This document shows, piece by piece, positions 1-64,000 of a DNA stretch of 64,000 nt. The translations under genes and the position numbers were made by a program. Every line of letters begins with the position of its first letter. The stretch's first letter is position 1. The notes under the pieces were generated by a model. It had not been told where the DNA came from. It searched no databases and worked only from the letters and a program-made list of their open reading frames with translations. Source of the stretch: a virus; the IMG/VR virus record IMGVR_UViG_3300027859_000890, positions 62,001 to 126,000 of that record; one strand, given 5' to 3'.

Positions 1-38
1 GGAAATCCTACATCACCTACTAACGTCAAAAAATCCAT
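1..38 (-). CDS. 5' end of a minus-strand gene cut by the window edge
   Basis: An ATG at 38 on the minus strand opens a frame that stays open to base 1 and reads MDFLTLVGDVGF. A GAGGG Shine-Dalgarno-like run sits about 8 bases upstream. It follows the 79-1005 gene on the same strand. Only 12 codons are visible, so the product cannot be named; the hydrophobic start would suit a small membrane protein, but that is a guess. Confidence 0.4.
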   Translation of the reverse strand, partial: MDFLTLVGDVGF

Positions 39-78
39 ATTTGTGCGCCCTCACGCTCTGCTATACTTCTATTTAGCA

Positions 79-1005
79 TTACAAAACCTTTTTGAAGGGG
101 CAGCCACGCTCAGGCCAACAGTCGTCCATATTAAAATAAGATAAGAATGATTTTACATCATCTGGACTTAACATTTTTCTTGTATGCGTGTGTAATCCTG
201 CTACAAAATATTTGTAGCCCATACATTCAGCGGCGTGTTGTAAACTTTTGACGTAAAAGTCAAGTCCTTTTAGTGTTCGTGGATCTTTAAAACAATGTTC
301 CCAAATAGTAAGTGTGTTTCCTGGTACTTCTCCTGGATCTTGTATATCTTTTGCAATACAAAATATTTCGTATAGATAAAATTCTGCCATATTAGAATAT
401 TCACCGCACCAACTTAACATCCATTTGTGCAGTTCTTTCTTACCTTTGAAATGTTTTATAAGTTTTTGCACTGATTTTTTCTTCATTATAAACGGTGTAA
501 TATTTGTACTAAGTTGTAAATGTTGTACACCTCTAAATCTTACATCAAGTTTTGCACAACAAACCATACACCAAGTTCTTAAATAATGATCAGCATAAGA
601 TATATCTTCTGGGTGTGTTTGTTTTATATCATTAATTCTGCAAGGTTCAACAAAGAAATTTTTACAATCAAACACTGTATAATTTTCTGTAACCACAACA
701 TCTGCAACAAATAGTTTTAGCATTTGTTGATTATAAATTGGCTCAGTATGTAACCTATGTTCCATATCGTTCAAATCATAATCGTTAAAAAACAATTCCT
801 TGTGATAAAGTTTTACATCAAACTTTTGCAACAATGGCTCACAGGTATCTTTATACCATTTTCTAAAATGCGGGTATCTTTCTGCATCTTCGTTGTAAAT
901 GAATATTAATCTACAAGGTTGCAAAAACTTATGTATTGATCTTACAAGTAATTCAAAGTTCCATAAATCTCTGTCACAAACTACACAAACTAATGTTGTA
1001 TTCAT
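79..1005 (-). CDS. Putative glycosyltransferase-like protein (DUF6492-like)
   Basis: A 308-residue protein on the minus strand. The N-terminus (CVVCDRDLWNFELLVRSI) and a central block ending QQMLKLFVADVVVTENY followed by FDCKNFFVEP resemble the GT-A-type DUF6492 family, in which the acidic motif after the strand binds a sugar nucleotide. That family link is from memory and no donor or acceptor can be inferred. The start has a CGGAGG ribosome site 6-10 bases upstream and an ATAAATA late-promoter core further up, read on the minus strand at 1027-1033, so late expression is likely. It is divergent from the 1072 gene, and both promoters share the 67-base gap. Confidence 0.6.
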   Translation of the reverse strand: MNTTLVCVVCDRDLWNFELLVRSIHKFLQPCRLIFIYNEDAERYPHFRKWYKDTCEPLLQKFDVKLYHKELFFNDYDLNDMEHRLHTEPIYNQQMLKLFVADVVVTENYTVFDCKNFFVEPCRINDIKQTHPEDISYADHYLRTWCMVCCAKLDVRFRGVQHLQLSTNITPFIMKKKSVQKLIKHFKGKKELHKWMLSWCGEYSNMAEFYLYEIFCIAKDIQDPGEVPGNTLTIWEHCFKDPRTLKGLDFYVKSLQHAAECMGYKYFVAGLHTHTRKMLSPDDVKSFLSYFNMDDCWPERGCPFKKVL

Positions 1006-1012
1006 AAAAAGG

Positions 1013-1041
1013 TTGACCTCCGTGAATATTTATGTTACACT
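1013..1041 (+). promoter_or_regulatory. Sigma70-like promoter for the 1072 gene
   Basis: TTGACC at 1013-1018, a 17-base spacer, then TACACT at 1036-1041. It overlaps the late motif of the divergent minus-strand gene. Confidence 0.6.
1027..1033 (-). promoter_or_regulatory. T4-type late promoter core (minus strand)
   Basis: The plus strand TATTTAT reads ATAAATA on the minus strand, about 20 bases upstream of the 1005 start codon and followed by a CGGAGG ribosome site. It matches the T4 late core TATAAATA in all but the first base. Confidence 0.5.
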
Positions 1042-1071
1042 ATGCGTGACTGAATATAGAATGGAAAGACA

Positions 1072-1791
1072 ATGGCAACCAGTGAAGAAAAACAAGAATT
1101 AGTTGAAGAACTAAAAGGTCCGCGATTCTACCACGTTACAATTAGTGGGTATGGCGGTGAGTCAGCTTATATGAGTATTAACAAAGAAGCATTTGAATTT
1201 TGGAATCCTATTACAGAAGAAAATGGCGATAGTGATTTAACAAACTATATGGTTAATGCTGAAGATGGCGATTTTGAGTTTGAAGATATCGAACAAGTAC
1301 CTGACAGCGCAGACTTTTTGAAAAGCGCAGATGCTGATGGAGAAGTATGGCGTAGTCCTTGGTACGAAGCACCTACAGAGTTTGAACACAGTTGGGGTGT
1401 TGAATACAACAGTGCAAATATAACTGTTGATGAAGTAGCATCAGATGACTACAGTGCAAAATGGGTTGCAGATGTTATAGAAAATGTAAACATATGCGAT
1501 AGTATCGATAATGAAGAACTTGATATTGAAGTTGAAATGGATGTATGTAGTGAAGCACCAGACGGCACTGAATATATTGCACAAATGTACAGCAGTGAAA
1601 AAGGTCAATTCTTTGATGGCGTTATAGAAACTGTTGGTGACTTTGACATAAACAAACTGAAAATATATACAATGGAATATATGAACGGCGAAGATACTAT
1701 CACTAGTGTAGAATACAACGGTGTTGAAATTGACAACCAAGGCGGTGATACTAATGGCAAGGGCTACTATGGTGCAGTTTGGAAAGCATAA
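1072..1791 (+). CDS. Acidic conserved hypothetical protein
   Basis: A 239-residue, strongly acidic protein with no signal peptide or membrane segment. The GYGGES motif near residue 25 and the NGKGYYGAVW end are the only striking features; no family is recognised. The ATG at 1072 is chosen because GGAAAG lies just upstream and a 17-bp-spaced sigma70-like promoter ends at 1041. Its TAA stop is embedded in an ATAAATA late motif that precedes the next gene. Confidence 0.7.
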   Translation: MATSEEKQELVEELKGPRFYHVTISGYGGESAYMSINKEAFEFWNPITEENGDSDLTNYMVNAEDGDFEFEDIEQVPDSADFLKSADADGEVWRSPWYEAPTEFEHSWGVEYNSANITVDEVASDDYSAKWVADVIENVNICDSIDNEELDIEVEMDVCSEAPDGTEYIAQMYSSEKGQFFDGVIETVGDFDINKLKIYTMEYMNGEDTITSVEYNGVEIDNQGGDTNGKGYYGAVWKA

Positions 1792-1794
1792 ATA
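1788..1794 (+). promoter_or_regulatory. Late promoter core before the AbrB-like gene
   Basis: ATAAATA overlaps the stop codon of the preceding gene and ends four bases before the ATG at 1799. If it is used, transcription would begin at or next to the start codon and give a leaderless mRNA. Confidence 0.4.
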
Positions 1795-1798
1795 GCAT

Positions 1799-1975
1799 AT
1801 GATAGAATATAAAGTAGAAGAAATATTTGAAGACGATCCAAATAATCCTGATAATGTTCTAATGAAAATTCCAGACGAAATTAGTGAAAAAATGGGCTGG
1901 AAGCCTGGAGATGTGTTGAAGATTACACAAGATAAGGAAGGAAACATCTCCATTACAAAATCCAAAGATGGCTAA
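1799..1975 (+). CDS. AbrB/SpoVT-like small protein
   Basis: A 58-residue protein. The segment from about residue 21 to 54 ([20 protein letters not shown], then an acidic turn and ISITK) has the swapped-hairpin AbrB signature: proline-[DE]-hydrophobic, an LGW/MGW-type helix, KPGD and paired strands. In bacteria such domains are DNA-binding transition regulators or antitoxins. Here the acidic N-terminus and lone domain leave the role open. The ATG lies directly after a late motif with no ribosome site, and the 3' end overlaps the IF-1 gene by 8 bases, suggesting translational coupling. Confidence 0.6.
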
Positions 1976-2186
1976 AAATAGTGATATAATAGAAGTAGAA
2001 GGCAACATAATAGATGTATTGCCTAATCAAATGTTTAAGGTAGAACTAGACAATAAACACGTAGTCATATGTTACACAGGCGGAAAGATGCGCCAGTTTA
2101 AGATAAGACTAGTTGCAGGCGACAGAGTAAAAATAGAAATGACGCCTTATGATTTAGAAAAAGGCCGTATTACCCGAAGATTATAG
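1968..2186 (+). CDS. infA: Translation initiation factor IF-1
   Basis: Seventy-two residues, the usual IF-1 length. The protein starts MAK-x-(D/E), keeps the S1-like OB-fold pattern [20 protein letters not shown], then [20 protein letters not shown] and the diagnostic end [15 protein letters not shown]-1 sits in the 30S A site and works with IF-2 and IF-3 in start-codon selection. The gene overlaps the AbrB-like gene and is complete, with no missing core residue visible. A phage copy is unusual; it may tune initiation toward the many TTG starts and leaderless messages in this window, but that is inference. Confidence 0.9.
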
Positions 2187-2202
2187 GTTGACAACCAATC
2201 TA
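2185..2202 (+). repeat. 18-base promoter repeat, copy 1
   Basis: AGGTTGACAACCAATCTA occurs here and again at 30379-30396. Both copies overlap the -35 element. The core GGTTGACAACC is a near-perfect inverted repeat around one central base and could be an operator. Confidence 0.6.
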
Positions 2203-2216
2203 AGGTGTGCTATAAA
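2188..2216 (+). promoter_or_regulatory. Sigma70-like promoter for the 2238 gene
   Basis: TTGACA at 2188-2193, a 17-base spacer, and TATAAA at 2211-2216 preceded by TGC (extended -10). It is followed by an AGGAGG ribosome site and the ATG at 2238. Confidence 0.75.
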
Positions 2217-2237
2217 ATTAGTACACAGGAGGGCACT

Positions 2238-2525
2238 ATGGCGATTTTAGAATACAAAAGTTTTGAACCTAAGCAAGTTTTAGATGGTACGCAAGTCATC
2301 TTATTTTTTGGTGACTATGAACTCAGCATTGTAAGACATAGTGGAAGTTATGGTGGCAACAAAGGTCTTTATGAGATCGGAGTGTTCAATGGCAACACTA
2401 TGATTAACTTACCAGGTATCACAGCAGAACACGACACAGTCAAAGGCTGGTTGACAGAAAGTGATGTGGATGATATAATAAAGAAAATGTATTTCTTAAC
2501 AGGCGTATCACCGGAGCAACTATGA
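2238..2525 (+). CDS. Hypothetical protein, 95 aa
   Basis: No family recognised. This small soluble protein alternates short strands with a glycine-rich turn (GSYGGNKGLYEIGVF) and ends in an acidic helix. The start at 2238 is preferred over an upstream in-frame GTG because the AGGAGG ribosome site lies 5 bases before it and the predicted transcription start falls between the two. A consensus sigma70 promoter is buried near its 3' end (2451-2479). Its stop overlaps the next gene by 4 bases. Confidence 0.65.
   Translation: MAILEYKSFEPKQVLDGTQVILFFGDYELSIVRHSGSYGGNKGLYEIGVFNGNTMINLPGITAEHDTVKGWLTESDVDDIIKKMYFLTGVSPEQL
2451..2479 (+). promoter_or_regulatory. Full-consensus sigma70 promoter inside a gene
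   Basis: TTGACA at 2451-2456, exactly 17 bases, TATAAT at 2474-2479. Both hexamers are full consensus. It lies in the 3' part of the 2238 gene and would transcribe the HEXXH protein and the methyltransferase cluster from about 2486. Confidence 0.65.
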
Positions 2526-2920
2526 TTTACGTACAAGGCGGCACAAAACAACAACGTAGGTATGCATACAGCATTATAGAGTTTGTATGCAATAAGTTCA
2601 ATATCAATCCTGACATTGAAGTTTACTTTCGCAGGCTTACAAATGAACACAGCCTTGGCGGATGTGTACAAGTAGACAAAGGCGAGTATGAAATTGATAT
2701 AAAACGTAGTTTGCGATTGCGTGATTTATTGACTACAATAGCACACGAAATTGTACACGTAAAGCAATACGAGCTAGGTGAGCTTACACAGAACAACGAA
2801 AGTGATATTGAATATTGGGATAGACCAAGTGAAATAGAAGCACACGGACGTGAAACAGGCTTGTTTATCAAGTGGGCTGAAGCAAACAAACTAGCAAGTA
2901 GGAAGTGGACACAGGTATGA
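2522..2920 (+). CDS. Putative zinc metalloprotease-like protein (HEXXH)
   Basis: A 132-residue protein with HEIVH at residues 75-79, followed about 25-30 residues later by SEIEAHGRE, whose glutamates could be the third zinc ligand (gluzincin-like layout, as in SprT/IrrE-type small domains). No signal peptide is seen, so it should act in the cytoplasm. Its targets are unknown; related folds cleave regulators or DNA-protein crosslinks. It starts within the stop of the previous gene (ATGA) and its own stop overlaps the next ATG. An internal consensus promoter lies just upstream. Confidence 0.65.
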   Translation: MIYVQGGTKQQRRYAYSIIEFVCNKFNINPDIEVYFRRLTNEHSLGGCVQVDKGEYEIDIKRSLRLRDLLTTIAHEIVHVKQYELGELTQNNESDIEYWDRPSEIEAHGRETGLFIKWAEANKLASRKWTQV

Positions 2921-4116
2921 AGTATCCAGAAACACAACTTAGAAATTTTTTGGTTGAAAAGTTACCATTGAATAAAGAGCGTGTAACTAGACACAACGGT
3001 GAAACACCTGTGCATTTGCGTTTCAAAAGTAATTGTGGACTGAAAACATTTGAGCAGTTGCAAGAAAGTTTGGACAAAGTAGGACTTACCTACAAGTCAG
3101 TGCCTTATAAACATTTCAGTAGAAGTCCTGATTATGGAGATCAAGGATTAGTTGTAGACTTTCAAGGTGAAAAAGTCGGTGTGCAGTTCAATGTGCCAAA
3201 AGATGGTAATATGTCACGTAAACAATTTACACCTGATGCACTCGGATTAAATGGTAAAACATTTGATAACAAGCAAGAGTTTGCAACAGCAGTTAGAGAT
3301 GGTATTAGAAGCAGTGAGTTTGGCGATTTCTTACTAAGTTTGTTATACAATGTAGAAACAGAATGGCCAATTGAAGGTTTAGAAGCTATACGTGAAGCTG
3401 ATGTAAATAGAATTACAAGCGATTACGGTGAAGTTCTTTGTGCATATTCTTTTGTGTTAAAAGGACATACTGTATACTTTCCAGAAGGCAGCAATCACAA
3501 AATTGCAGACTTTTATGTAGATGGACAAGGCGTAAGTGCAAAAGGCAGAGGTACTGGTGGTAAAGTAAATTTAAGTGCATTTGCAGAATTTATTGACACA
3601 TACACTACAACAGGAAAATTTTTACACAGTATTGCAACACACAATAGGAATGACTTTGTAAAATACGCCTCTGAACTTTGTCCTGAAGTAGAAGCAATTA
3701 CTGATTGGATAGGCGGTACAGATAGAGATGCATTAGCAAAGTTTGTTGCTGAAACATCATACAAAGAGTTTTATGATTATATCCAAAAAACACCAGAACA
3801 CAAAGGCTTAGGTATGCCTGATGCAGGTGGACGTCCTGAAGCATTATGGAACGAAGGCAGTTTAGATCCTATTGATTTTACAATCAATACTTTGGTAAGT
3901 CGCTTGTGGGGTGAAACTGCTACCAAAGAAATAAGTACAATTGTTACACAGTTTCTAAATGAACCAATGTTTGTTGTACTTGACATTGAAAACAATCAAT
4001 GTATAATTAAAGAAACTAACTTTAGCGATGTTGCTAATTGGAAAACAGTTTATTGGAGTCGTGCTACAAAAGCGTGGCACAATTGGATGGGCGTTGAGCC
4101 ACTGAAAGGTCTATAA
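2917..4116 (+). CDS. Possible PD-(D/E)XK-like nuclease partner of the methyltransferase
   Basis: A 399-residue protein. The ATG at 2917 is used because it overlaps the preceding stop. Around residues 195-215 it reads SNHKIADFYVDGQGVSAKGR, i.e. an Asp on one strand and S-x-K on the next, the layout of a PD-(D/E)XK active site with Ser in place of the usual Glu. It directly abuts a beta-class DNA methyltransferase (stop and start overlap), as restriction and modification genes often do. The family is not recognised and nuclease activity is inference only; other roles are possible. Confidence 0.45.
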   Translation: MKYPETQLRNFLVEKLPLNKERVTRHNGETPVHLRFKSNCGLKTFEQLQESLDKVGLTYKSVPYKHFSRSPDYGDQGLVVDFQGEKVGVQFNVPKDGNMSRKQFTPDALGLNGKTFDNKQEFATAVRDGIRSSEFGDFLLSLLYNVETEWPIEGLEAIREADVNRITSDYGEVLCAYSFVLKGHTVYFPEGSNHKIADFYVDGQGVSAKGRGTGGKVNLSAFAEFIDTYTTTGKFLHSIATHNRNDFVKYASELCPEVEAITDWIGGTDRDALAKFVAETSYKEFYDYIQKTPEHKGLGMPDAGGRPEALWNEGSLDPIDFTINTLVSRLWGETATKEISTIVTQFLNEPMFVVLDIENNQCIIKETNFSDVANWKTVYWSRATKAWHNWMGVEPLKGL

Positions 4117-5045
4117 TGATTACAACTTATCAAGGTGCTATGCAAGAACAACTTGATAATGTTGCAGATGATAGCATAGATTTATTACTTACTGATCCGC
4201 CATATAATATAAGCGACAAGGGTGCAAAGCCTGAATGGGTTGATAAAGAAACTGGTGAAAACAAAAACACAATACACAATCAAAAGTTTGGTGAAGGTTT
4301 TGAAGAAGATTGGGATAGTGTAACACACGAACAATTTTTATTACAACTTGATGAATGGAGCAAACTTTGGTTTACAAAAATGCGTAAAGGTGCTGCCTTT
4401 GCAGTATTCATAAGTGATCAATATGTATCTTACCTATATAAAATTATGGAGGCAAATGGCTTTGAGCCCAAGCGTGTTTTTACTTGGAAAAAGCCATCAG
4501 CAGTTCCGTTCAATAGGAAAGTAAATCCTGTGAGTGGTTGCGAATATATTTTGTGGGGTATAAAGCCTAAAGGACCAAGAACATTCAATAGTGCTACTGA
4601 CTGGGGCAACATTGTAGATAGATATGCAGTTGCTGATAAAGTTAGTAGTATTGTTTATAAAATGGTAAAAAACAATATAAACAACAAAAGTATGGATGAA
4701 ATTTTTACTGACGCACTATTTGAAGCAGAACAAATGATTGCAAAACGCAAAGTTGAAAATGGCAAAATACAAGCAATTATACCAAATACAATTACATTCA
4801 GTGGAGGCATTGTTAACAAAATACATCCAACGCAAAAGCCAGTGGAATTATTACAATACTTTATTGAATTATTAAGCAACGAAGGTGATACAATATTAGA
4901 TACATTTGCAGGAAGCGGCAGCACAGGACTTGCTTGTAAAGAATGCAATAGAAATGCAATATTGATTGAACAAGATCCAAAGATGTATCAAAAGATGAGC
5001 AAACAATTTGCAACACTAGATAAAACTTTGTTTGAGGAACTATGA
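4116..5045 (+). CDS. DNA methyltransferase, beta class (N6-adenine/N4-cytosine)
   Basis: A 309-residue protein. The catalytic motif DPPY is at residues 27-30, just after the N-terminus, and the SAM-binding FAGSGSTG is at 264-271 near the C-terminus, preceded by HPTQKP. This order (catalytic motif before SAM motif) marks the beta group. It transfers a methyl group from SAM to an exocyclic amine in DNA, either to protect phage DNA from host restriction or as half of a phage modification system. The recognition sequence cannot be predicted. It overlaps its neighbours by 1 and 4 bases. Confidence 0.9.
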   Translation: MITTYQGAMQEQLDNVADDSIDLLLTDPPYNISDKGAKPEWVDKETGENKNTIHNQKFGEGFEEDWDSVTHEQFLLQLDEWSKLWFTKMRKGAAFAVFISDQYVSYLYKIMEANGFEPKRVFTWKKPSAVPFNRKVNPVSGCEYILWGIKPKGPRTFNSATDWGNIVDRYAVADKVSSIVYKMVKNNINNKSMDEIFTDALFEAEQMIAKRKVENGKIQAIIPNTITFSGGIVNKIHPTQKPVELLQYFIELLSNEGDTILDTFAGSGSTGLACKECNRNAILIEQDPKMYQKMSKQFATLDKTLFEEL

Positions 5046-5500
5046 TGCAACCACAAGACTTTTATCACGATTTTTTGTTAATTAGAAAAATGAGAGCACC
5101 TACTAGCAAGCGTTATCGTATGCTAGGAGAGCTGTTTGCTGTCAATCCTAATGCGTGGAGAGTAATTGGTATTACCGAAAATGCACTACAGGTTTTTAAA
5201 GAACACAATTTTAAAAGAGTAAGTCGTATGGGTATCAATCGCAGTCACTTAGTTGACCGTATCCAAACTTATACTACTATGCTTGAAGGCCCGCTAATGG
5301 AATGCGATGAATGGTGGAATTTTTATTTAGAAACAGACAAAACTATATTGGCAACTAGCACAGAAAATATGGGCAACAGCGAGTGGAGTAAAGTGTACGA
5401 TATAGACCCTGGTTTAGGTTTGTTTAAATCACAGGGTTTTGCTTGGAGTCACAAAGATCCTGAGATTAGTTTCTTACAAGAAATGGTTGACAATGGATGA
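5042..5500 (+). CDS. Hypothetical protein, 152 aa
   Basis: Not recognised. Soluble, tryptophan-rich in the second half (DEWWNFYLETDKT, SEWSKVYD, GFAWSH). It is translationally coupled to the methyltransferase (ATGA overlap) and to the next gene (the ATG at 5493 lies inside its end). A sigma70-like promoter overlaps its 3' end. Confidence 0.6.
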   Translation: MMQPQDFYHDFLLIRKMRAPTSKRYRMLGELFAVNPNAWRVIGITENALQVFKEHNFKRVSRMGINRSHLVDRIQTYTTMLEGPLMECDEWWNFYLETDKTILATSTENMGNSEWSKVYDIDPGLGLFKSQGFAWSHKDPEISFLQEMVDNG

Positions 5501-5515
5501 TAGTCCTGCTATAAA
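5487..5515 (+). promoter_or_regulatory. Sigma70-like promoter over a gene start
   Basis: TTGACA at 5487-5492, a 17-base spacer, TATAAA at 5510-5515 with TGC before it, as in the promoter at 2188. It straddles the ATG at 5493, so a transcript starting near 5522 would begin inside the gene and could use Met14 at 5532. Confidence 0.5.
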
Positions 5516-6257
5516 AATATATGATCACTATATGGCAAAAGTAAAGGCAAAGATAAAAGATATGACAACTTATAAAACAGAATACTTGATAGAGCTTGCT
5601 TATGCGGCTTATAGAGTAAACAAAGGCTATGAAAAACTAACTAAAAGACATAGCGAATCACCGCCTACGTATAGTAACAAAGAACTAATTGCATACACTG
5701 CAAGTTCACAGAACGAACAAAGTCCTTTTATTCCAGAAGACTTTACTCCTTTGAAAGTTGTCAAAGCTGATAAAGATGCAGCCGAATCTGGTGCAAAACA
5801 TATGCGTCGATATACACTTTTGGCTATGGGTGAACTGCCACAATTCGAAGCAGACTTGTTTGCTGCCTACAGCAGTGATGAATTACCAATAGGACGTATT
5901 GGTCTTGTTGCTTATTTGCCAGCGTTTATTGAACGTCAAGTTAAAGATAAAGTGTACAAACAAAGATTGAAAACAGAGTTTGCAAACAGTGTTTGTCTTA
6001 CAGAAAATATTACAGATCCAGTGGATGTTGAAATATTGAAAATTATTCCGTTGAACAACTATGATTTTGGTGATAGTGCCTTTTTGCATTTTGGTGCAAT
6101 AGGCAAAGACCTAGTTTGTTTTACCAAAAAAGAAATGTATGCAATCGGCGAAACATATGAAATTGTTGGTCGTGTAAAAGGTATAGATAAAGAACGAGAC
6201 AGTGGTTTGCCTATGACAAGGTTAAACTATGTAAAGTTACGGAAGCTAAAGGTGTAA
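5493..6257 (+). CDS. Hypothetical protein with possible OB-like C-terminus
   Basis: A 254-residue protein, not recognised. The first half is helical and lysine-rich. The C-terminal 80 residues (VDVEILKIIPLNNYDFGD ... YEIVGRVKGIDKERDSG ... NYVKLRKLKV) have a strand-rich pattern that would suit an OB fold, hinting at nucleic-acid binding; this is weak. The start at 5493 overlaps the previous stop, but a promoter across it allows an alternative start at 5532. Confidence 0.6.
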   Translation: MDDSPAIKIYDHYMAKVKAKIKDMTTYKTEYLIELAYAAYRVNKGYEKLTKRHSESPPTYSNKELIAYTASSQNEQSPFIPEDFTPLKVVKADKDAAESGAKHMRRYTLLAMGELPQFEADLFAAYSSDELPIGRIGLVAYLPAFIERQVKDKVYKQRLKTEFANSVCLTENITDPVDVEILKIIPLNNYDFGDSAFLHFGAIGKDLVCFTKKEMYAIGETYEIVGRVKGIDKERDSGLPMTRLNYVKLRKLKV

Positions 6258-6264
6258 ATACAGT

Positions 6265-6477
6265 ATGATTGATATATTTTATAATGAGGTAACCTACTGG
6301 TTACTAGGAACTGCTCTAATTTTTACTTTTGTTGGACGACATTTTCAAGCCAGAAAAGATATGAAAGATGTAGTTGAAGCTACTATTGATAGTTTGGTTT
6401 TGGAAGGATATTTAAGAACAAAAGGTGTAGGCGATAAAATGGAAATTTTAAAGCATTGGGAAAAGGCAGATGATTAA
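6265..6477 (+). CDS. Small single-pass membrane protein
   Basis: Seventy residues with one membrane helix at about 10-25 (TYWLLGTALIFTFVG), then a charged cytoplasmic-type tail ending EILKHWEKADD. No family recognised. Phages often carry such proteins to alter the host envelope or exclude other phages, but nothing here shows which. Confidence 0.6.
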   Translation: MIDIFYNEVTYWLLGTALIFTFVGRHFQARKDMKDVVEATIDSLVLEGYLRTKGVGDKMEILKHWEKADD

Positions 6478-6625
6478 AACTTTTATTGTAGAAACAAGTG
6501 ATATTGAATATCACATTTACGCAATGGATTTAGATGATGCTTTAAATACCTATGATGGAAATGCTGAGGATATTATTTGCATCAAAGAATACGAAAATAA
6601 AAATAGAACAGATACTTTGCATTAG
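6470..6625 (+). CDS. Small hypothetical protein, 51 aa
   Basis: An ATG at 6470, overlapping the previous stop by 8 bases, opens a frame reading MIKTFIVETSDIEYHIYAMD and ending KNRTDTLH. It is acidic and resembles the short strand-helix-strand proteins common in marine phage early regions. The coupled overlap at its 5' end and the lack of any competing frame support it. Confidence 0.55.
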   Translation: MIKTFIVETSDIEYHIYAMDLDDALNTYDGNAEDIICIKEYENKNRTDTLH

Positions 6626-6638
6626 GGAGTGTGGACTT

Positions 6639-6842
6639 ATGAGTCACGATTATTTAGGTTTTGATAAAACATTAGATGACGATGATTATGGTTTTATTTT
6701 AGACCAACAAGGTAATCTAAAAGGCATTTGGGTGCCTGCAGGACACGAAGATGAAGATGTTCCAGAACCTATAGTACAATTACTCAAAGAGAAGTGGGGT
6801 GTTGATGTTAACGATGATCGTAATTATGGATATTTACATTGA
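6639..6842 (+). CDS. Small acidic hypothetical protein, 67 aa
   Basis: Reads MSHDYLGFDKTLDDDDYGFI and ends YGYLH. The ATG at 6639 has AGGGAG about 10 bases upstream, making it preferable to longer in-frame starts that would overlap the 6470 gene. No family recognised. The stop overlaps a TTG start (TTGA). Confidence 0.55.
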   Translation: MSHDYLGFDKTLDDDDYGFILDQQGNLKGIWVPAGHEDEDVPEPIVQLLKEKWGVDVNDDRNYGYLH

Positions 6843-7069
6843 CACCAATTGAAATTTTTGAGTATAAACTAAACTGGAAGCCTGGTCACACTGTGAGATT
6901 ACACAGTGATTTAAGATCTTATGGCAAAGAATGGTGTAAACAAACATTAGAAAAACACCAATGGGACGTTACTGACTACACCAATGTGTACGAAGATACA
7001 TATAATTTTGAAAACAAATCAGACGCAGATAACTTTAGAACAAAATGGCCGAGGTATACAGACCAATGA
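6839..7069 (+). CDS. Small hypothetical protein, 76 aa, TTG start
   Basis: No in-frame ATG exists near the beginning, and the TTG at 6839 overlaps the previous stop as TTGA. The sequence TPIEIFEYKLNWKPGHTVRL continues to a tryptophan- and aromatic-rich middle. Not recognised. A TTGACA at 6839 with a TATAAA 18 bases on is a weak promoter candidate. Confidence 0.55.
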   Translation: MTPIEIFEYKLNWKPGHTVRLHSDLRSYGKEWCKQTLEKHQWDVTDYTNVYEDTYNFENKSDADNFRTKWPRYTDQ

Positions 7070-7341
7070 CAGATACATTAACAAAAACTGAAGCAATAGG
7101 AAAGATTACAGCACTTGCAAAAGACATCGATGTCAAAGACACACTGGACTATAGTTTTTTGAATATGTCTGAAGATGATGCTTACGATATGGTTGCAAAT
7201 AACGTACTGACACAAATGTACGAAACACCAGAACAATACAGAGAAACAATTATGATGGCGAGTATGACTAAAATCCTTGTTGAAAGTCTTGTTTTGAAAG
7301 CTAGGATCCAATCACTTGAAAAAGCAGCCAGAGAAAGATAA
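7066..7341 (+). CDS. Hypothetical protein, 91 aa
   Basis: A helical acidic protein, MTDTLTKTEAIGKITALAKD at the start, ending in a short coiled-coil-like helix (LVLKARIQSLEKAARER). The ATG at 7066 overlaps the previous TGA and is preferred to an ATG 21 bases earlier. Its 3' end overlaps the radical SAM gene by 26 bases. Confidence 0.55.
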   Translation: MTDTLTKTEAIGKITALAKDIDVKDTLDYSFLNMSEDDAYDMVANNVLTQMYETPEQYRETIMMASMTKILVESLVLKARIQSLEKAARER

Positions 7342-8572
7342 CACATTTTGCGGCTACCCATTCAAGGAAATGACCTTGAAACTTTGGAACGAAGAGGGCA
7401 AACTTAAATCAACTAGTCCGTGTTGTATGATGTTGAACTTTGATCATACAGGTATTCCATTATATAGATTAGCATCACATAGACCAGATTGGATTTTTGA
7501 TAGCAAGCCTTGGAAGCGTTTACGCAAAGATGCATTACAAGGAATTAGAAATCCTGCTTGCAAAGTTTGTTGGGATATGGAGGATAGAGGACAGCCTAGT
7601 TACAGAATGTTCAGTCCAGAAGTGTCTGTAGAAGAATTAAAAAATCCAAAAGTTAGAACAATAGATCTTACATTAAGCAATGTATGTAATTTGGCTTGCA
7701 GAATGTGTGATGTATCCAGTAGTAACCAATTAAACAAAGATTATGATAAGTTTGTAGAACAAGGCACAAAAGAAGAAATACAAAATATTACATCCGGCTT
7801 TACACACAAATACCCCCGTAGAAACCAACATCTATCAAGACAGTTTAGATGGTTACAAAAAAACACAAGCGAAATTACAACTATCAGAGCCAGCGGCGGT
7901 GAACCTTTTTATGACAAACACGTTATGAACCTACTGAATTTGTATATACAAAAGGGCAACGCACCTAGCACAAGTTTAGAATTTCATACAAACGGAACTG
8001 TTATAGATGATAGAGTAATTAATGTAATATCAAAGTTCAAAAGCAATGCACATACTTTCAGTGTTGACGGCACTGGTAAGACTTATGAGTACATTAGACA
8101 CAACGCAGACTTTCAAGTATTAGATAACAACATTAGAAAATATCTAACATTAGATAATGTAGAAGTTTTAGATTTTAACTATGTTATTTCAGCACACAAT
8201 TTACATAACATTGTAGATTGGGTGAAATGGATACACAGTTTTGATACTGAATTTAGATTAGCGTGGAGCGATGTCTATCCAGTTTATAGAGGTATACATA
8301 TTGGGCACCTACCTACAAAAATACTCAAACCAGTGTATGACGAAATTGAAGCACAAGACTGGGGATGGAGAGAACAAAAAGATTCTGTGTTGAAATTTAT
8401 AAAACTTGCTATGGATCAGCCTTTTACAAAAGAAGGTGCTATGAAATTGTATAGAGAAACTGAAATTTTTGATATGTCAAGAAATCAATCCTATAAAAAT
8501 TTTCTGTATCATCCAATGGTAGAATATCTCACATCAGTAAAGCAGAAATATTTGACAAAAATCAAAAAATAA
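7316..8572 (+). CDS. Radical SAM enzyme with N-terminal twitch-like Cys cluster
   Basis: A 418-residue protein from a TTG start. An N-terminal auxiliary-cluster-like region (Cys12, Cys36-37, Cys82, Cys85) precedes the radical SAM core CNLACRMC (Cys124, 128, 131), which holds the 4Fe-4S cluster that cleaves SAM. A GGEP SAM-binding motif follows (RASGGEPFY). The layout, auxiliary cysteines before the core, is the same as in four genes of the 19-27 kb operon, so this is a detached paralog. The substrate is unknown. The start is TTG because no ATG precedes the conserved Cys12 block. Confidence 0.85.
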   Translation: MKKQPEKDNTFCGYPFKEMTLKLWNEEGKLKSTSPCCMMLNFDHTGIPLYRLASHRPDWIFDSKPWKRLRKDALQGIRNPACKVCWDMEDRGQPSYRMFSPEVSVEELKNPKVRTIDLTLSNVCNLACRMCDVSSSNQLNKDYDKFVEQGTKEEIQNITSGFTHKYPRRNQHLSRQFRWLQKNTSEITTIRASGGEPFYDKHVMNLLNLYIQKGNAPSTSLEFHTNGTVIDDRVINVISKFKSNAHTFSVDGTGKTYEYIRHNADFQVLDNNIRKYLTLDNVEVLDFNYVISAHNLHNIVDWVKWIHSFDTEFRLAWSDVYPVYRGIHIGHLPTKILKPVYDEIEAQDWGWREQKDSVLKFIKLAMDQPFTKEGAMKLYRETEIFDMSRNQSYKNFLYHPMVEYLTSVKQKYLTKIKK

Positions 8573-8580
8573 TGTAAAAT
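8552..8580 (+). promoter_or_regulatory. Sigma70-like promoter for clpP
   Basis: TTGACA at 8552-8557, a 17-base spacer and TAAAAT at 8575-8580, followed by AAGGAGA and the clpP ATG at 8599. Confidence 0.65.
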
Positions 8581-8598
8581 AATAAAAAAGGAGAGCAA

Positions 8599-9216
8599 AT
8601 GCCACTAGTACCTATTGTTGTAGAAAGTGAATCTAAAGGTGAACGCAGTTATGACATTTATAGTAGACTGCTGAAAGACCGAATTATTATGATGCAAGGT
8701 GTTGTTGAGGACACAATGGCAAATCTTATTGTAGCACAAATGCTATTTTTAGAAAGTCAAAATCAAAATAAAGCAATCAAGTTGTATGTAAACAGCCCAG
8801 GTGGCAGCGTTACATCAGGACTTGCAATTTATGACACAATGCAATTTGTAAAGACACCTGTGCATACAATGGTAATGGGTCAAGCCGCAAGTATGGGTAG
8901 TTTCTTAGCACAAGCAGGTGAACCAGGACATCGTTATGTCTTACCAGAATCACGCACAATGATTCATAGGGTAAGTTCAGGCACAAGAGGCACGAGCGGT
9001 AGTGTACACGTACAAGAGCTTGAGTTTGAAGATGCACGTAGACATTTTGAAGAAAGCAAACGATTAAACAAACGTCTTACTGAATTATATGTGCGTCATA
9101 ATACGGCTGAAAAGACATATGAAGAATTATTTGAAACAATGAAATTTGATACTTTTTTAAGTGCAGAAGAGGCAGTAGAAAATGGACTCGCAGACAAAGT
9201 CATCGAAAGTCGCTGA
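8599..9216 (+). CDS. clpP: ATP-dependent Clp protease proteolytic subunit
   Basis: A 205-residue ClpP of normal length. The catalytic triad is visible: Ser98 in GQAASMGSF, His123 in MIHR, Asp184 in [28 protein letters not shown] is the oxyanion-hole strand. The host ClpX or ClpA would be needed for ATP-driven unfolding. ClpP occurs in several marine and T4-like phages, where host-protein turnover or head processing are the suggested roles. The protein begins directly with the mature-like segment [10 protein letters not shown], so little or no propeptide is expected. It has its own promoter and a good ribosome site. Confidence 0.95.
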
Positions 9217-9541
9217 TACAGTAGCGGCACTCAAAGGTATTCCTACTAGAGAAGAATTAGTAGAAACATTGGGTAAAGAAATAGTTGATGTAACATTTAA
9301 GAAGCTAAGTGGTGATGAACGTAAAATGAAATGCACACTTATTCCTAGTATGTTACCACCTGCACAACGTGACGATAAACTAAGCCAAACTAAAATACGT
9401 AACTTAGAAGAAAAAACCATTGTTGTATGGGCTATAGATATTGAGCCTAGTGCTTGGCGTAGCTTCCGTTATGATAGAGTTACAGCAGTTGAAATTGATA
9501 AGTACTATGGTAACGGAACAGAGGACACAGCAAACTATTGA
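9182..9541 (+). CDS. SH3-barrel (WYL_2-like) small protein
   Basis: A 119-residue protein. The pattern [20 protein letters not shown] ... [20 protein letters not shown] matches, from memory, small phage proteins with an Sm/SH3-like barrel (WYL_2 type): a basic strand pair, then W-D-x(5)-W-R-S-F-R. Possible role in binding nucleic acid or small ligands; unproven. Its ATG lies inside clpP (35-base overlap), so its translation is probably coupled to that of clpP. Confidence 0.6.
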
Positions 9542-10077
9542 TACTTACAACCAAATTAAATTTTGATCTTAGCACCTTCTTAAACGCAGATTATGAACAA
9601 CACAAAGGTAGTTGTATCAGTTATCAGGTGCGTGAACAAGAAGATATTCACAAAACTTTTGGCGGCTTTCCAGATAGCTACAGTGAAGACAATACTAAGA
9701 TACAGCAACTATGGTTTGATGACGGTGATGTTGATTATGCTAGTTTAGGCGAAAAATTAAATATAGATATAGTCACTGTAAGCAGTATTTTGCAACCACC
9801 AGGTAACACAATTACAATGCATAGAGATACATTTTTTAAAATAAAAAATATGTATCCAGATGATACTAGGAAAAAAGTACGTGCAAACATCTATTTAGAA
9901 GATTGGCAGCCAGGACATATAATACATTATCAAGACACATATAAAGAATGGCAATCAAGCACACATTGGCACGCCGGTGAAGGATTTATTTGGGATAGTG
10001 ATCATTTACACCTAAGTGCAAATGCAGGATTGAAGCCTAAATATACGCTACAAATTTCAGGATTTTGGAAAATATAG
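9538..10077 (+). CDS. 2-oxoglutarate/Fe(II) oxygenase-like protein
   Basis: A 179-residue protein from a TTG start that overlaps the previous stop (TTGA). The C-terminal half has the double-stranded beta-helix pattern: HRD at residues 95-97 (His-x-Asp iron ligands), a strand pair RANIYLEDWQPGH, then DSDHLHLSANAGLKPKYTLQ, giving a distal His (156 or 158) and a basic residue for 2-oxoglutarate. The aspartyl/asparaginyl hydroxylase-like branch fits best. Such enzymes hydroxylate proteins, nucleotides or small molecules; the substrate is not evident. Confidence 0.6.
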   Translation: MILTTKLNFDLSTFLNADYEQHKGSCISYQVREQEDIHKTFGGFPDSYSEDNTKIQQLWFDDGDVDYASLGEKLNIDIVTVSSILQPPGNTITMHRDTFFKIKNMYPDDTRKKVRANIYLEDWQPGHIIHYQDTYKEWQSSTHWHAGEGFIWDSDHLHLSANAGLKPKYTLQISGFWKI

Positions 10078-10078
10078 G

Positions 10079-10107
10079 TTGACAATTATTTGTTAATTTG
10101 CTATAAA
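10079..10107 (+). promoter_or_regulatory. Sigma70-like promoter for the 10137 gene
   Basis: TTGACA at 10079-10084, a 17-base spacer, TATAAA at 10102-10107 with TGC before it. The motif GGTTGACA overlaps the end of the oxygenase gene. Confidence 0.7.
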
Positions 10108-10136
10108 AAAGCATAGGCAATTAAGAAAGGCTTGAA

Positions 10137-10382
10137 ATGTATAAACTATATAAAGCAACAGTGCCAGCGGCACGTAATCACGTTAAGTGTAAATATCCTT
10201 TTCCTGATATGAAAGTAGGACAGGCATTTAATGTTCCCGGCAATGATCCTGCCGCAAAACGCAACAACAGTGGAGGCAGTGCAATTTTAAGTGCTGTTTA
10301 TAGCTGGCAACGTAGAAATGGTGGACAGTTTGCCACTCGGCGTAATCCTGATGACAGTATATCAGTTTATCGTGTTAAATAA
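10137..10382 (+). CDS. Small basic hypothetical protein, 81 aa
   Basis: A basic protein (pattern KCKYPFPDMKVGQAFNVP, then SWQRRNGGQFATRRNPDDSI) of a type frequent in marine T4-like phages; no function is known to me. It has its own sigma70-like promoter and an AAGAAAGG ribosome site. Confidence 0.65.
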   Translation: MYKLYKATVPAARNHVKCKYPFPDMKVGQAFNVPGNDPAAKRNNSGGSAILSAVYSWQRRNGGQFATRRNPDDSISVYRVK

Positions 10383-10385
10383 ATA
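10379..10385 (+). promoter_or_regulatory. Late promoter core for the glycine-zipper gene
   Basis: ATAAATA overlapping the stop of the preceding gene, 24 bases before the ATG at 10409, with GAGAGAGG as ribosome site between them. Confidence 0.5.
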
Positions 10386-10408
10386 TAAGCACACAGAGAG
10401 AGGCTAAT

Positions 10409-10912
10409 ATGAAAAAACTATTAATTACAACAGCAATTTTAGCAACTACAGCAACGAGCGCAGTTGCTGACACAGTATACGCACGTATTACAGGTGTTGA
10501 ACCAAGATACGAAACACGTATACAAAACACACCAACCACACAATGTCAAGACGTACAAGTTCCTATTTACGGACAAACACAAGGCAGCGGTGCTAGTGGT
10601 GGAGATGTATTAGGCGGTATGATTTTAGGTGGCTTGCTAGGTAAAGGTGTAGCAGGTGACGACAAAGGTGCGGCAATAGGTGCAATTTTAGGCGGCGTAG
10701 TTGCAGCCGACAATAAAAAATCTAAAAAAGTTGTAACTGGTTATCGTACAGAACGTCAATGTACAGAAGTAATGGCAAGACAGCAAGTTACAGTTGTAAA
10801 AGATTTTGTTATTCATTTTGAATGGCAAGGACATAGAGGTAAAGCATATACCTTCAACGATTATCGTATTGGCGATCAAATACCAGTAGAAGTATCACTA
10901 AGAGCAAAGTAA
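10409..10912 (+). CDS. Secreted glycine-zipper (2TM-like) protein
   Basis: A 167-residue protein with a clear signal peptide (residues 1-20, cut expected after AVA) and a glycine-rich zipper at about 66-95 (GGDVLGGMILGGLLGKGVAG, then GAAIGAILGGVVA), as in the Rickettsia 17-kDa antigen/SlyB group of envelope proteins. Two cysteines flank the zipper (QC and RQC contexts) and could form a disulfide. It should reach the periplasm or outer membrane. A late motif precedes it. A role in envelope change or superinfection exclusion is a guess. Confidence 0.7.
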   Translation: MKKLLITTAILATTATSAVADTVYARITGVEPRYETRIQNTPTTQCQDVQVPIYGQTQGSGASGGDVLGGMILGGLLGKGVAGDDKGAAIGAILGGVVAADNKKSKKVVTGYRTERQCTEVMARQQVTVVKDFVIHFEWQGHRGKAYTFNDYRIGDQIPVEVSLRAK

Positions 10913-11112
10913 TGGCTAGTCAAGAAATTTTTACACTACTATATGATATTATAGACAGACTTGAACGAATTGAAGAAAAGCTAGACTTTGATTTAGATAA
11001 CTTACCTGATGATATTGACGAAACATTTGATCGTGTTTTCGAAGATGTTAAGAAACCAAAGCTAAGTATTGTTCGTACAGATAACGTAGTAGAGTTTGAT
11101 AAGAATGATTGA
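10912..11112 (+). CDS. Small acidic coiled-coil protein, 66 aa
   Basis: MASQEIFTLLYDIIDRLERI starts a heptad-rich helix (IIDRLERIEEKLDF) followed by an acidic tail. No family recognised. Start and stop overlap neighbours (TAATG upstream, 8 bases downstream). Confidence 0.6.
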   Translation: MASQEIFTLLYDIIDRLERIEEKLDFDLDNLPDDIDETFDRVFEDVKKPKLSIVRTDNVVEFDKND

Positions 11113-11314
11113 TATTTTAGACATAACCCCAGGCGAAACTTATGCCTGCAAATATAAGTTAGGCGAGGACAAAGAAGAAAAGTTTGGACTAATTTTACTA
11201 CGTGATGTAGATCAAAAATTAGTTAAACTTCAGGATTTGTCCTCGTCAGAACAATTTGTTGTTTCATTTAATGACATTTGGGACGTTGATGAAGTGGAAT
11301 GGGTTGATGGCTAA
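11105..11314 (+). CDS. Small hypothetical protein, 69 aa
   Basis: MIDILDITPGETYACKYKLG then strands GLILLRDVDQKLVKLQDLSS: a small beta-barrel-like pattern. The ATG at 11105 is preferred to a TTG 9 bases earlier. Not recognised; coupled to both neighbours. Confidence 0.6.
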   Translation: MIDILDITPGETYACKYKLGEDKEEKFGLILLRDVDQKLVKLQDLSSSEQFVVSFNDIWDVDEVEWVDG

Positions 11315-12777
11315 TGCATTGCTTAATTTTGAGCAATGCTGTTCAACGCTCTCACGGTGGACATAGAATTGCAAGCCATTTAAGATATTTAGGTTGGGAT
11401 TGCGAAGTCCTTGACTATTGTCAAATCCTTGATAAAGAAACTATATTAGAGTTTCTAAGACAACGTATCAATAAACAAACAAAATTTATAGGCTTTAGCC
11501 ACATATTCTTATGGTGGCGTAAAGAATTTAAAGAAATTATGTCTTGGGTTAAAAATAATCACCCAGACATAATGATAATAAGTGGCGCACAAAACTTCTA
11601 TACAAAACAGAGCCAGCCGTTGGTTGATTATAACTTTGCAGGATATTCAGAATGGCAACTAGAAAAGTTTCTAAAATGGAAATTTAGTAACGGTAATCCT
11701 ATTGAATTAGTTAACGGCAATATAATTAATTGCCACAGTGATGGCGGGGCGGCACCTATGCGTGATCCTTTCATAAGATATCAAAAAAGAGATTATTTAA
11801 TGCCCTGGGAAATGGTAGGTATGGAATTTGCACGTGGTTGTAAATTTGCTTGTGCGTTTTGCGACTTACCTAATTTGGGAGTAAAAGGTGATTACACTAG
11901 AGATGTTAAAAGTGTTGAAGAATATCTGAAATATAATTATGATAACTTTGGTGTACACAAATATTTGTGTAGTGATGAAACATTCAACGATGCAACAGCA
12001 AAAATACAAAAATATGCTGAGGTAGTGCAAAAGCTAGATTTTACACCGTACTTTGTTGGATACATAAGACTTGATTTGTGGATTGCTAGACCACAAGATA
12101 GAGAATTTTTGGAAGCAATGAACTTTGTAGGACAATTCTATGGCATAGAAAGTTTTAATCACGATACAAGAAAAGCAGTAAAAAAAGGTATGCATCCTGA
12201 TAAAATAAAACAGGGGTTGCTTGATGTTCTAGATTTTTATAAAGGTAAATTATATAGAGGTACTGTTAGCTTAATAGCAGGTTTACCACACGAAACATTA
12301 CAAACTTTATACGAAACAAAGCAATGGATATTAAAAAATTGGATGCCTCAAAATGTCTATGTTAACGCATATCATATTGCTCCCCAACAGGATTCAGTAA
12401 AAATAAGTCATATTGATAACAATCTAACAAAATATGGTTATGAAGACACAGGATTACCTTCTCCGCACGAAAAACTTCAACTAGTTGGTAATAACATTGC
12501 AATGGGTACAGGACAAGATGCTTATCCACACGTAGTTTGGAAAAACAAACATATGACCTATGTACAGGCAAATAATTTTGCAGCCAGATTTCATCACTCA
12601 AACATAGCAAGCGGAATGAAAACTAGTGCGTGGTTGAATCCTGGTCAAGTTGTAACAAACAAACCTCTTAAAGAATTATTTGATGCACCTCAAGGTAGAA
12701 TTGTAGGTTGGTATAATCCTTTAAAGAAAGAGTTTCTTCCTAAATATATAGAAAAAAAGTTAGGACAATCATTCTAA
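11314..12777 (+). CDS. Radical SAM enzyme, cobalamin-binding-type N-terminus
   Basis: A 487-residue protein. Residues 1-130 form a Rossmann-like domain as in B12-binding radical SAM enzymes (LILSNAVQRSHGGHRIASHL; later DIMIISGAQNFY). The core cluster motif CKFACAFC gives Cys176, 180, 183. The C-terminal third is a separate domain. The family includes methyltransferases and ring-forming enzymes; no DxHxxG cobalamin motif is visible, so cobalamin use is uncertain. The start codon sits in a perfect 7-bp inverted repeat. It shares TAATG with the previous gene and lies 6.6 kb before the main radical SAM operon. Confidence 0.8.
   Translation: MHCLILSNAVQRSHGGHRIASHLRYLGWDCEVLDYCQILDKETILEFLRQRINKQTKFIGFSHIFLWWRKEFKEIMSWVKNNHPDIMIISGAQNFYTKQSQPLVDYNFAGYSEWQLEKFLKWKFSNGNPIELVNGNIINCHSDGGAAPMRDPFIRYQKRDYLMPWEMVGMEFARGCKFACAFCDLPNLGVKGDYTRDVKSVEEYLKYNYDNFGVHKYLCSDETFNDATAKIQKYAEVVQKLDFTPYFVGYIRLDLWIARPQDREFLEAMNFVGQFYGIESFNHDTRKAVKKGMHPDKIKQGLLDVLDFYKGKLYRGTVSLIAGLPHETLQTLYETKQWILKNWMPQNVYVNAYHIAPQQDSVKISHIDNNLTKYGYEDTGLPSPHEKLQLVGNNIAMGTGQDAYPHVVWKNKHMTYVQANNFAARFHHSNIASGMKTSAWLNPGQVVTNKPLKELFDAPQGRIVGWYNPLKKEFLPKYIEKKLGQSF
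11316..11339 (+). promoter_or_regulatory. Inverted repeat over the start of the 11314 gene
   Basis: GCATTGC, ten bases, GCAATGC: a perfect 7-bp stem, extendable by a T-A and a T-G pair. It begins within the ATG of the radical SAM gene, so folding would hide the initiation region unless ribosomes arrive from upstream. Confidence 0.45.
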
Positions 12778-12783
12778 ATAAGG

Positions 12784-12812
12784 TTGACTTGCATTGTAAA
12801 GTAATGTAAATT
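12784..12812 (+). promoter_or_regulatory. Sigma70-like promoter before the 12834 gene and tRNAs
   Basis: TTGACT at 12784-12789, a 17-base spacer, TAAATT at 12807-12812. It is the nearest promoter upstream of the tRNA cluster and may transcribe it. Confidence 0.55.
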
Positions 12813-12833
12813 GTTTATGTAGGAGTAAGCAAT

Positions 12834-13019
12834 ATGGACTTTATGAAATTTTACAGTGTTGAAGGCACATTTACACAGCCATACAAAACACACGGCACAC
12901 TTTGGGAAGCAATTCAAACGAATGCAATATGTGACGAAATGGAGTTTCTTGAAACACAGTTGCGTACTACTTCGTTAGCATCAAAGATGCTGGATGATAT
13001 TGGAGTAAAAACAAAATGA
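12834..13019 (+). CDS. Small hypothetical protein, 61 aa
   Basis: MDFMKFYSVEGTFTQPYKTH then a helical, acidic C-terminus. An AGGAG ribosome site lies 9 bases upstream. Not recognised. It overlaps the next gene by 4 bases. Confidence 0.6.
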   Translation: MDFMKFYSVEGTFTQPYKTHGTLWEAIQTNAICDEMEFLETQLRTTSLASKMLDDIGVKTK

Positions 13020-13207
13020 TGGTAATTGGATATAAACCAAATGCAAACTTTGTAGAAGCAAGAAATGTAATCAAGAAGCATACAAATTTTAGCATTAGTG
13101 ACGTGAAACAAATAGTTGATCATATTCGTGAAGGCAATGGCGTAAACTTACCGGATGATTTTGTTTTACGAGAAGACTTAGAAGACTTGAATTTTACGCT
13201 TGACTAA
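13016..13207 (+). CDS. Small hypothetical protein, 63 aa
   Basis: The helix-helix pattern ARNVIKKHTNFSISDVKQIV followed by DHIREGNGVNLPDDF is faintly like the C-terminal domain of ribosomal L7/L12 (a VIK-x-L-x-EAK-type fold), but the match is too weak to name it. Coupled to the previous gene by an ATGA overlap; ten bases before the tRNA genes. Confidence 0.55.
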   Translation: MMVIGYKPNANFVEARNVIKKHTNFSISDVKQIVDHIREGNGVNLPDDFVLREDLEDLNFTLD

Positions 13208-13216
13208 ATAGGTTGT

Positions 13217-13307
13217 GGATGGGTGGCTGAGTGGTCGAAAGCGGCTCCCTGCTAAGGAGTTGAACGTGTAAAGCGTTCCCAGGGTTCGAATCCCTGTCCG
13301 TCCGCCA
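13217..13307 (+). tRNA. tRNA-Ser (GCT)
   Basis: 91 bases with encoded CCA. Acceptor GGATGGG pairs with TCCGTCC; anticodon loop CTGCTAA gives GCT; long variable arm as expected for serine; T arm CAGGG-TTCGAAT-CCCTG. It reads AGC and AGT, and AGT is a very common serine codon in this window. Confidence 0.95.
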
Positions 13308-13312
13308 TATGT

Positions 13313-13387
13313 GGCCCGTTCGTCTATCGGTTAGGACGCAAGGTTTTCAACCTTGAAAGAGGAGTTCGATTCTCCTACGGGCTACCA
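13313..13387 (+). tRNA. tRNA-Glu (TTC)
   Basis: 75 bases with CCA. Acceptor GGCCCGT pairs with ACGGGCT with one G-T at the end; the anticodon loop TTTTCAA gives TTC; T loop TTCGATT. It reads GAA and GAG. Confidence 0.95.
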
Positions 13388-13391
13388 CAAT

Positions 13392-13476
13392 GCAGGTGCG
13401 ATACAGTTGGAGAGGTATGCTGGTCTCCAAAACCAGTGCGTAAGCTGAGCGAGTTCGAATCTCGCCACCTGTGCCA
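13392..13476 (+). tRNA. tRNA-Trp (CCA) with enlarged variable region
   Basis: 85 bases with CCA. Acceptor GCAGGTG pairs with CACCTGT; D stem ATAC/GTAT; anticodon stem CTGGT/ACCAG with loop CTCCAAA, giving CCA as in ordinary tRNA-Trp; T arm GCGAG-TTCGAAT-CTCGC; discriminator G. The variable region is 12 bases (TGCGTAAGCTGA) instead of the usual 4-5, with a possible 2-bp mini-stem. Confidence 0.9.
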
Positions 13477-13479
13477 AAT

Positions 13480-13552
13480 GCGGAATTTCTCCTGGGAGAG
13501 GACTCAGCCTTCCAAGCTGATGGAATCGGTTCGAATCCGGTATTCCGCTCCA
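13480..13552 (+). tRNA. tRNA-Gly (TCC)
   Basis: 73 bases with CCA. Acceptor GCGGAAT/ATTCCGC; anticodon stem TCAGC/GCTGA with loop CTTCCAA, giving TCC; the D arm is short (CTC-CTGGGA-GAG). It reads GGA and GGG. Confidence 0.92.
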
Positions 13553-13556
13553 TTAA

Positions 13557-13633
13557 GTGGGTGTGTCCGGAATTGGTTACGGACCGGATTGCAAATCCGT
13601 GTTATGCTGGTTCGAGTCCAGTCACCCACTCCA
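13557..13633 (+). tRNA. tRNA-Cys (GCA)
   Basis: 77 bases with CCA. Acceptor GTGGGTG/CACCCAC; anticodon loop TTGCAAA gives GCA; T loop TTCGAGT. A phage tRNA-Cys fits the cysteine-rich radical SAM and ferredoxin genes in this window. Confidence 0.93.
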
Positions 13634-13642
13634 GCACTGATG

Positions 13643-13650
13643 TATAAATA
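13643..13650 (+). promoter_or_regulatory. Late promoter core, exact TATAAATA
   Basis: Exact T4 late consensus, five bases before the ATG at 13656. No ribosome site fits between them, so a leaderless late mRNA is predicted. Confidence 0.6.
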
Positions 13651-13655
13651 TCTTT

Positions 13656-13883
13656 ATGTATACAGTAGAGTTTGAACACGATGAGGTTTGCATAACTGTT
13701 ATGGACGACACCGGTACCCACGGTGATATTAAAGTGCGGGCATACGAAGACGCAGTCTATATAACCCAAGATGATGAAGAACTAGATGTGGAGTTTATTT
13801 TAGAAATGAATCCACAAATGTGGGATGAACTTATTTCTGCTATACATTCGCCTGAGGGCTGTTTCAGAATAAAGAGAAAGTAA
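13656..13883 (+). CDS. Small acidic hypothetical protein, 75 aa
   Basis: MYTVEFEHDEVCITVMDDTG, a strand-rich start, then PQMWDELISAIHSPEG near the end. Not recognised. The ATG follows an exact late promoter by 5 bases and has no Shine-Dalgarno sequence. Its stop overlaps the next ATG (TAATG). Confidence 0.6.
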   Translation: MYTVEFEHDEVCITVMDDTGTHGDIKVRAYEDAVYITQDDEELDVEFILEMNPQMWDELISAIHSPEGCFRIKRK

Positions 13884-14041
13884 TGTTCAAAGCCGTTAAA
13901 GAAACTATTTGGCATCTAACTTGTGGTAAATGTAAAAACTGGTTCACCTATGCAACTATGGAAAGAATGTGTATTGATAGATATACTTTTCATTGTCCGC
14001 ATTGTGGACACAAGGGTGGTTGTGAAATAGAAAAAGATTGA
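13883..14041 (+). CDS. Small zinc-ribbon protein, 52 aa
   Basis: Too short for many gene callers. Reads MFKAVKETIWHLTCGKCKNW and later FHCPHCGHKGGCEIEKD: two CxxC knuckles about 20 residues apart, a classic zinc ribbon. It may bind DNA, RNA or a protein partner. The start overlaps the previous stop; a sigma70-like promoter for the next gene begins at its stop codon. Confidence 0.65.
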   Translation: MFKAVKETIWHLTCGKCKNWFTYATMERMCIDRYTFHCPHCGHKGGCEIEKD

Positions 14042-14066
14042 CATAATAAGTTCTTTATGTTATATT
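14038..14066 (+). promoter_or_regulatory. Sigma70-like promoter for the 14101 operon
   Basis: TTGACA at 14038-14043, a 17-base spacer, TATATT at 14061-14066 with TGT before it. A GATAAATA late core lies just downstream, so the operon could be read at two stages. Confidence 0.7.
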
Positions 14067-14075
14067 TTTTAATGC

Positions 14076-14083
14076 GATAAATA
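14076..14083 (+). promoter_or_regulatory. Late promoter core for the 14101 operon
   Basis: GATAAATA, 17 bases before the ATG at 14101, with AGGAGA as ribosome site between. Confidence 0.55.
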
Positions 14084-14100
14084 CTCTATAATAGGAGAAA

Positions 14101-14847
14101 ATGATGGGCGGCAGAGTATTTGATGGTACTAGTGATTTTGATCACAATGCTATAGAAGAACTTTTGGATCTAGTCAATAATAAGATTCTCAAAGGCACAG
14201 GAATTGAATGTATTCCTGTGGGCAGTGCCGCAACACCTACACCAGGTAAACGTTCTGGTGATTTAGATGTTATTGTTGATGCTAATGCTGTGATAAGCTA
14301 TTTTAAAAGCACAAATGTAAAAGAAGCAAAACAAGCATTGAGTGATTATATTACCCAAAGAGGTTTCAATACAAAAGTTATAGGTACAAATGTACACGTA
14401 CAAATGCCACTTGGCGGCGAAAGTCATCAATTAGATATAATGGTGGTTGATGATGCAGCCGTTGTAAGTAAATTCCATAAACACGATATTCCACAAGGTT
14501 CTAAGTATAAAGGTATACACAAGCAACTTGCTATCGCAAAACTTGCAAAAGCCAAAGGTATGTTGTGGAGTGCTTGGAAAGGTTTATTTTACCGCACAGA
14601 ACAAAATAAAGCAGGCGAATTTATTTCTAACGATCTAAATGATATTGCAAAAGCATTGTTAGGAGATGCTGCCAATGCTAACGATCTTGGTAGTTTAGAA
14701 ACAATAATGGCAAAGTTGCCACCACAAGAAGCAGATGCATTAATGGCAGAACTAGAACAAGATCGTAACTGGAAAACAGAATCATTAGAGTTGAATAGAA
14801 TTAAACAACTAGCAGGATTAAGTTTGAACAGTGTGAGAATGCTATGA
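14101..14847 (+). CDS. Nucleotidyltransferase of the polymerase-beta fold
   Basis: A 248-residue protein. Gly-Ser at 41-42 followed by SGDLDVIVD places the metal-binding Asp54 and Asp56, and HQLDIMVVDD supplies the third carboxylate (Asp112): the GS-x(n)-D-x-D ... D signature of the pol-beta nucleotidyltransferase superfamily. Members add nucleotides to RNA, proteins or antibiotics; the target here is unknown. First gene of a five-gene run with both early and late promoter motifs, ending ATG-overlapped with the 14844 gene. Confidence 0.7.
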   Translation: MMGGRVFDGTSDFDHNAIEELLDLVNNKILKGTGIECIPVGSAATPTPGKRSGDLDVIVDANAVISYFKSTNVKEAKQALSDYITQRGFNTKVIGTNVHVQMPLGGESHQLDIMVVDDAAVVSKFHKHDIPQGSKYKGIHKQLAIAKLAKAKGMLWSAWKGLFYRTEQNKAGEFISNDLNDIAKALLGDAANANDLGSLETIMAKLPPQEADALMAELEQDRNWKTESLELNRIKQLAGLSLNSVRML

Positions 14848-15968
14848 GATATGCAGAGCTAATTGAAGCCAAACAACTTGGTAGAGCATTTAACCATTTA
14901 GAAGATCTAGTATTTTTCTATGGCAGTGCTGGAACAATTGAAGCTCTAGAACATTTGAAAGACTTTGCAACACAAGAAGGCAGCAACAGCATTCGTATGA
15001 AGTGGGATGGCAATCCGCAGATATATTGGGGTAGAGCAGAAAAAGGCGGTCCGCTTGTATTGGCAGGACATAATGCTTGGAGCAAAGGTGCTGCCGCTAC
15101 AAGTGCAGAAGAAGTTGCAGACTTTATTATAAACAAATCAGGTAATCCTAAAACATCAGAAGAAGTTGCTGCTCGTAGAGAATTTGGCAATAAATTTGCA
15201 AGTTTATATGACGACTTTGATAAAGCAACACCAAGTGACTTTGTAGGTTATGTATATGCAGATGGTTTATTTTTGGATCAACCTACACAAGAGAATGGTG
15301 TATATACTTTTTGTCCAAATCCAAAAAGTGAAACTTGCTATCACGTCAAAGCAGACAGCGATTTAGGAAGACAGATTTCACAAGCAAATATAATGGTTGT
15401 TGGACACGCTTATTTTCCAGAGTTTGGTGCAGCAGATGCAACACAGGAACCTATGCAAGATTTTAGTGCGTTTAATGCCAATCCAAATGTTATTGTTTTA
15501 GGACCAGTTTACAATACAAAGCCAGTAAAAGTAAACACATCAGCAATAGATAAAGTAGAATCGTTTGTCAAAACACACGGACCTAAAATAGATGAATTTT
15601 TGGCTAGTGTACCTGGCCTAAGTGATCTAAAAAATATAATTTACACATATGTAAATCAAACAGCAAAAGCAAAACAATTAGACAGCCTAAGTGAACAGCA
15701 TTTCTTCCAATGGTTAGAAAGCAGTAAAGTAAGCGCACCAAAACAGGCCAAAATAGGCGAACTAAACCAACGTACAAAAGCAATAGGTGCTATATTCGAA
15801 CTTGTGAAAATGATACAACGTATGAAAGATCAAATTATTGATCAAGTAGAAGGCGAACAAGGAGACATTTGGGACACTAATGGAGAAGGAAGAGTACGTT
15901 ACGGGGGAATGGATAAACAATTTGGTAATGTTAAATTAGTACCAAGGAAAAGGTGGACACCGTCTTGA
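14844..15968 (+). CDS. DUF6267-like protein with ligase-type KxDG motif
   Basis: A 374-residue protein. RMKWDGNPQIYWG around residues 51-63 resembles motif I (K-x-D-G) of ATP-dependent ligases/nucleotidyltransferases, where the lysine (53) takes the AMP; it fits the phage family DUF6267 from memory. The N-terminus MRYAELIEA looks like a T4 capsid-targeting peptide with an L-x-E cleavage site, so the protein may be packed in the head. Activity is unproven. Coupled to neighbours at both ends. Confidence 0.6.
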   Translation: MRYAELIEAKQLGRAFNHLEDLVFFYGSAGTIEALEHLKDFATQEGSNSIRMKWDGNPQIYWGRAEKGGPLVLAGHNAWSKGAAATSAEEVADFIINKSGNPKTSEEVAARREFGNKFASLYDDFDKATPSDFVGYVYADGLFLDQPTQENGVYTFCPNPKSETCYHVKADSDLGRQISQANIMVVGHAYFPEFGAADATQEPMQDFSAFNANPNVIVLGPVYNTKPVKVNTSAIDKVESFVKTHGPKIDEFLASVPGLSDLKNIIYTYVNQTAKAKQLDSLSEQHFFQWLESSKVSAPKQAKIGELNQRTKAIGAIFELVKMIQRMKDQIIDQVEGEQGDIWDTNGEGRVRYGGMDKQFGNVKLVPRKRWTPS

Positions 15969-16492
15969 GATATAGAGAAATTATAAAAGAAGCAAGCTAT
16001 AATAATTGGGACCATAAGGAAGCAGTTGATTACAGCAAATTTTTGGAACAAACATTTGGTGCTCCTGATGAAATGACTGACGAACAAACAGTTTGGCATA
16101 ACATTGATGGATTCAAACGTGTAGTATGTAGAGATGAATATATCTTACACGGATCACCAGCACCGCATTATGATTTTGTATACAGCTATGTTGATATGGA
16201 AGTGCCAGAAAGTTTATCAGACGAACTAGCAAAGTGCTCAGGTAGTATACTTATTGACCATTTGAAGAATGAAGTAGGCGCACGTTGTGGTAGCCTTACA
16301 GCAAATGCAACAACACTTAATTTTGTTATGGATGTAGTAGCAGGCAGAGCAGAACCAGAAAAAGAAGAATACGAAAAGCGTATACTTGGTATGAAAGACA
16401 AGTTTGAGCGTGGTATGAAATATACATTAGATTGGTGGCCTGATGAAGCAGGAGATGCGGATCCTGAAAATCCGTATTATGCTGAGGAATAA
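15965..16492 (+). CDS. Hypothetical protein with capsid-targeting-like N-terminus
   Basis: 175 residues from a TTG at 15965 that overlaps the previous stop (TTGA); a GTG 12 bases earlier is the alternative. The TTG start gives (M)RYREIIKEA, matching the N-termini of the neighbours at 14844 and 17465. The rest is acidic, with an HYDFVYSYVDMEVPESLSDE stretch and no recognised domain. Confidence 0.55.
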   Translation: MRYREIIKEASYNNWDHKEAVDYSKFLEQTFGAPDEMTDEQTVWHNIDGFKRVVCRDEYILHGSPAPHYDFVYSYVDMEVPESLSDELAKCSGSILIDHLKNEVGARCGSLTANATTLNFVMDVVAGRAEPEKEEYEKRILGMKDKFERGMKYTLDWWPDEAGDADPENPYYAEE

Positions 16493-16494
16493 CA

Positions 16495-17253
16495 ATGCAA
16501 TTGCTTGAGTTGACAAATAAGTTTCAGCACTTGGATCCTAATATGTCTAGAGGATTGTACAGTCGCGGAGACAAAGAGGCAACTAAAGAACTACAAACGT
16601 GGTTGAATGATAACGGATATGATTCAGGCAAAGTAGATGGCATTTATGGTCCAGAAACCACTCAAGCAGTAAGAAACTTTCAAAGCGATGCTGGACTAAA
16701 AGTAGACGGCGATGCTGGTAGAGAAACTATTACTATGATAGTAAAAATTGATACAGGCGTTGAACCATTACCAACAAAAATTCAAAGAGGTGTTGACCCT
16801 GATATCAAAAAACGTGCTAAAATAAGTGCGTGGAAAGCAACAGATGTTGTAAATTTACTTGGACACTATGCACAAAAATATAGATTAAACAAAGATTTTG
16901 TTATGTCAATTGCACAAAAAGAAAGTAATATGGATCCTATGGCAATAGGTGATAAGAATCTTGAACATAAAGCATATGGCATAATGCAAGTACGTAAGCC
17001 AGCAATGGATGAAGTAAATAGTATATACGGTACTGACTATACTGAAGATGACTTAATGGAGTTTAATCCACAAGCAATAGCAGAAGTTGGTGTTGGATAT
17101 CTTGCAGCCGCAAGAGACAAATATGGAGCAAAAACATTTTTTGATGTAGCAGCCACTTACAATGGAGGTCCAGCAGGTCCTCGTAACCAGCGAGCTAGAA
17201 ATTATGCGACGGATGTTTTACAAATAATGCAGGAAAGGTCTAGAAGCAGATGA
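16495..17253 (+). CDS. Peptidoglycan-binding lytic transglycosylase
   Basis: A 252-residue protein with two domains. Residues 23-84 are a PG_binding_1 repeat (LQTWLNDNGYDSGKVDGIYG). Residues 120-245 are an SLT transglycosylase: catalytic Glu143 in AQKESNMDP, then AYGIMQV and the AATYNGG motif. It cleaves the glycan strand with 1,6-anhydro product. Lying among genes with capsid-targeting-like N-termini, it could be a virion enzyme that opens the wall at infection rather than the lysis enzyme, which is at 62385. Starts 2 bases after the previous stop. Confidence 0.8.
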   Translation: MQLLELTNKFQHLDPNMSRGLYSRGDKEATKELQTWLNDNGYDSGKVDGIYGPETTQAVRNFQSDAGLKVDGDAGRETITMIVKIDTGVEPLPTKIQRGVDPDIKKRAKISAWKATDVVNLLGHYAQKYRLNKDFVMSIAQKESNMDPMAIGDKNLEHKAYGIMQVRKPAMDEVNSIYGTDYTEDDLMEFNPQAIAEVGVGYLAAARDKYGAKTFFDVAATYNGGPAGPRNQRARNYATDVLQIMQERSRSR

Positions 17254-17468
17254 ATATAACAGATATGGTAGTATTAGTAATTAGTATGTGGGGACAAACA
17301 GAATTAGGCGAATGGGTATACATTGGCAATCAATATGTAAACCAAGAACCAATGACACTTGCTGAATGCAGTGAATTAATTAGTCCTGACAAATGGGCAA
17401 AGTATCAAGAAAATCAGTTTTACAAAATTGAATTGGCTTGCTATTATGCAGGAGAACCTAAAGAATGA
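17250..17468 (+). CDS. Small hypothetical protein with hydrophobic N-terminus
   Basis: 72 residues; a hydrophobic start (NITDMVVLVISMWG) might be an uncleaved signal or short membrane anchor. Two cysteines (AECSEL, LACYYAGEP) could pair in the periplasm. The type is frequent in marine T4-like phages; function unknown. Overlaps both neighbours by 4 bases. Confidence 0.55.
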   Translation: MNITDMVVLVISMWGQTELGEWVYIGNQYVNQEPMTLAECSELISPDKWAKYQENQFYKIELACYYAGEPKE

Positions 17469-18055
17469 AACTAAGAGAACTTTTCGAAGCGCCAGGCGAA
17501 ACAGTAGGTCTTATATTTGGAAGATTTAATCCGCCACATAAAGGTCACAAGGCAGCTTGGGAAATGGCAGCAAAAGAAACACATTGGTATGTAGGTACTA
17601 ATGCAGGAACAGTTGGTCCTAAAGATCCGCTGCCATCACAAGTAAAAGTTCTTGCAATGGAAACAATTATGCCTGAAGTATCAGAACACATTGTTTTCAG
17701 TCAAAGTTGGCTCACACTTGCAAGTGAGTTATATTCAAAGCATCCTAATGCAACTCTTGTTCTATTTACAGACGAAGCTTGGGTGCCAAAAACAATTGCA
17801 CAATACAATGGTCAAGAAGGTCCACACGGAACCTACAATTTCAAAGATATAGAAACAAAACCTACACCAAGATTAAGCAGTGCAACAGCATTGCGTAAAG
17901 CAGTATTAGACAATAGTCCAGAGGAGTTTGCTGATGCTGCTGGTGTTCCTGCTGATACTATTATTGATGTACCAGGTGAAAACATAACATTCTTTGATAT
18001 GGTTGCAAAGTACTTAGAACCACATAGAGAAAAACTACTTGCAAAAAAGAAGTAG
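17465..18055 (+). CDS. Nucleotidylyltransferase (HxGH family)
   Basis: A 196-residue protein of the cytidylyltransferase/NMNAT fold: GRFNPPHKGH at residues 19-28 carries the HxGH nucleotide-binding motif, and RLSSATALRKA at 137-147 is the ISSTxxR-like second motif. Likely transfers AMP or CMP to a phosphorylated substrate; NMN is one option. The N-terminus MKLRELFEAPG resembles a capsid-targeting peptide (L-F-E then A). A second HxGH protein is encoded at 31337. The 3' end carries the -35 and spacer of the next promoter. Confidence 0.75.
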   Translation: MKLRELFEAPGETVGLIFGRFNPPHKGHKAAWEMAAKETHWYVGTNAGTVGPKDPLPSQVKVLAMETIMPEVSEHIVFSQSWLTLASELYSKHPNATLVLFTDEAWVPKTIAQYNGQEGPHGTYNFKDIETKPTPRLSSATALRKAVLDNSPEEFADAAGVPADTIIDVPGENITFFDMVAKYLEPHREKLLAKKK

Positions 18056-18067
18056 TTGTTATATAAT
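18039..18067 (+). promoter_or_regulatory. Promoter of the radical SAM operon
   Basis: TTGCAA at 18039-18044, a 17-base spacer and a consensus TATAAT at 18062-18067. The ATG of the first gene follows only 5 bases later, so the predicted transcription start is at the start codon (leaderless). No other promoter of this type was seen until 28615. Confidence 0.7.
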
Positions 18068-18072
18068 ACATT

Positions 18073-19233
18073 ATGACTCACGGCTTTTTTCTAGCAAACA
18101 TCAAATCTTACCCCTTCGGACAAACAGCATTAGGCACTGAATTTATAGATCAAGGATTCAGTTTAGAAAATATGTTTGGGCATTTTGATGACTTTACATT
18201 TAGAAACTTTTATAATTTAAACAGAATAGATAAAATTAAGTGCGATACAAATTTTATTATGCTGTCTGTAAATATGCCTGTGACATATAAAATAAAATTA
18301 AGTTTTGACACAATACAAAAAATAAACAATGACACTAACACTTTCTTAGTTATGATAAGCATACTTGAAGGTGAAATGGATTATGCTAAAATACTAAAAG
18401 AACTTTCTAAACAGCGTATTAACAAAGAAAAAGTTATCATAGTAACAAGTTGTTATTCGCATTTAGAAAACCAGTTTGGCTTAAAATTTGTTTATATAGA
18501 TTATTGGGAAAGTTTTACAAGATATCATCAACGTTTTTTACCTAATGCAACAGACAGACGTGCAATTAATTTAGATGCACAAAAAAAGTTTTTGTGTTTG
18601 AATAGAAATCAAAAAGCACACAGGATTTGGTTTTATTTTAATTTATATAGAATGAAAATGCACAAGCAAAGTCATTCAAGTTATCATTTACCTATACTAG
18701 ATATACAAGAATACAATAGGATGGCCAGAAGTAGTTTTGTAATGAAATATATTCCCAGCAGTTTACATCCAGAATATCAACATTTTTTGAATCATACATA
18801 CGAAGGCGCAGTCTTAGATAAATTAAGTTCTGATCCTATTAATTATAATTCAACAATATATGATTATTACAACGATAGTCTGTTTAGTGTTGTTACTGAA
18901 AGTAGTTTTAGACATACTTTTCTCACAGAAAAAACATTCAAAGCAATTGTACACTGCCATCCATTTTATGTAATAGGCAACAAACAACATCATTGGCTAC
19001 TAAGAGAAAACGGTTATCATACATTTGAGGATTTCTTTGGCATAGAAGCAGTAGAAAACTTTGATCAAGCAAGTGCGTTGTTAAGTAACATTAAATACAC
19101 TGATATTAGTGAATATAGAAATAAATTAAATAAGGAAACAGTAGATAAATTATATAGTAACTATGACAACTTTTACAATAGACTCATTAGCTGGTTGGAC
19201 ATAGAAAAAAGATTGTTAAGAGCCACGAGGTAA
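18073..19233 (+). CDS. Glycosyltransferase-like protein heading the radical SAM operon
   Basis: A 386-residue protein. The C-terminal part reads SVVTESSFRHTFLTEKTFKA then HPFYVIGNKQHHWLLRENGY and FEDFFG: the pattern [VT]TE-x(n)-TEKTFK-x(3)-HPF-hydrophobic-G that I associate with GT10-like or related glycosyltransferase C-domains in marine phages and bacteria. The N-terminal half is not recognised. Being first in the operon suggests the radical SAM products are sugars or glycoconjugates, which is inference. Probably leaderless; two bases separate its stop from the consensus -10 logic of the next start only by a TAAATG junction. Confidence 0.5.
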   Translation: MTHGFFLANIKSYPFGQTALGTEFIDQGFSLENMFGHFDDFTFRNFYNLNRIDKIKCDTNFIMLSVNMPVTYKIKLSFDTIQKINNDTNTFLVMISILEGEMDYAKILKELSKQRINKEKVIIVTSCYSHLENQFGLKFVYIDYWESFTRYHQRFLPNATDRRAINLDAQKKFLCLNRNQKAHRIWFYFNLYRMKMHKQSHSSYHLPILDIQEYNRMARSSFVMKYIPSSLHPEYQHFLNHTYEGAVLDKLSSDPINYNSTIYDYYNDSLFSVVTESSFRHTFLTEKTFKAIVHCHPFYVIGNKQHHWLLRENGYHTFEDFFGIEAVENFDQASALLSNIKYTDISEYRNKLNKETVDKLYSNYDNFYNRLISWLDIEKRLLRATR

Positions 19234-20442
19234 ATGTCAGAGTTTAAAGAAAACTTTTGTATGGCGCCTTGGACACATATGAGCGTTTGGCAAACAGGAG
19301 ATGCGTATCCGTGTTGTATATATCATTGGGATATGCCTGTTGATAATATCAATCGCAGTGGACTAAAAGGTGCGTGGAACAGTAAAAAAATGCGTGAACT
19401 TCGTTTACGTATGCTTTCCAATGAGCCAAGCGAAGGTTGTGCTAAATGCACAAACTATGACAAGCAAGGTATTATTAGTTATAGACATAAGTTCAACACT
19501 GAGTATGATCATCACTACAATTTAGTCAAAACAACACAGGAAGATGGCACAGTAGATCAAATGAATTTGGCCTACTTTGATATTAGATTTAGCAACTTGT
19601 GCAATATGAAATGTAGAAGTTGTGGACCGCATTTCAGTAGTAAATGGTCTGAAGATTTAATAGGCAAGCCAGAAATAGTACAAATTAACCACCAAGATAT
19701 GTGGGAAGAAATAGAAGATGTTTTACCTAGCATCGAAGAAGTATACTTTACAGGCGGCGAAAGTTTGTTTATGCCACAGCATTATAGATTGCTAGATATG
19801 CTTATAGAGCGTGGACTCAAACCGAGACTGACATATAACAGCAACGCCACACGCCTAAGTCTTAAAGGCAAACACATAAAAGATTATTGGCAGCACTTTG
19901 ATAATATTTTTTATTGTGTAAGTTTAGACCAAGTAGAACGCAAAGCAGAATACACAAGAGCAGGACAAACTTGGGATACAGTGTTTACAAACTTGTGTTG
20001 GATACGTGATAATTTTGAACACAGTTATGATAAAGGTGTGGTTATACAACCAAACCCAACTATCAGTGCGTTGAATGTTGTTGACTTGCGTCATATTGTA
20101 AATTATCTGTTTGAACACAACATTCCTACTGACTATGATATTAATTTAAGTAATTTGTTGGTTGGTCCAGAATGGATGAGTTGTACAATATTGCCAGAAC
20201 AAATTAAAGCAAAAGCAAAAGAAAATATTGAATTACTCAAGCAAGATATTGATAAAAGAAAAATGTATCCTCAAAGAAGAGAATTTTTGCATAATGGACT
20301 CGACAACATTGTAAACTTTATGTATAATAGTGATGATACACATTTGATACCTGAATTTAGAGTACAGATGCAAAAAATGGATATGAAGCGTGGCGAAAAC
20401 TTTTTAAAGGTTTTTCCTGAACTAAAGGATTTGTATGTCTAG
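19234..20442 (+). CDS. Radical SAM enzyme A (N-terminal twitch type)
   Basis: A 402-residue protein. N-terminal auxiliary-cluster-like block: Cys9 in FCMAPW, Cys27-28, then GCAKC (Cys69, 72). Core cluster CNMKCRSC (Cys123, 127, 130), followed by CGP, and the SAM motif TGGES. The C-terminus ends in VFPEL near the last residues, a tail shared with the next gene. Close paralog of the 20435 product. Cleaves SAM to a 5'-deoxyadenosyl radical; the auxiliary cysteines suggest a second Fe-S cluster that may bind substrate or accept electrons. Confidence 0.9.
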   Translation: MSEFKENFCMAPWTHMSVWQTGDAYPCCIYHWDMPVDNINRSGLKGAWNSKKMRELRLRMLSNEPSEGCAKCTNYDKQGIISYRHKFNTEYDHHYNLVKTTQEDGTVDQMNLAYFDIRFSNLCNMKCRSCGPHFSSKWSEDLIGKPEIVQINHQDMWEEIEDVLPSIEEVYFTGGESLFMPQHYRLLDMLIERGLKPRLTYNSNATRLSLKGKHIKDYWQHFDNIFYCVSLDQVERKAEYTRAGQTWDTVFTNLCWIRDNFEHSYDKGVVIQPNPTISALNVVDLRHIVNYLFEHNIPTDYDINLSNLLVGPEWMSCTILPEQIKAKAKENIELLKQDIDKRKMYPQRREFLHNGLDNIVNFMYNSDDTHLIPEFRVQMQKMDMKRGENFLKVFPELKDLYV

Positions 20443-21643
20443 TGTAAAGGAAAACAAACATTTTTGTATGATGCCTTGGGTACATATGCATCTGTGGCCT
20501 GCTGGCTTTACATATCCTTGCTGTATGAGTGATCCAGATTATCCTATAGGCAACACACAAACACAAACTTTACAAGACGTTTGGAACGGCGATAAAATGC
20601 GTAAAATACGTTTGAATATGTTGTCAGGACAACCAAGTCAAGAATGTAGACGTTGTTATGAACTAGAAGAAAACGGTATGCAAACATTGCGTAACAGCAG
20701 TATCAATAACTTTTCAGAAAAACACTGGCAGAAAGTTATGAACACAGCTGAAGATGGCAGTGCTGGTGATGTAAATATGGCATATATGGATATACGTTTC
20801 AGTAATTTATGTAATTTGAAATGTCGTAGTTGTGGCCCACAGTTCAGCAGTAGCTGGTTTGAAGATCACAAACAAATGTATGGAGAACTTAATCATCCTA
20901 AAATATTACAAGTGCGTAAAGATATGACTAGTTTTATGGACGAACTTGATCCGTTATTAGAAAGTGTTGAACGTGTTTATTGGGCAGGTGGCGAGCCACT
21001 AATTACAAAAGAGCATTATCATATACTTGATAAATGGATTGATATGGGCAAGACAGATGTCAATATGGATTACACAACAAACTTTACACAAATGTATTAC
21101 AAAAAGAAAACAGCATTTGAATATTGGAATAAGTTTGAACACGTAAGAGTAGCAGGTAGTTTAGATGCTAACCACGCACGTGGAGAATATTTACGTAAGA
21201 ATATGATTTGGGATATAGTTGTACAAAACAGACGCACTATGCTAGAGCAGTGTCCACACGTATACTTTGAGATAACCCCCACAGTAAGCGTTTATAACGT
21301 GTTAAACCTACCAGATTTCCACAAAGAATGGATTGAAGAAGGACTATTAGAACCAGGTAACATAAGAATCAATATATTGCTTGATCCAACTTATATGAGA
21401 TTAAGTATATTACCAGAGGAAAAGAAAGATAGAATTAGGAAACGTTACGCAGAACATTTAGATTATTTGAAACAATTTAAGAATATAAATCACGTAAAGA
21501 ATGATTATGAAAGTATTTTAAATTTTATCAATGACGATAGGACTCAAGAAGTTAAAATGTTTTTGTTTAAAACATTCAAAGTAGACAAACTTAGACAAGA
21601 AAATGTGTTTAAGATATTTCCTGAATTAGAAGGTATCGCATAA
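20435..21643 (+). CDS. Radical SAM enzyme B (N-terminal twitch type)
   Basis: 402 residues, the same length as its upstream paralog. Cys11 in FCMMPW, Cys29-30, CRRC (71, 74); core CNLKCRSC (Cys126, 130, 133); SAM motif AGGEP; tail FKIFPEL. The shared length, motifs and tail suggest tandem duplication followed by divergence, probably giving enzymes that act on related substrates. Overlaps the preceding gene by 8 bases and the next by one (TAATG). Confidence 0.9.
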   Translation: MSSVKENKHFCMMPWVHMHLWPAGFTYPCCMSDPDYPIGNTQTQTLQDVWNGDKMRKIRLNMLSGQPSQECRRCYELEENGMQTLRNSSINNFSEKHWQKVMNTAEDGSAGDVNMAYMDIRFSNLCNLKCRSCGPQFSSSWFEDHKQMYGELNHPKILQVRKDMTSFMDELDPLLESVERVYWAGGEPLITKEHYHILDKWIDMGKTDVNMDYTTNFTQMYYKKKTAFEYWNKFEHVRVAGSLDANHARGEYLRKNMIWDIVVQNRRTMLEQCPHVYFEITPTVSVYNVLNLPDFHKEWIEEGLLEPGNIRINILLDPTYMRLSILPEEKKDRIRKRYAEHLDYLKQFKNINHVKNDYESILNFINDDRTQEVKMFLFKTFKVDKLRQENVFKIFPELEGIA

Positions 21644-23799
21644 TGGGATTTTTTGAGTACAAAGATCCGGATAGAGAAAAGCCAGACAAACCTACGTTTA
21701 GCGAAGATAAACACGTTGCGACAATGCAGGTTATACAGCAATACAGCAGACCTGTGCAAAAAGGCTTGCAAGAGCTTACCATTGAGTATGATGTAAATAG
21801 AAAAACAAAAGTATGTTTGTGTTTACTTCCAGAATGGGATCCTAGTTTTCCTCCTTACAATGTAGCAAAGTTAGCAAGTGCAATAAAACGTGCTGGCTAT
21901 GCTTGTAAAAGTTTTGATATAAACGTCGATAGTTACAGCAGATTTTTAAATGAGAAATGGAATATTCCATTTGATCCTTGGAATCCACTACGTGACTGGC
22001 ATTGGTACAAGGATGAATACTACAAAGATATACATCATCATTTGAAACCTATATTGCTTGAATACATTGATGAAATGGAAAAATTTCAACCAGATGTTGT
22101 AGGCTTTAGTTTATACTATTGTAATGAAGAACCTTGTAAGTGGATGGCAACAGAAATAAAAAAACGTATGCCAAATGTAAAAATAATAGTAGGAGGTCCT
22201 GCTACACACGCAAGTTATTACAAAGGCGAAGAAATATATGATTATGTTGTTAACGGTGAAGGCGAACAACCATTACTACTAATGCTTGCCAGTATTGAAG
22301 CAAAAAAGACTATCGAATACAATGAAGATGCTGTAAGTAAAATTGTTAGACAACCTGAGAATCAGCGTTACAATCTAAGCACACTGCCATTGCCTGATTA
22401 CAGTGACTTTGACTTCAGCAAGTATAAATTTCCTAATGGTGCTTTGTGTGAAATATCAAGAGGTTGCATTGCTAAATGTACTTTTTGTGAAGAGACACAT
22501 TTTTGGAAATACAGACAAAGAAATGCATTTAGCACGTTGAATGAAATTGAACATATGTACTATGAACACGGAACAAATGTGTTTTGGTTTATTGATAGTC
22601 TTGTAAATGGTAATCTCAATGAGCTACGTGGCTTTGTTAAAGGTGTAGCAGAAAAAGGTTTGGACATACATTGGACAGGCTATGCACGTTGTGATGGACG
22701 TATGGATGCTGAATATTTTAGAGATTTGAAAGCAGGTGGTTGCGAAGTTCTTAATTATGGTATTGAATCAGGCAGTCAAGTTGTGTTAGACGCAATGGAT
22801 AAAAAAGTAAAAGTAGAAGAAATGGAAGCAAACTTCCGTGATGGCTTTGCTGCTGGTGTTGATGCTATGACTAATTGGATTGTAGGTTTTCCAAACGAAG
22901 GTCCAAAAGAACTAGAAGAAACACTTACATTTTTATGGCGTATACGTAACCAAGGATTGATAGCAGTTAGTCAAGGCACAGGCTTCAGCGTTGGTGTTGA
23001 TACTATTGTAGGACAAAACTTTGAAAAGTTTGAGCTAATGCCTTTTTATTATTACGACCACTGGATAAGAAAAGATCTTACAGCAAGCATTGTACATAAA
23101 CTAATTAAAATGAAAAGTTTTAGTATTTTTACAGACTTCTTACAAACAGATAAAATTTGTAGTTTGCCTACAAGACACAGTTTACGTGAAAAACATTATA
23201 AGATTGAATTCAATGATCCAAATAGATTGAATACTCTTGAGTATGATTTTGAAGAATTCAATTATAATATTATTACGCCAGGACTAGGCAACTTTGCAGA
23301 TAGTCTTGTAAATGAGATATGGCCTTTCTTACGTATACTTTGGAGAACAAAAGGTGGATACAAACTTTGTTTGAAGTTCCGCAAAGAATGGGAATACGAA
23401 GAATGGGGAAACAGAAATGCTGCTCCGTTGGATGCACAATATGATTTTGAAATAGATGATGAAGGAAATTGGACTGCTGACTTTTGGTGGGATTATCAAC
23501 AAGATCCATATGATACTTGGGATGACAAATATTGGATTGAAGATGGCAGAGAAAAAATGAGTGTAGATCCGTGGAGCCCTGTGTGGGCAATTATGGACTT
23601 TACTAGGGATAATGGAAACGCAGTAATACGTGCTAGAAAACTTGCGTGGAAAGGTGACCCAGACAAAAAAGGCAAAGACCCTTACAATGCTTTTGACAAC
23701 GATGTATTTAGACAGCACCAAAAAGAGTTTTTTAGATTTAGGGATACTGATTTGAGTTTCAAGTATGCTTGGCAAGGCAAAGGACATTGGAATGTCTGA
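21643..23799 (+). CDS. Class-B-like (B12-binding domain) radical SAM enzyme
   Basis: A 718-residue protein, the largest enzyme of the operon. Residues 55-230 form a cobalamin-binding-like Rossmann domain (LPEWDPSFPPYNVAKLASAI, then PDVVGFSLYY and KIIVGGPATHA). The radical SAM core follows with CIAKCTFC (Cys275, 279, 282) and YGIESGSQ. The last 250 residues are tryptophan-rich and unrelated to known domains I recall. Class B enzymes often methylate unreactive carbons; cobalamin use is likely but not proved, as the DxHxxG loop is absent (common in this class). Confidence 0.85.
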   Translation: MGFFEYKDPDREKPDKPTFSEDKHVATMQVIQQYSRPVQKGLQELTIEYDVNRKTKVCLCLLPEWDPSFPPYNVAKLASAIKRAGYACKSFDINVDSYSRFLNEKWNIPFDPWNPLRDWHWYKDEYYKDIHHHLKPILLEYIDEMEKFQPDVVGFSLYYCNEEPCKWMATEIKKRMPNVKIIVGGPATHASYYKGEEIYDYVVNGEGEQPLLLMLASIEAKKTIEYNEDAVSKIVRQPENQRYNLSTLPLPDYSDFDFSKYKFPNGALCEISRGCIAKCTFCEETHFWKYRQRNAFSTLNEIEHMYYEHGTNVFWFIDSLVNGNLNELRGFVKGVAEKGLDIHWTGYARCDGRMDAEYFRDLKAGGCEVLNYGIESGSQVVLDAMDKKVKVEEMEANFRDGFAAGVDAMTNWIVGFPNEGPKELEETLTFLWRIRNQGLIAVSQGTGFSVGVDTIVGQNFEKFELMPFYYYDHWIRKDLTASIVHKLIKMKSFSIFTDFLQTDKICSLPTRHSLREKHYKIEFNDPNRLNTLEYDFEEFNYNIITPGLGNFADSLVNEIWPFLRILWRTKGGYKLCLKFRKEWEYEEWGNRNAAPLDAQYDFEIDDEGNWTADFWWDYQQDPYDTWDDKYWIEDGREKMSVDPWSPVWAIMDFTRDNGNAVIRARKLAWKGDPDKKGKDPYNAFDNDVFRQHQKEFFRFRDTDLSFKYAWQGKGHWNV

Positions 23800-25000
23800 T
23801 ACTTATTGCGTATATCCATTCATAAATGTGCATACAAACACTGACGGCAGATGTAAATTATGTTGTCACGTTTATGGCGAAGATTATATAAAAGTAGATG
23901 GCAAAGATGCTGTGCTTGGCAAAACAAATTGGAACAATATTTGGAACAGCAAGTATATGCTAGATGTACGTGCAAACTTACTTTCAGGAAAGAAAGTAAA
24001 AGAGTGCAATAGATGTTACGAGCACGAAGAGAAAGGTTTACAAAGCAGTAGGCAATGGGCAAATGAAAATTATAAACAACCATTATTGCATAGCAACCCT
24101 ACTCACCTGGAACTTCGGCTCGGCAACAAATGTAATTTAAAGTGCAACAGTTGCTGGAGTGTAAGTAGTAGTCAAATATACAAAGAACGTAAAAAAATAT
24201 TAGCAAACGAAACTGTGCCGAAATGGTTAGATGATCAATGGCAACACGAAATAAAAAGTGTAGAATCTTTTGATTGGCAGTGGTATGAAACACAAGAGTT
24301 TCGTGACTTTGTAGACCAAGTTGCACCAACATTAGAACGTTTGTATATGACAGGTGGTGAGCCAACTATGATTGATGCTAATCAGTATGTGCTTGACAAA
24401 CTTGTAGAAGCAGGTAATACAAAATGTCACGTTGCTTGGACAACAAATATGACAACGTGGCCTGAAGGATTTTATGACAAACTAGATTTTTTTGACAGCA
24501 GCGAAGTGCAGATGAGCATAGATGGTTATGGCGATCACAATATGTACATACGCTATCCAACTGATTGGAAAAAAGTAGAAGAAAATTTTACAAAAGCAAT
24601 GACATTGCCTGAAAAAGTACAACTAAAAATTTACTTTGTATATCAAGCGTGGAATGTATTTGATGTAGATAGGCTAATACGTTGGCTAGAAGAACGACAA
24701 ACAAGACGTGTAGACTTTGTGCCTATATTCTTAGAACATCCAGATCAACTACACAGTTGCGTATGGCCAAGAGAAATACAGCACAAAATTATAGGTAAAT
24801 TATTTACATTGCAAACAACAATGCATAGAGATCCTGTTCAAAGAATCATAAACTACACACAAAACACTAATAAATATTCTGCTGAGAATATAAACAGGAT
24901 GAAACAATTCATTTCAATCAACGACAGATATAGGAAATACAAGTTTGCAGATGTGTTTCCGTTACTAAATTATATATTGGAAGATGTATGCGAGACATAA
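23792..25000 (+). CDS. Radical SAM enzyme C (N-terminal twitch type)
   Basis: A 402-residue protein from the ATG at 23792, chosen because the conserved block begins right after (MSDTYCVYPF) and it overlaps the previous stop. Auxiliary cysteines 6, 21, 24-25, 72, 75; core CNLKCNSC (Cys114, 118, 121); SAM motif TGGEP; tail FADVFPLL. The same architecture as enzymes A, B and D with a clearly divergent sequence. Confidence 0.9.
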   Translation: MSDTYCVYPFINVHTNTDGRCKLCCHVYGEDYIKVDGKDAVLGKTNWNNIWNSKYMLDVRANLLSGKKVKECNRCYEHEEKGLQSSRQWANENYKQPLLHSNPTHLELRLGNKCNLKCNSCWSVSSSQIYKERKKILANETVPKWLDDQWQHEIKSVESFDWQWYETQEFRDFVDQVAPTLERLYMTGGEPTMIDANQYVLDKLVEAGNTKCHVAWTTNMTTWPEGFYDKLDFFDSSEVQMSIDGYGDHNMYIRYPTDWKKVEENFTKAMTLPEKVQLKIYFVYQAWNVFDVDRLIRWLEERQTRRVDFVPIFLEHPDQLHSCVWPREIQHKIIGKLFTLQTTMHRDPVQRIINYTQNTNKYSAENINRMKQFISINDRYRKYKFADVFPLLNYILEDVCET

Positions 25001-25980
25001 AGGCTATAATACCTGCAAAAGATAAATGGGTCAGTTTGGTATGGCAAGTCAACGACTGGTGTAACTTCCGTTGTACGTATTGTAGTGAATGGAATTGGGC
25101 TGGACGTAACAAAAACGAAGATGACATTGATCTGATTGTTACAACATTAGAACGCATTATGCTACACTACAAAGACAAAGGATACAAATATTTTAAACTT
25201 TATCTCAGTGGTGGTGAGCCTACTTTTTGGAAAGCAATTATTCCTGTTGTAGAAAAGTTTAGAGAAATAGCAGAATGGCCTGGTAGTTGTGTAGGTATAA
25301 ACACAAACTTCAGTAGGCCTATATCTTGGTGGGAAAAGCATCATCATTTGTTTGAAGATGTAGTTGCAAGTTATCACGCAGAATGGACAAAAGAAGAAAA
25401 GTATTTACAAACTTATAAGTTTTTACAAGACAAGAAAAATTATCTTTGCAGTAGAATTATGATGCATCACAAATACTTTCAGCAGTGTGTGGATTTTGGA
25501 GATAAAATTAAAGACACTTGCGATAATTATATGATTGAATATGCGCCAGTGTATGATGAACTACGTCCTAGCACTGATCCATATTTTTATGAAGAACAGT
25601 GGCAAATGGATTTCTTCAAAACACGCAGTAGTGCAAGACAGCAAGTTATACCAATACACAAAGAACCAAACTATGCTTGGGCAAAAGTAATGCACACAGA
25701 TGATACTGTTACAGATATTGATACAAATGCAATCATTACAGAAGGTAAAAACTTTTTTAAAGGTTGGACTTGTAACATACACGAAAGTTTACACATACAT
25801 CCTAACGGTAGGATACAACAAGCAAGTTGCGGTGTTGGACCAATAGTTGGAAATATTGTACAAGGTAAGTTTGATATAAAATTAAACGAAGCAATTGTTT
25901 GTCCTAAAACACATTGTCACTGTGCAGCCGATTTCAACATAAGTAAAGCGAGGCCTGAAAATGTCAACCTCATCGCCTGA
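24988..25980 (+). CDS. Radical SAM enzyme, core-first with C-terminal Cys cluster
   Basis: A 330-residue protein that differs from its neighbours: it has no N-terminal twitch block. The core CNFRCTYC (Cys25, 29, 32) comes at once, then SGGEP, and a C-terminal SPASM-like cysteine set (WTCNIHESLHIHPNGRIQ, then SCG and CPKTHCHC) that could hold an auxiliary cluster. The HPNG turn is typical of SPASM-type domains that read 'G-x-(V/I)' after a cysteine. Coupled to both neighbours by overlaps. Confidence 0.88.
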   Translation: MRDIKAIIPAKDKWVSLVWQVNDWCNFRCTYCSEWNWAGRNKNEDDIDLIVTTLERIMLHYKDKGYKYFKLYLSGGEPTFWKAIIPVVEKFREIAEWPGSCVGINTNFSRPISWWEKHHHLFEDVVASYHAEWTKEEKYLQTYKFLQDKKNYLCSRIMMHHKYFQQCVDFGDKIKDTCDNYMIEYAPVYDELRPSTDPYFYEEQWQMDFFKTRSSARQQVIPIHKEPNYAWAKVMHTDDTVTDIDTNAIITEGKNFFKGWTCNIHESLHIHPNGRIQQASCGVGPIVGNIVQGKFDIKLNEAIVCPKTHCHCAADFNISKARPENVNLIA

Positions 25981-27286
25981 TACATTTTGCTACCACGCTA
26001 TGCAAAGTTTTAGCACTCATCCTCACGGACGTAGCAGGCCTTGTTGTTTTAGTAGACAGGAAACAAGAAAGTTTATGCCTGGTATAAACTTCCAAGATAC
26101 TCCAGAATACAATGATAAAGTAAATGCAGCTCAAAACATCAGCGAATTTATCAATGATCCTGAGATAATGAAAATTAGAGAAGGCTTGTTGAAAGGAGAA
26201 CAACCAAAAGGTTGTGCTGAATGTTTCAAGTTAGAAAAAGATGGTATACGTAGTTTTAGGCAAACTTCAAATGAAATATATGAAGAACATATAGATAAAA
26301 GTCTAAAGAACGTAAGTGAAGATGGCTTTTTAGATCCAAAAGCAATTACATACTTGGACATTAGTTTAGGCAATGTTTGTAATTTAAAATGTAGAAGTTG
26401 TAATCCTTGGGCTAGTCATAGATGGATTGAAGAAGGTCCTACTGTGCCACACACAGATTGGGATGACACAGCATACAAAATTGGTAAACTAAGCAGTACA
26501 GATCCTTGGTTTATCAAAGCGTTTGCAGAAGACTTTTTTGATGACGTTTTACCAAATGTAAAAATAATAAATTTTATTGGTGGCGAACCTTTGGTTGTCA
26601 ATGAACACTATACTTGGTTAGAACACATAATAGAAATGGGCTGGAGCCAAAACATTGAGTTACACTACAACACAAATGGCACAACTATACCAGATAGGTT
26701 GCTAGATATTTGGGATAAGTTTAGAGGTGTAGTTCTAAGTTTAAGTATTGATGCTACAGAAGATTTAGCATACTATGTTAGATATCCAAGCAAGTGGAAA
26801 ATAATAAAACGCAATATAGAAAAATTAAAACAATTCAGTAAAACTCGCACAGGAGTAATTGTTCATACGCACGTAACTCTAAGTGTAATGAACTTGCACG
26901 ACTTGCCTAATGTTTTGAATTGGTGTAAAGAAAACTATGATACTTGGCACTACACTTGGGATTGGGGTAATCACGGATATCAAAATTGCTTACCGCATTT
27001 CAATATTGTAGAATATCCACGCAACCAACACATAAGAAACTTGCCAGAAGAGCGTAAAAAACTTATGAACAATATGTTAGAACAGCAACACGCAAAGTTT
27101 CAAAATGCTGGCTTGCCAGATTGGGAACAGTGGGCAGTAGATGCAATACTAGGATTGAAAAATCAATTAAACGAACAACCCAACGAAGGTGATTGGCAAA
27201 AGTACATTAATAATACTAGAGCAAGTGATAGGTTTAGAAAAGTAAACATCATAGATTATATTCCTTGGATGGAGGAATATATGTAA
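25961..27286 (+). CDS. Radical SAM enzyme D (N-terminal twitch type)
   Basis: A 441-residue protein. Auxiliary block: Cys10 in FCYHAM, Cys28-29, GCAEC (85, 88). Core CNLKCRSC (Cys140, 144, 147) followed by NPW; SAM motif IGGEP. The C-terminus (FRKVNIIDYIPWMEEYM) aligns with the tail of the other paralogs. Last radical SAM gene of the operon; overlaps the SGNH-like gene at TAATG. Confidence 0.9.
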   Translation: MSTSSPDTFCYHAMQSFSTHPHGRSRPCCFSRQETRKFMPGINFQDTPEYNDKVNAAQNISEFINDPEIMKIREGLLKGEQPKGCAECFKLEKDGIRSFRQTSNEIYEEHIDKSLKNVSEDGFLDPKAITYLDISLGNVCNLKCRSCNPWASHRWIEEGPTVPHTDWDDTAYKIGKLSSTDPWFIKAFAEDFFDDVLPNVKIINFIGGEPLVVNEHYTWLEHIIEMGWSQNIELHYNTNGTTIPDRLLDIWDKFRGVVLSLSIDATEDLAYYVRYPSKWKIIKRNIEKLKQFSKTRTGVIVHTHVTLSVMNLHDLPNVLNWCKENYDTWHYTWDWGNHGYQNCLPHFNIVEYPRNQHIRNLPEERKKLMNNMLEQQHAKFQNAGLPDWEQWAVDAILGLKNQLNEQPNEGDWQKYINNTRASDRFRKVNIIDYIPWMEEYM

Positions 27287-27909
27287 TGTACATTGTTGCA
27301 TTTGGCTGCAAAGACTTGGTTGGAAATAAAAATGCAGCATATTTTTTATCAAAAAAATTAGATTGTAATTATATAGATTGCACTACAGAAACTACAAGTC
27401 CACAAAGTATATTTAGAATAGTTACAAAGTATGCAAGTGAACACGAAGACTTCCTTCCTATCATAGGTTGGAGCAATACAGCAAGTTTACAACTTAGAAC
27501 AATATACAGTCGTTTAGAATACACAGGCTTCCACGATCCAAACTATTGGAACTACAGTGCTAATGGCAAAAACTTAAAATTAGAAAACCGTAGACTTGAT
27601 AGATTCAAAGATGTTTTGTTTGATGAACACTTGGTCAATATACGTTGGTGTAATATTGTTGTTAGTTTACAAGAATTCTTAAAAAGTTACAAAATAGATT
27701 ATGTAATGTACAATGTTGAAAATGCTATTGACTGGAATGCAAATACAATGCATATGATAAAATTTATAGATAGATCAAAATACATAGGTGTAGAAAATCC
27801 TAAGGCTAATATAAAAAAGTATGTAAAGAAACTAGGATATAATTTTGCCACAGACGAAGGTCAAAAATGTATTGCTGGTTTACTAAAAGATAAATTGGAT
27901 AGCAAATGA
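27286..27909 (+). CDS. SGNH-like paralog without the catalytic serine
   Basis: A 207-residue protein. The N-terminus MYIVAFGCKDLVG corresponds to block I of its neighbour (VAIGCSHTYG) but has Lys where the nucleophilic Ser should be. The block IGWSNTASLQLR matches IGWTSPFRMELR of the next gene and LQWTSPGRFDYL of the 35493 gene, supporting common descent. It may be a binding or scaffolding partner rather than a hydrolase. The ATG at 27286 is chosen by overlap with the previous stop. Confidence 0.6.
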   Translation: MYIVAFGCKDLVGNKNAAYFLSKKLDCNYIDCTTETTSPQSIFRIVTKYASEHEDFLPIIGWSNTASLQLRTIYSRLEYTGFHDPNYWNYSANGKNLKLENRRLDRFKDVLFDEHLVNIRWCNIVVSLQEFLKSYKIDYVMYNVENAIDWNANTMHMIKFIDRSKYIGVENPKANIKKYVKKLGYNFATDEGQKCIAGLLKDKLDSK

Positions 27910-28628
27910 CAACTATAGTTGCAATTGGTTGCAGTCATACATATGGCACAAGGCTTGATGGTATTCAAAGCAGTAGTCTATTCAATATTAATAATAACTT
28001 TGCTGCCTTGCTTGCAAAAAGAAACAATTTTAAAATAGCACATTTAAGTCAGCCAGGTGGTAGTAATGAATTTATTCATAGACAAACAGTTGATTGGTTA
28101 ACAAGACATAGAAAACGTGACGAAGATTATATCGTGTTAATTGGTTGGACCAGTCCGTTTAGAATGGAACTTAGATATCCAGAGGATTCAGATGTTGAAC
28201 ACGCTGCTCTAAGCAAAATAGATATGAAATACTTTCCTGTTAGCATAGGACAGGAACCAGAGATTGCACAAACAAAACAGTTCAAAAATATACACAGCAT
28301 ATTGCCTATTATGTTTGAAGAAACTAAGGAATATGATATGTGGGCAAGTTATGCACTAGCCACACAGCGTATGCTACAAAAAAACAAAGTAAAATTTTTG
28401 ATGTATAATACTTGCGAAGAAATAAAAATTACGCAAAATAATTCAAGTATTATTAATTTGTTTGATACAATAACTTACCTTAATCCTACTACAAAAGATG
28501 CTAATTTTTTGTATTGGGGATTGAAAAACGGGTATGAAAAGACAGAATGTTGGCATTTGAAACTAGATGCACACATTGCTTGGAGTGAATATTTAGAAAA
28601 AGAGTGTAAAAAACTTGACTACTTTTGA
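27906..28628 (+). CDS. SGNH/GDSL-type hydrolase-like protein
   Basis: A 240-residue protein. Block I GCSHTYG (Ser11 as likely nucleophile), block II-like GGSNEF, block III-like IGWTSPFR, and near the C-terminus WHLKLDAHIAW, whose Asp/His could complete the site. Such enzymes remove or transfer acyl groups on sugars and lipids. Last gene of the radical SAM operon; a new promoter begins within its 3' end (28615). Confidence 0.65.
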   Translation: MTTIVAIGCSHTYGTRLDGIQSSSLFNINNNFAALLAKRNNFKIAHLSQPGGSNEFIHRQTVDWLTRHRKRDEDYIVLIGWTSPFRMELRYPEDSDVEHAALSKIDMKYFPVSIGQEPEIAQTKQFKNIHSILPIMFEETKEYDMWASYALATQRMLQKNKVKFLMYNTCEEIKITQNNSSIINLFDTITYLNPTTKDANFLYWGLKNGYEKTECWHLKLDAHIAWSEYLEKECKKLDYF

Positions 28629-28643
28629 TAACTGTGTTATAAG
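28615..28643 (+). promoter_or_regulatory. Sigma70-like promoter for the SWIM gene
   Basis: TTGACT at 28615-28620, a 17-base spacer, TATAAG at 28638-28643. It marks the end of the radical SAM operon. Confidence 0.6.
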
Positions 28644-28666
28644 TACAAAACAGTGAGGAGAAATTG

Positions 28667-28867
28667 ATGTCTAAATATGGTCCAAGAGTTTACGCTAGTG
28701 ATTTGATAAACACAAAAAATCATTGGGCAGTTGGTGTAGTTTGGAATAGAGAAGGCAGTAAAGGTGTTTACAAAATAGAAATGCAAGATAAAGGTTTTAC
28801 TTGTGATTGTCCAGCGTTTAAGAAATGTAAACATATAAAATCAGTAGAGGAGCAGTTCATTGGCTAA
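28667..28867 (+). CDS. SWIM-type zinc-finger protein, 66 aa
   Basis: CDCPAFKKCKHI at residues 46-57 gives the SWIM pattern C-x-C-x(n)-C-x-H, a zinc finger for DNA or protein binding. Preceding strands (WAVGVVWNREG ... YKIEMQ) are typical of short SWIM proteins. Start at the ATG with GAGGAG upstream. Overlaps the next gene by 8 bases. Confidence 0.75.
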   Translation: MSKYGPRVYASDLINTKNHWAVGVVWNREGSKGVYKIEMQDKGFTCDCPAFKKCKHIKSVEEQFIG

Positions 28868-30038
28868 AAGTGTAGTGAAACGCAAAAAACCCAGAGCAAA
28901 ACGTAATCTAAATGATTGGGATGTTATACGTGAAGACTGGGGTTGGCAAAAAGCAGGCTATTATATCCATTACGAAATTGATAGTAAGCAATGGCTTGTT
29001 AAGATAAAAGAGTTTATAAAAAAGAGATATGATAAAAAAGTTGTAACTTCAATCAACAAACTCCCTGATTGGAAAATTGGTGGTAAAAGTCATTGGGCAA
29101 CAGCGGCACACTTTGAAGAACATTGGCCAGATAAAATACACGAAGGTTATGTAGGCAAACTAAATGAATGGATTCTAAAACTTGCAGAAGAAGGTGCAAA
29201 AGTAGTAGAAGAAAAGAAGAAAGAAGAAAAAGCAAAAAAGAATGTATATGTTCCTAGCATACAAGAACGTATTCGTGATCAAGCATTTCTTGCCTGTGAA
29301 GCCATAGAAGAATGGATGGATGGTTTTATTACAGATAATAAAACGTTTGATCCTAAAGGATTTGATTTTGTAAAACACTTCGCAAAATATAAAGTTACTC
29401 AAGCACACGCAAGAAAAATTAAAGGTTTGTATCAAGGTGAATTAGAAGAAGCATATCTAATACAAGATTTGCCAACACCAGGACAAATTAAAAAATGCAA
29501 GAATGAACGTGAAGCAGATCAATTACAGCAATTACGCGAAGGCTACAGTCATCTAACAAAAAAGGATGCAAAAGCATACTTGACTGCATTAGAGCTACTA
29601 CACGGCGCTTGTGACGTTGTTATAGACGCCGCTAAAGCAAATCGTAAGCCACGTGCTAAGAAAGCACCAAGTAAAGAAAAACTAGTTGCTAAGTTGAAGT
29701 ATATGTTGCGTGATGACAAACTACAACTTGTCAGTGTAAATCCATTAGATATTTTGGATAGCAAAGAAGTTTGGGTATACAATGTTAAGACACGTAAACT
29801 TGGAAAGTATATTGCAGAAGATCACGCAACTTTGCAAGTTAAAGGTACAACACTATTGCATTTCAACGAATTGCAAAGTAAACAAAAAACATTGCGTAAA
29901 CCTGCAGAAACACTTAAAGAATTTAAGAATGCCGGCAAAGTGCAACTAAGAAAATTTATGGATGATATTAAAACCACTGATATCAAATTAAATGGCAGAT
30001 TAAATAGTGATACTATTATTCTCAAATGTGTAAAATAA
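28860..30038 (+). CDS. Lysine-rich hypothetical protein, 392 aa
   Basis: TTG start overlapping the SWIM gene. A basic N-terminus (KRKKPRAKRNLNDWD), a charged coiled-coil-like stretch at about 115-130 (EEKKKEEKAKK), a helical middle and another basic patch (KANRKPRAKKAPSKEK). This looks like a nucleic-acid- or nucleoprotein-binding protein, but no family is recognised. Similar long basic proteins occur in T4-like marine phages. Confidence 0.65.
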   Translation: MAKSVVKRKKPRAKRNLNDWDVIREDWGWQKAGYYIHYEIDSKQWLVKIKEFIKKRYDKKVVTSINKLPDWKIGGKSHWATAAHFEEHWPDKIHEGYVGKLNEWILKLAEEGAKVVEEKKKEEKAKKNVYVPSIQERIRDQAFLACEAIEEWMDGFITDNKTFDPKGFDFVKHFAKYKVTQAHARKIKGLYQGELEEAYLIQDLPTPGQIKKCKNEREADQLQQLREGYSHLTKKDAKAYLTALELLHGACDVVIDAAKANRKPRAKKAPSKEKLVAKLKYMLRDDKLQLVSVNPLDILDSKEVWVYNVKTRKLGKYIAEDHATLQVKGTTLLHFNELQSKQKTLRKPAETLKEFKNAGKVQLRKFMDDIKTTDIKLNGRLNSDTIILKCVK

Positions 30039-30041
30039 ATA
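30035..30041 (+). promoter_or_regulatory. Late promoter core before the 30099 gene
   Basis: ATAAATA directly at the preceding stop codon. The 60-base leader that follows contains GGAG and CTCC complements that could pair; no named RNA element is recognised there. Confidence 0.4.
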
Positions 30042-30098
30042 TATTGCTAAGGAGTTCGCCACGAGCCTCCTATATCAAAAGGCAGGGGATACATAAAT

Positions 30099-30404
30099 TT
30101 GACATTAGAAAAACTTAAAAAACAACTATTGTGGTGGAATAAAGCGGCAGTGGTGGCACCAATCTTTGTTACTACATTTTTGGTGTTACTGTGGTATGCT
30201 TCTATATGTCCGCCCGACCAATTATTTTTAACAGCCTGTGGGCTGTATTTCGCTACCGCAGTAATCTGGTGGTGGTGGACAATGCGAGGTATAGCATACC
30301 TTGTAGCATTGATGCAGAAGATACAGGAAGATATGCTCGAAGCATCAAAAGACCTAAAAAGTATTCGTAATGAGATACAGGTTGACAACCAATCTACTAA
30401 GTAG
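30099..30404 (+). CDS. Two-helix membrane protein, 101 aa
   Basis: TTG start. Two hydrophobic helices at about 18-35 (VVAPIFVTTFLVLLWYA) and 44-66 (LTACGLYFATAVIWWWW), then an amphipathic helix. A holin-like layout, but it lies far from the lysis genes at 62-64 kb, so its role is open. Its 3' end carries the -35 element of the queD promoter. Confidence 0.55.
   Translation: MTLEKLKKQLLWWNKAAVVAPIFVTTFLVLLWYASICPPDQLFLTACGLYFATAVIWWWWTMRGIAYLVALMQKIQEDMLEASKDLKSIRNEIQVDNQSTK
30379..30396 (+). repeat. 18-base promoter repeat, copy 2
   Basis: Identical to 2185-2202 (AGGTTGACAACCAATCTA) and likewise placed on a -35 element. Confidence 0.6.
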
Positions 30405-30410
30405 TATTAT
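30382..30410 (+). promoter_or_regulatory. Sigma70-like promoter for queD
   Basis: TTGACA at 30382-30387, a 17-base spacer, TATTAT at 30405-30410. The predicted transcription start, about 30417, falls exactly before the AGAGG hairpin of the queD leader. Confidence 0.65.
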
Positions 30411-30417
30411 TAAACTA

Positions 30418-30476
30418 AGAGGACTATGTGTTCGACCCTCTATAAATATTCCGCACACTCCGTATTGACAAGGAGT
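30418..30476 (+). promoter_or_regulatory. Structured queD leader (possible preQ1-like element)
   Basis: AGAGG (30418-30422) pairs with CCTCT (30437-30441), followed by an A/T-rich tail. ACCCTCTATAAA here matches the 3' half of preQ1-I riboswitches. The loop GTGT could pair with ACAC at 30455-30458. Further on, ACTCC (30457-30461) can pair with GGAGT (30472-30476), which contains the queD ribosome site. The same bases hold a TATAAATA late core (30441-30448), so the likeness may be chance. Confidence 0.3.
30441..30448 (+). promoter_or_regulatory. Late promoter core for queD, exact TATAAATA
   Basis: Exact late consensus, preceded by C, 33 bases before the queD ATG. With the 30382 promoter it would give early and late transcripts with different leaders. 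Confidence 0.55.
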
Positions 30477-30481
30477 ATAAT

Positions 30482-30925
30482 ATGAGTTATTACAGTACAA
30501 AAACATATGGGCACAACATTGGATTGAGTGCCTGCTTTAGACAACCTAATGCACATTCACATTGCAAATTTTTACACGGATATAGTTTGCAATTTAAATT
30601 TACGTTTTCAGCAATTAATCTTGATGAGCGTAATTGGGTAGTTGACTTTGGTGGCTTGAAGCCGTTGAAAGCGTGGCTTGAAGAAAAGTTTGATCACAAA
30701 GTTATACTAGACGTTGAAGATCCTTTTATGGAGCATTTTGATAATCTTGCGGCAGCAGGACTATGTGAACTTACAAAGTTTGATGGTGTAGGCGTTGAAC
30801 GTTTTGCATATCACGCTTGGGTGTTTGCAAATAAACTTGTTGACGAAATGACTGACGGACGTTGTAAATGCGTTGAAGTAGAATGTGCTGAACACGGTGC
30901 AAATTCGGCGATATACAAAGTATGA
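30482..30925 (+). CDS. queD: 6-carboxytetrahydropterin synthase-like protein
   Basis: A 147-residue protein. ACFRQPNAHSHCKFLHGYSL carries the metal and catalytic residues of the bacterial QueD subfamily (SHC-x-F-LHGY), then NWVVDFGGLKPLKAWLE and FDHK. It turns dihydroneopterin triphosphate into 6-carboxytetrahydropterin for the 7-deazaguanine pathway (queuosine, or phage DNA deazaguanine modification). No queE, queC or folE is in this window; the eight radical SAM genes here do not show the QueE cysteine spacing. Overlaps the next gene by 4 bases. Confidence 0.85.
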   Translation: MSYYSTKTYGHNIGLSACFRQPNAHSHCKFLHGYSLQFKFTFSAINLDERNWVVDFGGLKPLKAWLEEKFDHKVILDVEDPFMEHFDNLAAAGLCELTKFDGVGVERFAYHAWVFANKLVDEMTDGRCKCVEVECAEHGANSAIYKV

Positions 30926-31347
30926 AGATATTAATATTTGGCCTACCAGGAAGCGGCAAAACAACATTGGCAAAATCATTTGCTGAGTTGATAGGTGGAG
31001 TACATTTAAACGCTGACGCAGTACGAACCAAATATAATGATTGGGACTTTAGTAAAGCAGGGCGTGTAAAGCAAGCACAACGTATGCGTCTTTTAGCAGA
31101 TGGTGTAGTTATGGCAGGCAAAACTGCCATAGCAGACTTTGTATGTCCTACTTACATAACTAGATTAGAGTTTAATCCTGACTTTACAGTTTGGATGGAT
31201 ACTGTTGATGGTTGTGAATATAATGACACTAATATTTTATTTGAACCACCTGAAAAAGTAGATTATCACGTAGGTGAATGGTTCAGTAACACACACGAAG
31301 CATTAGAACCTGTCATCAAAAGATGGATGGAAAGAAATGGTGTTTGA
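30922..31347 (+). CDS. APS-kinase-like P-loop kinase
   Basis: A 141-residue protein. The P-loop GLPGSGKT is at residues 7-14, followed by HLNADAVRTKYNDWDFS (phosphate-acceptor site like APS kinase), then AIADFVCPT and a lid region. It could phosphorylate adenylylsulfate or a nucleoside/sugar. It is shorter than CysC, so the substrate is uncertain. Flanked by QueD and a nucleotidylyltransferase in one coupled run. Confidence 0.65.
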   Translation: MKILIFGLPGSGKTTLAKSFAELIGGVHLNADAVRTKYNDWDFSKAGRVKQAQRMRLLADGVVMAGKTAIADFVCPTYITRLEFNPDFTVWMDTVDGCEYNDTNILFEPPEKVDYHVGEWFSNTHEALEPVIKRWMERNGV

Positions 31348-31741
31348 TTTTAAAAAACCTACTGTACAGTTGTTAGGCAGATGGCAACCTTGGCACGAAG
31401 GACATACTGCTCTTTTTAAAAAAGCACTAGAACAAACAGGCCAAGTTGTTATAATGGTGCGTGATGTAAATGGTGCTGATGCTGGAATGGGCAATAAAGA
31501 CAATCCTTTTCATATGCGTGAAGTGCGTGGACAAATAGATCGTGCCTTAGAAGCAGAAGGTTATACAAACGGTATTGAATATCACGTTATGTTAGTACCA
31601 AACATTGTAGACATAAGTTATGGTCGTAAAGTTGGTTACACATTTACAGAACAGGATTTAGGTGAAGAGATACACGAAATAAGTGCAACCAAAATTAGAC
31701 GTAGAATGCGCAGAGAAGGTACACTTGAAAAAAGAAAATGA
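31337..31741 (+). CDS. Nucleotidylyltransferase, short HxGH type
   Basis: A 134-residue protein: GRWQPWHEGH at residues 14-23 (HxGH motif) and EISATKIRRRMR near the end (the IS-x-T-x-IR motif). The length and motifs fit glycerol-3-phosphate cytidylyltransferase or adenylyltransferase relatives. Together with the preceding kinase it could make an activated (CDP- or ADP-) sugar or alcohol for the glycosyltransferase that follows; this chain is inference. Confidence 0.75.
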   Translation: MVFDFKKPTVQLLGRWQPWHEGHTALFKKALEQTGQVVIMVRDVNGADAGMGNKDNPFHMREVRGQIDRALEAEGYTNGIEYHVMLVPNIVDISYGRKVGYTFTEQDLGEEIHEISATKIRRRMRREGTLEKRK

Positions 31742-32430
31742 ATTACATTATATGTCTAAAATGGGGAAAGAAATATTCTGCTGAATACGTAAACAAACTT
31801 TATGCAATGACGCAAAGGCATTGTAAAGTACCGCACCAATTTATTTGTTTTACTGAAAGCAGAAAAGACATAGACAAAGAAATCAAAACAATAAATTTAC
31901 CCACTATAAATTTAGATGGTTGGTGGTTCAAACCTTGGTTCTTTAGTAAAGATTTGCCAATACAAGGTACAATGTTATATTTTGATTTAGATGTAATCGT
32001 ATTTAGAAATATAGATAAGTTGTTTGAATACAAACCAAAACAGTTTTGTATCATTAGAGATTTCAATAGAAGTATTAGGCCTGGCTTTGATAGAATAAAC
32101 AGCAGTGTGTTTCGTTTAGAAACAGGAATGTTTGATCCTATATGGAAACAGTTTGAAAATGATCCTAAATTACATATGCAAAAGAATAGAGGTGATCAAG
32201 ACTGGATGTACAAAAACATAAGAAACTTCAGTTACTGGCCAGATGAATGGATACAAAGTTATAAATGGGAAATGCGTGATAGGAGAGATCTAGCAATACA
32301 CAAAGGCAAAAGAAACTTTATTGTAGATTCACCGCCTAAAATACTAGATGATTGCAGTGTTGCTGTATTTCACGGTGAACCAAACCCATTAGATGCAAAT
32401 GATACTTGGGTAAGGAATAATTGGGGTTGA
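31738..32430 (+). CDS. GT-A-fold glycosyltransferase (GT8-like)
   Basis: A 230-residue protein. YFDLDVIVF gives the D-x-D metal motif (Asp83, Asp85), then NSSVFRLE, GDQDWMY and a C-terminal VAVFHGEPNP, the metal-binding His block of GT8-like enzymes. Probably moves a sugar from a nucleotide donor onto a surface, DNA or virion acceptor. ATGA-coupled to the nucleotidylyltransferase. Confidence 0.75.
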   Translation: MNYIICLKWGKKYSAEYVNKLYAMTQRHCKVPHQFICFTESRKDIDKEIKTINLPTINLDGWWFKPWFFSKDLPIQGTMLYFDLDVIVFRNIDKLFEYKPKQFCIIRDFNRSIRPGFDRINSSVFRLETGMFDPIWKQFENDPKLHMQKNRGDQDWMYKNIRNFSYWPDEWIQSYKWEMRDRRDLAIHKGKRNFIVDSPPKILDDCSVAVFHGEPNPLDANDTWVRNNWG

Positions 32431-32455
32431 CAAGCACATTTGTTTGTGTTATATT
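32427..32455 (+). promoter_or_regulatory. Sigma70-like promoter for the 32486 gene
   Basis: TTGACA at 32427-32432, a 17-base spacer, TATATT at 32450-32455 with TGT before it; AGAGGG is the ribosome site. Confidence 0.7.
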
Positions 32456-32485
32456 ACTTATATAACGTAACACAAAGAGGGTAAT

Positions 32486-32833
32486 ATGACAAACACTATT
32501 GAATGGGGCCAAACACCTACTACTAAGCCAATCGTTGAAAAATTAGATGAACTAATACCATTAGAAGGTATGGTTACTAATCCTGTAAAAAACAAACATT
32601 TAGAAAAGTTTCGTAAAGCACAAAATGTTGTTTACGATATTTTTAACAATGGTCTTGGTAACAGAGGTAAGTCTTTAAAAGTTTTAGGGCTTATGAAATA
32701 TGATCTTGCACTAGAAGAATACAGAGGTGGCGAGATAATTATGCGAGCTAATTGGGATAGAGTCAACGAAGTTGTTGAACAAGCATTTACGCCAATCGTT
32801 ATGGCGGCAGCAAAGGAACAAGGAATCAAGTGA
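32486..32833 (+). CDS. Hypothetical protein, 115 aa
   Basis: A soluble helical protein with a glycine-rich turn (NNGLGNRGKSLKVLGLM). Not recognised. Own promoter; overlaps the phosphoesterase start by one base. Confidence 0.6.
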   Translation: MTNTIEWGQTPTTKPIVEKLDELIPLEGMVTNPVKNKHLEKFRKAQNVVYDIFNNGLGNRGKSLKVLGLMKYDLALEEYRGGEIIMRANWDRVNEVVEQAFTPIVMAAAKEQGIK

Positions 32834-33366
32834 TGCCAAATACTTGGGTCATCAGTGACACACATTTCAGACACGAAGCAATCCTTACGTTCAAGGACTA
32901 TGCTGGCAAGCCTCCAAGAGAAGGGTTTGACAATGTTGATCATATGGATCAGCATATGATGGATATGTGGAATGAAACTGTTAAGCCTGAAGATACAATA
33001 TATCATTTAGGTGATGTTTTGTTTGGACACGATAAACTTGAGTGGATGCAAAATAACTTCAAAAAGTTGCCTGGTAAAAAGTATTTGGTGCTTGGTAATC
33101 ACGATAACCCAAAGTTTATGGCTATGTTCTTTAAACAGATAATGTTGTGGAAGGACTACAGTGAATTAGGGTTATTGCTTAGCCACACACCTGTACATCC
33201 AAGCACACTTGCTGAAACACATAGGTTTGGTGATAAACCTGTGTTGAATGTTCACGGACACATACATAGTAATCCTTCACCAGAAGGTCCTTACAAATGT
33301 GTGAGCGTAGAACAAATAAACTATACGCCTGTCAATTTAGACAGTCTTAGAGAAGGAGTAATGTAA
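32833..33366 (+). CDS. Calcineurin-like metallophosphoesterase
   Basis: A 177-residue protein with all signature blocks: SDTHFRH near residue 8-14, LGDV, LGNHD, LLSHTPVH and VHGHIH. These bind two metal ions that hydrolyse phosphoesters. The short form resembles phosphodiesterases of the YfcE or MJ0936 kind; nucleotide or RNA 2',3'-cyclic phosphate are possible substrates. The ATG at 32833 is chosen over a GTG just before it. Confidence 0.85.
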   Translation: MPNTWVISDTHFRHEAILTFKDYAGKPPREGFDNVDHMDQHMMDMWNETVKPEDTIYHLGDVLFGHDKLEWMQNNFKKLPGKKYLVLGNHDNPKFMAMFFKQIMLWKDYSELGLLLSHTPVHPSTLAETHRFGDKPVLNVHGHIHSNPSPEGPYKCVSVEQINYTPVNLDSLREGVM

Positions 33367-33611
33367 TGACTAGACTACAACGTAAATTTTTAGCGAAAAT
33401 AGCACCGCCATTTGTAATTATGGCTTATGTTGCATTTGTCTTATTGTTGTTTCTTGCATCACCAAGTGTTTGGTTTGCAGTTGGTGTTATTATACTTTTT
33501 CTTATGGTACCACTGTTTGGTTGGTTTTTCTATGAATCTTGGAAAGATGCAAAGTGGGAAATAGAAAGAGAAAATCAGCAAATGCTGTACGAAATTAAAA
33601 AAGATGCTTGA
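33366..33611 (+). CDS. Two-helix membrane protein, 81 aa
   Basis: Two adjacent membrane helices at about 14-33 and 36-55 (IMAYVAFVLLLFLASP; AVGVIILFLMVPLFGWFF), then a charged helix. Starts at TAATG with the phosphoesterase. No family recognised. Confidence 0.6.
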   Translation: MTRLQRKFLAKIAPPFVIMAYVAFVLLLFLASPSVWFAVGVIILFLMVPLFGWFFYESWKDAKWEIERENQQMLYEIKKDA

Positions 33612-33924
33612 CGAACACGCCGCAAAACTTTTTGCGAAAAATATTAATATGATGGTGCCGTGGTATCTCATGGCATCATATGCCTATTATGAACAAGACG
33701 ATGCTATCTTTTCAGATGGCTTTTTTGATGATATGGGTAAAACTATGTTAGCCTGTTGGGACGACATTGAACACTTTCATAAAGAATTTATTACAAAGGG
33801 CGACTTAGAAGCAGGTACTTTTTTAGGTAAGTACCCTAGTAGGGTTGAGGGAGCATTAAAAAGTTTGCGTGAAGCATACTACACAAAAAGCGGCACAGTT
33901 CGCAAGAAACCGAAACTCTCTTGA
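33604..33924 (+). CDS. Hypothetical protein, 106 aa
   Basis: Contains a D-x-F-x-D-G-F-F-D-D region and the end YPSRVEGALKSLREAYYTKS, a type I recall from marine T4-like phages without known function. The stop overlaps the UvsE promoter. Confidence 0.6.
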   Translation: MLDEHAAKLFAKNINMMVPWYLMASYAYYEQDDAIFSDGFFDDMGKTMLACWDDIEHFHKEFITKGDLEAGTFLGKYPSRVEGALKSLREAYYTKSGTVRKKPKLS

Positions 33925-33949
33925 CAAACAGACACATAGAAAGTATATT
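33921..33949 (+). promoter_or_regulatory. Sigma70-like promoter for uvsE
   Basis: TTGACA at 33921-33926, a 17-base spacer, TATATT at 33944-33949. The uvsE ATG follows after 6 bases, predicting a leaderless transcript. Confidence 0.7.
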
Positions 33950-33955
33950 AGTATT

Positions 33956-35077
33956 ATGCAAGACTTAATTTTTACAAATGTAGAGGACTTCTTACGATCT
34001 CAGCAAAAGCGTATAGGCTTTGCTTGTAAGTATCTACATTTCAATCAGAATCAAAAACCTAAAATATTAGAGGAAATACAGCGTCCACTTACAGAGAAAT
34101 GTACAACCGTTGCTTGGCTAAATAGACAAAGTAAGGATGTTGCCGAACAAAGACTGTGGGACATAATGGAACACAATGCGGCAGCCGCAAAAAGGTTAGT
34201 AGAGTATGTGGGAAGCCTTCCTCCAGAACTTCGTATGGTCCGACTGGGTAGCAATCAGCTTCCTTGTGCTACCGAGCCTAGCTGGCGCTATTTTTGGTCT
34301 TTGCCAGATGTGGTGGCATACGGGGAGAAAGCATACGCAAAAGTGGGAGACGCAGCCAGACGCTTGGATGTTAGGCTCTCAATGCACCCAGGACAGTTTA
34401 CGGTCCTTGCAAGTGACAATCCAGAAATCGTCGAAAGGAGCATAGAAGAATTTGAATATCACGCCACTCTCATACGGTGGATGGGATACGGTAAGAAGTT
34501 CCAGGACTTCAAAAACAACGTCCACATCTCCGGCAGACAAGGTCCAGCCGGTATCAAAGCCGTCCTTCCGCGCCTCTCGCAGGAGGCAAGAAACACTATT
34601 ACAATCGAGAACGACGAAGTCAGCTGGGGACTCGAAGCCAGCCTTGAGCTTGCAGACGATCTCGCTTTGGTGCTAGACATACATCACCACTGGGTGAAAA
34701 CAGGAGAATACATTGAACCAGATGACGACCGTATTGGAATTATTATCGATAGTTGGCGTGGTGAGCGTCCTGTCATTCACTATTCTTTATGCCGTGAGGA
34801 TAACCTACAGAATGCTTCGGCAAGTGTACGACCGGACTTGGACACGTTACTTGAATCAGGACACAAAAAACAAAAACTAAGAGCACACAGTGATTACTGT
34901 TGGAATGATGCTTGCAACGAATGGGCATTGTCGCATTGGGAATGGGCAGACATTATGGTAGAAGCTAAGATGAAAAACTTGGCAAGCGGACAACTTTACA
35001 GTATGACTGAAGAGTCTAAAGAAATGATGGATTTTACATCGTTTGTAAAAGACAACAGTGATTTAATGGAAGCATAA
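33956..35077 (+). CDS. uvsE: UV damage endonuclease
   Basis: A 373-residue protein of the UvsE/UVDE TIM-barrel family: IGFACKYL near the start, RLSMHPGQF (His144), the metal block TIENDEVSWG (Glu218, Asp220) and LDIHHHW (241-246), then HYS. It nicks 5' to UV photoproducts, useful to a phage in sunlit water. The start at 33956 is fixed by the promoter. Bases of about 34190-34680 are clearly richer in G+C than the flanks within the same gene (32 of 60 in 34501-34560), with different codon choice: a sign of recent mosaic exchange. Confidence 0.92.
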   Translation: MQDLIFTNVEDFLRSQQKRIGFACKYLHFNQNQKPKILEEIQRPLTEKCTTVAWLNRQSKDVAEQRLWDIMEHNAAAAKRLVEYVGSLPPELRMVRLGSNQLPCATEPSWRYFWSLPDVVAYGEKAYAKVGDAARRLDVRLSMHPGQFTVLASDNPEIVERSIEEFEYHATLIRWMGYGKKFQDFKNNVHISGRQGPAGIKAVLPRLSQEARNTITIENDEVSWGLEASLELADDLALVLDIHHHWVKTGEYIEPDDDRIGIIIDSWRGERPVIHYSLCREDNLQNASASVRPDLDTLLESGHKKQKLRAHSDYCWNDACNEWALSHWEWADIMVEAKMKNLASGQLYSMTEESKEMMDFTSFVKDNSDLMEA

Positions 35078-35080
35078 ATA
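35074..35080 (+). promoter_or_regulatory. Late promoter core before the 35085 gene
   Basis: ATAAATA overlapping the uvsE stop, four bases before the ATG at 35085; the same close spacing as at 1788 and 13643. Confidence 0.45.
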
Positions 35081-35084
35081 CGTT

Positions 35085-35339
35085 ATGAAAAGTAATTTTA
35101 TATCCTCTATGTATGCAAGAACAAAAATGCAATCACCAACACAAGAAAAAAATCCTAATAGGGTGCTTGGTGGACTAAAAGGTCAAGGTGTAAACAGTTT
35201 TAGTATGTTAGGCGAAGATGGTATTGAAAAAGAAATACCAACACAAGCATATGTACAAGCTCTTGAAGAAAAATTAAGAACACAAGACTCACGTATTGCA
35301 GTTTTAGAAAAACAAATTAGGAGACTATCAAATGGTTAA
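35085..35339 (+). CDS. Small coiled-coil protein, 84 aa
   Basis: A basic start, a glycine-rich middle (RVLGGLKGQGVNSF) and a C-terminal coiled coil (ALEEKLRTQDSRIAVLEKQI). Possibly a virion or assembly factor, judged only from the late motif before it. Confidence 0.55.
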   Translation: MKSNFISSMYARTKMQSPTQEKNPNRVLGGLKGQGVNSFSMLGEDGIEKEIPTQAYVQALEEKLRTQDSRIAVLEKQIRRLSNG

Positions 35340-35496
35340 AAATTGGATTAAGAAAAGATTAGAAGAAAAATCAACACTCGATGGAGTACTAATGGTGGCA
35401 GCAGGAGCCGCAATCATTATTTTTTCACCACTAACAAAATTAATTGCTTATGGTGCAATCGCTTACGGTGCTTGGACAATCTATAGACAGGGATGA
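35332..35496 (+). CDS. Small membrane protein, 54 aa
   Basis: ATG at 35332 overlapping the previous stop. Reads MVKNWIKKRLEEKSTLDGVL then a hydrophobic helix with VAAGAAIIIF and LIAYGAIAYGAW. It is ATGA-coupled to the next gene. Function unknown. Confidence 0.55.
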   Translation: MVKNWIKKRLEEKSTLDGVLMVAAGAAIIIFSPLTKLIAYGAIAYGAWTIYRQG

Positions 35497-36179
35497 AGAT
35501 AGCTGCCATTGGTTGTAGTTTTACTAACTACGTTTGGCCAACATACGCAGATATACTGCAAGCTGATAGATACGGTTTGTCGGGCATAGGCAACGAACGT
35601 ATATTCTATACATTATGTCATTTATATAAAACAGAACAGTTGCATTTGTATGATGCAGTTGTACTTCAATGGACATCGCCAGGTAGATTTGATTACCTTA
35701 CCAAAGACGGATGGACTTTCAATGATGGCAATATAGCATTCAGTGAAGAAAACAAACACATTTGGAAAAAAATTAAAGAATGGTATAACGAAGATTACGA
35801 GTACGATAAATCTGAGAATTATATACACAGTGCAAAAGCAATTTGTGATTCTATAGGTATAAAACACTATCATATGTCAATGGTGCATTTAGAAGACTTT
35901 GTTGACTTTGCAGATCTACATAGAAAGTATCCAGGCAAATATAGATTCAAATATGCTCCGTGGATCAATAAACCATTTTTAGATGAACATCCAGATATTC
36001 CTGCTCATTTAGATATAGCAGAAGTTGTTGCAGAAAACATAGGCGCCGAAATAAGCGACTTGCTACGTACGAAGTGTGAAAAATTTCATAAAAAAATTAT
36101 GAAAGGAATGGATTTTGCAAGTGTAGAACAAATGTACGATTCACATTTTCCATATAGGCATATCACTACTGGCAGTTAG
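35493..36179 (+). CDS. SGNH/GDSL-type hydrolase-like protein
   Basis: A 228-residue protein. Block I GCSFT (Ser9), block II SGIGNERI, block III LQWTSPGRFDYL and C-terminal HPDIPAHLDIA with the Asp-x-x-His-like pair. Third member of the family found at 27286 and 27906, but 7 kb from the radical SAM operon. Its 3' end overlaps the convergent zinc-finger gene by 39 bases. Confidence 0.65.
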   Translation: MKIAAIGCSFTNYVWPTYADILQADRYGLSGIGNERIFYTLCHLYKTEQLHLYDAVVLQWTSPGRFDYLTKDGWTFNDGNIAFSEENKHIWKKIKEWYNEDYEYDKSENYIHSAKAICDSIGIKHYHMSMVHLEDFVDFADLHRKYPGKYRFKYAPWINKPFLDEHPDIPAHLDIAEVVAENIGAEISDLLRTKCEKFHKKIMKGMDFASVEQMYDSHFPYRHITTGS

Positions 36180-36428
36180 ATTCCAAACTTTCTTTCTGTT
36201 TACGCCTTGTTTTTGTGCAAAACGTTTAGCATCACAGTTTTCACATACGTGAAAATAATTATTACTTAATCTTTTAGGATCCATTTTGCCCCTTTCTCTC
36301 GTAAATTCTTTTTCACAATTATCGCATCTAAATACAACCATTGTTTTTTTACGGTTGTATGTGTGTTGTTTACCTAGTTTACTACGGCGCATATGCCAAG
36401 TATCAATCAAATATTCTTTAATATACAT
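36141..36428 (-). CDS. Zinc-finger protein on the minus strand
   Basis: A 95-residue protein with CDNC (35, 38) and CENC (62, 65): paired CxxC knuckles about 24 residues apart, with a basic linker. It resembles small phage zinc-binding proteins; DNA or RNA binding is likely. One of only four genes on this strand. No ribosome site is evident; starts at Met13 or Met30 are possible. A TATAAT lies 16 bases upstream on this strand. Confidence 0.55.
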   Translation of the reverse strand: MYIKEYLIDTWHMRRSKLGKQHTYNRKKTMVVFRCDNCEKEFTRERGKMDPKRLSNNYFHVCENCDAKRFAQKQGVNRKKVWNLTASSDMPIWKM

Positions 36429-36461
36429 AACTATATTTACATTAAGATTATAAAAAGAAGC

Positions 36462-36469
36462 GATAAATA
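36462..36469 (+). promoter_or_regulatory. Late promoter core for the Fe-S carrier gene
   Basis: GATAAATA, 15 bases before the ATG at 36485, with AAAGGA between them. Confidence 0.55.
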
Positions 36470-36484
36470 TTAGAAAGGAACACG

Positions 36485-36844
36485 ATGAGCATACTTACTT
36501 TAACCCCAGCAGCAGAGAAACAGATAGATCTTTTAAGTGAAGAGAACGAATGCTATGGCATTACACTAAACATAAAGGGCGGTGGTTGTGCGGGTTTTGA
36601 GTATGATTGGGGTACAATAGGTGCGCCAAACGAACTAGAAGAGGGCGATACAGTAGTAAAAACTGCAAATGGCTGTGCTTTTGTAGTAGGTTCACATAGT
36701 TTAATGTTCCTAATTGGAACAGAAGTTGATTACGTAAAAAGTTTAGTAGGATCAAACTTTGAAATCCGCAATCCTAATGCTCATAGTAGCTGTGGTTGTG
36801 GCGTAAGTGTAAACTTTGATATGGATAAGATACCACATTTTTAA
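36485..36844 (+). CDS. A-type iron-sulfur carrier (IscA/HesB/ErpA family)
   Basis: A 119-residue protein with the three conserved cysteines: Cys35 in GGGCAGF, Cys103 and Cys105 in SSCGCG. It carries and hands over Fe-S clusters. Related genes occur in T4-like cyanophages, sometimes near tail genes. In this genome it could feed the radical SAM enzymes or the ferredoxin, though it sits at the head of the tail-fibre block behind a late promoter. Confidence 0.88.
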   Translation: MSILTLTPAAEKQIDLLSEENECYGITLNIKGGGCAGFEYDWGTIGAPNELEEGDTVVKTANGCAFVVGSHSLMFLIGTEVDYVKSLVGSNFEIRNPNAHSSCGCGVSVNFDMDKIPHF

Positions 36845-36858
36845 AGATAGGATAAAAA

Positions 36859-39800
36859 ATGGCAAAACAAGAGATTGATATTGGTGTAGAGGGTAATGAC
36901 GGTACTGGTGATAGTATACGTGAAAGTTTTAAGAAGGTAAACGAAAACTTTAGTGAACTATTTGCTGTATTTGGTTTAGGCGGCACCATTAGTTTTAAGG
37001 CTCTGGATGATACACCAGCTGTATATACAGGTAATGAAAGCAGTGTTCCACTAGTAAACACAGAAGCCACAGGCATAGGATTTTATAGATTTGTAAGTGA
37101 CAGCGGAGCAAACAGTAATTCTGTAAGCAATCCAAGTAACCTTACAAACAGTGTGTTCTTTAGTTTTGTAGATGCTGATCCTACTACACCTAATGATAGT
37201 GGTACCGTAAAAATTATAATTAATGATCCACATATTGAACGTGATCCAGATCCTCGTATACTCAATCCTTTATCAGTAGAAGCACCAGCTGCCTATAGCA
37301 ATGCACAAAACACAATACTTAGAAACGTATCAGGTGTTGGCGATAGTATTACTACAATGGTTGATCAATGGAACACAATCCACGATAACCTACCAGCAAT
37401 AGATAGCGATAATATTTTAATCAGTAAAGGTTACGCTGACGACACATACCTCAATGCAGACGGAGACGAATTAACAGGTTTACTAAGTTACGATACAGGT
37501 GTAGGTCCTGCTTCAGGTAGAGAAATACCTGCTATGGAAGATGTGATTGCTAGAAATGGTAGTCTTGAAAATAGAACAATGTTGCAAGATCTTTTTGCAA
37601 CAGACCATCCTAAACCATTGCAAGGTGCAGGGACACCAAACGGTGATGATGATTTACAGTTTGTAACAAAACTATATGTTGACACACAAGGTTATGCATC
37701 GCCAACAAATTTATTTGTAAGCACAAAAGGTGATGATTCACAAAAATTTACACCAGCAGGACAAGAAGGTAGAAGTTTAAACTATTCTTATAAAACTATT
37801 AATGCTGCAATGCAAAGAGCAGAAAGAATTATTGAGAGTACACCTTTTGAACCTGGTCCGTATGTGCAAAGAATTACACATACAAATAATAAATTCAAAA
37901 GTGTTGTAGATAATATTACAGGCGTAAGCAGTCCTCCAGGTACAGCACCACAAGCAAGAAATATTGTTTTAGATAAACTAACACAAATAAGTTATGATAC
38001 TACAGATTACATTAACACTAACTTTCCAGATTTAGAATACGATGAAGTAATTTGTAGACGAGACACCAAACTAATTTTACAAAGTATTGCACTAGATGTA
38101 GAAGCAGGTGCAAATGCAAACTACTTAACACGTTGGGCAGGCTTTAGATATAATGCTAACCCAAGTGGTATTATAGCACAAACTATACAACTTACAGAAA
38201 CAATTGCAGGTATTAGAAAAGCACAACAGTTGCTAGATGATGAATTTGTAGCCGCTGGAACAATTACAAGCACAGTACGTGGTTATTATGGTGATAGATT
38301 TGATGAGATTGTTTCATTAATACAAAATCAAGAAGATTTAGATGTAAACACAGTTTATGGCAACAGCTACACATTTGCTTTTACAAATGGCGGACAAGCA
38401 GCAGTTGATCAAGGTGTTGCAGGTAACCCAGATATACGTGCTGGTAAACTTATGGTTGGTGTACAAAGTGGCGCTAAAGGTATTATTACAGCATACAATA
38501 GAGCTGCAACAGGCACAACAGACAGTGTTACAGTACAACTTTTAGAGCCTTTTGATTTTGCTGTAGGTGAACAATTAGAGTTTGGTAGTATTGTTAGAAA
38601 TAACCAAGTTACAGTATTTGTAGAAAGTGGTATTTACAACGAACAATTACCTATCAAACTTCCAGAAAACGTAAGTATAAAAGGTGACGAATTTAGACGT
38701 ACAGTTATCCGTCCAGCTGAAGGTACCTCATTAAGTAAGTATGCTGATACATATTTTTATAGAGATATTGTGTTTGATGGATTGCCAGCAGCGGATTCTC
38801 CACTTGCAACAATAACAAACCAAAGTGGTGCTGATGCAAGTAGGCAGGCAGGCACTTATCAAATCGCAGCAAACGATTATCTTACCAGCGGTATTGGTCA
38901 AGATGCTACATTTACTATTGTTGTCGATGGTACTGGTGCTGCTAGTGTAAGTGTAGGCAATGGCGGTAATGGTTTTATCATAGGTGAAAAAGTTACTATT
39001 GATGACGATGATTTGGGCAGCGGTGGCGGTGCAGCATTAACTTTTAATGTTGCAACAACAGGCGGTGGATATCACTTTACTCACCCACAAGCTGCAATAC
39101 AAGGAAAGTATGGTTATCATTATCTAGTAAATAGTGGCGCTACAAAAAATATTGGTACAAACGGCGCAACAAATCCAGGCAACTTTCCTCAAGCTTCAAA
39201 CTTGATTGAATTAAACATTGCATACATTGTAGAAGAAACTATTCAATATGTCAATGCTACGTATCCTTCATTGGTATACAGCGAAGCAAAGTGTCGTAGA
39301 GATACACAATTCATATTAGAAGGTTTGGTAAAAGACTTAAAAGCAGGCGGTAGAGATGCAACACTGGTAAATCAAGGTGCTTATTTTGCAGGTGCAGTAG
39401 AAGGACAAGAAGCACAAACTGAAGCGGCAATTTTAAATATTAAATTAATACTTGCAAATGTATTACAAAACGATCCTAGTGATCCATATGCAGGCTCAGG
39501 ATCTGTATCACAAGTTTTTGATAATGATTACACATCTGAAACTGACTCTGCTGTAAATGCAAATAACTTGATTGACTGTGTAGCGTTTGCGTTCGACAAT
39601 GCTTATAATCCACCAAAAGAAAACAAAGAAATGGATGTGTTCTTATGTAACGATGCTACTATTGTTAGAAACATCACTGTACAAAGACACGGCGGATTTA
39701 TGATGGTGCTTGACCCTGAAGGTCAAATTTTAACAAGATCACCGTATTGTCAAACAGGTACAAGTTTTGCACAATCATTTGGTACAAAACGTGCGTTCAA

Positions 39801-42800
39801 CGGTGGACAATACATTGATGGTTATGCTGCAAATATGCCAGCACAAATTTCAAATGTAACTAATCCATTTAAAATTACAGTTTCATCTCCAGCAGGACAA
39901 GGTTTGTTTGTTCGTCCACCACCTACACCATTTCCGTTTGTGTTAGCTGGTGCTAGATACCAAGTCAACGCTATTGAAAGCTATGATAAAACTGCTGGTA
40001 CAGTTGATTTAATAATTGACGAAACAAGTAATAATGGTAATGGATATACAGGCAGTACTGGCGTAGATATTTTTATACAATCAGGTGGTAACAGAAGTAT
40101 GTTATCAAATGACTTCACACAAGTCAACGACTTGGGTTACGGTATTGTTGCCACAAACAATGCTCTTACTGAAGCTGTTAGTATGTTTACTTACTACTGT
40201 CACACAGGTTATATTGCAAGCACAGGTTCACAGATTAGAAGTTTAGGTGGTAACAACAGTTATGGATTTTTTGGTCTAGTATCACAAGGTGCTGACCCAG
40301 ATGAGATTCCTACAGCCGTTAATCTCAGAGACGATATGGTATTCTCTGCCAAAGTAATTAATATTGAAGGATATTTAGAATTTAACAGTGCAGTGCCTGG
40401 TGGTGTAACAGTTGGTGATACAATTGAGCAACAAGTCACAGGTGCAAGTGCAACAGTATCTGCATTAGGTGAACAAGGTAAACGTATATACATTACAGAT
40501 ATTATTGGTGAATTCAACGCTGTTGACGATGTTACTACAGATGACAGTGCAACAATATTACAAGAACCAGCTGCTGTTGTTTTAGAAAATGTAAGTGCGG
40601 ATGCAGAAAAACTATTTGTATATGTATATGACTGTACAGGCTTTCCTCTAAATGTCAGTGAGGTAGAAATTTTACACCCAAGTGGATTGTATCAACCATA
40701 TGAAGTTACAAACGCACAACAACTTGATTTTAAATTTGGACAGTATGATAAAGTCAATGATGTAATAGCTGCCGCATATACTGGTAGTAGCCCGCAAACA
40801 TCAAAAGCAACTTTCAAAATTACCAAAAGCCATTTGAATGGTTACCAAGTTGATATTTTGACAGGCGGAGCTGGCTATGCTGCATCAGAAACTTTTCAGG
40901 TAGCTGGTAATTTATTAGGTGGTGCAACACCTGCAAACGATGCTACTATTACTGTTGATACTGTAAATTCAGGATTGATTACAGGTGTATCAATTACAGG
41001 TACAAGTGTTAAAGACGATAGTACGCCAGTGCGTGATAATAGAGTTTATAGACTTAACTTAGGTACAGGTATTGAAGGTACAGCAAGTAATGGTTTACAA
41101 GAAATTACACCACATAATACTCAATGTATTATTAGGCACAAACAAAACTTTGTTTTAAGTAATTTTCCTGTGGTAAATCCATCAACTAGACCAAGTACTG
41201 CATTCCAATTTACAGATGATACAGATTTAACTTATCGTACTATTGCATTTGGATCAACAATACTTGCAGGATATAATACAGCGCCTACAGAACGTGTTGT
41301 TACTTTTGACAGTAACTTTAGATACATTGATTTGACTGCAAACAATGACTACATTGCTACAGCAGAAACCAACGGTACGTTTACAGTAGATCCAAACTAC
41401 ACAGATATTCTGGGTGCTGTAACACCGGATGCAGCAAAAACATTTGGTAGTAAAGCTGGAGATAGATTTATTATAATCAATCCACTTGATGCAACAAACC
41501 AAGCAAGAATAAACAGCGGTGAAATGATATTTGCTTGGGGTGGTAAAGTACACGTTGTAGATGAGTATAGTGAATATACATTCAACCCTGGTACAGGTGT
41601 TGTTAGTATTGCAATGATCGGAATAAGTGATAAAGCCAACACCGATATTAATTATCCAGCAAGTGCAGCAGGATTAGGTACAAGTTTAACAAACAGTGCA
41701 GGTATAACACTAAAAGGTGGTTTAGTTGCTGGTGAAGATGCTGAAATTACAGTTAACATTAGTACAACAAGAGCTACAGGACACGATATGCTTGATATCG
41801 GTACTGGAGGATATAACACAAGTAACTATCCAGATCGTATTTTTGGGCAACCATTTGGTACAAGTGTTGTTAGCACAAACGATGCAATTGATAGTACAGG
41901 TAACAAAAGTAAAGCACAGGTCCAAGAACGTAATAAAGGGCGTGTGTTTGCTGTTCTTACAGACCAAGATGGTTTCTTCCGTGTTGGTAGATTCTTTACA
42001 GTTGACCAAGGTACAGGTAGTGTTACATTTAATGCCGCACTTGTTCTTACAAACATTGACGGTATTGGATTTAAGCGTGGTGTGAGAGTAAACGAATTCA
42101 GTGCAGACGATACATTCACAGATGCAAAAGGTGATGCAGTACCTACACAGACAGCAGTTGAAGGATATATAAATGCACGTTTAGGTTTGGATAGAAATGG
42201 GCAACCATACACTCCAAAAATTGGACCAGGCTTTTTATCATTAGGTGGTGCTGGATTCAGTGAAACACCAATGCAAGATGTTCTTAATATGGGTAGTAAT
42301 AGATTAACAAATCTAGCACTTCCTATTACAGGCAGCGATGGTGCAAACAAAACTTACGTAGATAGTAAAACTGATGAACTAAATGATATTGGTGATGTTA
42401 CAATCACTGGTACAGGTGGTGGACTATCTGGACAACTATTAATATTTAATGGTTCTGCACAAGGTAGTGAAAACGCTGATGTAGTTGGTGATATAGGATT
42501 TACAAGAACAGCAGCAAATGAACTTACAGCAAGCATTACACCAGGTGTAATTATTAACACTGATATCAATGACGATGCAGGAATAGTTCAAAGCAAATTG
42601 GCAATGCAATTAACTTCAGCCTTAGCGGCTGCACCAACAGGTACAGCAGAAGATAAGCAAGCAGCAAGTGGCTTAGCAAGTTTTGATAGTGCAAATTTTG
42701 AAGTTACAGATGGTTGGGTAGGTATAAAAGACGGAGGTGTTAGTGCTACAGAAATGGCAGGCACACTTGATTTTAGTGGCAAAAGTGTTACACTACAAGC

Positions 42801-43416
42801 TGGTGAAATTAGTAATGGCGAACTTGCAAATGACGGTATTACAATTGGTAGTACTGATGTTTCCTTAGGTGGTACCATTACAGCACTCACAGGACTTACT
42901 ACAATTAATCATACTGGTAATATCACTGGTCCAGCAAACAGTGGAGCAGACAATGGTGTAAACATTGGTGCTAACACAAATAGATATAACACAATTTGGG
43001 CTACTGTATTCAACGGACAAGCTACTGAAGCACTATATGCTGACTTGGCTGAAAACTATTTAGGTGATGCAGATTATGAACCAGGAACAGTTGTTGTGTT
43101 TGGCGGAGAAGCTGAAGTTACGTTGTGTAATGAAAAAGGTCAAACTACAGTGGCAGGTGTTGTAACTACCAATCCAGCGCATTTAATGAACAGTGCATTA
43201 GGTGGCGATAATGTTGTAGGAATAGCATTACAAGGTAGAGTGCCGTGTAAAGTAATTGGGACTGTTAAGAAAGGGGATATGCTGGTTACAAGTGCCGTGC
43301 CAGGATATGCAATAGTTAATAACTCCCCAGGCATAGGACAAGTGCTTGGTAAAGCAGTAGGTACAAAAGATGACGACGGACACGGTGTCGTTGAACTAGT
43401 AGTGGGGAGAGTATAA
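36859..43416 (+). CDS. Very large tail-fibre/adhesin protein
   Basis: 2185 residues. The N-terminus (IDIGVEGNDGTGDSIRESF, then KVNENFSELF) is the virion-attachment motif shared with the 43416 and 47879 proteins. A duplicated region centres on CRRDT at about residues 399 and 812. The C-terminus carries ALYADLAENYLGDADYEPG, of the kind found in cleavable chaperone-type ends of marine phage fibres. Likely a main host-recognition protein. It opens a chain of seven structural genes. Confidence 0.8.
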   Translation: MAKQEIDIGVEGNDGTGDSIRESFKKVNENFSELFAVFGLGGTISFKALDDTPAVYTGNESSVPLVNTEATGIGFYRFVSDSGANSNSVSNPSNLTNSVFFSFVDADPTTPNDSGTVKIIINDPHIERDPDPRILNPLSVEAPAAYSNAQNTILRNVSGVGDSITTMVDQWNTIHDNLPAIDSDNILISKGYADDTYLNADGDELTGLLSYDTGVGPASGREIPAMEDVIARNGSLENRTMLQDLFATDHPKPLQGAGTPNGDDDLQFVTKLYVDTQGYASPTNLFVSTKGDDSQKFTPAGQEGRSLNYSYKTINAAMQRAERIIESTPFEPGPYVQRITHTNNKFKSVVDNITGVSSPPGTAPQARNIVLDKLTQISYDTTDYINTNFPDLEYDEVICRRDTKLILQSIALDVEAGANANYLTRWAGFRYNANPSGIIAQTIQLTETIAGIRKAQQLLDDEFVAAGTITSTVRGYYGDRFDEIVSLIQNQEDLDVNTVYGNSYTFAFTNGGQAAVDQGVAGNPDIRAGKLMVGVQSGAKGIITAYNRAATGTTDSVTVQLLEPFDFAVGEQLEFGSIVRNNQVTVFVESGIYNEQLPIKLPENVSIKGDEFRRTVIRPAEGTSLSKYADTYFYRDIVFDGLPAADSPLATITNQSGADASRQAGTYQIAANDYLTSGIGQDATFTIVVDGTGAASVSVGNGGNGFIIGEKVTIDDDDLGSGGGAALTFNVATTGGGYHFTHPQAAIQGKYGYHYLVNSGATKNIGTNGATNPGNFPQASNLIELNIAYIVEETIQYVNATYPSLVYSEAKCRRDTQFILEGLVKDLKAGGRDATLVNQGAYFAGAVEGQEAQTEAAILNIKLILANVLQNDPSDPYAGSGSVSQVFDNDYTSETDSAVNANNLIDCVAFAFDNAYNPPKENKEMDVFLCNDATIVRNITVQRHGGFMMVLDPEGQILTRSPYCQTGTSFAQSFGTKRAFNGGQYIDGYAANMPAQISNVTNPFKITVSSPAGQGLFVRPPPTPFPFVLAGARYQVNAIESYDKTAGTVDLIIDETSNNGNGYTGSTGVDIFIQSGGNRSMLSNDFTQVNDLGYGIVATNNALTEAVSMFTYYCHTGYIASTGSQIRSLGGNNSYGFFGLVSQGADPDEIPTAVNLRDDMVFSAKVINIEGYLEFNSAVPGGVTVGDTIEQQVTGASATVSALGEQGKRIYITDIIGEFNAVDDVTTDDSATILQEPAAVVLENVSADAEKLFVYVYDCTGFPLNVSEVEILHPSGLYQPYEVTNAQQLDFKFGQYDKVNDVIAAAYTGSSPQTSKATFKITKSHLNGYQVDILTGGAGYAASETFQVAGNLLGGATPANDATITVDTVNSGLITGVSITGTSVKDDSTPVRDNRVYRLNLGTGIEGTASNGLQEITPHNTQCIIRHKQNFVLSNFPVVNPSTRPSTAFQFTDDTDLTYRTIAFGSTILAGYNTAPTERVVTFDSNFRYIDLTANNDYIATAETNGTFTVDPNYTDILGAVTPDAAKTFGSKAGDRFIIINPLDATNQARINSGEMIFAWGGKVHVVDEYSEYTFNPGTGVVSIAMIGISDKANTDINYPASAAGLGTSLTNSAGITLKGGLVAGEDAEITVNISTTRATGHDMLDIGTGGYNTSNYPDRIFGQPFGTSVVSTNDAIDSTGNKSKAQVQERNKGRVFAVLTDQDGFFRVGRFFTVDQGTGSVTFNAALVLTNIDGIGFKRGVRVNEFSADDTFTDAKGDAVPTQTAVEGYINARLGLDRNGQPYTPKIGPGFLSLGGAGFSETPMQDVLNMGSNRLTNLALPITGSDGANKTYVDSKTDELNDIGDVTITGTGGGLSGQLLIFNGSAQGSENADVVGDIGFTRTAANELTASITPGVIINTDINDDAGIVQSKLAMQLTSALAAAPTGTAEDKQAASGLASFDSANFEVTDGWVGIKDGGVSATEMAGTLDFSGKSVTLQAGEISNGELANDGITIGSTDVSLGGTITALTGLTTINHTGNITGPANSGADNGVNIGANTNRYNTIWATVFNGQATEALYADLAENYLGDADYEPGTVVVFGGEAEVTLCNEKGQTTVAGVVTTNPAHLMNSALGGDNVVGIALQGRVPCKVIGTVKKGDMLVTSAVPGYAIVNNSPGIGQVLGKAVGTKDDDGHGVVELVVGRV

Positions 43417-45503
43417 TGGCTATTCAAGTAATCAACGTAGGATCTAGTGCAAACAGCGGTGGCGGTGATCCGTTACGTTCTGCAATGATAAAAATAAATG
43501 AAAATTTTACAGAACTATACAGACGAACTGGTGGAGAGCAAGCACAAACAATTATAGGTGCAGATAGCACAGTTCTAGTTGATGGACCAAATAGTAGTCT
43601 AAATGCAAATGCATTATCAGGCACTGTTCCTACTGACTTAATAAGTTTTTCAGATTTAGCTAATCCTCCAGATACAATAGCAGGCTTTGGTATTACAGAT
43701 GCATATACAAAAATACAAGTTTATACAAAACCAGAAGTAGATACTTTACTAGATGCACCTCGAGATTTACAAGGAACAGTTGTAGGAGACGATTCTACAG
43801 TTCTTATTGATGGAGTCAACAGCACCATTAACGCAGCAGCATTAACTGGTGCTCTACCAGCAATAGACGGAAGTGCTTTAACAGGAATTACAGCAACAGC
43901 AAATAATCTTGTTGGCGATATGAAAGGTAGTGTGTATGCAGATGATTCAACATTACTTGTAGATGGTGTAAATGGCACAATAAACTCATCAGCACTTACT
44001 AAACCAATTAAATTTAACGACGATGAGAAAGCGATATTTGGTACTGGTGATGACTTACAGATTTGGCACAACGCATCTAACAGTATTATACAAAATGCCA
44101 CAGGTCAACTACAATTAAGAGGCAATACTATTAGATTATTAAATGCCGCAACAACCGAAGACTTAGCTATATTCACTACCGGCGGTAGTGTAGATTTATA
44201 CTATAACGGTAATAAAAAGTTTGAAACAACCACAGATGGTATTGCCGTCACAGGCAGGATTACAGGACTTACAAATCCAACTGCGGCACAAGATGCCGCA
44301 ACCAAAGCCTATGTAGATGCTACCTCAGGAGGAGGTGGTGGTGGAGGCAGTGCCTTTACCAACATTGGTGTAGGTGCAGATGACTCTGCTATTAAAAGTA
44401 TCGGCGAAGGCGAAAGTTTCCTAATACTTGGTGGCACAGGTATTACAACAGCCAGTGATGCAGAAGGCAACATAACTATTACAGGCGTTGCACAGGATTT
44501 TACATTCGCAAGTTTAACAGGTAAACCAACTACACTTTCAGGTTATGGAATCACAGACGGATTACAATTAGGTACGAGTGCCACAACTGCTCTTGCAGGT
44601 GATACGGCTTTGTTTTCAGGTGCGTTTGCAGATTTAACAAGCAAACCAACTACTATAGCAGGTTATGGAATTACAGATGCAAACACTAACGCTGTATCTG
44701 CTGTAACAGCAGCTGATTTAGATATGGGTGGTAATAAAGTTTTATTTGCCAATGTGTACAGTAATTTAGTTGATCTACCATCAGCAAGCACATACCACGG
44801 TATGTTTGCACACGTTCACGCAACAGGGCTTGCATATTTTGCTCACGGTGGTGCGTGGATTCCTTTAGCAAGTGCTGCTACAACACTAGCAGGATATGGA
44901 ATTACAGATGCACTTGCATCAGGTGGTGCTCTAACTGGTAGTAGTTTAGACACTAACACCATACAAACTTCAAGTGGCAATTTGGCCATATCAGCAGACA
45001 ACTATGTTCAAATAAACAGTGATAACGATGGACAAATTGAAATTGGTACAGCAAGTGGTTTAGGCAATGTTCTTATAGGTAACGAGTCCAATGGTACACA
45101 GATTAGTATTCAAGGTGAAGTGTTCATTGAAGAACGAGCAAGATTTTTCAAAGGTGCTGAAGAAAAGTTTGCTACACTAACAGGTAGTACCGGCGTCACA
45201 GCAATGGATTGTGCAAATGGACACGTTCATTATCTAACAGGTGCGTCAGGTGATATCACAGCAAACTTTACGAACTTAGGCTTAACGGCCGAATACGCAA
45301 CGAACTTAACAGTAATTATTAATCAGGGTGCTACACCTTATGAAGTTACCGCAGTGCAAATAGCCGGTGCGGCTCAGACCATTAATTGGCAAGGTGGCTC
45401 GGCTCCTACAGGAAACGCAAACGGAATTGATTCATTCTCATTTACGATATTAAATGATGGTGGAACTTACGTTGTGCTTGGACAGATGGTAGACTTCACA
45501 TAA
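43416..45503 (+). CDS. Tail-fibre protein with GYGITD repeats
   Basis: 695 residues. Shared N-terminal motif (IQVINVGSSANSGGGDPLRS, then NENFTEL). Four imperfect repeats of the form T-[IL]-[AS]-G-[YF]-G-I-T-D, T4 long-tail-fibre-like DAATKAYVD, and a seven-glycine linker near residue 308. The C-terminal domain differs from the previous fibre and may bind a different receptor. Starts at TAATG. Confidence 0.8.
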   Translation: MAIQVINVGSSANSGGGDPLRSAMIKINENFTELYRRTGGEQAQTIIGADSTVLVDGPNSSLNANALSGTVPTDLISFSDLANPPDTIAGFGITDAYTKIQVYTKPEVDTLLDAPRDLQGTVVGDDSTVLIDGVNSTINAAALTGALPAIDGSALTGITATANNLVGDMKGSVYADDSTLLVDGVNGTINSSALTKPIKFNDDEKAIFGTGDDLQIWHNASNSIIQNATGQLQLRGNTIRLLNAATTEDLAIFTTGGSVDLYYNGNKKFETTTDGIAVTGRITGLTNPTAAQDAATKAYVDATSGGGGGGGSAFTNIGVGADDSAIKSIGEGESFLILGGTGITTASDAEGNITITGVAQDFTFASLTGKPTTLSGYGITDGLQLGTSATTALAGDTALFSGAFADLTSKPTTIAGYGITDANTNAVSAVTAADLDMGGNKVLFANVYSNLVDLPSASTYHGMFAHVHATGLAYFAHGGAWIPLASAATTLAGYGITDALASGGALTGSSLDTNTIQTSSGNLAISADNYVQINSDNDGQIEIGTASGLGNVLIGNESNGTQISIQGEVFIEERARFFKGAEEKFATLTGSTGVTAMDCANGHVHYLTGASGDITANFTNLGLTAEYATNLTVIINQGATPYEVTAVQIAGAAQTINWQGGSAPTGNANGIDSFSFTILNDGGTYVVLGQMVDFT

Positions 45504-46387
45504 TGCCTTTATTATCAACAACAACAGGTAGTTTTTTTGCAGGACGTAGAGCAAGTGCTTTTGGTACTGCTTGGACACCTACATTCTTAGGTGTCAATTT
45601 AAGAATGTGGCTCAATCCAAGCGATACCTCAACAACTACTTTTGCGTCTGGCACTAACCAATTAACAAACATCTCTGATGCATCAGGGGCAACCACAGCA
45701 GGTCAACCCCATATAATCGACATCAACGGCACTCCAAGTAAGGACACAGAAGACAGCAAAGAAATTATTAATTTTGATCAAGCTTCAAATGAATATCTCA
45801 ACAGTACAGGTAGTATTGGTATTGCCAACAGTGGTAACCATTGGGCCATATTCGCAGGCACCATACAAGAGCCGAACAACACTAAAGATAGTATATGGAG
45901 TTTTGAGACCGCAGAAACACCCAAGCGAGACTATGCCATCAGTTCAGGTGATCCTAGTAACTTTGATGGTGAACTGGATCTTGATGGTTTGAGTTCAAAC
46001 AGGATCAGCAGTAACGCAGGAAACTTGATAGCATTCACAAGTGGCAGTCCTCTCGCGGAAGATACTCCATTTATAATAGTATGTTACTTTGACAAGACTG
46101 ACAGTGAAATTGGTGTAAGGATAAACGGGAGCAACGCCTTCACACCAGAAACAGATTACGACAACAGTATTAAAAGCACAGCAGTAATGAACATATTCAG
46201 AAACAGAGGCAGTCAAACCTATGGTGGTAAACTGTTTGAATTTATGGTGTCACAGGGACAACCTGGCACAGGCAGTGGTGATAAAACTTACATAGAACAA
46301 GCAGAAGGTTATCTTGCTCACAAATGGGGATTAACAGGCAGTTTACCTGTAAGTCACCCATATAAGAGTTCAGCACCAACAGGATAA
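45503..46387 (+). CDS. LamG/concanavalin-like structural protein
   Basis: 294 residues; a strand-rich jelly-roll-like sequence (NLRMWLNPSD, NHWAIFAGTIQE, FIIVCYFDKTDSEIGVRING) ending YIEQAEGYLAHKWGLTGSLP, a tail I associate with LamG-like phage adhesins. It lacks the shared N-terminal attachment motif. Codons are somewhat richer in G and C than in its neighbours, suggesting exchange of this receptor-binding gene. Confidence 0.65.
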   Translation: MPLLSTTTGSFFAGRRASAFGTAWTPTFLGVNLRMWLNPSDTSTTTFASGTNQLTNISDASGATTAGQPHIIDINGTPSKDTEDSKEIINFDQASNEYLNSTGSIGIANSGNHWAIFAGTIQEPNNTKDSIWSFETAETPKRDYAISSGDPSNFDGELDLDGLSSNRISSNAGNLIAFTSGSPLAEDTPFIIVCYFDKTDSEIGVRINGSNAFTPETDYDNSIKSTAVMNIFRNRGSQTYGGKLFEFMVSQGQPGTGSGDKTYIEQAEGYLAHKWGLTGSLPVSHPYKSSAPTG

Positions 46388-46390
46388 ATA
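46383..46390 (+). promoter_or_regulatory. Late promoter core for the 46409 gene
   Basis: GATAAATA overlapping the previous stop, 18 bases before the ATG at 46409. Confidence 0.55.
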
Positions 46391-46408
46391 TAAAAAAGGA
46401 CATATAGA

Positions 46409-47836
46409 ATGGCAAATAGATTTCCACTAGTAGTAGATGCAACAGATTCAAATATCAAAGAAATGCCAGATGGCGACTTTTTAGATATGACAGGAAGCGG
46501 TATTGCTAACCTAAACAACTTATCTTTATCAGCACAATTAAATGCTTCATCGATTTTGTTGAGCGGATCAATGACTTCTGATAGTGCAGCAGTTACAAAC
46601 AATGCAACAATAGGAGGTGACTTGACTGTGTCGGGTGCAACTTCAGGCAACGGTGCAACGTTTAGTGGCGTGGTTGATGCCAGCAATTATACAGTAAGTG
46701 GCAACCCATTAAGTAGCATACAAGTACAGCCTAATTGGAATGAAACAGATCCAAATGATCCAAGTTTTATTAACAACAAGCCAGTAATTGGTGGTATAGA
46801 TAGACTTACTGATATTCCAGATGTTTTTGCTAACTATCCTTCAGATGGAAGTGTAGTTGGAAAAATATTGAAATGGGACGGATTCAGTTGGCAAGGTGTT
46901 GATGACACAGGTGGTGGAGGAGGAGTATCTCTTACCGATTTTGAAGTTACTTCAAATCCTGCAAGCGGAAATGGTAGTTTAACATATAATAATACTACAG
47001 GTGAATTTACATTTACACCAGCATTAGTACCAACATCAACAAGCCAGCTAGTAAATGATAGTAATTTTATTACACTTACAGAAGTTAACAATCAAGGTTA
47101 CATTACAAGATCAGGTATTAGTGCAGGCGATCCAATTGCATATAATAGTAGCACTGGTGTTATTACTTTTGATAATACTAACACAAACTATGTAACACTT
47201 GCACAAGTATTGCTTAATGTAGATTTAGACGCTGTATTAACAGCAGGTGCAATTACAACGCAAAGTGCTACTTTCGGAACTATTACTGCTAACGGTGCAG
47301 GAACTAGTTCTTTAGCAACAGCAGAAATAACAAATTTAACAATAGTTACAAGTATAGCAAGTACAAACGGAAACTTCACAACAACAAACGGAAATATTGC
47401 TGCAACAAATGGAAATATTACAGCTGGTGGCACACTAACAGCTAACGAAATAGATACCACAGTACGAATCAATACGCCTGAAGTTAAAAACTCCGGCAAC
47501 ATATCTATCAACGCAGGTGATGGTAATAGAGTTACTGTAGATAATTATTTGCGTGTTGTGCCTGATGCATCTCGTCCTAGTTCACCACAAACTGGAGATA
47601 TACACGTAACAAATGATTATATGGAATACTATTCATCTAATGCTGATGGAACAGGAACTGCAGGATGGTTACAGCTACCTGCAGCAAATGGTGTAAGAGG
47701 CTTACAACTTCCTTACTTTACAACTACACAAAGAAACGCTATTCCTAGTCCAAGACCTGGAGAAATTATTCTTAACGTAACAGACAACGAAATACAATTC
47801 CGTACTCAAACAGGTTGGGCAACTATTGGTTCATAA
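46409..47836 (+). CDS. Tail-fibre-like structural protein
   Basis: 475 residues. Starts FPLVVDATDSNIKEMPDGDF, then low-complexity Ser/Thr/Asn strands, an NWNETDPNDPSFINNKP segment, and near the end the PSSPQTGDIHVTNDYMEYYS and GWATIG blocks common in marine T4-like fibre or hinge proteins. Own late promoter. Confidence 0.7.
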   Translation: MANRFPLVVDATDSNIKEMPDGDFLDMTGSGIANLNNLSLSAQLNASSILLSGSMTSDSAAVTNNATIGGDLTVSGATSGNGATFSGVVDASNYTVSGNPLSSIQVQPNWNETDPNDPSFINNKPVIGGIDRLTDIPDVFANYPSDGSVVGKILKWDGFSWQGVDDTGGGGGVSLTDFEVTSNPASGNGSLTYNNTTGEFTFTPALVPTSTSQLVNDSNFITLTEVNNQGYITRSGISAGDPIAYNSSTGVITFDNTNTNYVTLAQVLLNVDLDAVLTAGAITTQSATFGTITANGAGTSSLATAEITNLTIVTSIASTNGNFTTTNGNIAATNGNITAGGTLTANEIDTTVRINTPEVKNSGNISINAGDGNRVTVDNYLRVVPDASRPSSPQTGDIHVTNDYMEYYSSNADGTGTAGWLQLPAANGVRGLQLPYFTTTQRNAIPSPRPGEIILNVTDNEIQFRTQTGWATIGS

Positions 47837-47851
47837 TAGTCTTCCGTAAGT

Positions 47852-47859
47852 GATAAATA
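47852..47859 (+). promoter_or_regulatory. Late promoter core for the 47879 gene
   Basis: GATAAATA followed by ACGGAGA and the ATG at 47879. Confidence 0.55.
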
Positions 47860-47878
47860 TAAAAAACGGAGAAAAATA

Positions 47879-48547
47879 ATGGCAATCCAAGTGATCAATG
47901 TGGGCAACCTTGCTAATGACGGCACAGGTGACGATCTTAGAGAAGCATTTATAAAAGTAAATCAAAACTTTGATGAACTAGATCTAAGAGCTTCAAATGT
48001 AGAAGGTGCAAATGTAGGCATAGGCGGCTTTACAATATTTAAAGAAAAGAGTGGTAACACACTAAATTTTAGAGCATTACAACCGGATCCAACTGCACCA
48101 GGTACAGTAGAATTTAGAGTTAGTGATGACGGTGATACATTATTCTTAAAAAGCACACAAGCCACATTAGTTTTCACAGACGGTGTAAATACAATAACAA
48201 GCAACGTTAGCCAACCAATTATTTTCCAAGGTGCTGTAAACACTGGTACAGAAGTAACTGTAAATAATAATACCAAAACAGTTTCAATTGATAGTCAATT
48301 AGTTAGAGAAGCTTCGCCAGCAGTAAGTGCAACTTTGAATATGCAACAAAATAATATCTCAAACTGTGGTACAATTAATGGTATTAGTATAGACGATATA
48401 GCATCAGTAGCAGCATTAGACTTTGGCGGAATAGATAGTTCCATAACAAGTATTATTGATTACTTAAATTTTACTACAGATGTAGACTTTGGAACTGTTA
48501 CTTCTCCTGTGGGTATTACACTTGACGAAGGTCTAATTGTTAGCTAA
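47879..48547 (+). CDS. Small virion protein with shared attachment N-terminus
   Basis: 222 residues, starting IQVINVGNLANDGTGDDLRE then KVNQNFDELDLR, nearly the same as the starts of the 36859 and 43416 fibres. The remainder is strand-rich with no recognised receptor domain. It may form a connector at the same tail site. Confidence 0.7.
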   Translation: MAIQVINVGNLANDGTGDDLREAFIKVNQNFDELDLRASNVEGANVGIGGFTIFKEKSGNTLNFRALQPDPTAPGTVEFRVSDDGDTLFLKSTQATLVFTDGVNTITSNVSQPIIFQGAVNTGTEVTVNNNTKTVSIDSQLVREASPAVSATLNMQQNNISNCGTINGISIDDIASVAALDFGGIDSSITSIIDYLNFTTDVDFGTVTSPVGITLDEGLIVS

Positions 48548-48556
48548 GGAAGAGCA

Positions 48557-51500
48557 ATGTTCAATGTAGCAAATGGCGCACTAATTTCAACAATTGACAG
48601 CAGCGATCCAAGTCCTGTTAAAATACCTCTTCCAATTATTACAGAAAATAGCACAAACAATATTACAGATTGGTTGGCAGATAATCTCAGTTCTAATACT
48701 ACTGTATATATTGATATGGATAATACCTTAGTAAATTTCAATAAGGGTCTTGCTGCTTTATTTGGTTTGACAAATGCTAGAGATATAGGACAACCTAGAG
48801 ATGTGAAAACCAGCACAATAGCAGCAGCAATGCCAGGTTTTTTTGCAGATTTAGAAAAACTACCACAAGCAGATGATTTATTAAGTAAATTTACAAACTA
48901 TACTTTACTTACAACAGATACAGGCTATTTAAATGGCAATAATGAAAAAGCAACGTGGGCCAACACAAACTTAAATAATATGGGTTACCCATATGCAGAT
49001 ATTTTATATGCAACAAATTTTGATAAAGCACCTTATGGAAATACAACGACTATTTTGATAGATGATAGTCCAACTTATGTACAACAATTTAATTTTGCAG
49101 GTGGACAGGCTTTTAGATACATATGGACAGAAATAGTTGCAGGTAGTTTACCACCAGGACTTACATTAGTAGACAATACAATAGTTGGTAGCCCAGTAAG
49201 TCAAAATGAAACGAGTACAAGTACATTTACTATTAGGTTACACGACAATGATGGATACGTAGATAGAGAACTTAGTATTAGATTATTAGCAGATCCAGAT
49301 TACAGTGTATGGAATGTACCAAGTCCGTATGATGTTGGTAGGTTTTTAGAAAGAAAACAACTAGATATTGATTTGCCTATTGATCCGGTTAACTCGCCAA
49401 CTATAAAACTTATTGCCGGAGAGTTGCCAGCAGGACTTAGACTAGAAGGTTATAAAATTAAGGGTGCTGCATTTGAAGTCAAAAGACTAAAAAGTTTTAA
49501 ATTTGTATTGCGAGCAACACTGAATAATGTTATTGCAGACAGAACATTTGAAATAACGATTGAAGGCGAAGATGCACCAGAGTGGGTAACACCCGCAGGT
49601 CCATTAAATATTGGTTCTACATTTACACAAAGTTTTTGGTTTGATCAAACAAACACAGACTTTGGTATTTACACTGCAATAGGAAGTACCTCTTATACTA
49701 AACAACCAGTTACATATAATGAAGGTATTCCTAGTAATACTACTGGTTCTGACGGAGATTATCTTTACGATACGGTAAACAATGTATTTTACTTCAAGTA
49801 TGATGGCTTGTGGAAATTATTTAATCAAGATAATTTAAGAGGTGTGTACGGTAATGACACAAGATTAGAAGTTAGTGAAACGAGACCTAATCCTTTGAAT
49901 GTTGATTTTTGGTTCAATATCAATCCAGCAAACAATGGATTAGATTTACGAATTAGCAGATTTGACAGCAGTTTGTTTAGATGGAAGCCACAACTATATA
50001 AACTATCAAAAACTGCACCAATTGATCCAGAAGACAAAGATGTATGGATACAGTATTTTGATAACGATACAAAATTATTATTTAAATATTATGACAGAGA
50101 CGAATTGCAATGGGACGATTTACCATATACAGCAAGTCCTGTACCACCAGAAAGAGCAAGTAATGCTTTCTTTGTTATAGATAACAGTAAAGTTGAATTT
50201 CCATTAGAAGTTATTGACGCTGATTTATCTGCAGGTGAAACTTTACAATATTACATTGCTGATGGTGATGGAGAATTACCCCCAGGCTTAACACTTTCAA
50301 CTGATGGTGTGATAAGTGGTATCGTTGATCCTATACTAGCTTTAGATGCAGATAATTATGATCCATACGGTGATAGCACTAGAAAACAACAAGGTGTAAC
50401 AGACACAGATGGGTTTGACAGCGATCCATATGATATACAGTTTTATGGTTATGGTTTACCTAGTCGTAATCCAAGAAAATTAAATAGAGAATACGAATTT
50501 TTTATTACAGTAGCAGATGAAGTTAGTGACAGCAAAAGACGTTTTTCTTTATATGTTGTAAGTGATGATTTTTTAAGAGCAGACAATACTATTATGCGAG
50601 CTGCTACAGGATTGTTTACAGCTGATAATACATATTTACGTAAACCAATATGGATCACAAGAGGTAACCTCGGTAGCATTAGAGCAGATAATTATCAAAC
50701 AATTTTTATTGATGTGTACGATCCAAACTACTTATTAGGAAACGTAAACTATTTAATACGTGAATACAATGATGACGGAACTAGAAGTATTATTCCAGAA
50801 GGTTTGGATTTTGATACCAACACAGGTGAACTTGCTGGTATAATTCCATATCAACCTGCTGTTGAAAAAGATTATAAATTTACAATTGAAGCAACAAGAA
50901 GTGAAGCTGACGAAGAGGTGTTCGAAGTAAACACAAACATTTACGAAGATACTCTTGCAGGTATGATGAATTTAAAAGTTAATAAAATATCAAGAAGTTT
51001 AGAAGATGGCATTGATGATATTGAAGCACTTAAAGATACACAAGTTACTATTGAAAACAATGATTATTTGATTGTTGATATAAATGACGATAATCCGCAA
51101 TATGATGTTTTACAGTTTGGTTATCCATTACTGCCGAGTCCGTTTTTAAGACCACTAACATTAAGTAAAAACATTGTAATAGGCGATTCAATTGCATTAG
51201 CATATAGAAATAATCTTACAGAAACAGAAATATCACAATGGGTAGGACGTAATATAAATTATGGTGGCACATATAATTTTGTAAAAGAAATTGACTTTGT
51301 TCGTAATTATAGATTTGTAGGAGAAAGCAATCAATCTATGGGCGTGAACTTTACATCAGCAGGAATAAGTATTATTCCGGGTGAGCCTATTCAAACAAGC
51401 ATTAAAAGAGCACTAGCTGCTGTAACAAATATAGACCAAGATTTGATTATTGTTGACGTTACTGATTTGACTAGCATTGCAGTCAACATTCCACAAACAG

Positions 51501-53137
51501 CATTGAGCAACAACAGGAACTTATTAGAAAGTGTATTTGATACTGAAGATAGTTCTCCAGTGTATAGTGTTGTAGATGATGATACAGTAAAAATTACATT
51601 CAACAATAGCTGGGCTGTAAATGTAGCAAAAGATACACAATTTGCATTAGGCGCTTTAAAAAATAAAAGAATTACAAAAAGAATTTTAGAAACACAAAGT
51701 GAATTTACAAGTACAAGCAAAACATTTACATTAAAAGTTTTAGGTAATATAGATAGTACAATAAAATGGATTACTCCAGCTGAATTACCTACTCTTGGTG
51801 CTAACAGAATTAGTTATTTAAAAGTTGTTGCAGAAACTACATTAGAAGGTGCAAACTTAAGATATGATTTATTAAGTGGTAAGGTACCAGTTGGTTTAGA
51901 AATAAAAAGAAATGGAGAAATTGTTGGCACAGTAAAACAGTTTGGTACACCAACAGATCCAGGACTTACAACTCTTGATAATAGAGAAATTACTTTTGAT
52001 GGAAAAACAACTACATTTGATAGAAAATTCTCATTTAAAGTATTAGCAAGAGATAGATTTGGATACAGTGCTTTATCAAGAACCTTTAGTATTACAATTT
52101 TAGACCTTGATACAAGACTTTATAGTAATGTCTTTATGCAACCTTTCTTGGTTACACAACAAAGAGAAGTATACGATAATTTCATAAATGACTACACTAT
52201 ATTTGATGCAAGTTTAATATATCGTCCTTATGATAGTAATTTTGGTGTACAAAAAGATTTACGCACACTTGCGTATGCTGGCATTGAACAAAAGAATATT
52301 GAAAATTTTGCTGCTGCTGTCAGATTAAATCACGGCAAAAAAAGTTTTGCATTTGGTGAACTTAAAACTGCTGTGGCAAAACAGCCAGGAACAAATGATA
52401 TTGTGTATGAAGTAGTATATGTTGACGTAATAGATCCTGGCAAGCCCAAAGAAGGTGAAACAAAACTAAGAGCCAAAATACGCACTGGCACAGAACTGAA
52501 TGTTAACCAAGTAAAGGTAGAAGCAAGAGATGACGAAAGTGCCAAAACACAAGGACAAGGATTTTTTAGTATATCAACAAGATCTGGAGTAATTGTTAAA
52601 GTACCAGATCAGAATGGATTAACATTAGTCACAAGAGCTGGAAACTTAATTCTTCCTACTAATGGTGGTATTGCAATCATAGGAAGAAATGGAACTGTAA
52701 GTGTACCAACCACAAGTTTAACAAACGATGCAAGTGGTGATCCGTTCCGTTTCAGACCAAAAGGTGATGTTATTACAGCTGATCAAACTAGTGTAATTAC
52801 AAGCCAATCTAAGGATCAATATAGATATATCAATAACATAGGAACTATGCGTAAACGTATAGCAGAAATAGGTGCAAACGAAAGAGAATTTTTGCCTCTA
52901 TGGATGCGTACAGCACAAGATGGTAGCTTGTCAGAACTAGATTATGTTACTGCATTACCATTGTGTTACACTGTTCCAGGTGGAGCAAAAACAATTAAAG
53001 AAAATATTGAAAATGCAGGATTTGATTTTAAACAAATAAGCTATCAAATTGATAGATACATTGTAGATAAAACAGCAGATAACAATCAAGAAACTTATAT
53101 TTTGTTTCCACGTCACACTTTTAACAATGCTTTATAA
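48557..53137 (+). CDS. Giant structural protein with HAD nucleotidase-like domain and Ig-type repeats
   Basis: 1526 residues. At about 49-190 lies a complete HAD-type 5'(3')-deoxyribonucleotidase pattern: VYIDMDNTLVNF (Asp53, Asp55), PGFFADLEKLP, Thr119-120, Lys131 and ILIDDSP (Asp169-170). After it come five 'putative Ig' repeats of the form [LI]PxGL-x(n)-G-x-(I/L)-x-G near GSLPPGLTL, GELPAGLRL, GELPPGLTL, IPEGLDF and GKVPVGLEI. Likely a baseplate or fibre protein. An enzyme domain within a virion adhesin is odd; see findings. Confidence 0.75.
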   Translation: MFNVANGALISTIDSSDPSPVKIPLPIITENSTNNITDWLADNLSSNTTVYIDMDNTLVNFNKGLAALFGLTNARDIGQPRDVKTSTIAAAMPGFFADLEKLPQADDLLSKFTNYTLLTTDTGYLNGNNEKATWANTNLNNMGYPYADILYATNFDKAPYGNTTTILIDDSPTYVQQFNFAGGQAFRYIWTEIVAGSLPPGLTLVDNTIVGSPVSQNETSTSTFTIRLHDNDGYVDRELSIRLLADPDYSVWNVPSPYDVGRFLERKQLDIDLPIDPVNSPTIKLIAGELPAGLRLEGYKIKGAAFEVKRLKSFKFVLRATLNNVIADRTFEITIEGEDAPEWVTPAGPLNIGSTFTQSFWFDQTNTDFGIYTAIGSTSYTKQPVTYNEGIPSNTTGSDGDYLYDTVNNVFYFKYDGLWKLFNQDNLRGVYGNDTRLEVSETRPNPLNVDFWFNINPANNGLDLRISRFDSSLFRWKPQLYKLSKTAPIDPEDKDVWIQYFDNDTKLLFKYYDRDELQWDDLPYTASPVPPERASNAFFVIDNSKVEFPLEVIDADLSAGETLQYYIADGDGELPPGLTLSTDGVISGIVDPILALDADNYDPYGDSTRKQQGVTDTDGFDSDPYDIQFYGYGLPSRNPRKLNREYEFFITVADEVSDSKRRFSLYVVSDDFLRADNTIMRAATGLFTADNTYLRKPIWITRGNLGSIRADNYQTIFIDVYDPNYLLGNVNYLIREYNDDGTRSIIPEGLDFDTNTGELAGIIPYQPAVEKDYKFTIEATRSEADEEVFEVNTNIYEDTLAGMMNLKVNKISRSLEDGIDDIEALKDTQVTIENNDYLIVDINDDNPQYDVLQFGYPLLPSPFLRPLTLSKNIVIGDSIALAYRNNLTETEISQWVGRNINYGGTYNFVKEIDFVRNYRFVGESNQSMGVNFTSAGISIIPGEPIQTSIKRALAAVTNIDQDLIIVDVTDLTSIAVNIPQTALSNNRNLLESVFDTEDSSPVYSVVDDDTVKITFNNSWAVNVAKDTQFALGALKNKRITKRILETQSEFTSTSKTFTLKVLGNIDSTIKWITPAELPTLGANRISYLKVVAETTLEGANLRYDLLSGKVPVGLEIKRNGEIVGTVKQFGTPTDPGLTTLDNREITFDGKTTTFDRKFSFKVLARDRFGYSALSRTFSITILDLDTRLYSNVFMQPFLVTQQREVYDNFINDYTIFDASLIYRPYDSNFGVQKDLRTLAYAGIEQKNIENFAAAVRLNHGKKSFAFGELKTAVAKQPGTNDIVYEVVYVDVIDPGKPKEGETKLRAKIRTGTELNVNQVKVEARDDESAKTQGQGFFSISTRSGVIVKVPDQNGLTLVTRAGNLILPTNGGIAIIGRNGTVSVPTTSLTNDASGDPFRFRPKGDVITADQTSVITSQSKDQYRYINNIGTMRKRIAEIGANEREFLPLWMRTAQDGSLSELDYVTALPLCYTVPGGAKTIKENIENAGFDFKQISYQIDRYIVDKTADNNQETYILFPRHTFNNAL

Positions 53138-53150
53138 ATAAAGATAAATA
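53133..53150 (+). promoter_or_regulatory. Tandem late promoter cores for the 53170 gene
   Basis: TATAAATA at 53133-53140 (overlapping the previous stop) and GATAAATA at 53143-53150, then GAAGGA before the ATG at 53170. Confidence 0.6.
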
Positions 53151-53169
53151 CTTTTGAAGGAAAACAAAT

Positions 53170-53757
53170 ATGGCAAGTAATATAGTATCAGACACAATAG
53201 ACGGAACGTATCCAGTTGCAGGTATCGACAACGATACACAAGGATTTCGTGACAATTTTACAATTATCAAAGCTGGACTAGCAGTTGCAAATACTGAAAT
53301 TACTGACTTACAGGCCAATACAGCAAAAACCAATGTTACAACTTCATACAACAATAACACAATTGAAAATGTAAATGTAAAAGCTGGCCAGAGAGAAAGT
53401 ATTGAAACTAATGTAGTAGGTGAAACAAACTTGACACTGAGTTTTAATTCAGGACATTATTTTAGACTTACAAATGTAAACAATCCAGTTACAATAAATT
53501 TTGATGATTGGCCGGAAACAAGCAACTATGCAGAAATGGTTGTTCACTTTAATGGTAATGGTAGTGGAACACAAGCTGTAACATTTGCAAGTCCTGGTTC
53601 TACAAATATTTACGTTGACAATGGTGGTGCTTGGACTAACAGAAGTATCAATGTACCAGCAAGTGCTGATCAAAGTATCAAAGTACGTGCGTGGACACAC
53701 AACAACGGTGATGATGTATACATTGAATATCAAGGCCAATTTGTAACAACAGTATAA
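53170..53757 (+). CDS. Small virion structural protein
   Basis: 195 residues. N-terminal motif VAGIDNDTQGFRDNFTIIKA is a distant version of the attachment motif in the other fibres (N-D-x-G-F-R-x-N-F). Strand-rich C-terminus with an NGGAWTN turn. Frequent in T4-like marine phages next to fibre genes. Confidence 0.7.
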   Translation: MASNIVSDTIDGTYPVAGIDNDTQGFRDNFTIIKAGLAVANTEITDLQANTAKTNVTTSYNNNTIENVNVKAGQRESIETNVVGETNLTLSFNSGHYFRLTNVNNPVTINFDDWPETSNYAEMVVHFNGNGSGTQAVTFASPGSTNIYVDNGGAWTNRSINVPASADQSIKVRAWTHNNGDDVYIEYQGQFVTTV

Positions 53758-53758
53758 T

Positions 53759-53983
53759 ATGCATCCTCTTATTGACGATTTAGATGAGTTTACAGATTCG
53801 CAGCTTCAAGAAAAAGTTGTAACACTAAAGAAAAGATATTTTTCAACTATGAATCCTGATGTGCAGTCACAAATAACTTTGTTAATAGATACATATCAAT
53901 GGGAACTTGAAAAACGTGATAGAGACAAGAAAAAAAGTCAAAAACCAGATAATGATCTTGACAATTTAATCAATGTATCGTAA
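53759..53983 (+). CDS. Small helical protein, 74 aa
   Basis: HPLIDDLDEFTDSQLQEKVV, then a helix with K-K-R-Y-F and a basic, lysine-rich end. A conserved small protein type in T4-like phages; possibly an assembly factor. It carries the -35 of the next promoter in its 3' end. Confidence 0.6.
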   Translation: MHPLIDDLDEFTDSQLQEKVVTLKKRYFSTMNPDVQSQITLLIDTYQWELEKRDRDKKKSQKPDNDLDNLINVS

Positions 53984-53986
53984 TAT
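53958..53986 (+). promoter_or_regulatory. Sigma70-like promoter for the DnaE-like fragment
   Basis: TTGACA at 53958-53963, a 17-base spacer, TAATAT at 53981-53986; the ATG follows after 6 bases, predicting a leaderless mRNA. Confidence 0.6.
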
Positions 53987-53992
53987 ACATAT

Positions 53993-54517
53993 ATGCTTAT
54001 GAAAACAGATGATTTAGGTATTCCTCGATTTACTAATCGCGATTTAGTCGATATGATTTATAGCGGCCACGCTGATAAGTGTCACGTTGTGCTATGTGAT
54101 GAATCAGATGATATAGATAAGTTTAATATTGCAATGGAAGAACAAGGTTTGAATAAACTGCAAAAATATATTCCATTAGATGTAGATCAAAAAACTTTTG
54201 ACGGTGTATGTCAAGGTGAATGGTTTATGCCAGATGAATATAAAAATATGGACATTGCAGGATACTTACAAAATAAATGTGATACAAAAGAAGAGCTTAC
54301 ACGTTATTTTGAAGAATATGCAGAATACAACAAAAGAGGTATGCTGCCACTGTTAAGATATATGTGTTATCTAGTAGACTTTATGCGTGGAAATGACATT
54401 GTATGGGGTGTAGGACGTGGATCAAGTGTTGCAAGTTATATTTTATACTTGATTGGCGTACACAGAATTGATAGTATTGCATACAATTTAGACTGGCGTG
54501 AATTTTTGCGTGACTAA
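53993..54517 (+). CDS. DNA polymerase III alpha-like palm fragment
   Basis: A 174-residue protein whose last third (139-174: GVGRGSSVASYILYLIGV, then ID and a W/F-R-x-FL end) matches the DnaE/PolC region just before the catalytic aspartates. In DnaE the sequence continues to PDxD; here the protein stops at FLRD. It therefore lacks polymerase catalytic residues and most domains. It may be a remnant or a small regulator or decoy of the host replicase. Promoter spacing suggests a leaderless start at 53993. Confidence 0.65.
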   Translation: MLMKTDDLGIPRFTNRDLVDMIYSGHADKCHVVLCDESDDIDKFNIAMEEQGLNKLQKYIPLDVDQKTFDGVCQGEWFMPDEYKNMDIAGYLQNKCDTKEELTRYFEEYAEYNKRGMLPLLRYMCYLVDFMRGNDIVWGVGRGSSVASYILYLIGVHRIDSIAYNLDWREFLRD

Positions 54518-54520
54518 ATA
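54514..54520 (+). promoter_or_regulatory. Weak late-type core before the 54542 gene
   Basis: CTAAATA at the preceding stop, with AGGAG 10 bases before the ATG at 54542. One mismatch to the ATAAATA core. Confidence 0.3.
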
Positions 54521-54541
54521 TATTGATATTAGGAGAACCCT

Positions 54542-54982
54542 ATGGCTATGAAACCAAAGACAAAAAAAGTTTACAGATCAATGCAAGGTAAAATTGTTGA
54601 TATTGATAAACTTATCAAAAGAAATGAATTAACGCCTGCTGTAGGAAATGCAAAAGTAAATGCAAGAGGTGATGAATTAGGCCCAGGTGGAAAAATTATT
54701 CGTAAAAGAGAAGAAGTTGTTAGAGATTACTATGACGGTAACAGACCAGTTGCTGACGAAGTACCCACTAAATCAACAGAATCTTTATCGTCAGCAGAAG
54801 CAGCACAAATTGCTGAATTTGATGACGAACCTGTACCGCCTAAACCAGCACCAAAGCCGGCGCCAAAGCCTGTCCAAAAAAAGGCAGTACCAAAAGATCT
54901 TGAAGAAGCAATTGAAGAAGTTACAGTCGAAGATGATTGGATCGAAGACGAAGAAGGAAATTTTGTAAAGAAAGGTGACTAA
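54542..54982 (+). CDS. Conserved phage protein with proline/lysine-rich linker
   Basis: 146 residues. The ordered N-terminal half contains NELTPAVGNAKVNARGDELG then GPGGKIIRKREEV, a block I recall as highly conserved in marine T4-like phages. A PKPAPKPAPKP linker and an acidic C-terminus follow. Role unknown; likely virion or assembly. Confidence 0.65.
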   Translation: MAMKPKTKKVYRSMQGKIVDIDKLIKRNELTPAVGNAKVNARGDELGPGGKIIRKREEVVRDYYDGNRPVADEVPTKSTESLSSAEAAQIAEFDDEPVPPKPAPKPAPKPVQKKAVPKDLEEAIEEVTVEDDWIEDEEGNFVKKGD

Positions 54983-55359
54983 TGAGCTCAGACGGTATGG
55001 GTGGTGGATTTAAAATTACACCAAAAGTAAAGGGTACACTCAGCCCTATAAAAAACAGAGTAATCGTAAGTGATATGCACTTTGGAGAACAAGTTACTAC
55101 AGGTGGCTTGATACTTACAGGTGATGATGGTACATCACGTGGAATTTATCCACGTTGGTGTCGTGTACACGCAGTTGGTCCTGAAAACAAAGATGACTAT
55201 GCTGTAGGCGATTGGATTTTAGTTGAACACGGACGTTGGACACGTGGTATTGATGTCGACGAAGGTAATGGTGAAAACACGTTGAGAATGGTTGAAGCAG
55301 AAAGCATTATGGGCTGGAGCAAAGAAAAACCAGAAGACGCAAGCATAGGTATGGAATAA
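54982..55359 (+). CDS. GroES-like co-chaperonin (T4 gp31-like)
   Basis: 125 residues. The GroES beta-barrel pattern is seen: KGTLSPIKNRVIVSDMHFGE, a mobile-loop-like GGLILTGDDGTSRG, then RVHAVGPENKDDYAVGDWIL and VEAESIMGW. T4 gp31 replaces GroES on GroEL to fold the capsid protein; a similar role is likely. TAATG-coupled at both ends. Confidence 0.8.
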   Translation: MSSDGMGGGFKITPKVKGTLSPIKNRVIVSDMHFGEQVTTGGLILTGDDGTSRGIYPRWCRVHAVGPENKDDYAVGDWILVEHGRWTRGIDVDEGNGENTLRMVEAESIMGWSKEKPEDASIGME

Positions 55360-55547
55360 TGCAAACATTAAAAAATTATATACAAGTAATCATTGGTATT
55401 GAAGTAATACTCATTCTAGCTATGCTAGGTGTTATATTTCTACAGGAAATGCAACTAATGAATATGGAAATGGGTTCTTGGGCGTTAGGTATTGAAGAAC
55501 AATATGGCGAAGGCGTTTGGGAACGTTTGAAAGATATGGATGATTAA
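55359..55547 (+). CDS. Single-pass membrane protein, 62 aa
   Basis: One helix at about 8-28 (VIIGIEVILILAMLGVIFLQ), then a methionine-rich, acidic soluble part. Coupled to both neighbours. No family recognised. Confidence 0.55.
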   Translation: MQTLKNYIQVIIGIEVILILAMLGVIFLQEMQLMNMEMGSWALGIEEQYGEGVWERLKDMDD

Positions 55548-55900
55548 TGACAAATCCTTTTTTTGATATTGAACGTTTTGGCTCAGCGTGTGATCAAGAG
55601 CCATCAGAAGCAAACTATAAAATGTATCTTACACTTATTGACGAAGAAGTTGGTGAGCTGGTAGAAGCAGTTGCAGCCAATGATAAGGTAGAACAATTAG
55701 ATGCATTAGTTGATATTTTAGTTGTTACTATGGGTGCTATTAGAGCAGGCGGATTTGACGGAGAAGGTGCTTGGCGTGAAGTTATGGCGACAAACTTTGC
55801 TAAGATCGATAAAGATACAGGAAAAGTTCGCAAACGTGAAGATGGCAAAGTTTTAAAACCAGAGGGTTGGAAAGCGCCAGAACTTGGACAATTTATTTGA
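55547..55900 (+). CDS. MazG-like NTP/PRA pyrophosphohydrolase
   Basis: 117 residues with the all-alpha NTP pyrophosphohydrolase pattern: DEEVGELVEAV (Glu33, 34, 37) and LDALVDILVVTMGA (Asp52, Asp56), then KVRKREDGKVLKPEGWKAP, the end seen in phosphoribosyl-ATP-pyrophosphohydrolase-like phage enzymes. Cuts nucleoside triphosphates to the monophosphate and pyrophosphate, possibly lowering ppGpp or removing odd nucleotides. A second MazG-like gene lies at 57046. Confidence 0.8.
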   Translation: MTNPFFDIERFGSACDQEPSEANYKMYLTLIDEEVGELVEAVAANDKVEQLDALVDILVVTMGAIRAGGFDGEGAWREVMATNFAKIDKDTGKVRKREDGKVLKPEGWKAPELGQFI

Positions 55901-56066
55901 AAATTTTGAATGGTATGACTTTGCAGTCATACTATTTTTTGCTAATATAATGAGCACACTCCTATTATCAATATTTTTAGGTGGTGGTTTTATATCTGCT
56001 ATTTTATTGGCTGCTATGTGGGAAGGCTGGAAGTTTTACGAAGGCTTTAGAAAAAATAATTCTTGA
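55884..56066 (+). CDS. Small membrane protein, 60 aa, TTG start
   Basis: TTG at 55884 inside the MazG-like gene; one or two helices (YDFAVILFFANIMSTLLLSI and GGGFISAILLAAMW). No ATG start is available. Plausible but not certain. Confidence 0.45.
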   Translation: MDNLFENFEWYDFAVILFFANIMSTLLLSIFLGGGFISAILLAAMWEGWKFYEGFRKNNS

Positions 56067-56091
56067 CTCCTAGCAACTTGTAAGTTATTAT
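56063..56091 (+). promoter_or_regulatory. Sigma70-like promoter for the exonuclease operon
   Basis: TTGACT at 56063-56068, a 17-base spacer, TATTAT at 56086-56091; AGGAG lies 8 bases before the TTG start at 56119. Confidence 0.65.
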
Positions 56092-56118
56092 AACAATATA
56101 ATTAATAGGAGTTTTCTT

Positions 56119-56643
56119 TTGGCTATTCACGCAATGATTGACCTTGAAACACTTGATGTGACACCACAGGCAAGTGTATTGACAGTGGGCGGCGTAAAAT
56201 TCGATCCTAATACTTTTATGGAACCATATGACGAATTTTATTTCAAATTAGACATAGATGCACAAAGTAGCCGTGTTGTCAATGACAGCACAATTGCTTG
56301 GTGGAGTACACAAGATAAAAAAGTACAAGAAGAAGCATTTAGTGAAAATGACAGAACACATCCTCAAGTTTTTTTAGAACACTTGCCTAAATGGATGGTA
56401 GGTGTTGACGTACTTTGGGGACACGGATATGGTTTTGATATTACAATCATAGAGGATATGTTGCGAAATTATGCTAACCCTATTCCGTGGCAATTTTGGC
56501 AAGTGCGTGATAGCCGCACATTATTTGCAATGGCAAAAGTAGACCCACGTAAAGCAATGCAAAGTGATTTGCATAATGCATTAGCAGATGCATACTTTCA
56601 AGCAAAAGGTGTGCAAATGGTATACAAGGAATTAGGTTTATGA
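56119..56643 (+). CDS. DexA-like 3'-5' exonuclease
   Basis: 174 residues from a TTG start fixed by AGGAG. DLETL (Asp8, Glu10) is exo motif I; STIAWWSTQ matches the STIEWW block of T4 DexA; WGHGYGFDITII is motif II and HNALADA motif III (DEDDh-type). It degrades 3' ends of single-stranded DNA or RNA. T4 DexA trims DNA ends; a role in host-DNA breakdown or repair is likely. Confidence 0.85.
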   Translation: MAIHAMIDLETLDVTPQASVLTVGGVKFDPNTFMEPYDEFYFKLDIDAQSSRVVNDSTIAWWSTQDKKVQEEAFSENDRTHPQVFLEHLPKWMVGVDVLWGHGYGFDITIIEDMLRNYANPIPWQFWQVRDSRTLFAMAKVDPRKAMQSDLHNALADAYFQAKGVQMVYKELGL

Positions 56644-56870
56644 AAATGAGGATTGAAGGCTTGACAGATGCTCAGTGTAAAATACTGGATCGTATGTGGG
56701 AAGCAGAAACTGTTGAGGAATTATTTGATTTCTTTTCTACTCTTACAGAAGCCGAATACCAAATGGCGCTAACATTACACGAAATGCTTATGCACGAAAT
56801 AGGCGAAGAAGAAACTAAAAACGTAACCTTAGCAAAAGAAATGCTAGAAAACATAGGAGTAAAAGTATGA
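56640..56870 (+). CDS. Small acidic helical protein, 76 aa
   Basis: MKMRIEGLTDAQCKILDRMW followed by EELFDFFSTLTEAEYQMALT. All-helical, acidic; not recognised. ATGA-coupled to the exonuclease and the next gene. Confidence 0.6.
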   Translation: MKMRIEGLTDAQCKILDRMWEAETVEELFDFFSTLTEAEYQMALTLHEMLMHEIGEEETKNVTLAKEMLENIGVKV

Positions 56871-57046
56871 CAGACGGTCCATTCAAAGCAGCCTTTAATG
56901 ATGACACAGAAGGCGTAGTACGTAGAGAAATTATCACATATCGTGTTAAAGATGGTCAAATGGTAAAAGAAGAAGCAAGTCGCGATTATTACAAGTCAGG
57001 CGATTATCACGATACATCTAATTCTAAGCCTCTTGTGATGAGATAA
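56867..57046 (+). CDS. Small hypothetical protein, 59 aa
   Basis: Too short for many callers. Reads MTDGPFKAAFNDDTEGVVRR and ends SNSKPLVMR. It fills the space between two coupled genes with overlaps at both ends (ATGA and TAATG), which is strong evidence for translation. No family recognised. Confidence 0.6.
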   Translation: MTDGPFKAAFNDDTEGVVRREIITYRVKDGQMVKEEASRDYYKSGDYHDTSNSKPLVMR

Positions 57047-57324
57047 TGCAAGATAGCCCAATAAACACACTCCAACAGTTGATGACAATCACAATGGAAG
57101 AGTGTGGCGAACTTACCCAGAGATGTAGTAAAATTATGCGTAAGTTTGAAACTTTAGACTTGATAACTGATGAACAACGTGTTAAACTAGTTGAAGAAAT
57201 GGGTGATGTATTTTGTATGATGGAACTTATGGTTGAACACGGTATTACAGACTGGATTGAACTACAAGAACGTGCAGACTATAAAGTCGAAAAATTAAAA
57301 ATGTGGAGTACACTAATAAAATGA
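57046..57324 (+). CDS. MazG-like pyrophosphohydrolase, short form
   Basis: 92 residues: MEECGELTQRCSKIMRKF (Glu18, 19, 22) and VEEMGDVFCMMELM (Glu51, Asp54), the four-carboxylate metal site of MazG-fold enzymes. It overlaps the clamp-loader gene by 4 bases, as replication-associated nucleotide clean-up genes often do. Confidence 0.75.
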   Translation: MQDSPINTLQQLMTITMEECGELTQRCSKIMRKFETLDLITDEQRVKLVEEMGDVFCMMELMVEHGITDWIELQERADYKVEKLKMWSTLIK

Positions 57325-58235
57325 AAGAACTATGGGTAGAAAAATATCGTCCAAAGACAGTGGATGGTTATGTATTTAGAGATGATGCACAACGCAATCA
57401 AGTAAAAACTTGGATAAAAGATAAAACTATTCCACATTTACTATTCAGCGGCAATGCAGGTATTGGTAAAACAACACTTGCAAAATTGTTATTTAATGAA
57501 TTAGATACAAACCCATTAGATATATTAGAAATAAATGCAAGTCGTACAAATTCAGTAGATGATGTGCGTGATAAGATTGTTGCATTTGTGCAGATGATTC
57601 CGTTTGGTGACTTCAAAGTTGTATTGCTAGATGAGGCTGATTATTTGTCGCCAAACGCACAGGCAGCACTACGTGGTGTTATGGAAGAATATCACAGCAC
57701 AGCAAGATTTATTTTGACTTGTAACTATCCAAACAGAATTATTCCAGCGATACACAGTAGATGTCAAGGCTTTCATATTGCAAAAATTGATCAAACAGAG
57801 TTTACTGCTAGAGTTGCAGAAATACTAATTACAGAAGGCGTAACTCCAGACTTAGATGTGCTAGACACATATGTAAAAGCAACGTATCCAGATTTACGTA
57901 AATGCATAAATATGGTACAGATGAATTCAGTCGAGGGGAAATTAGTTTCACCACAAGAAGGGGACACTGGCGAAAGTGATTGGAAACTGGATATGGTGGA
58001 ACTGTTCAAAGCAGGTAAAATACACGATGCACGTAAATTGTTGTGTGGTACTGTGAGAGCAGAAGAAATGGAGGAAATATATCGCTGGCTGTATGATAAT
58101 ATTGAATTGTTCGGAACAGATGAACAACAAGATCAAGCAGTGCTAATTATTAAGCAAGGTTTGGTAGATCATACATTGGTAGTAGATCCAGAAATAAACT
58201 TAGCGGCTACATTAATTAGACTAGGAGCCTTATGA
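57321..58235 (+). CDS. Clamp-loader large subunit (T4 gp44-like)
   Basis: 304 residues. [14 protein letters not shown] at the start is the RFC/gp44 signature; Walker [10 protein letters not shown] at 44-52, Walker B DEAD at 104-107, and SRCQGF (146-151) the SRC motif for the neighbouring subunit. It loads the sliding clamp gp45, which in T4 also activates late transcription. The ATG at 57321 overlaps the previous TGA. The gp62 and gp45 partners are not in this window. Confidence 0.93.
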
Positions 58236-58573
58236 CATATGTAGTAAATGATCAATGTATCAAGTGCAAACATATGGATTGTGTAGAAGTGTGCCCCGTA
58301 GATTGTTTCTATGAAGGGGAAAATATGCTTGTGATTAATCCAATTGAATGTATTGATTGCGGTGTATGTGAACCTGAATGTCCTGCAGATGCAATTCGTC
58401 CTGATACAGCGCCGGGTATGGAACAGTGGGTTGAATTTAATCAAAAGTATGCAGACATATGGCCTGTTATTACTGAAATGCGTCCAGAAGATGTTCCAGA
58501 AGATGCAAAGGAATGGCACGGCGTAGAAAACAAAATACAATATTTTAGTGAAGAACCAGGAAAAGGAGATTAG
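58232..58573 (+). CDS. fdxA: FdxA-type ferredoxin (7Fe/8Fe)
   Basis: 113 residues. [17 protein letters not shown] (Cys9, 12, 17, 21, 25) and [12 protein letters not shown] (Cys40, 43, 46, 50) are the cluster ligands of FdxA ferredoxins; the sequence [17 protein letters not shown] and the C-terminal extension ending GKGD are typical of alphaproteobacterial FdxA, which points to the host. It carries electrons in the cytoplasm and could reduce the phage radical SAM enzymes. It is ATGA-coupled to the clamp loader. Confidence 0.92.
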
Positions 58574-58575
58574 TA

Positions 58576-58695
58576 ATGGAAACAATTTTAATGTTAGAAT
58601 TTTATATTTGGCACGGAGTGCTTATGACTGCTGTTGTTGGCGGTAGTTTTGTTGCAGGATTTTATACTGCAAAAAGGAGACAAGATGCTAAGTAA
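58576..58695 (+). CDS. Small membrane protein, 39 aa
   Basis: ATG at 58576 two bases after the ferredoxin stop: METILMLEFYIWHGVLMTAV then GGSFVAGFYTAKRRQ. One membrane helix with a basic end. GGAGAT upstream is the ribosome site. Overlaps the next gene. Confidence 0.5.
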   Translation: METILMLEFYIWHGVLMTAVVGGSFVAGFYTAKRRQDAK

Positions 58696-58894
58696 AAAAT
58701 GTAGATTACATTTAGAAGAGGTAGGCGAAACTGGCCTACAACATATGGGTAAAGCACTCTTAGTTGCACTTAAATTACAGTTACTAGTACCTGTGGTTAT
58801 TATACACAGTGTAGCACCTAGATACTTTACTAAAACAGCAACCAACGTTATGCGGAGTATATTAAATGAGCGAACACAAGAGTCTGATAAATGA
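58685..58894 (+). CDS. DUF6356-like membrane protein, 69 aa
   Basis: The pattern VGETGLQHMGKALLVALKLQ then HSVAPRYFTKTAT fits DUF6356 (H/GET-x-x-x-H-...-H-x-x-x-P-x-x-F-x-x-TAS), small membrane proteins of bacteria and phages, from memory. Start at 58685 after AGGAGAC. Function unknown. Confidence 0.6.
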   Translation: MLSKKCRLHLEEVGETGLQHMGKALLVALKLQLLVPVVIIHSVAPRYFTKTATNVMRSILNERTQESDK

Positions 58895-59048
58895 TTTAGT
58901 AAGAATTAATGTTCTAGAAGAAGAAATAGAATATTACAAAAGTTTACTACAACCTCACGATACAGGACATATTCATACTACAATAGGATTCCTAAGTCAA
59001 AGACTATCAAATTTAAAAGGAGAATTAGCTGAATGGCCGTTCGCTTAG
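58866..59048 (+). CDS. Small coiled-coil protein, 60 aa
   Basis: Heptads run through INDLVRINVLEEEIEYYKSL; a second helix FLSQRLSNLKGELAEW follows. Overlaps the 58685 gene and thyX. Not recognised. Confidence 0.55.
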   Translation: MSEHKSLINDLVRINVLEEEIEYYKSLLQPHDTGHIHTTIGFLSQRLSNLKGELAEWPFA

Positions 59049-59725
59049 TAAGTTACACACAGCCCACAGATGAGTGGAAAGAAGAAGGACTGGAAAACGT
59101 ACAGGACTTAATTGCATTTTGTGCTAAAGTTTCTAATCCTGCTGCACAAATCAACAAAGAAACCAGTGAACGTTTGATAAAATATCTAATCAAGCATCAA
59201 CATTGGTCTCCATTAGAAATGGCAAATGCTGTTTTAGAAATAGACACTACTCGTGATATTGCACATCAAATTGTAAGACATAGAAGTTTTGCATTTCAAG
59301 AATTTAGTCAGCGTTATGCACAACCTGGAGAAATGGGCGAAGTATTTGTAACAAGTGAAGCACGTCTACAAGACAATAAAAATAGACAAAATAGTATTGA
59401 ACTAGATTTAGGTGAAGAAGGCAATGCTGAACTTGTTGTAAAATGGGAAGAAATGCAACAAGATGTTTGTTTTGCTGCTGGTCGTGCATATGAATGGGCT
59501 ATTAACAATGGCATTGCAAAAGAAGTTGCAAGAAAAGTATTACCAGAAGGTTTAACTAAAACTAGATTATATATGAATGGTACAATACGTAGTTGGGTCC
59601 ATTATATTGAACTACGTAGTGCAAATGGCACACAAAAGGAACATATGGAAATAGCAAAAGCGTGTGCAGAAGTTATTGCAGAAATCTTTCCATTAGCTAA
59701 AAATATTGATGCCGCCGACCATTGA
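59033..59725 (+). CDS. thyX: Flavin-dependent thymidylate synthase
   Basis: 230 residues of usual ThyX length. The ThyX motif RHRSFAFQEFSQRY is at 82-95; further conserved Arg/His in TKTRLYMNGTIRSWVHYI. Makes dTMP from dUMP with FAD and methylene-tetrahydrofolate, supplying an AT-rich genome. It overlaps the previous gene by 16 bases. Confidence 0.95.
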   Translation: MAVRLVSYTQPTDEWKEEGLENVQDLIAFCAKVSNPAAQINKETSERLIKYLIKHQHWSPLEMANAVLEIDTTRDIAHQIVRHRSFAFQEFSQRYAQPGEMGEVFVTSEARLQDNKNRQNSIELDLGEEGNAELVVKWEEMQQDVCFAAGRAYEWAINNGIAKEVARKVLPEGLTKTRLYMNGTIRSWVHYIELRSANGTQKEHMEIAKACAEVIAEIFPLAKNIDAADH

Positions 59726-59987
59726 AACTGATATTCACTTTACAGAACGTTTTGCCTGGTGGCCTGTGCGTAGTACGTTTAGTAAAAAACGTATTTGGTT
59801 AAAAAAGTTTTGGTGTGGCGAAATATTTTTTGACGCTATGGGTAGACCGCCAATAAAAGGACAATCCTGGAAATTACTGTATACAGAAAATGAATATCTA
59901 ATGTATTTGTTACGTCAAGATAAACCGGAAGTTCAAGGTGAATGGAAACCAAAATATCCTAGGCCTTGGCCACCTCACTATTGGTAA
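59709..59987 (+). CDS. Tryptophan-rich hypothetical protein, 92 aa
   Basis: Starts MPPTIETDIHFTERFAWWPV and ends KPKYPRPWPPHYW. Nine or more Trp in 92 residues. Not recognised; a capsid- or membrane-surface protein is as likely as anything. The ATG directly follows a TTG that extends the frame by one codon. Confidence 0.55.
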   Translation: MPPTIETDIHFTERFAWWPVRSTFSKKRIWLKKFWCGEIFFDAMGRPPIKGQSWKLLYTENEYLMYLLRQDKPEVQGEWKPKYPRPWPPHYW

Positions 59988-60175
59988 AATATCTGTATAA
60001 CGATCGTTGGCGTAAACGATACGCTTTATTACCAAAGTTTGCCAAGAATGGCGATATACTTTGGTTAGTACATTATTATGAATACATACAATATTACGAC
60101 TGGCCTCCGCTAAAAGTTAGAAATAAAACAATTTATACGGATGCAGAAGGCATTGTTGCTATGCTAAAAACATAG
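59966..60175 (+). CDS. Small aromatic-rich protein, 69 aa, TTG start
   Basis: The frame has TTG starts at 59966 or 59981; no ATG. Aromatic-rich (WLVHYYEYIQYYDWPP) like its neighbour, suggesting the two are related or interact. The last codons form the stem of the terminator at 60155. Confidence 0.5.
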   Translation: MATSLLVKYLYNDRWRKRYALLPKFAKNGDILWLVHYYEYIQYYDWPPLKVRNKTIYTDAEGIVAMLKT

Positions 60176-60184
60176 CAACTTTTG
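60155..60184 (+). terminator. Intrinsic terminator between convergent genes
   Basis: GTTGCTATG (60155-60163), loop CTAAAAA, CATAGCAAC (60171-60179): a perfect 9-bp stem followed by TTTTG. It ends the plus-strand run. CATAGCAA can also pair with TTGTTATG at 60182-60189, so two stems compete across the phoH stop codon. Confidence 0.7.
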
Positions 60185-60904
60185 TTATGCTATATCGCCG
60201 TAAATTTCTAATACTTCTTTTACAGCTTCGTGTCTTTCAATATCTCCTTGTTTGAAACTACATACGTCAATGTGTTTGGTGTCTTTTTGTTGTAACTGTT
60301 CGACAAAATCTATTAGCCCATTGTCTTTCAACCTATCTGCTTGCGCTAGATCACCGGTTACTACCATTTTGCTTTCTGAGCCAATTCTTGTAAGTAACAT
60401 TTTCATTTGATTTGGAGTAGCATTTTGCATTTCATCAGCAATAATATATGCGTTTTTAAATGTTCGTCCACGCATATATGCAAGAGGTGAAATTTCTATT
60501 ACACCTTCTCTTATCATACCTTCAATTTCGCCTGCATAGAAATACTCTCTAAATACATCAAAAATAGGTCTTGTCCACGGTGCCATTTTTTCTTCCAGTG
60601 TGCCTGGTAAGAATCCTAGATCCTCATCAGCACTTACTGCTGGTCTTGTAACAATAATTTTATCAACATCATTTTGTAGAAAACTTTTTACTGCGGCTTG
60701 ACACGCTAGTAGTGTTTTACCTGTACCCGCAGGACCAATGCCGAATACAATGCTTTTTTCATCATTCATCAGTGATAGCACATAATTTTCTTGGTTTCTG
60801 TTACGGGGGATAATGTCAATACTTTTGTTCTTTTTTGGAAGATAGTTGTTAAATTTTACAACATTGTTGCTTGCTTGCCTTTTGGCTTTAGCTTTTGCAC
60901 CCAT
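60185..60904 (-). CDS. phoH: PhoH-like P-loop ATPase
   Basis: 239 residues from the ATG at 60904, preferred over an upstream start at 60940 because AAGGAGA sits 7 bases before it. Walker A GPAGTGKT at 57-64; IIADEMQN is Walker B; VVTGDLAQ follows (sensor-like). A basic N-terminus (GAKAKAKRQ). PhoH is a marker of marine phages and possibly an RNA helicase or stress ATPase; a link to phosphate starvation is not shown here. Convergent with the 59966 gene. Confidence 0.92.
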   Translation of the reverse strand: MGAKAKAKRQASNNVVKFNNYLPKKNKSIDIIPRNRNQENYVLSLMNDEKSIVFGIGPAGTGKTLLACQAAVKSFLQNDVDKIIVTRPAVSADEDLGFLPGTLEEKMAPWTRPIFDVFREYFYAGEIEGMIREGVIEISPLAYMRGRTFKNAYIIADEMQNATPNQMKMLLTRIGSESKMVVTGDLAQADRLKDNGLIDFVEQLQQKDTKHIDVCSFKQGDIERHEAVKEVLEIYGDIA

Positions 60905-60940
60905 ATAATGTCTCCTTTTTATGGAAGCAGATGAGACCAC

Positions 60941-60954
60941 GCAGGTCCCCCTGC
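60941..60954 (-). other. Hairpin in the phoH leader region
   Basis: GCAGG, loop TCCC, CCTGC: a 5-bp G+C-rich stem 37 bases before the phoH ATG on the minus strand. No T run follows, so it is not an obvious terminator. The 147-base gap 60905-61051 also holds the late motif of the 61052 gene; nothing else was seen. Confidence 0.4.
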
Positions 60955-61024
60955 AATTGTATTTACATTGATCACCAAATCATTAAGTGCGTGTTGAATT
61001 CTAAACAGGTTAGATTAGTATTAT

Positions 61025-61032
61025 GATAAATA
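61025..61032 (+). promoter_or_regulatory. Late promoter core for the 61052 operon
   Basis: GATAAATA, 19 bases before the ATG at 61052, with CGAGGA as ribosome site. Confidence 0.6.
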
Positions 61033-61051
61033 TACTAAAGCGAGGACTACT

Positions 61052-61555
61052 ATGGCTGTTTTAGATACTTTAGACGTAATACAAAATTTACAAACTATTC
61101 ACGAAAACGATAAAGCTTTTACAATTTTAAAAGATTTCGAAAGAGTAATAGATAGTTTAGGTTTATATGTTTTTGAAAATTGGAGCGAAGGCGAACTAGC
61201 AGCAGGTCCAAAAATTGAAAGACATTGGGTAACTTGTTCATTTATGTGGCCACGCAAAGATATGCCAGATCCAGCAGGTGGTAAAATTTTGCTTGATTAT
61301 GGTTGTAAAATTAATTTTGAAAAAACACATATTATAAAAGCACGACAAATACGCAAGCCAGGAGACATACGTCCAGGTACAAAAAAAGGTAAACTAGACA
61401 AAGTGCCAGTTTGGGTAGTAGAAATCAAAATGCCAAAAAGTTTGATATTAGATATCTACAGTGGCGATAAAGATTTGTATGATAAAGAAGAGCAACCGAG
61501 TGCAGAAACAGTGCAACCTGCTCCTACACAAGAAGAAGTACCAGGAGCAGTATAA
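61052..61555 (+). CDS. Probable virion protein, 167 aa
   Basis: Ordered N-terminal 140 residues (FERVIDSLGLYVFENWSEGE; KILLDYGCKINFEKTHII) and a Pro/Glu/Gln-rich C-terminus. The kind is frequent in T4-like marine phages; the exact role is not known to me. A late promoter supports a structural function. Confidence 0.6.
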   Translation: MAVLDTLDVIQNLQTIHENDKAFTILKDFERVIDSLGLYVFENWSEGELAAGPKIERHWVTCSFMWPRKDMPDPAGGKILLDYGCKINFEKTHIIKARQIRKPGDIRPGTKKGKLDKVPVWVVEIKMPKSLILDIYSGDKDLYDKEEQPSAETVQPAPTQEEVPGAV

Positions 61556-62250
61556 TGGGTTTGAGAAATGGAGACTTGCGTGATCTATTAAATCCGGTTT
61601 TTGAAATAGATAATTTTAAAAGTAAAATGGGTGATGACGAAGATGTTGTTGTAGTAAGTTTTAGTGTAAGCGAAGCTGCCGCAGCAAAAGATTTAGTAGA
61701 ATTTATTGAAAAATCATACGATTTTGTTTTAGACGCAGACTCTACTGTAAGTGAACTAGATAATGGCACTTACAAAGTTTTTGTAGAAATGGAAAGAAAC
61801 ACAAGTGTAAATGAAAACATTGTATCAATGCTGTATGGTATTGGTGAACTTTCAGCTACAGAATCTTTTAAATTTAGATACTACAAAAACTTCAGCAGTT
61901 ATGATGCAACTATCGATAATTTGCAAGAAATAGTACCAATTGATGCAAGAACATATAGTTTAACTGTAATGGAAAATGCAGAAACATTCTTTTCAAGTTT
62001 AGCAGGGCAAGTAGACTTTATAGGCGAAAATATTATTATAAAAAAGGTATATGCTGATCCAATAGCATTTACTATCAAAGATTTTAATAAAACAGAAGAT
62101 GTGCAAATCAATGAAAAAATAAACATAGAAGCATATCCTGAAATATTGTTTTTAACTAAATACCTTGGAGACTACAATGTTACCAAATACGGTGACAAAA
62201 CGTTAACACTGGAAAACAATGGACATACACTCGTGGTCGAAAGACTATAA
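61555..62250 (+). CDS. Probable virion protein, 231 aa
   Basis: Alternating strands and helices (DVVVVSFSVSEAAAAKDLVE; GDYNVTKYGDKTLTLENNGH). No domain recognised. TAATG-coupled to the previous late gene, so probably structural or assembly. The small Cys-rich gene at 62219 begins inside its 3' end. Confidence 0.6.
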   Translation: MGLRNGDLRDLLNPVFEIDNFKSKMGDDEDVVVVSFSVSEAAAAKDLVEFIEKSYDFVLDADSTVSELDNGTYKVFVEMERNTSVNENIVSMLYGIGELSATESFKFRYYKNFSSYDATIDNLQEIVPIDARTYSLTVMENAETFFSSLAGQVDFIGENIIIKKVYADPIAFTIKDFNKTEDVQINEKINIEAYPEILFLTKYLGDYNVTKYGDKTLTLENNGHTLVVERL

Positions 62251-62392
62251 CGGAACATATTGTAAAAACTGCGGACACCCTGGACATTGTGGTGTACCTA
62301 ATTATGCTTCACCAAATACAATAATAAAATTATGTGAATCTTGCAGTTGTGAAGCCTGCACCCCGGAAGTAAAGGAAACTAAAAATGGCTAA
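62219..62392 (+). CDS. Small cysteine-rich zinc-binding protein, 57 aa
   Basis: ATG at 62219, overlapping the previous gene by 32 bases and the endolysin by 8. Contains YCKNCGHPGHC and LCESCSCEACTP: at least seven cysteines in two clusters, a zinc-ribbon pattern. Not recognised as a named family. Cysteine spacing argues strongly against chance. Confidence 0.6.
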   Translation: MDIHSWSKDYNGTYCKNCGHPGHCGVPNYASPNTIIKLCESCSCEACTPEVKETKNG

Positions 62393-63248
62393 AGAAGATT
62401 TTGATTTTGATTTTGAACCGTGGATGGCAGAAGAACTAATCCATAGAAGTGATTGGGAAGATTGGTATGAAGCAATGCTTGAAATACTGCCGTTGTGGGA
62501 TGTCAATACAATACCAAGAGTTGCAGGATTTATTGCACAATGTGGACACGAATCAGGTGGTTTCAGAGTGCTAAGTGAAAACTTGAATTACAGTGCAAAA
62601 GCACTAAATGTTATATTTCCAAAATATTTTAGAAAGGCAGGTAGAGATGCTAACGAATATCATAGACAACCTGAAAAAATTGCTAACGTCATTTACGCAA
62701 ACAGAATGGACAACGGTGATACAGATTCCGGTGACGGGTGGACATTCCGTGGTGGCGGCATTCTTCAACTCACCGGTAGATACAACTACACAGAATTCGC
62801 AGAAGATGTAGAAATGACACCAGAAGAAGCAGTAGATTATGTGCGTACCAAAAAAGGTGCATTAGATAGTGCTTGCTGGTTCTGGGATGAAAACAATATT
62901 AACAAACACTGTGATAATATGGACATTATAAAAATGACCAAACGTATCAACGGAGGTACTATTGGACTAGAAGATCGTAAAAAACATTGGGCACACGCAT
63001 TAGATGTTTTAGGCGGTGATATGGAAATAGAACCAGAAGAAGAAAAAGAACTTAACACTAACCAAACAATACGTCAAGGTTCACGTGGTCCATTAGTAGC
63101 AGAAGTACAAGAAAGACTTGATATTTCACCTGCTGATGGTATTTTTGGACCTGGTACTGCACGTATTGTTAAAGAGTGGCAAAGTGCAAATGGTCTTGTT
63201 GCAGACGGTATTGTAGGACCAAATACACTGGGAAAGTTATTAGGGTAG
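62385..63248 (+). CDS. GH19 chitinase-like endolysin with peptidoglycan-binding domain
   Basis: 287 residues. The GH19 catalytic domain spans about 30-205: catalytic Glu56 in AQCGHESGGF, later FRGGGILQLTGR and TKRINGGTIGL. The C-terminal 70 residues are a PG_binding_1 domain (RQGSRGPLVAEVQERL, DGIFGPGT). GH19 phage enzymes cut glycan strands at lysis. No signal peptide, so a holin is needed and was not identified nearby. It begins the lysis cassette. Confidence 0.9.
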   Translation: MAKEDFDFDFEPWMAEELIHRSDWEDWYEAMLEILPLWDVNTIPRVAGFIAQCGHESGGFRVLSENLNYSAKALNVIFPKYFRKAGRDANEYHRQPEKIANVIYANRMDNGDTDSGDGWTFRGGGILQLTGRYNYTEFAEDVEMTPEEAVDYVRTKKGALDSACWFWDENNINKHCDNMDIIKMTKRINGGTIGLEDRKKHWAHALDVLGGDMEIEPEEEKELNTNQTIRQGSRGPLVAEVQERLDISPADGIFGPGTARIVKEWQSANGLVADGIVGPNTLGKLLG

Positions 63249-63259
63249 GTGGTAAAGGT

Positions 63260-63748
63260 ATGGGCTTGAAACTAGCAGCAGTAATGTTTTTAGTTATGTG
63301 TGCTATGGGCGGCATAGGTTATTGGTATTATAATGACACACAAGCCCGTATTGCAATACTAAATGAAAACAACGCAAAATTAGAAATAGCAGTTGAAACA
63401 AACGAGCAAGCACTTGAAAGTTTACAAGCAGACTATGCAAGTGCTCAAAACGAAATATCTAGTTTAAATAATGCTTATACTGCTATACGTAGACAAAATC
63501 AAAAATTAGCAGATAAATTACAAGAAATCGATTTGACAGCAGCAGCCATAGCAAATGCAGATGGTATAGAACGTGCAGTAAATAGAGGCACAGAAAATGC
63601 TGGTAGATGCTTTGAATTATTGTCGGGGGCAGAACTCAATGAAAAAGAAAGGACAGCAAAAAATGACATCGCTTTTAACAAAGAGTGTCCTTGGCTTTAC
63701 GATACTTATAAGTCTCGCGGCCTGCTCGACGAAGCCACAGCAGATTGA
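63260..63748 (+). CDS. Inner-membrane spanin-like protein
   Basis: 162 residues from the ATG at 63260 (GGTAAAGG before it). One N-terminal membrane anchor at about 5-23 (LAAVMFLVMCAMGGIGYWY), then a long periplasmic coiled coil (LNENNAKLEIAVETNEQALE and onward) and two cysteines: the layout of a Rz-type i-spanin, right after the endolysin. The o-spanin candidate is nested in another frame from 63663. Confidence 0.7.
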   Translation: MGLKLAAVMFLVMCAMGGIGYWYYNDTQARIAILNENNAKLEIAVETNEQALESLQADYASAQNEISSLNNAYTAIRRQNQKLADKLQEIDLTAAAIANADGIERAVNRGTENAGRCFELLSGAELNEKERTAKNDIAFNKECPWLYDTYKSRGLLDEATAD

Positions 63749-64000
63749 AGTAAGCTCTAAACCAATTGAAAAACCAACACTACAGTTGCCTCCAGTTGAC
63801 GAACTTAATATGCGTAAAGTAGAATGGATAGTAATTAACGAAGGTAATGTAGACGCAGTAATTAATAAACTTGAAACAGAAGGACAAGCCTTTGCATTAT
63901 ATGCACTTACAGGAGATGGGTACGGAAATTTAGGTTTGAACTTTTCAGATATACGTGCATTAGTGCAACAGCAACAAGCAATAATAGCAGCGTATGAAGG
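63663..64000 (+). CDS. Nested o-spanin-like lipoprotein (runs off the window)
   Basis: ATG at 63663 inside the i-spanin gene, in another frame. MTSLLTKSVLGFTILISLAA then Cys21 gives a signal peptide with lipobox LAAC, so the product should be an outer-membrane lipoprotein: a Rz1-like partner. A proline-bearing linker (KPTLQLPPVDE) follows, then a longer domain (WIVINEGNVDAVINKLETEG) that continues past base 64000. It is longer than classic Rz1. Confidence 0.7.
   Translation, partial: MTSLLTKSVLGFTILISLAACSTKPQQIEVSSKPIEKPTLQLPPVDELNMRKVEWIVINEGNVDAVINKLETEGQAFALYALTGDGYGNLGLNFSDIRALVQQQQAIIAAYE

Follow-up and report, generated by a model that had tools for sequence, protein, structure and literature searches.

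Modules in which several radical SAM genes are combined with sugar transferases are already known from Campylobacter phages, where they are built from different enzymes. In phages CP220 and CPt10, 11-12 radical SAM genes were found, and an interchangeable module combines five radical SAM genes with an amidinotransferase gene and two genes for nucleotide-sugar transferase-like proteins (PMC2853527). These T4-like phages, with many radical SAM genes beside sugar transferase-like genes, resemble the case described here, in which four enzymes belong to the radical SAM family NF033640 (N_Twi_rSAM); amidinotransferase homologs are also located near some NF033640 arrays. However, CP220 was rejected at the family level as a homologous system, since its best radical SAM score against the NF033640 profile was 25 bits, reflecting weak similarity of the core only, and no GT10-like or SGNH gene was present among the CP220 genes tested. 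A radical SAM cassette of 12 genes in a marine T4-like phage (PMC5332604) and a pelagimyophage host-recognition cluster with radical SAM genes (PMC7029224) are similar in that multiple radical SAM genes occur in marine myophages with glycosyltransferases nearby, whereas the parts of these two papers considered here record the genes without describing an operon, a family or a mechanism. Vibrio phages K566 and K567 have four NF033640-like enzymes, two of them above the family cutoff, clustered with GT8 genes, and in K566 the NF033640 enzymes alternate with two GT8 genes and one weak GT4-like gene. They are distant from the operon described below (about 22-27% identity), the glycosyltransferases are different, and no D, F or GT10-like gene was recognized.

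Organization of the operon

The operon is located in a window of 64,000 nucleotides, by which we mean the whole stretch of DNA that was analyzed, and originates from an uncultured marine giant phage whose clamp loader is nearest to those of PA5oct-type jumbo phages (55% identity). Nine genes, A to I, occupy positions 18073-28628, all on the + strand, and the ORF check recovered every one of the overlapping or abutting genes of the initial annotation, with zero gaps at the junctions. A sigma-70-like promoter of the operon (TTGCAA-17-TATAAT, 18039-18067, + strand) is located immediately upstream, with its -35 element inside the coding end of the preceding gene. Although promoter-like matches are frequent in the window (77 found versus 57 expected), all 15 relatives examined keep the -10 box (18062-18067) 5' of gene A, which upholds this promoter, while a second one proposed at 28615 was not notable. 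The positions 19234, 20435, 21643, 23792, 24988 and 25961, which had been given as radical SAM cores, are in fact gene starts; in B, for instance, the CxxxCxxC core motif corresponds to residues 123-130, at approximately nucleotides 19600-19623. The start of E at 23792 is the one common to relatives, though the longest reading of this ORF opens at 23765.

Gene A (18073-19233, + strand) encodes a GT-B glycosyltransferase with a fold similar to GT10 (fucosyltransferases). The structure predicted by AlphaFold (pLDDT 89.7) has a GT-B fold, and the best Foldseek matches were GT10 structures, the top one being mango FucT13 (7yro, E 1.8e-4), with 2nzw also matched, at TM values of 0.38-0.48. The fold supports the earlier designation as glycosyltransferase-like. 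No Pfam GT10 match was obtained; an E..(T)EK motif, compared with the C-terminal donor-binding motif of GT10, is conserved, and N177, H183, R184, E276, E286 and K287 are invariant. At the other end of the operon, the initial annotation had placed two SGNH proteins, of which one was substantiated. I (27906-28628, + strand) retains intact S, G, N and H blocks in an alignment of 16 sequences, and its structure predicted by AlphaFold (pLDDT 92.3) matched CE2 esterase and TesA structures with Foldseek, consistent with a predicted SGNH-fold esterase or acyltransferase. H (27265-27909, + strand) is a degenerate SGNH-like protein, in which the positions of the catalytic Ser and His were lost according to an alignment of ten relatives, and which had no family match.

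Outside the operon, the phage carries a further NF033640 radical SAM gene, its fifth (7316-8572, + strand, 228 bits), and a second B12-type radical SAM gene (11314-12777, + strand) with a PF04055 score of 37.5 bits, a weak PF02310 match and matches to NCBIfam B12 radical SAM families. A QueD-like PTPS gene is located at 30482, and the phage also carries a curlin-repeat gene as well as metabolic genes, among them those for cytochrome oxidase subunits. Its Fe-S genes encode an A-type carrier, a NifU-like domain and a ferredoxin; a supply dedicated to the radical SAM arrays was rejected, as the A-type carrier was no rarer in related phages having no array or just one or two NF033640 genes (12 of 20 records) than in those grouped as array carriers (12 of 30). 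An MTA/SAH nucleosidase for clearing 5'-deoxyadenosine was likewise dismissed, PNP_UDP_1 being found in one record only (G028).

Radical SAM enzymes and their domain order

The presence of six radical SAM enzymes was borne out by PF04055 matches in six proteins; C fell short of the gathering score, which B, D, E, F and G exceeded. With a curated whole-protein cutoff of 170 bits, NF033640 was matched by B (19234-20442, 357 bits), C (20435-21643, 404 bits), E (23792-25000, 308 bits) and G (25961-27286, 319 bits), all on the + strand, C being the top match despite its sub-threshold PF04055 score. These four, together with the gene at 7316-8572, are members of a family whose model has no assigned function and does not encompass the nine-gene operon, the ancient positional paralogs or the arrays of up to 21 domains. 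As had been noted from the sequence, the auxiliary cysteines precede the core in B, C, E and G and follow it in F, while D is of the cobalamin type. The core cysteines were intact in 122 of 122 non-redundant NF033640 proteins, and the four N-terminal auxiliary cysteines in 121 of 122.

The best match of the auxiliary domain is found in BtrN, the dehydrogenase of butirosin biosynthesis (PDB 4m7t), which oxidizes an aminocyclitol (PMC9012708). In a profile alignment, residues 5-78 at the N-terminus of NF033640 matched the C-terminal twitch domain of BtrN (residues 183-259), and the auxiliary cysteines coincided with the spacing C-x17-C...CxxC. Both enzymes thus have a radical SAM core and the same four-cysteine twitch spacing. 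However, identity is low, and in B, C, E and G the twitch domain precedes the core, whereas the core precedes the twitch domain in BtrN. The NF033640 architecture is therefore permuted relative to BtrN, and the comparison concerns the proposed mode of action only.

D (21643-23799, + strand) encodes a B12-binding radical SAM enzyme, with PF02310 (38.6 bits) and PF04055 (55.4 bits) each over the Pfam cutoff. D is probably a C-methyltransferase, B12 methyltransferases being among its nearest named models and PDB entries; every named NCBIfam model scored far under its cutoff. It is cleanly absent from 8 loci of relatives and is an optional step in related phages. F (24988-25980, + strand, PF04055 30.5 bits) is a radical SAM enzyme whose cysteine cluster lies at the C-terminus, and for this protein there were zero matches among 50,697 phage records and no close named family; in two loci (L076 and L077) it is partnered with a C-like gene.

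Conservation and gene neighborhoods

Conserved synteny had been suggested as the check for a single system, and the operon order was found to recur in dozens of related phages. Among 42 viral contigs found to carry C, B and C are adjacent in 31 and A, B and C in 25. Neither outcome named beforehand as contrary evidence was observed: the genes are not scattered singly, and the core cysteines are not degraded. In close pairs, the radical SAM genes had a dN/dS of about 0.01-0.11, and an arrangement that recurs across dozens of contigs while purifying selection acts on it is more than chance. In a phylogenetic tree, the B, E and G positions each formed one clade and C nearly so. The fixed order, the single promoter, the ancient co-inherited paralogs and the adjoining glycosyltransferase argue for one pathway; together with the kept cysteines, they support the proposal of a multistep system. 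Its companion argument, that six such enzymes are more than a phage would keep for one reaction, does not single this phage out, considering the numbers in CP220 and CPt10 and those in related phage records, where radical SAM domains number as many as 21.

Within the same contigs, identity was 26-45% for A, H and I versus about 65-90% for the radical SAM genes, with C among the most conserved operon positions. Such fast divergence would be expected if the transfer and ester steps track a changing partner, and because A diverges fast, profile scans with A retrieved close relatives only.

The distant arrays start directly 3' of tail-fibre-like genes and adjoin genes for UDP-glucose/GDP-mannose dehydrogenase, sugar C-methyltransferase, sulphotransferase, carbamoyltransferase, DegT and PIG-L, and some contain amidinotransferase- and carbamoyltransferase-like genes. 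The carbamoyltransferase is for the most part confined to array records, one exception being a record (G049) with no radical SAM gene. Across the records, no enrichment of epimerase genes was seen in the 5 kb around radical SAM genes (6 versus 6.9 expected), although their mean distance to radical SAM genes was weakly shorter than chance (p 0.017). The neighborhoods of bacterial relatives were discarded as a substrate clue, these relatives being mostly solitary or in mixed neighborhoods; one from Paenibacillus, judged by eye, lies within an ACP/ketosynthase-like cluster.

A proposed pathway and its alternatives

We consider the chance to be slightly better than even that the operon encodes a carbohydrate-tailoring pathway, a reading in which the gene content, folds, cysteine ligands, synteny and selection are results of this analysis, and the substrate, reaction types, location and purpose are our interpretation of them. 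The direction toward glycans or glycolipids, already taken in the initial annotation, is supported by the GT10-like A, the GT8 alternation in K566, the sugar-modifying genes by the distant arrays and the BtrN-like domain. On the other side, no sugar-nucleotide enzyme is present inside the window operon, epimerase genes are not enriched close to radical SAM genes, twitch and SPASM domains occur in peptide-modifying enzymes as well, and the bacterial relatives give the mixed picture described above.

In the proposed pathway, B, C, E and G would act as permuted BtrN-type radical enzymes, in which the core cluster would cleave SAM, the 5'-deoxyadenosyl radical would abstract a substrate hydrogen, and the auxiliary cluster at the N-terminus would take the second electron, resulting in a two-electron oxidation that converts an alcohol to a ketone, introduces a double bond or forms a crosslink. 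D may add an optional methyl group via B12 radical chemistry, and F would provide one more radical step. A would transfer the sugar so formed or one that accompanies it, I may remove or move an ester group (trimming or acylation), and H is a possible non-catalytic partner. The product would most likely be a glycan or glycolipid on the surface of the infected cell, or else a glycan of the virion, and would affect adsorption or superinfection.

Alternatively, the radical SAM enzymes could modify a peptide or a protein that A also glycosylates, for example one of the tail fibre or one resembling curli. Peptides are the substrates of SPASM/twitch enzymes including SkfB and SuiB, the distant arrays directly follow tail-fibre-like genes, and the phage has a curlin-repeat gene. 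We regard this as rather unlikely, given that the window operon does not adjoin the tail fibres, Pfam reports no PqqD/RRE-type domain, no RiPP family model reached its cutoff, and no small ORF lies between the genes; the earlier statement that a precursor-peptide gene is lacking holds within the gapless operon and cannot be extended to the rest of the phage. A still less probable product is a soluble small molecule resembling an aminocyclitol or an antibiotic, with an effect on the host or on rivals: the role of BtrN in butirosin biosynthesis, the amidinotransferase- and carbamoyltransferase-like genes in some arrays and the cluster around the Paenibacillus relative would fit it, but an exporter or resistance gene was not noticed in the operon, and the fast-changing A and I suggest a variable partner.

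In phages, radical SAM enzymes and GT-B glucosyltransferases are used on DNA, and the QueD-like PTPS gene would agree with hypermodification of phage DNA or RNA in which A is a DNA glucosyltransferase. This is very unlikely, however, as A gave its best fold matches with GT10 enzymes, the matches listed include no T4-type DNA glucosyltransferase, and no hydroxymethylase was noticed in the partial record. Least credible to us is that the genes are general metabolic boosters gained piecemeal, for which the metabolic genes of the phage, including those for cytochrome oxidase subunits, as well as the anaerobic fitness suggested for the radical SAM genes of Campylobacter phages (PMC2853527), could be cited; the fixed order, single promoter, ancient co-inherited paralogs and adjoining glycosyltransferase are at odds with such an origin.

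Phage radical SAM genes have previously been reported mostly in lists of auxiliary genes without a pathway. The fixed order, promoter, positional paralogs, optional step and fast-changing terminal enzymes now make a single pathway testable, and Vibrio phages K566 and K567, which are sequenced records with relatives, may give a culturable entry. Tentatively, and with the odds somewhat against it, a modular pathway that can be extended from six radical SAM enzymes to about twenty could be widely distributed among uncultured marine jumbo phages and, during infection, build a novel class of heavily oxidized and methylated glycans, or another product, via a BtrN relative with permuted domains. Should a surface sugar prove to be the substrate, a permuted auxiliary-cluster architecture would be added to radical SAM enzymology, and jumbo phages would rebuild the surface of the host or virion via oxygen-sensitive radical chemistry in the oxic ocean.

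Architecture of the operon enzymes

The 134 kb virus record that contains the window carries nine plus-strand genes (A to I) overlapping or abutting one another at window positions 18073-28628, and the proposal in the initial annotation that these form one operon with six radical SAM enzymes was borne out by the arrangement of the open reading frames and by family and domain matches. B, C, E and G score 308-404 bits against NF033640 (N_Twi_rSAM), for which the cutoff is 170; D contains a B12-binding and a radical SAM domain, each above the Pfam cutoff, and F is a radical SAM protein bearing a cysteine cluster at its C-terminal end. The whole record holds nine radical SAM domains, of which five are NF033640 proteins.

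When the PDB was searched with a profile built from 18 NF033640 proteins, the N-terminal 80 residues aligned with the twitch domain at the C-terminus of BtrN, the radical SAM dehydrogenase of butirosin biosynthesis, and the remainder with other radical SAM cores. The NF033640 cysteines (C-x17-C...C-x2-C) align with this BtrN domain, and the architecture is thus BtrN-like, yet permuted. The auxiliary cluster of BtrN has four cysteine ligands (PMC9012708; PMC6231123), and the enzyme performs the two-electron oxidation of 2-deoxy-scyllo-inosamine (PMC9012708), from which we infer the chemistry of the operon enzymes by analogy. Viral contigs and Vibrio phage K566 together supplied 122 non-redundant NF033640 proteins; all of them have the three core cysteines, and 121 have the four auxiliary ones. 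In close pairs, dN/dS of the radical SAM genes was about 0.01-0.11, values that are rough because dS was often near saturation. The enzymes look active and under selection.

Other genes of the phage, numbered in its own record (G000), include Pfam-identified COX2 (G000:33989-34729) and COX1 (G000:35234-36892), subunits of cytochrome c oxidase, with a Cox11-like gene recognized by eye between them; this region, G000:33989-36892, corresponds to L154:13989-16892. An aminotransferase class I/II gene (PF00155; G000:5977-7170, minus strand) resembles 5-aminolevulinate synthase by eye, and the gene at G000:18338-19300 looks GAPDH-like, likewise by eye. An A-type Fe-S carrier, a bacterial ferredoxin and a NifU-like domain are encoded at window positions 36485-36844 and 58232-58573 and at G000:28839-29225; the A-type carrier is common among related phages without radical SAM arrays.

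Probable sugar context of the operon and related arrays

No sequence family matched A. Its structure, predicted by AlphaFold with an alignment of 25 relatives (pLDDT 89.7), retrieved GT10 fucosyltransferases at the top of the Foldseek matches (7yro, E 1.8e-4; also 2nzw), followed by other GT-B enzymes. Because TM-scores were only about 0.4-0.48, GT10 is the nearest family and a candidate assignment, whereas the GT-B fold is secure. The model of I (pLDDT 92.3) matched CE2 carbohydrate esterases and TesA, and its motifs GCSHT, GGSN and DxH are retained. H aligns with the same SGNH type as I, yet its Ser and His positions are missing, and it is therefore probably non-catalytic.

Beside distant arrays, Pfam identified UDP-glucose/GDP-mannose dehydrogenase, sugar C-methyltransferase, sulphotransferase, carbamoyltransferase, DegT aminotransferase and PIG-L deacetylase. 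In K566, the genes interleaved with those of the NF033640 enzymes are two that score above the GT8 cutoff and one weak GT4-like gene. The module of Campylobacter phage CP220 combines five radical SAM genes, which unlike B, C, E and G are not NF033640, with two nucleotide-sugar-transferase-like genes. With the operon and its relatives included, glycosyltransferases therefore stand next to clusters of radical SAM genes in three groups of phages. A direct positional test found no excess of epimerases within 5 kb of radical SAM genes and only a weak effect on their mean distance. The glycan pathway initially proposed is therefore no more than favoured, as the most likely of several readings. A gene near the K566 cluster (L051) is annotated PagP, an annotation without Pfam confirmation.

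Solitary NF033640 genes are also present in Bacteroidota, Bdellovibrionota, Paenibacillus, Beijerinckia and other bacteria; in a few bacterial genomes (L076, L077) an NF033640 gene adjoins an F-like gene. These neighbourhoods do not fix the substrate. In two Elusimicrobia MAG contigs (L085, L090), NF033640-type domains, several in tandem, sit in very long frames starting with TPR-like repeats.

Gene order and age of the paralogues

With C as query, a scan of viral contigs gave 42 loci, in which A-B-C was contiguous in 25 and B-C in 31 (manual count, near-duplicates included), with [D]-E-F-G and the SGNH genes as the usual continuation. D is absent in eight loci, with a direct C-ATGA-E junction shown for six of these; a separate scan with D gave 24 loci, mostly on the same contigs. 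In a tree of the 122 proteins, a single branch sets off each of the positions B, E and G, and C almost completely; the positional paralogues therefore predate the operon's spread. Upstream of A, the -10 box was retained in 15/15 loci examined. This box, the recurrent gene order and the co-placed old paralogues uphold the earlier view of the genes as one system. In window-type contigs the radical SAM proteins are about 65-90% identical to those of the window, and identity is far lower for A (34-43%), H (26-29%) and I (36-45%).

Larger arrays in related phages

Eleven more distant loci (L038-L048) contain relatives of C, E, F and G in variable order, usually adjoining tail-fibre and glycosyltransferase-like genes. 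Related records, which are metagenome contigs and mostly incomplete, reach 19-21 radical SAM domains each (G012, with loci L238 and L239; G050; G042): 20 in 36.8 kb in G012, and 21 in 170 kb and 19 in 165 kb in the others. An NF033640 protein above cutoff was present in 14 of 30 related records sampled by clamp loader, and the trait is therefore accessory.

Two NF033640 matches, G042:31854-32921 and G050:37975-38895, contain one in-frame TGA, for which neighbouring frames, decay and recoding are candidates. A nucleosidase-family gene (PF01048; L240:16382-16930) lies within an array in one record only and is a possible 5'-deoxyadenosine scavenger. Amidinotransferase-like genes occur near arrays (L242:15755-16813, minus strand) and upstream of the operon in L013, L018, L026 and others; these genes match that of the CP220 module at about 24-25% identity.

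T4-like phages with modules of several radical SAM genes have been reported before, for Campylobacter (PMC2853527) and in two further papers (PMC5332604, PMC7029224). Set against these modules, the architecture of the enzymes is unusual, as is the scale of the arrays in the relatives of this phage.
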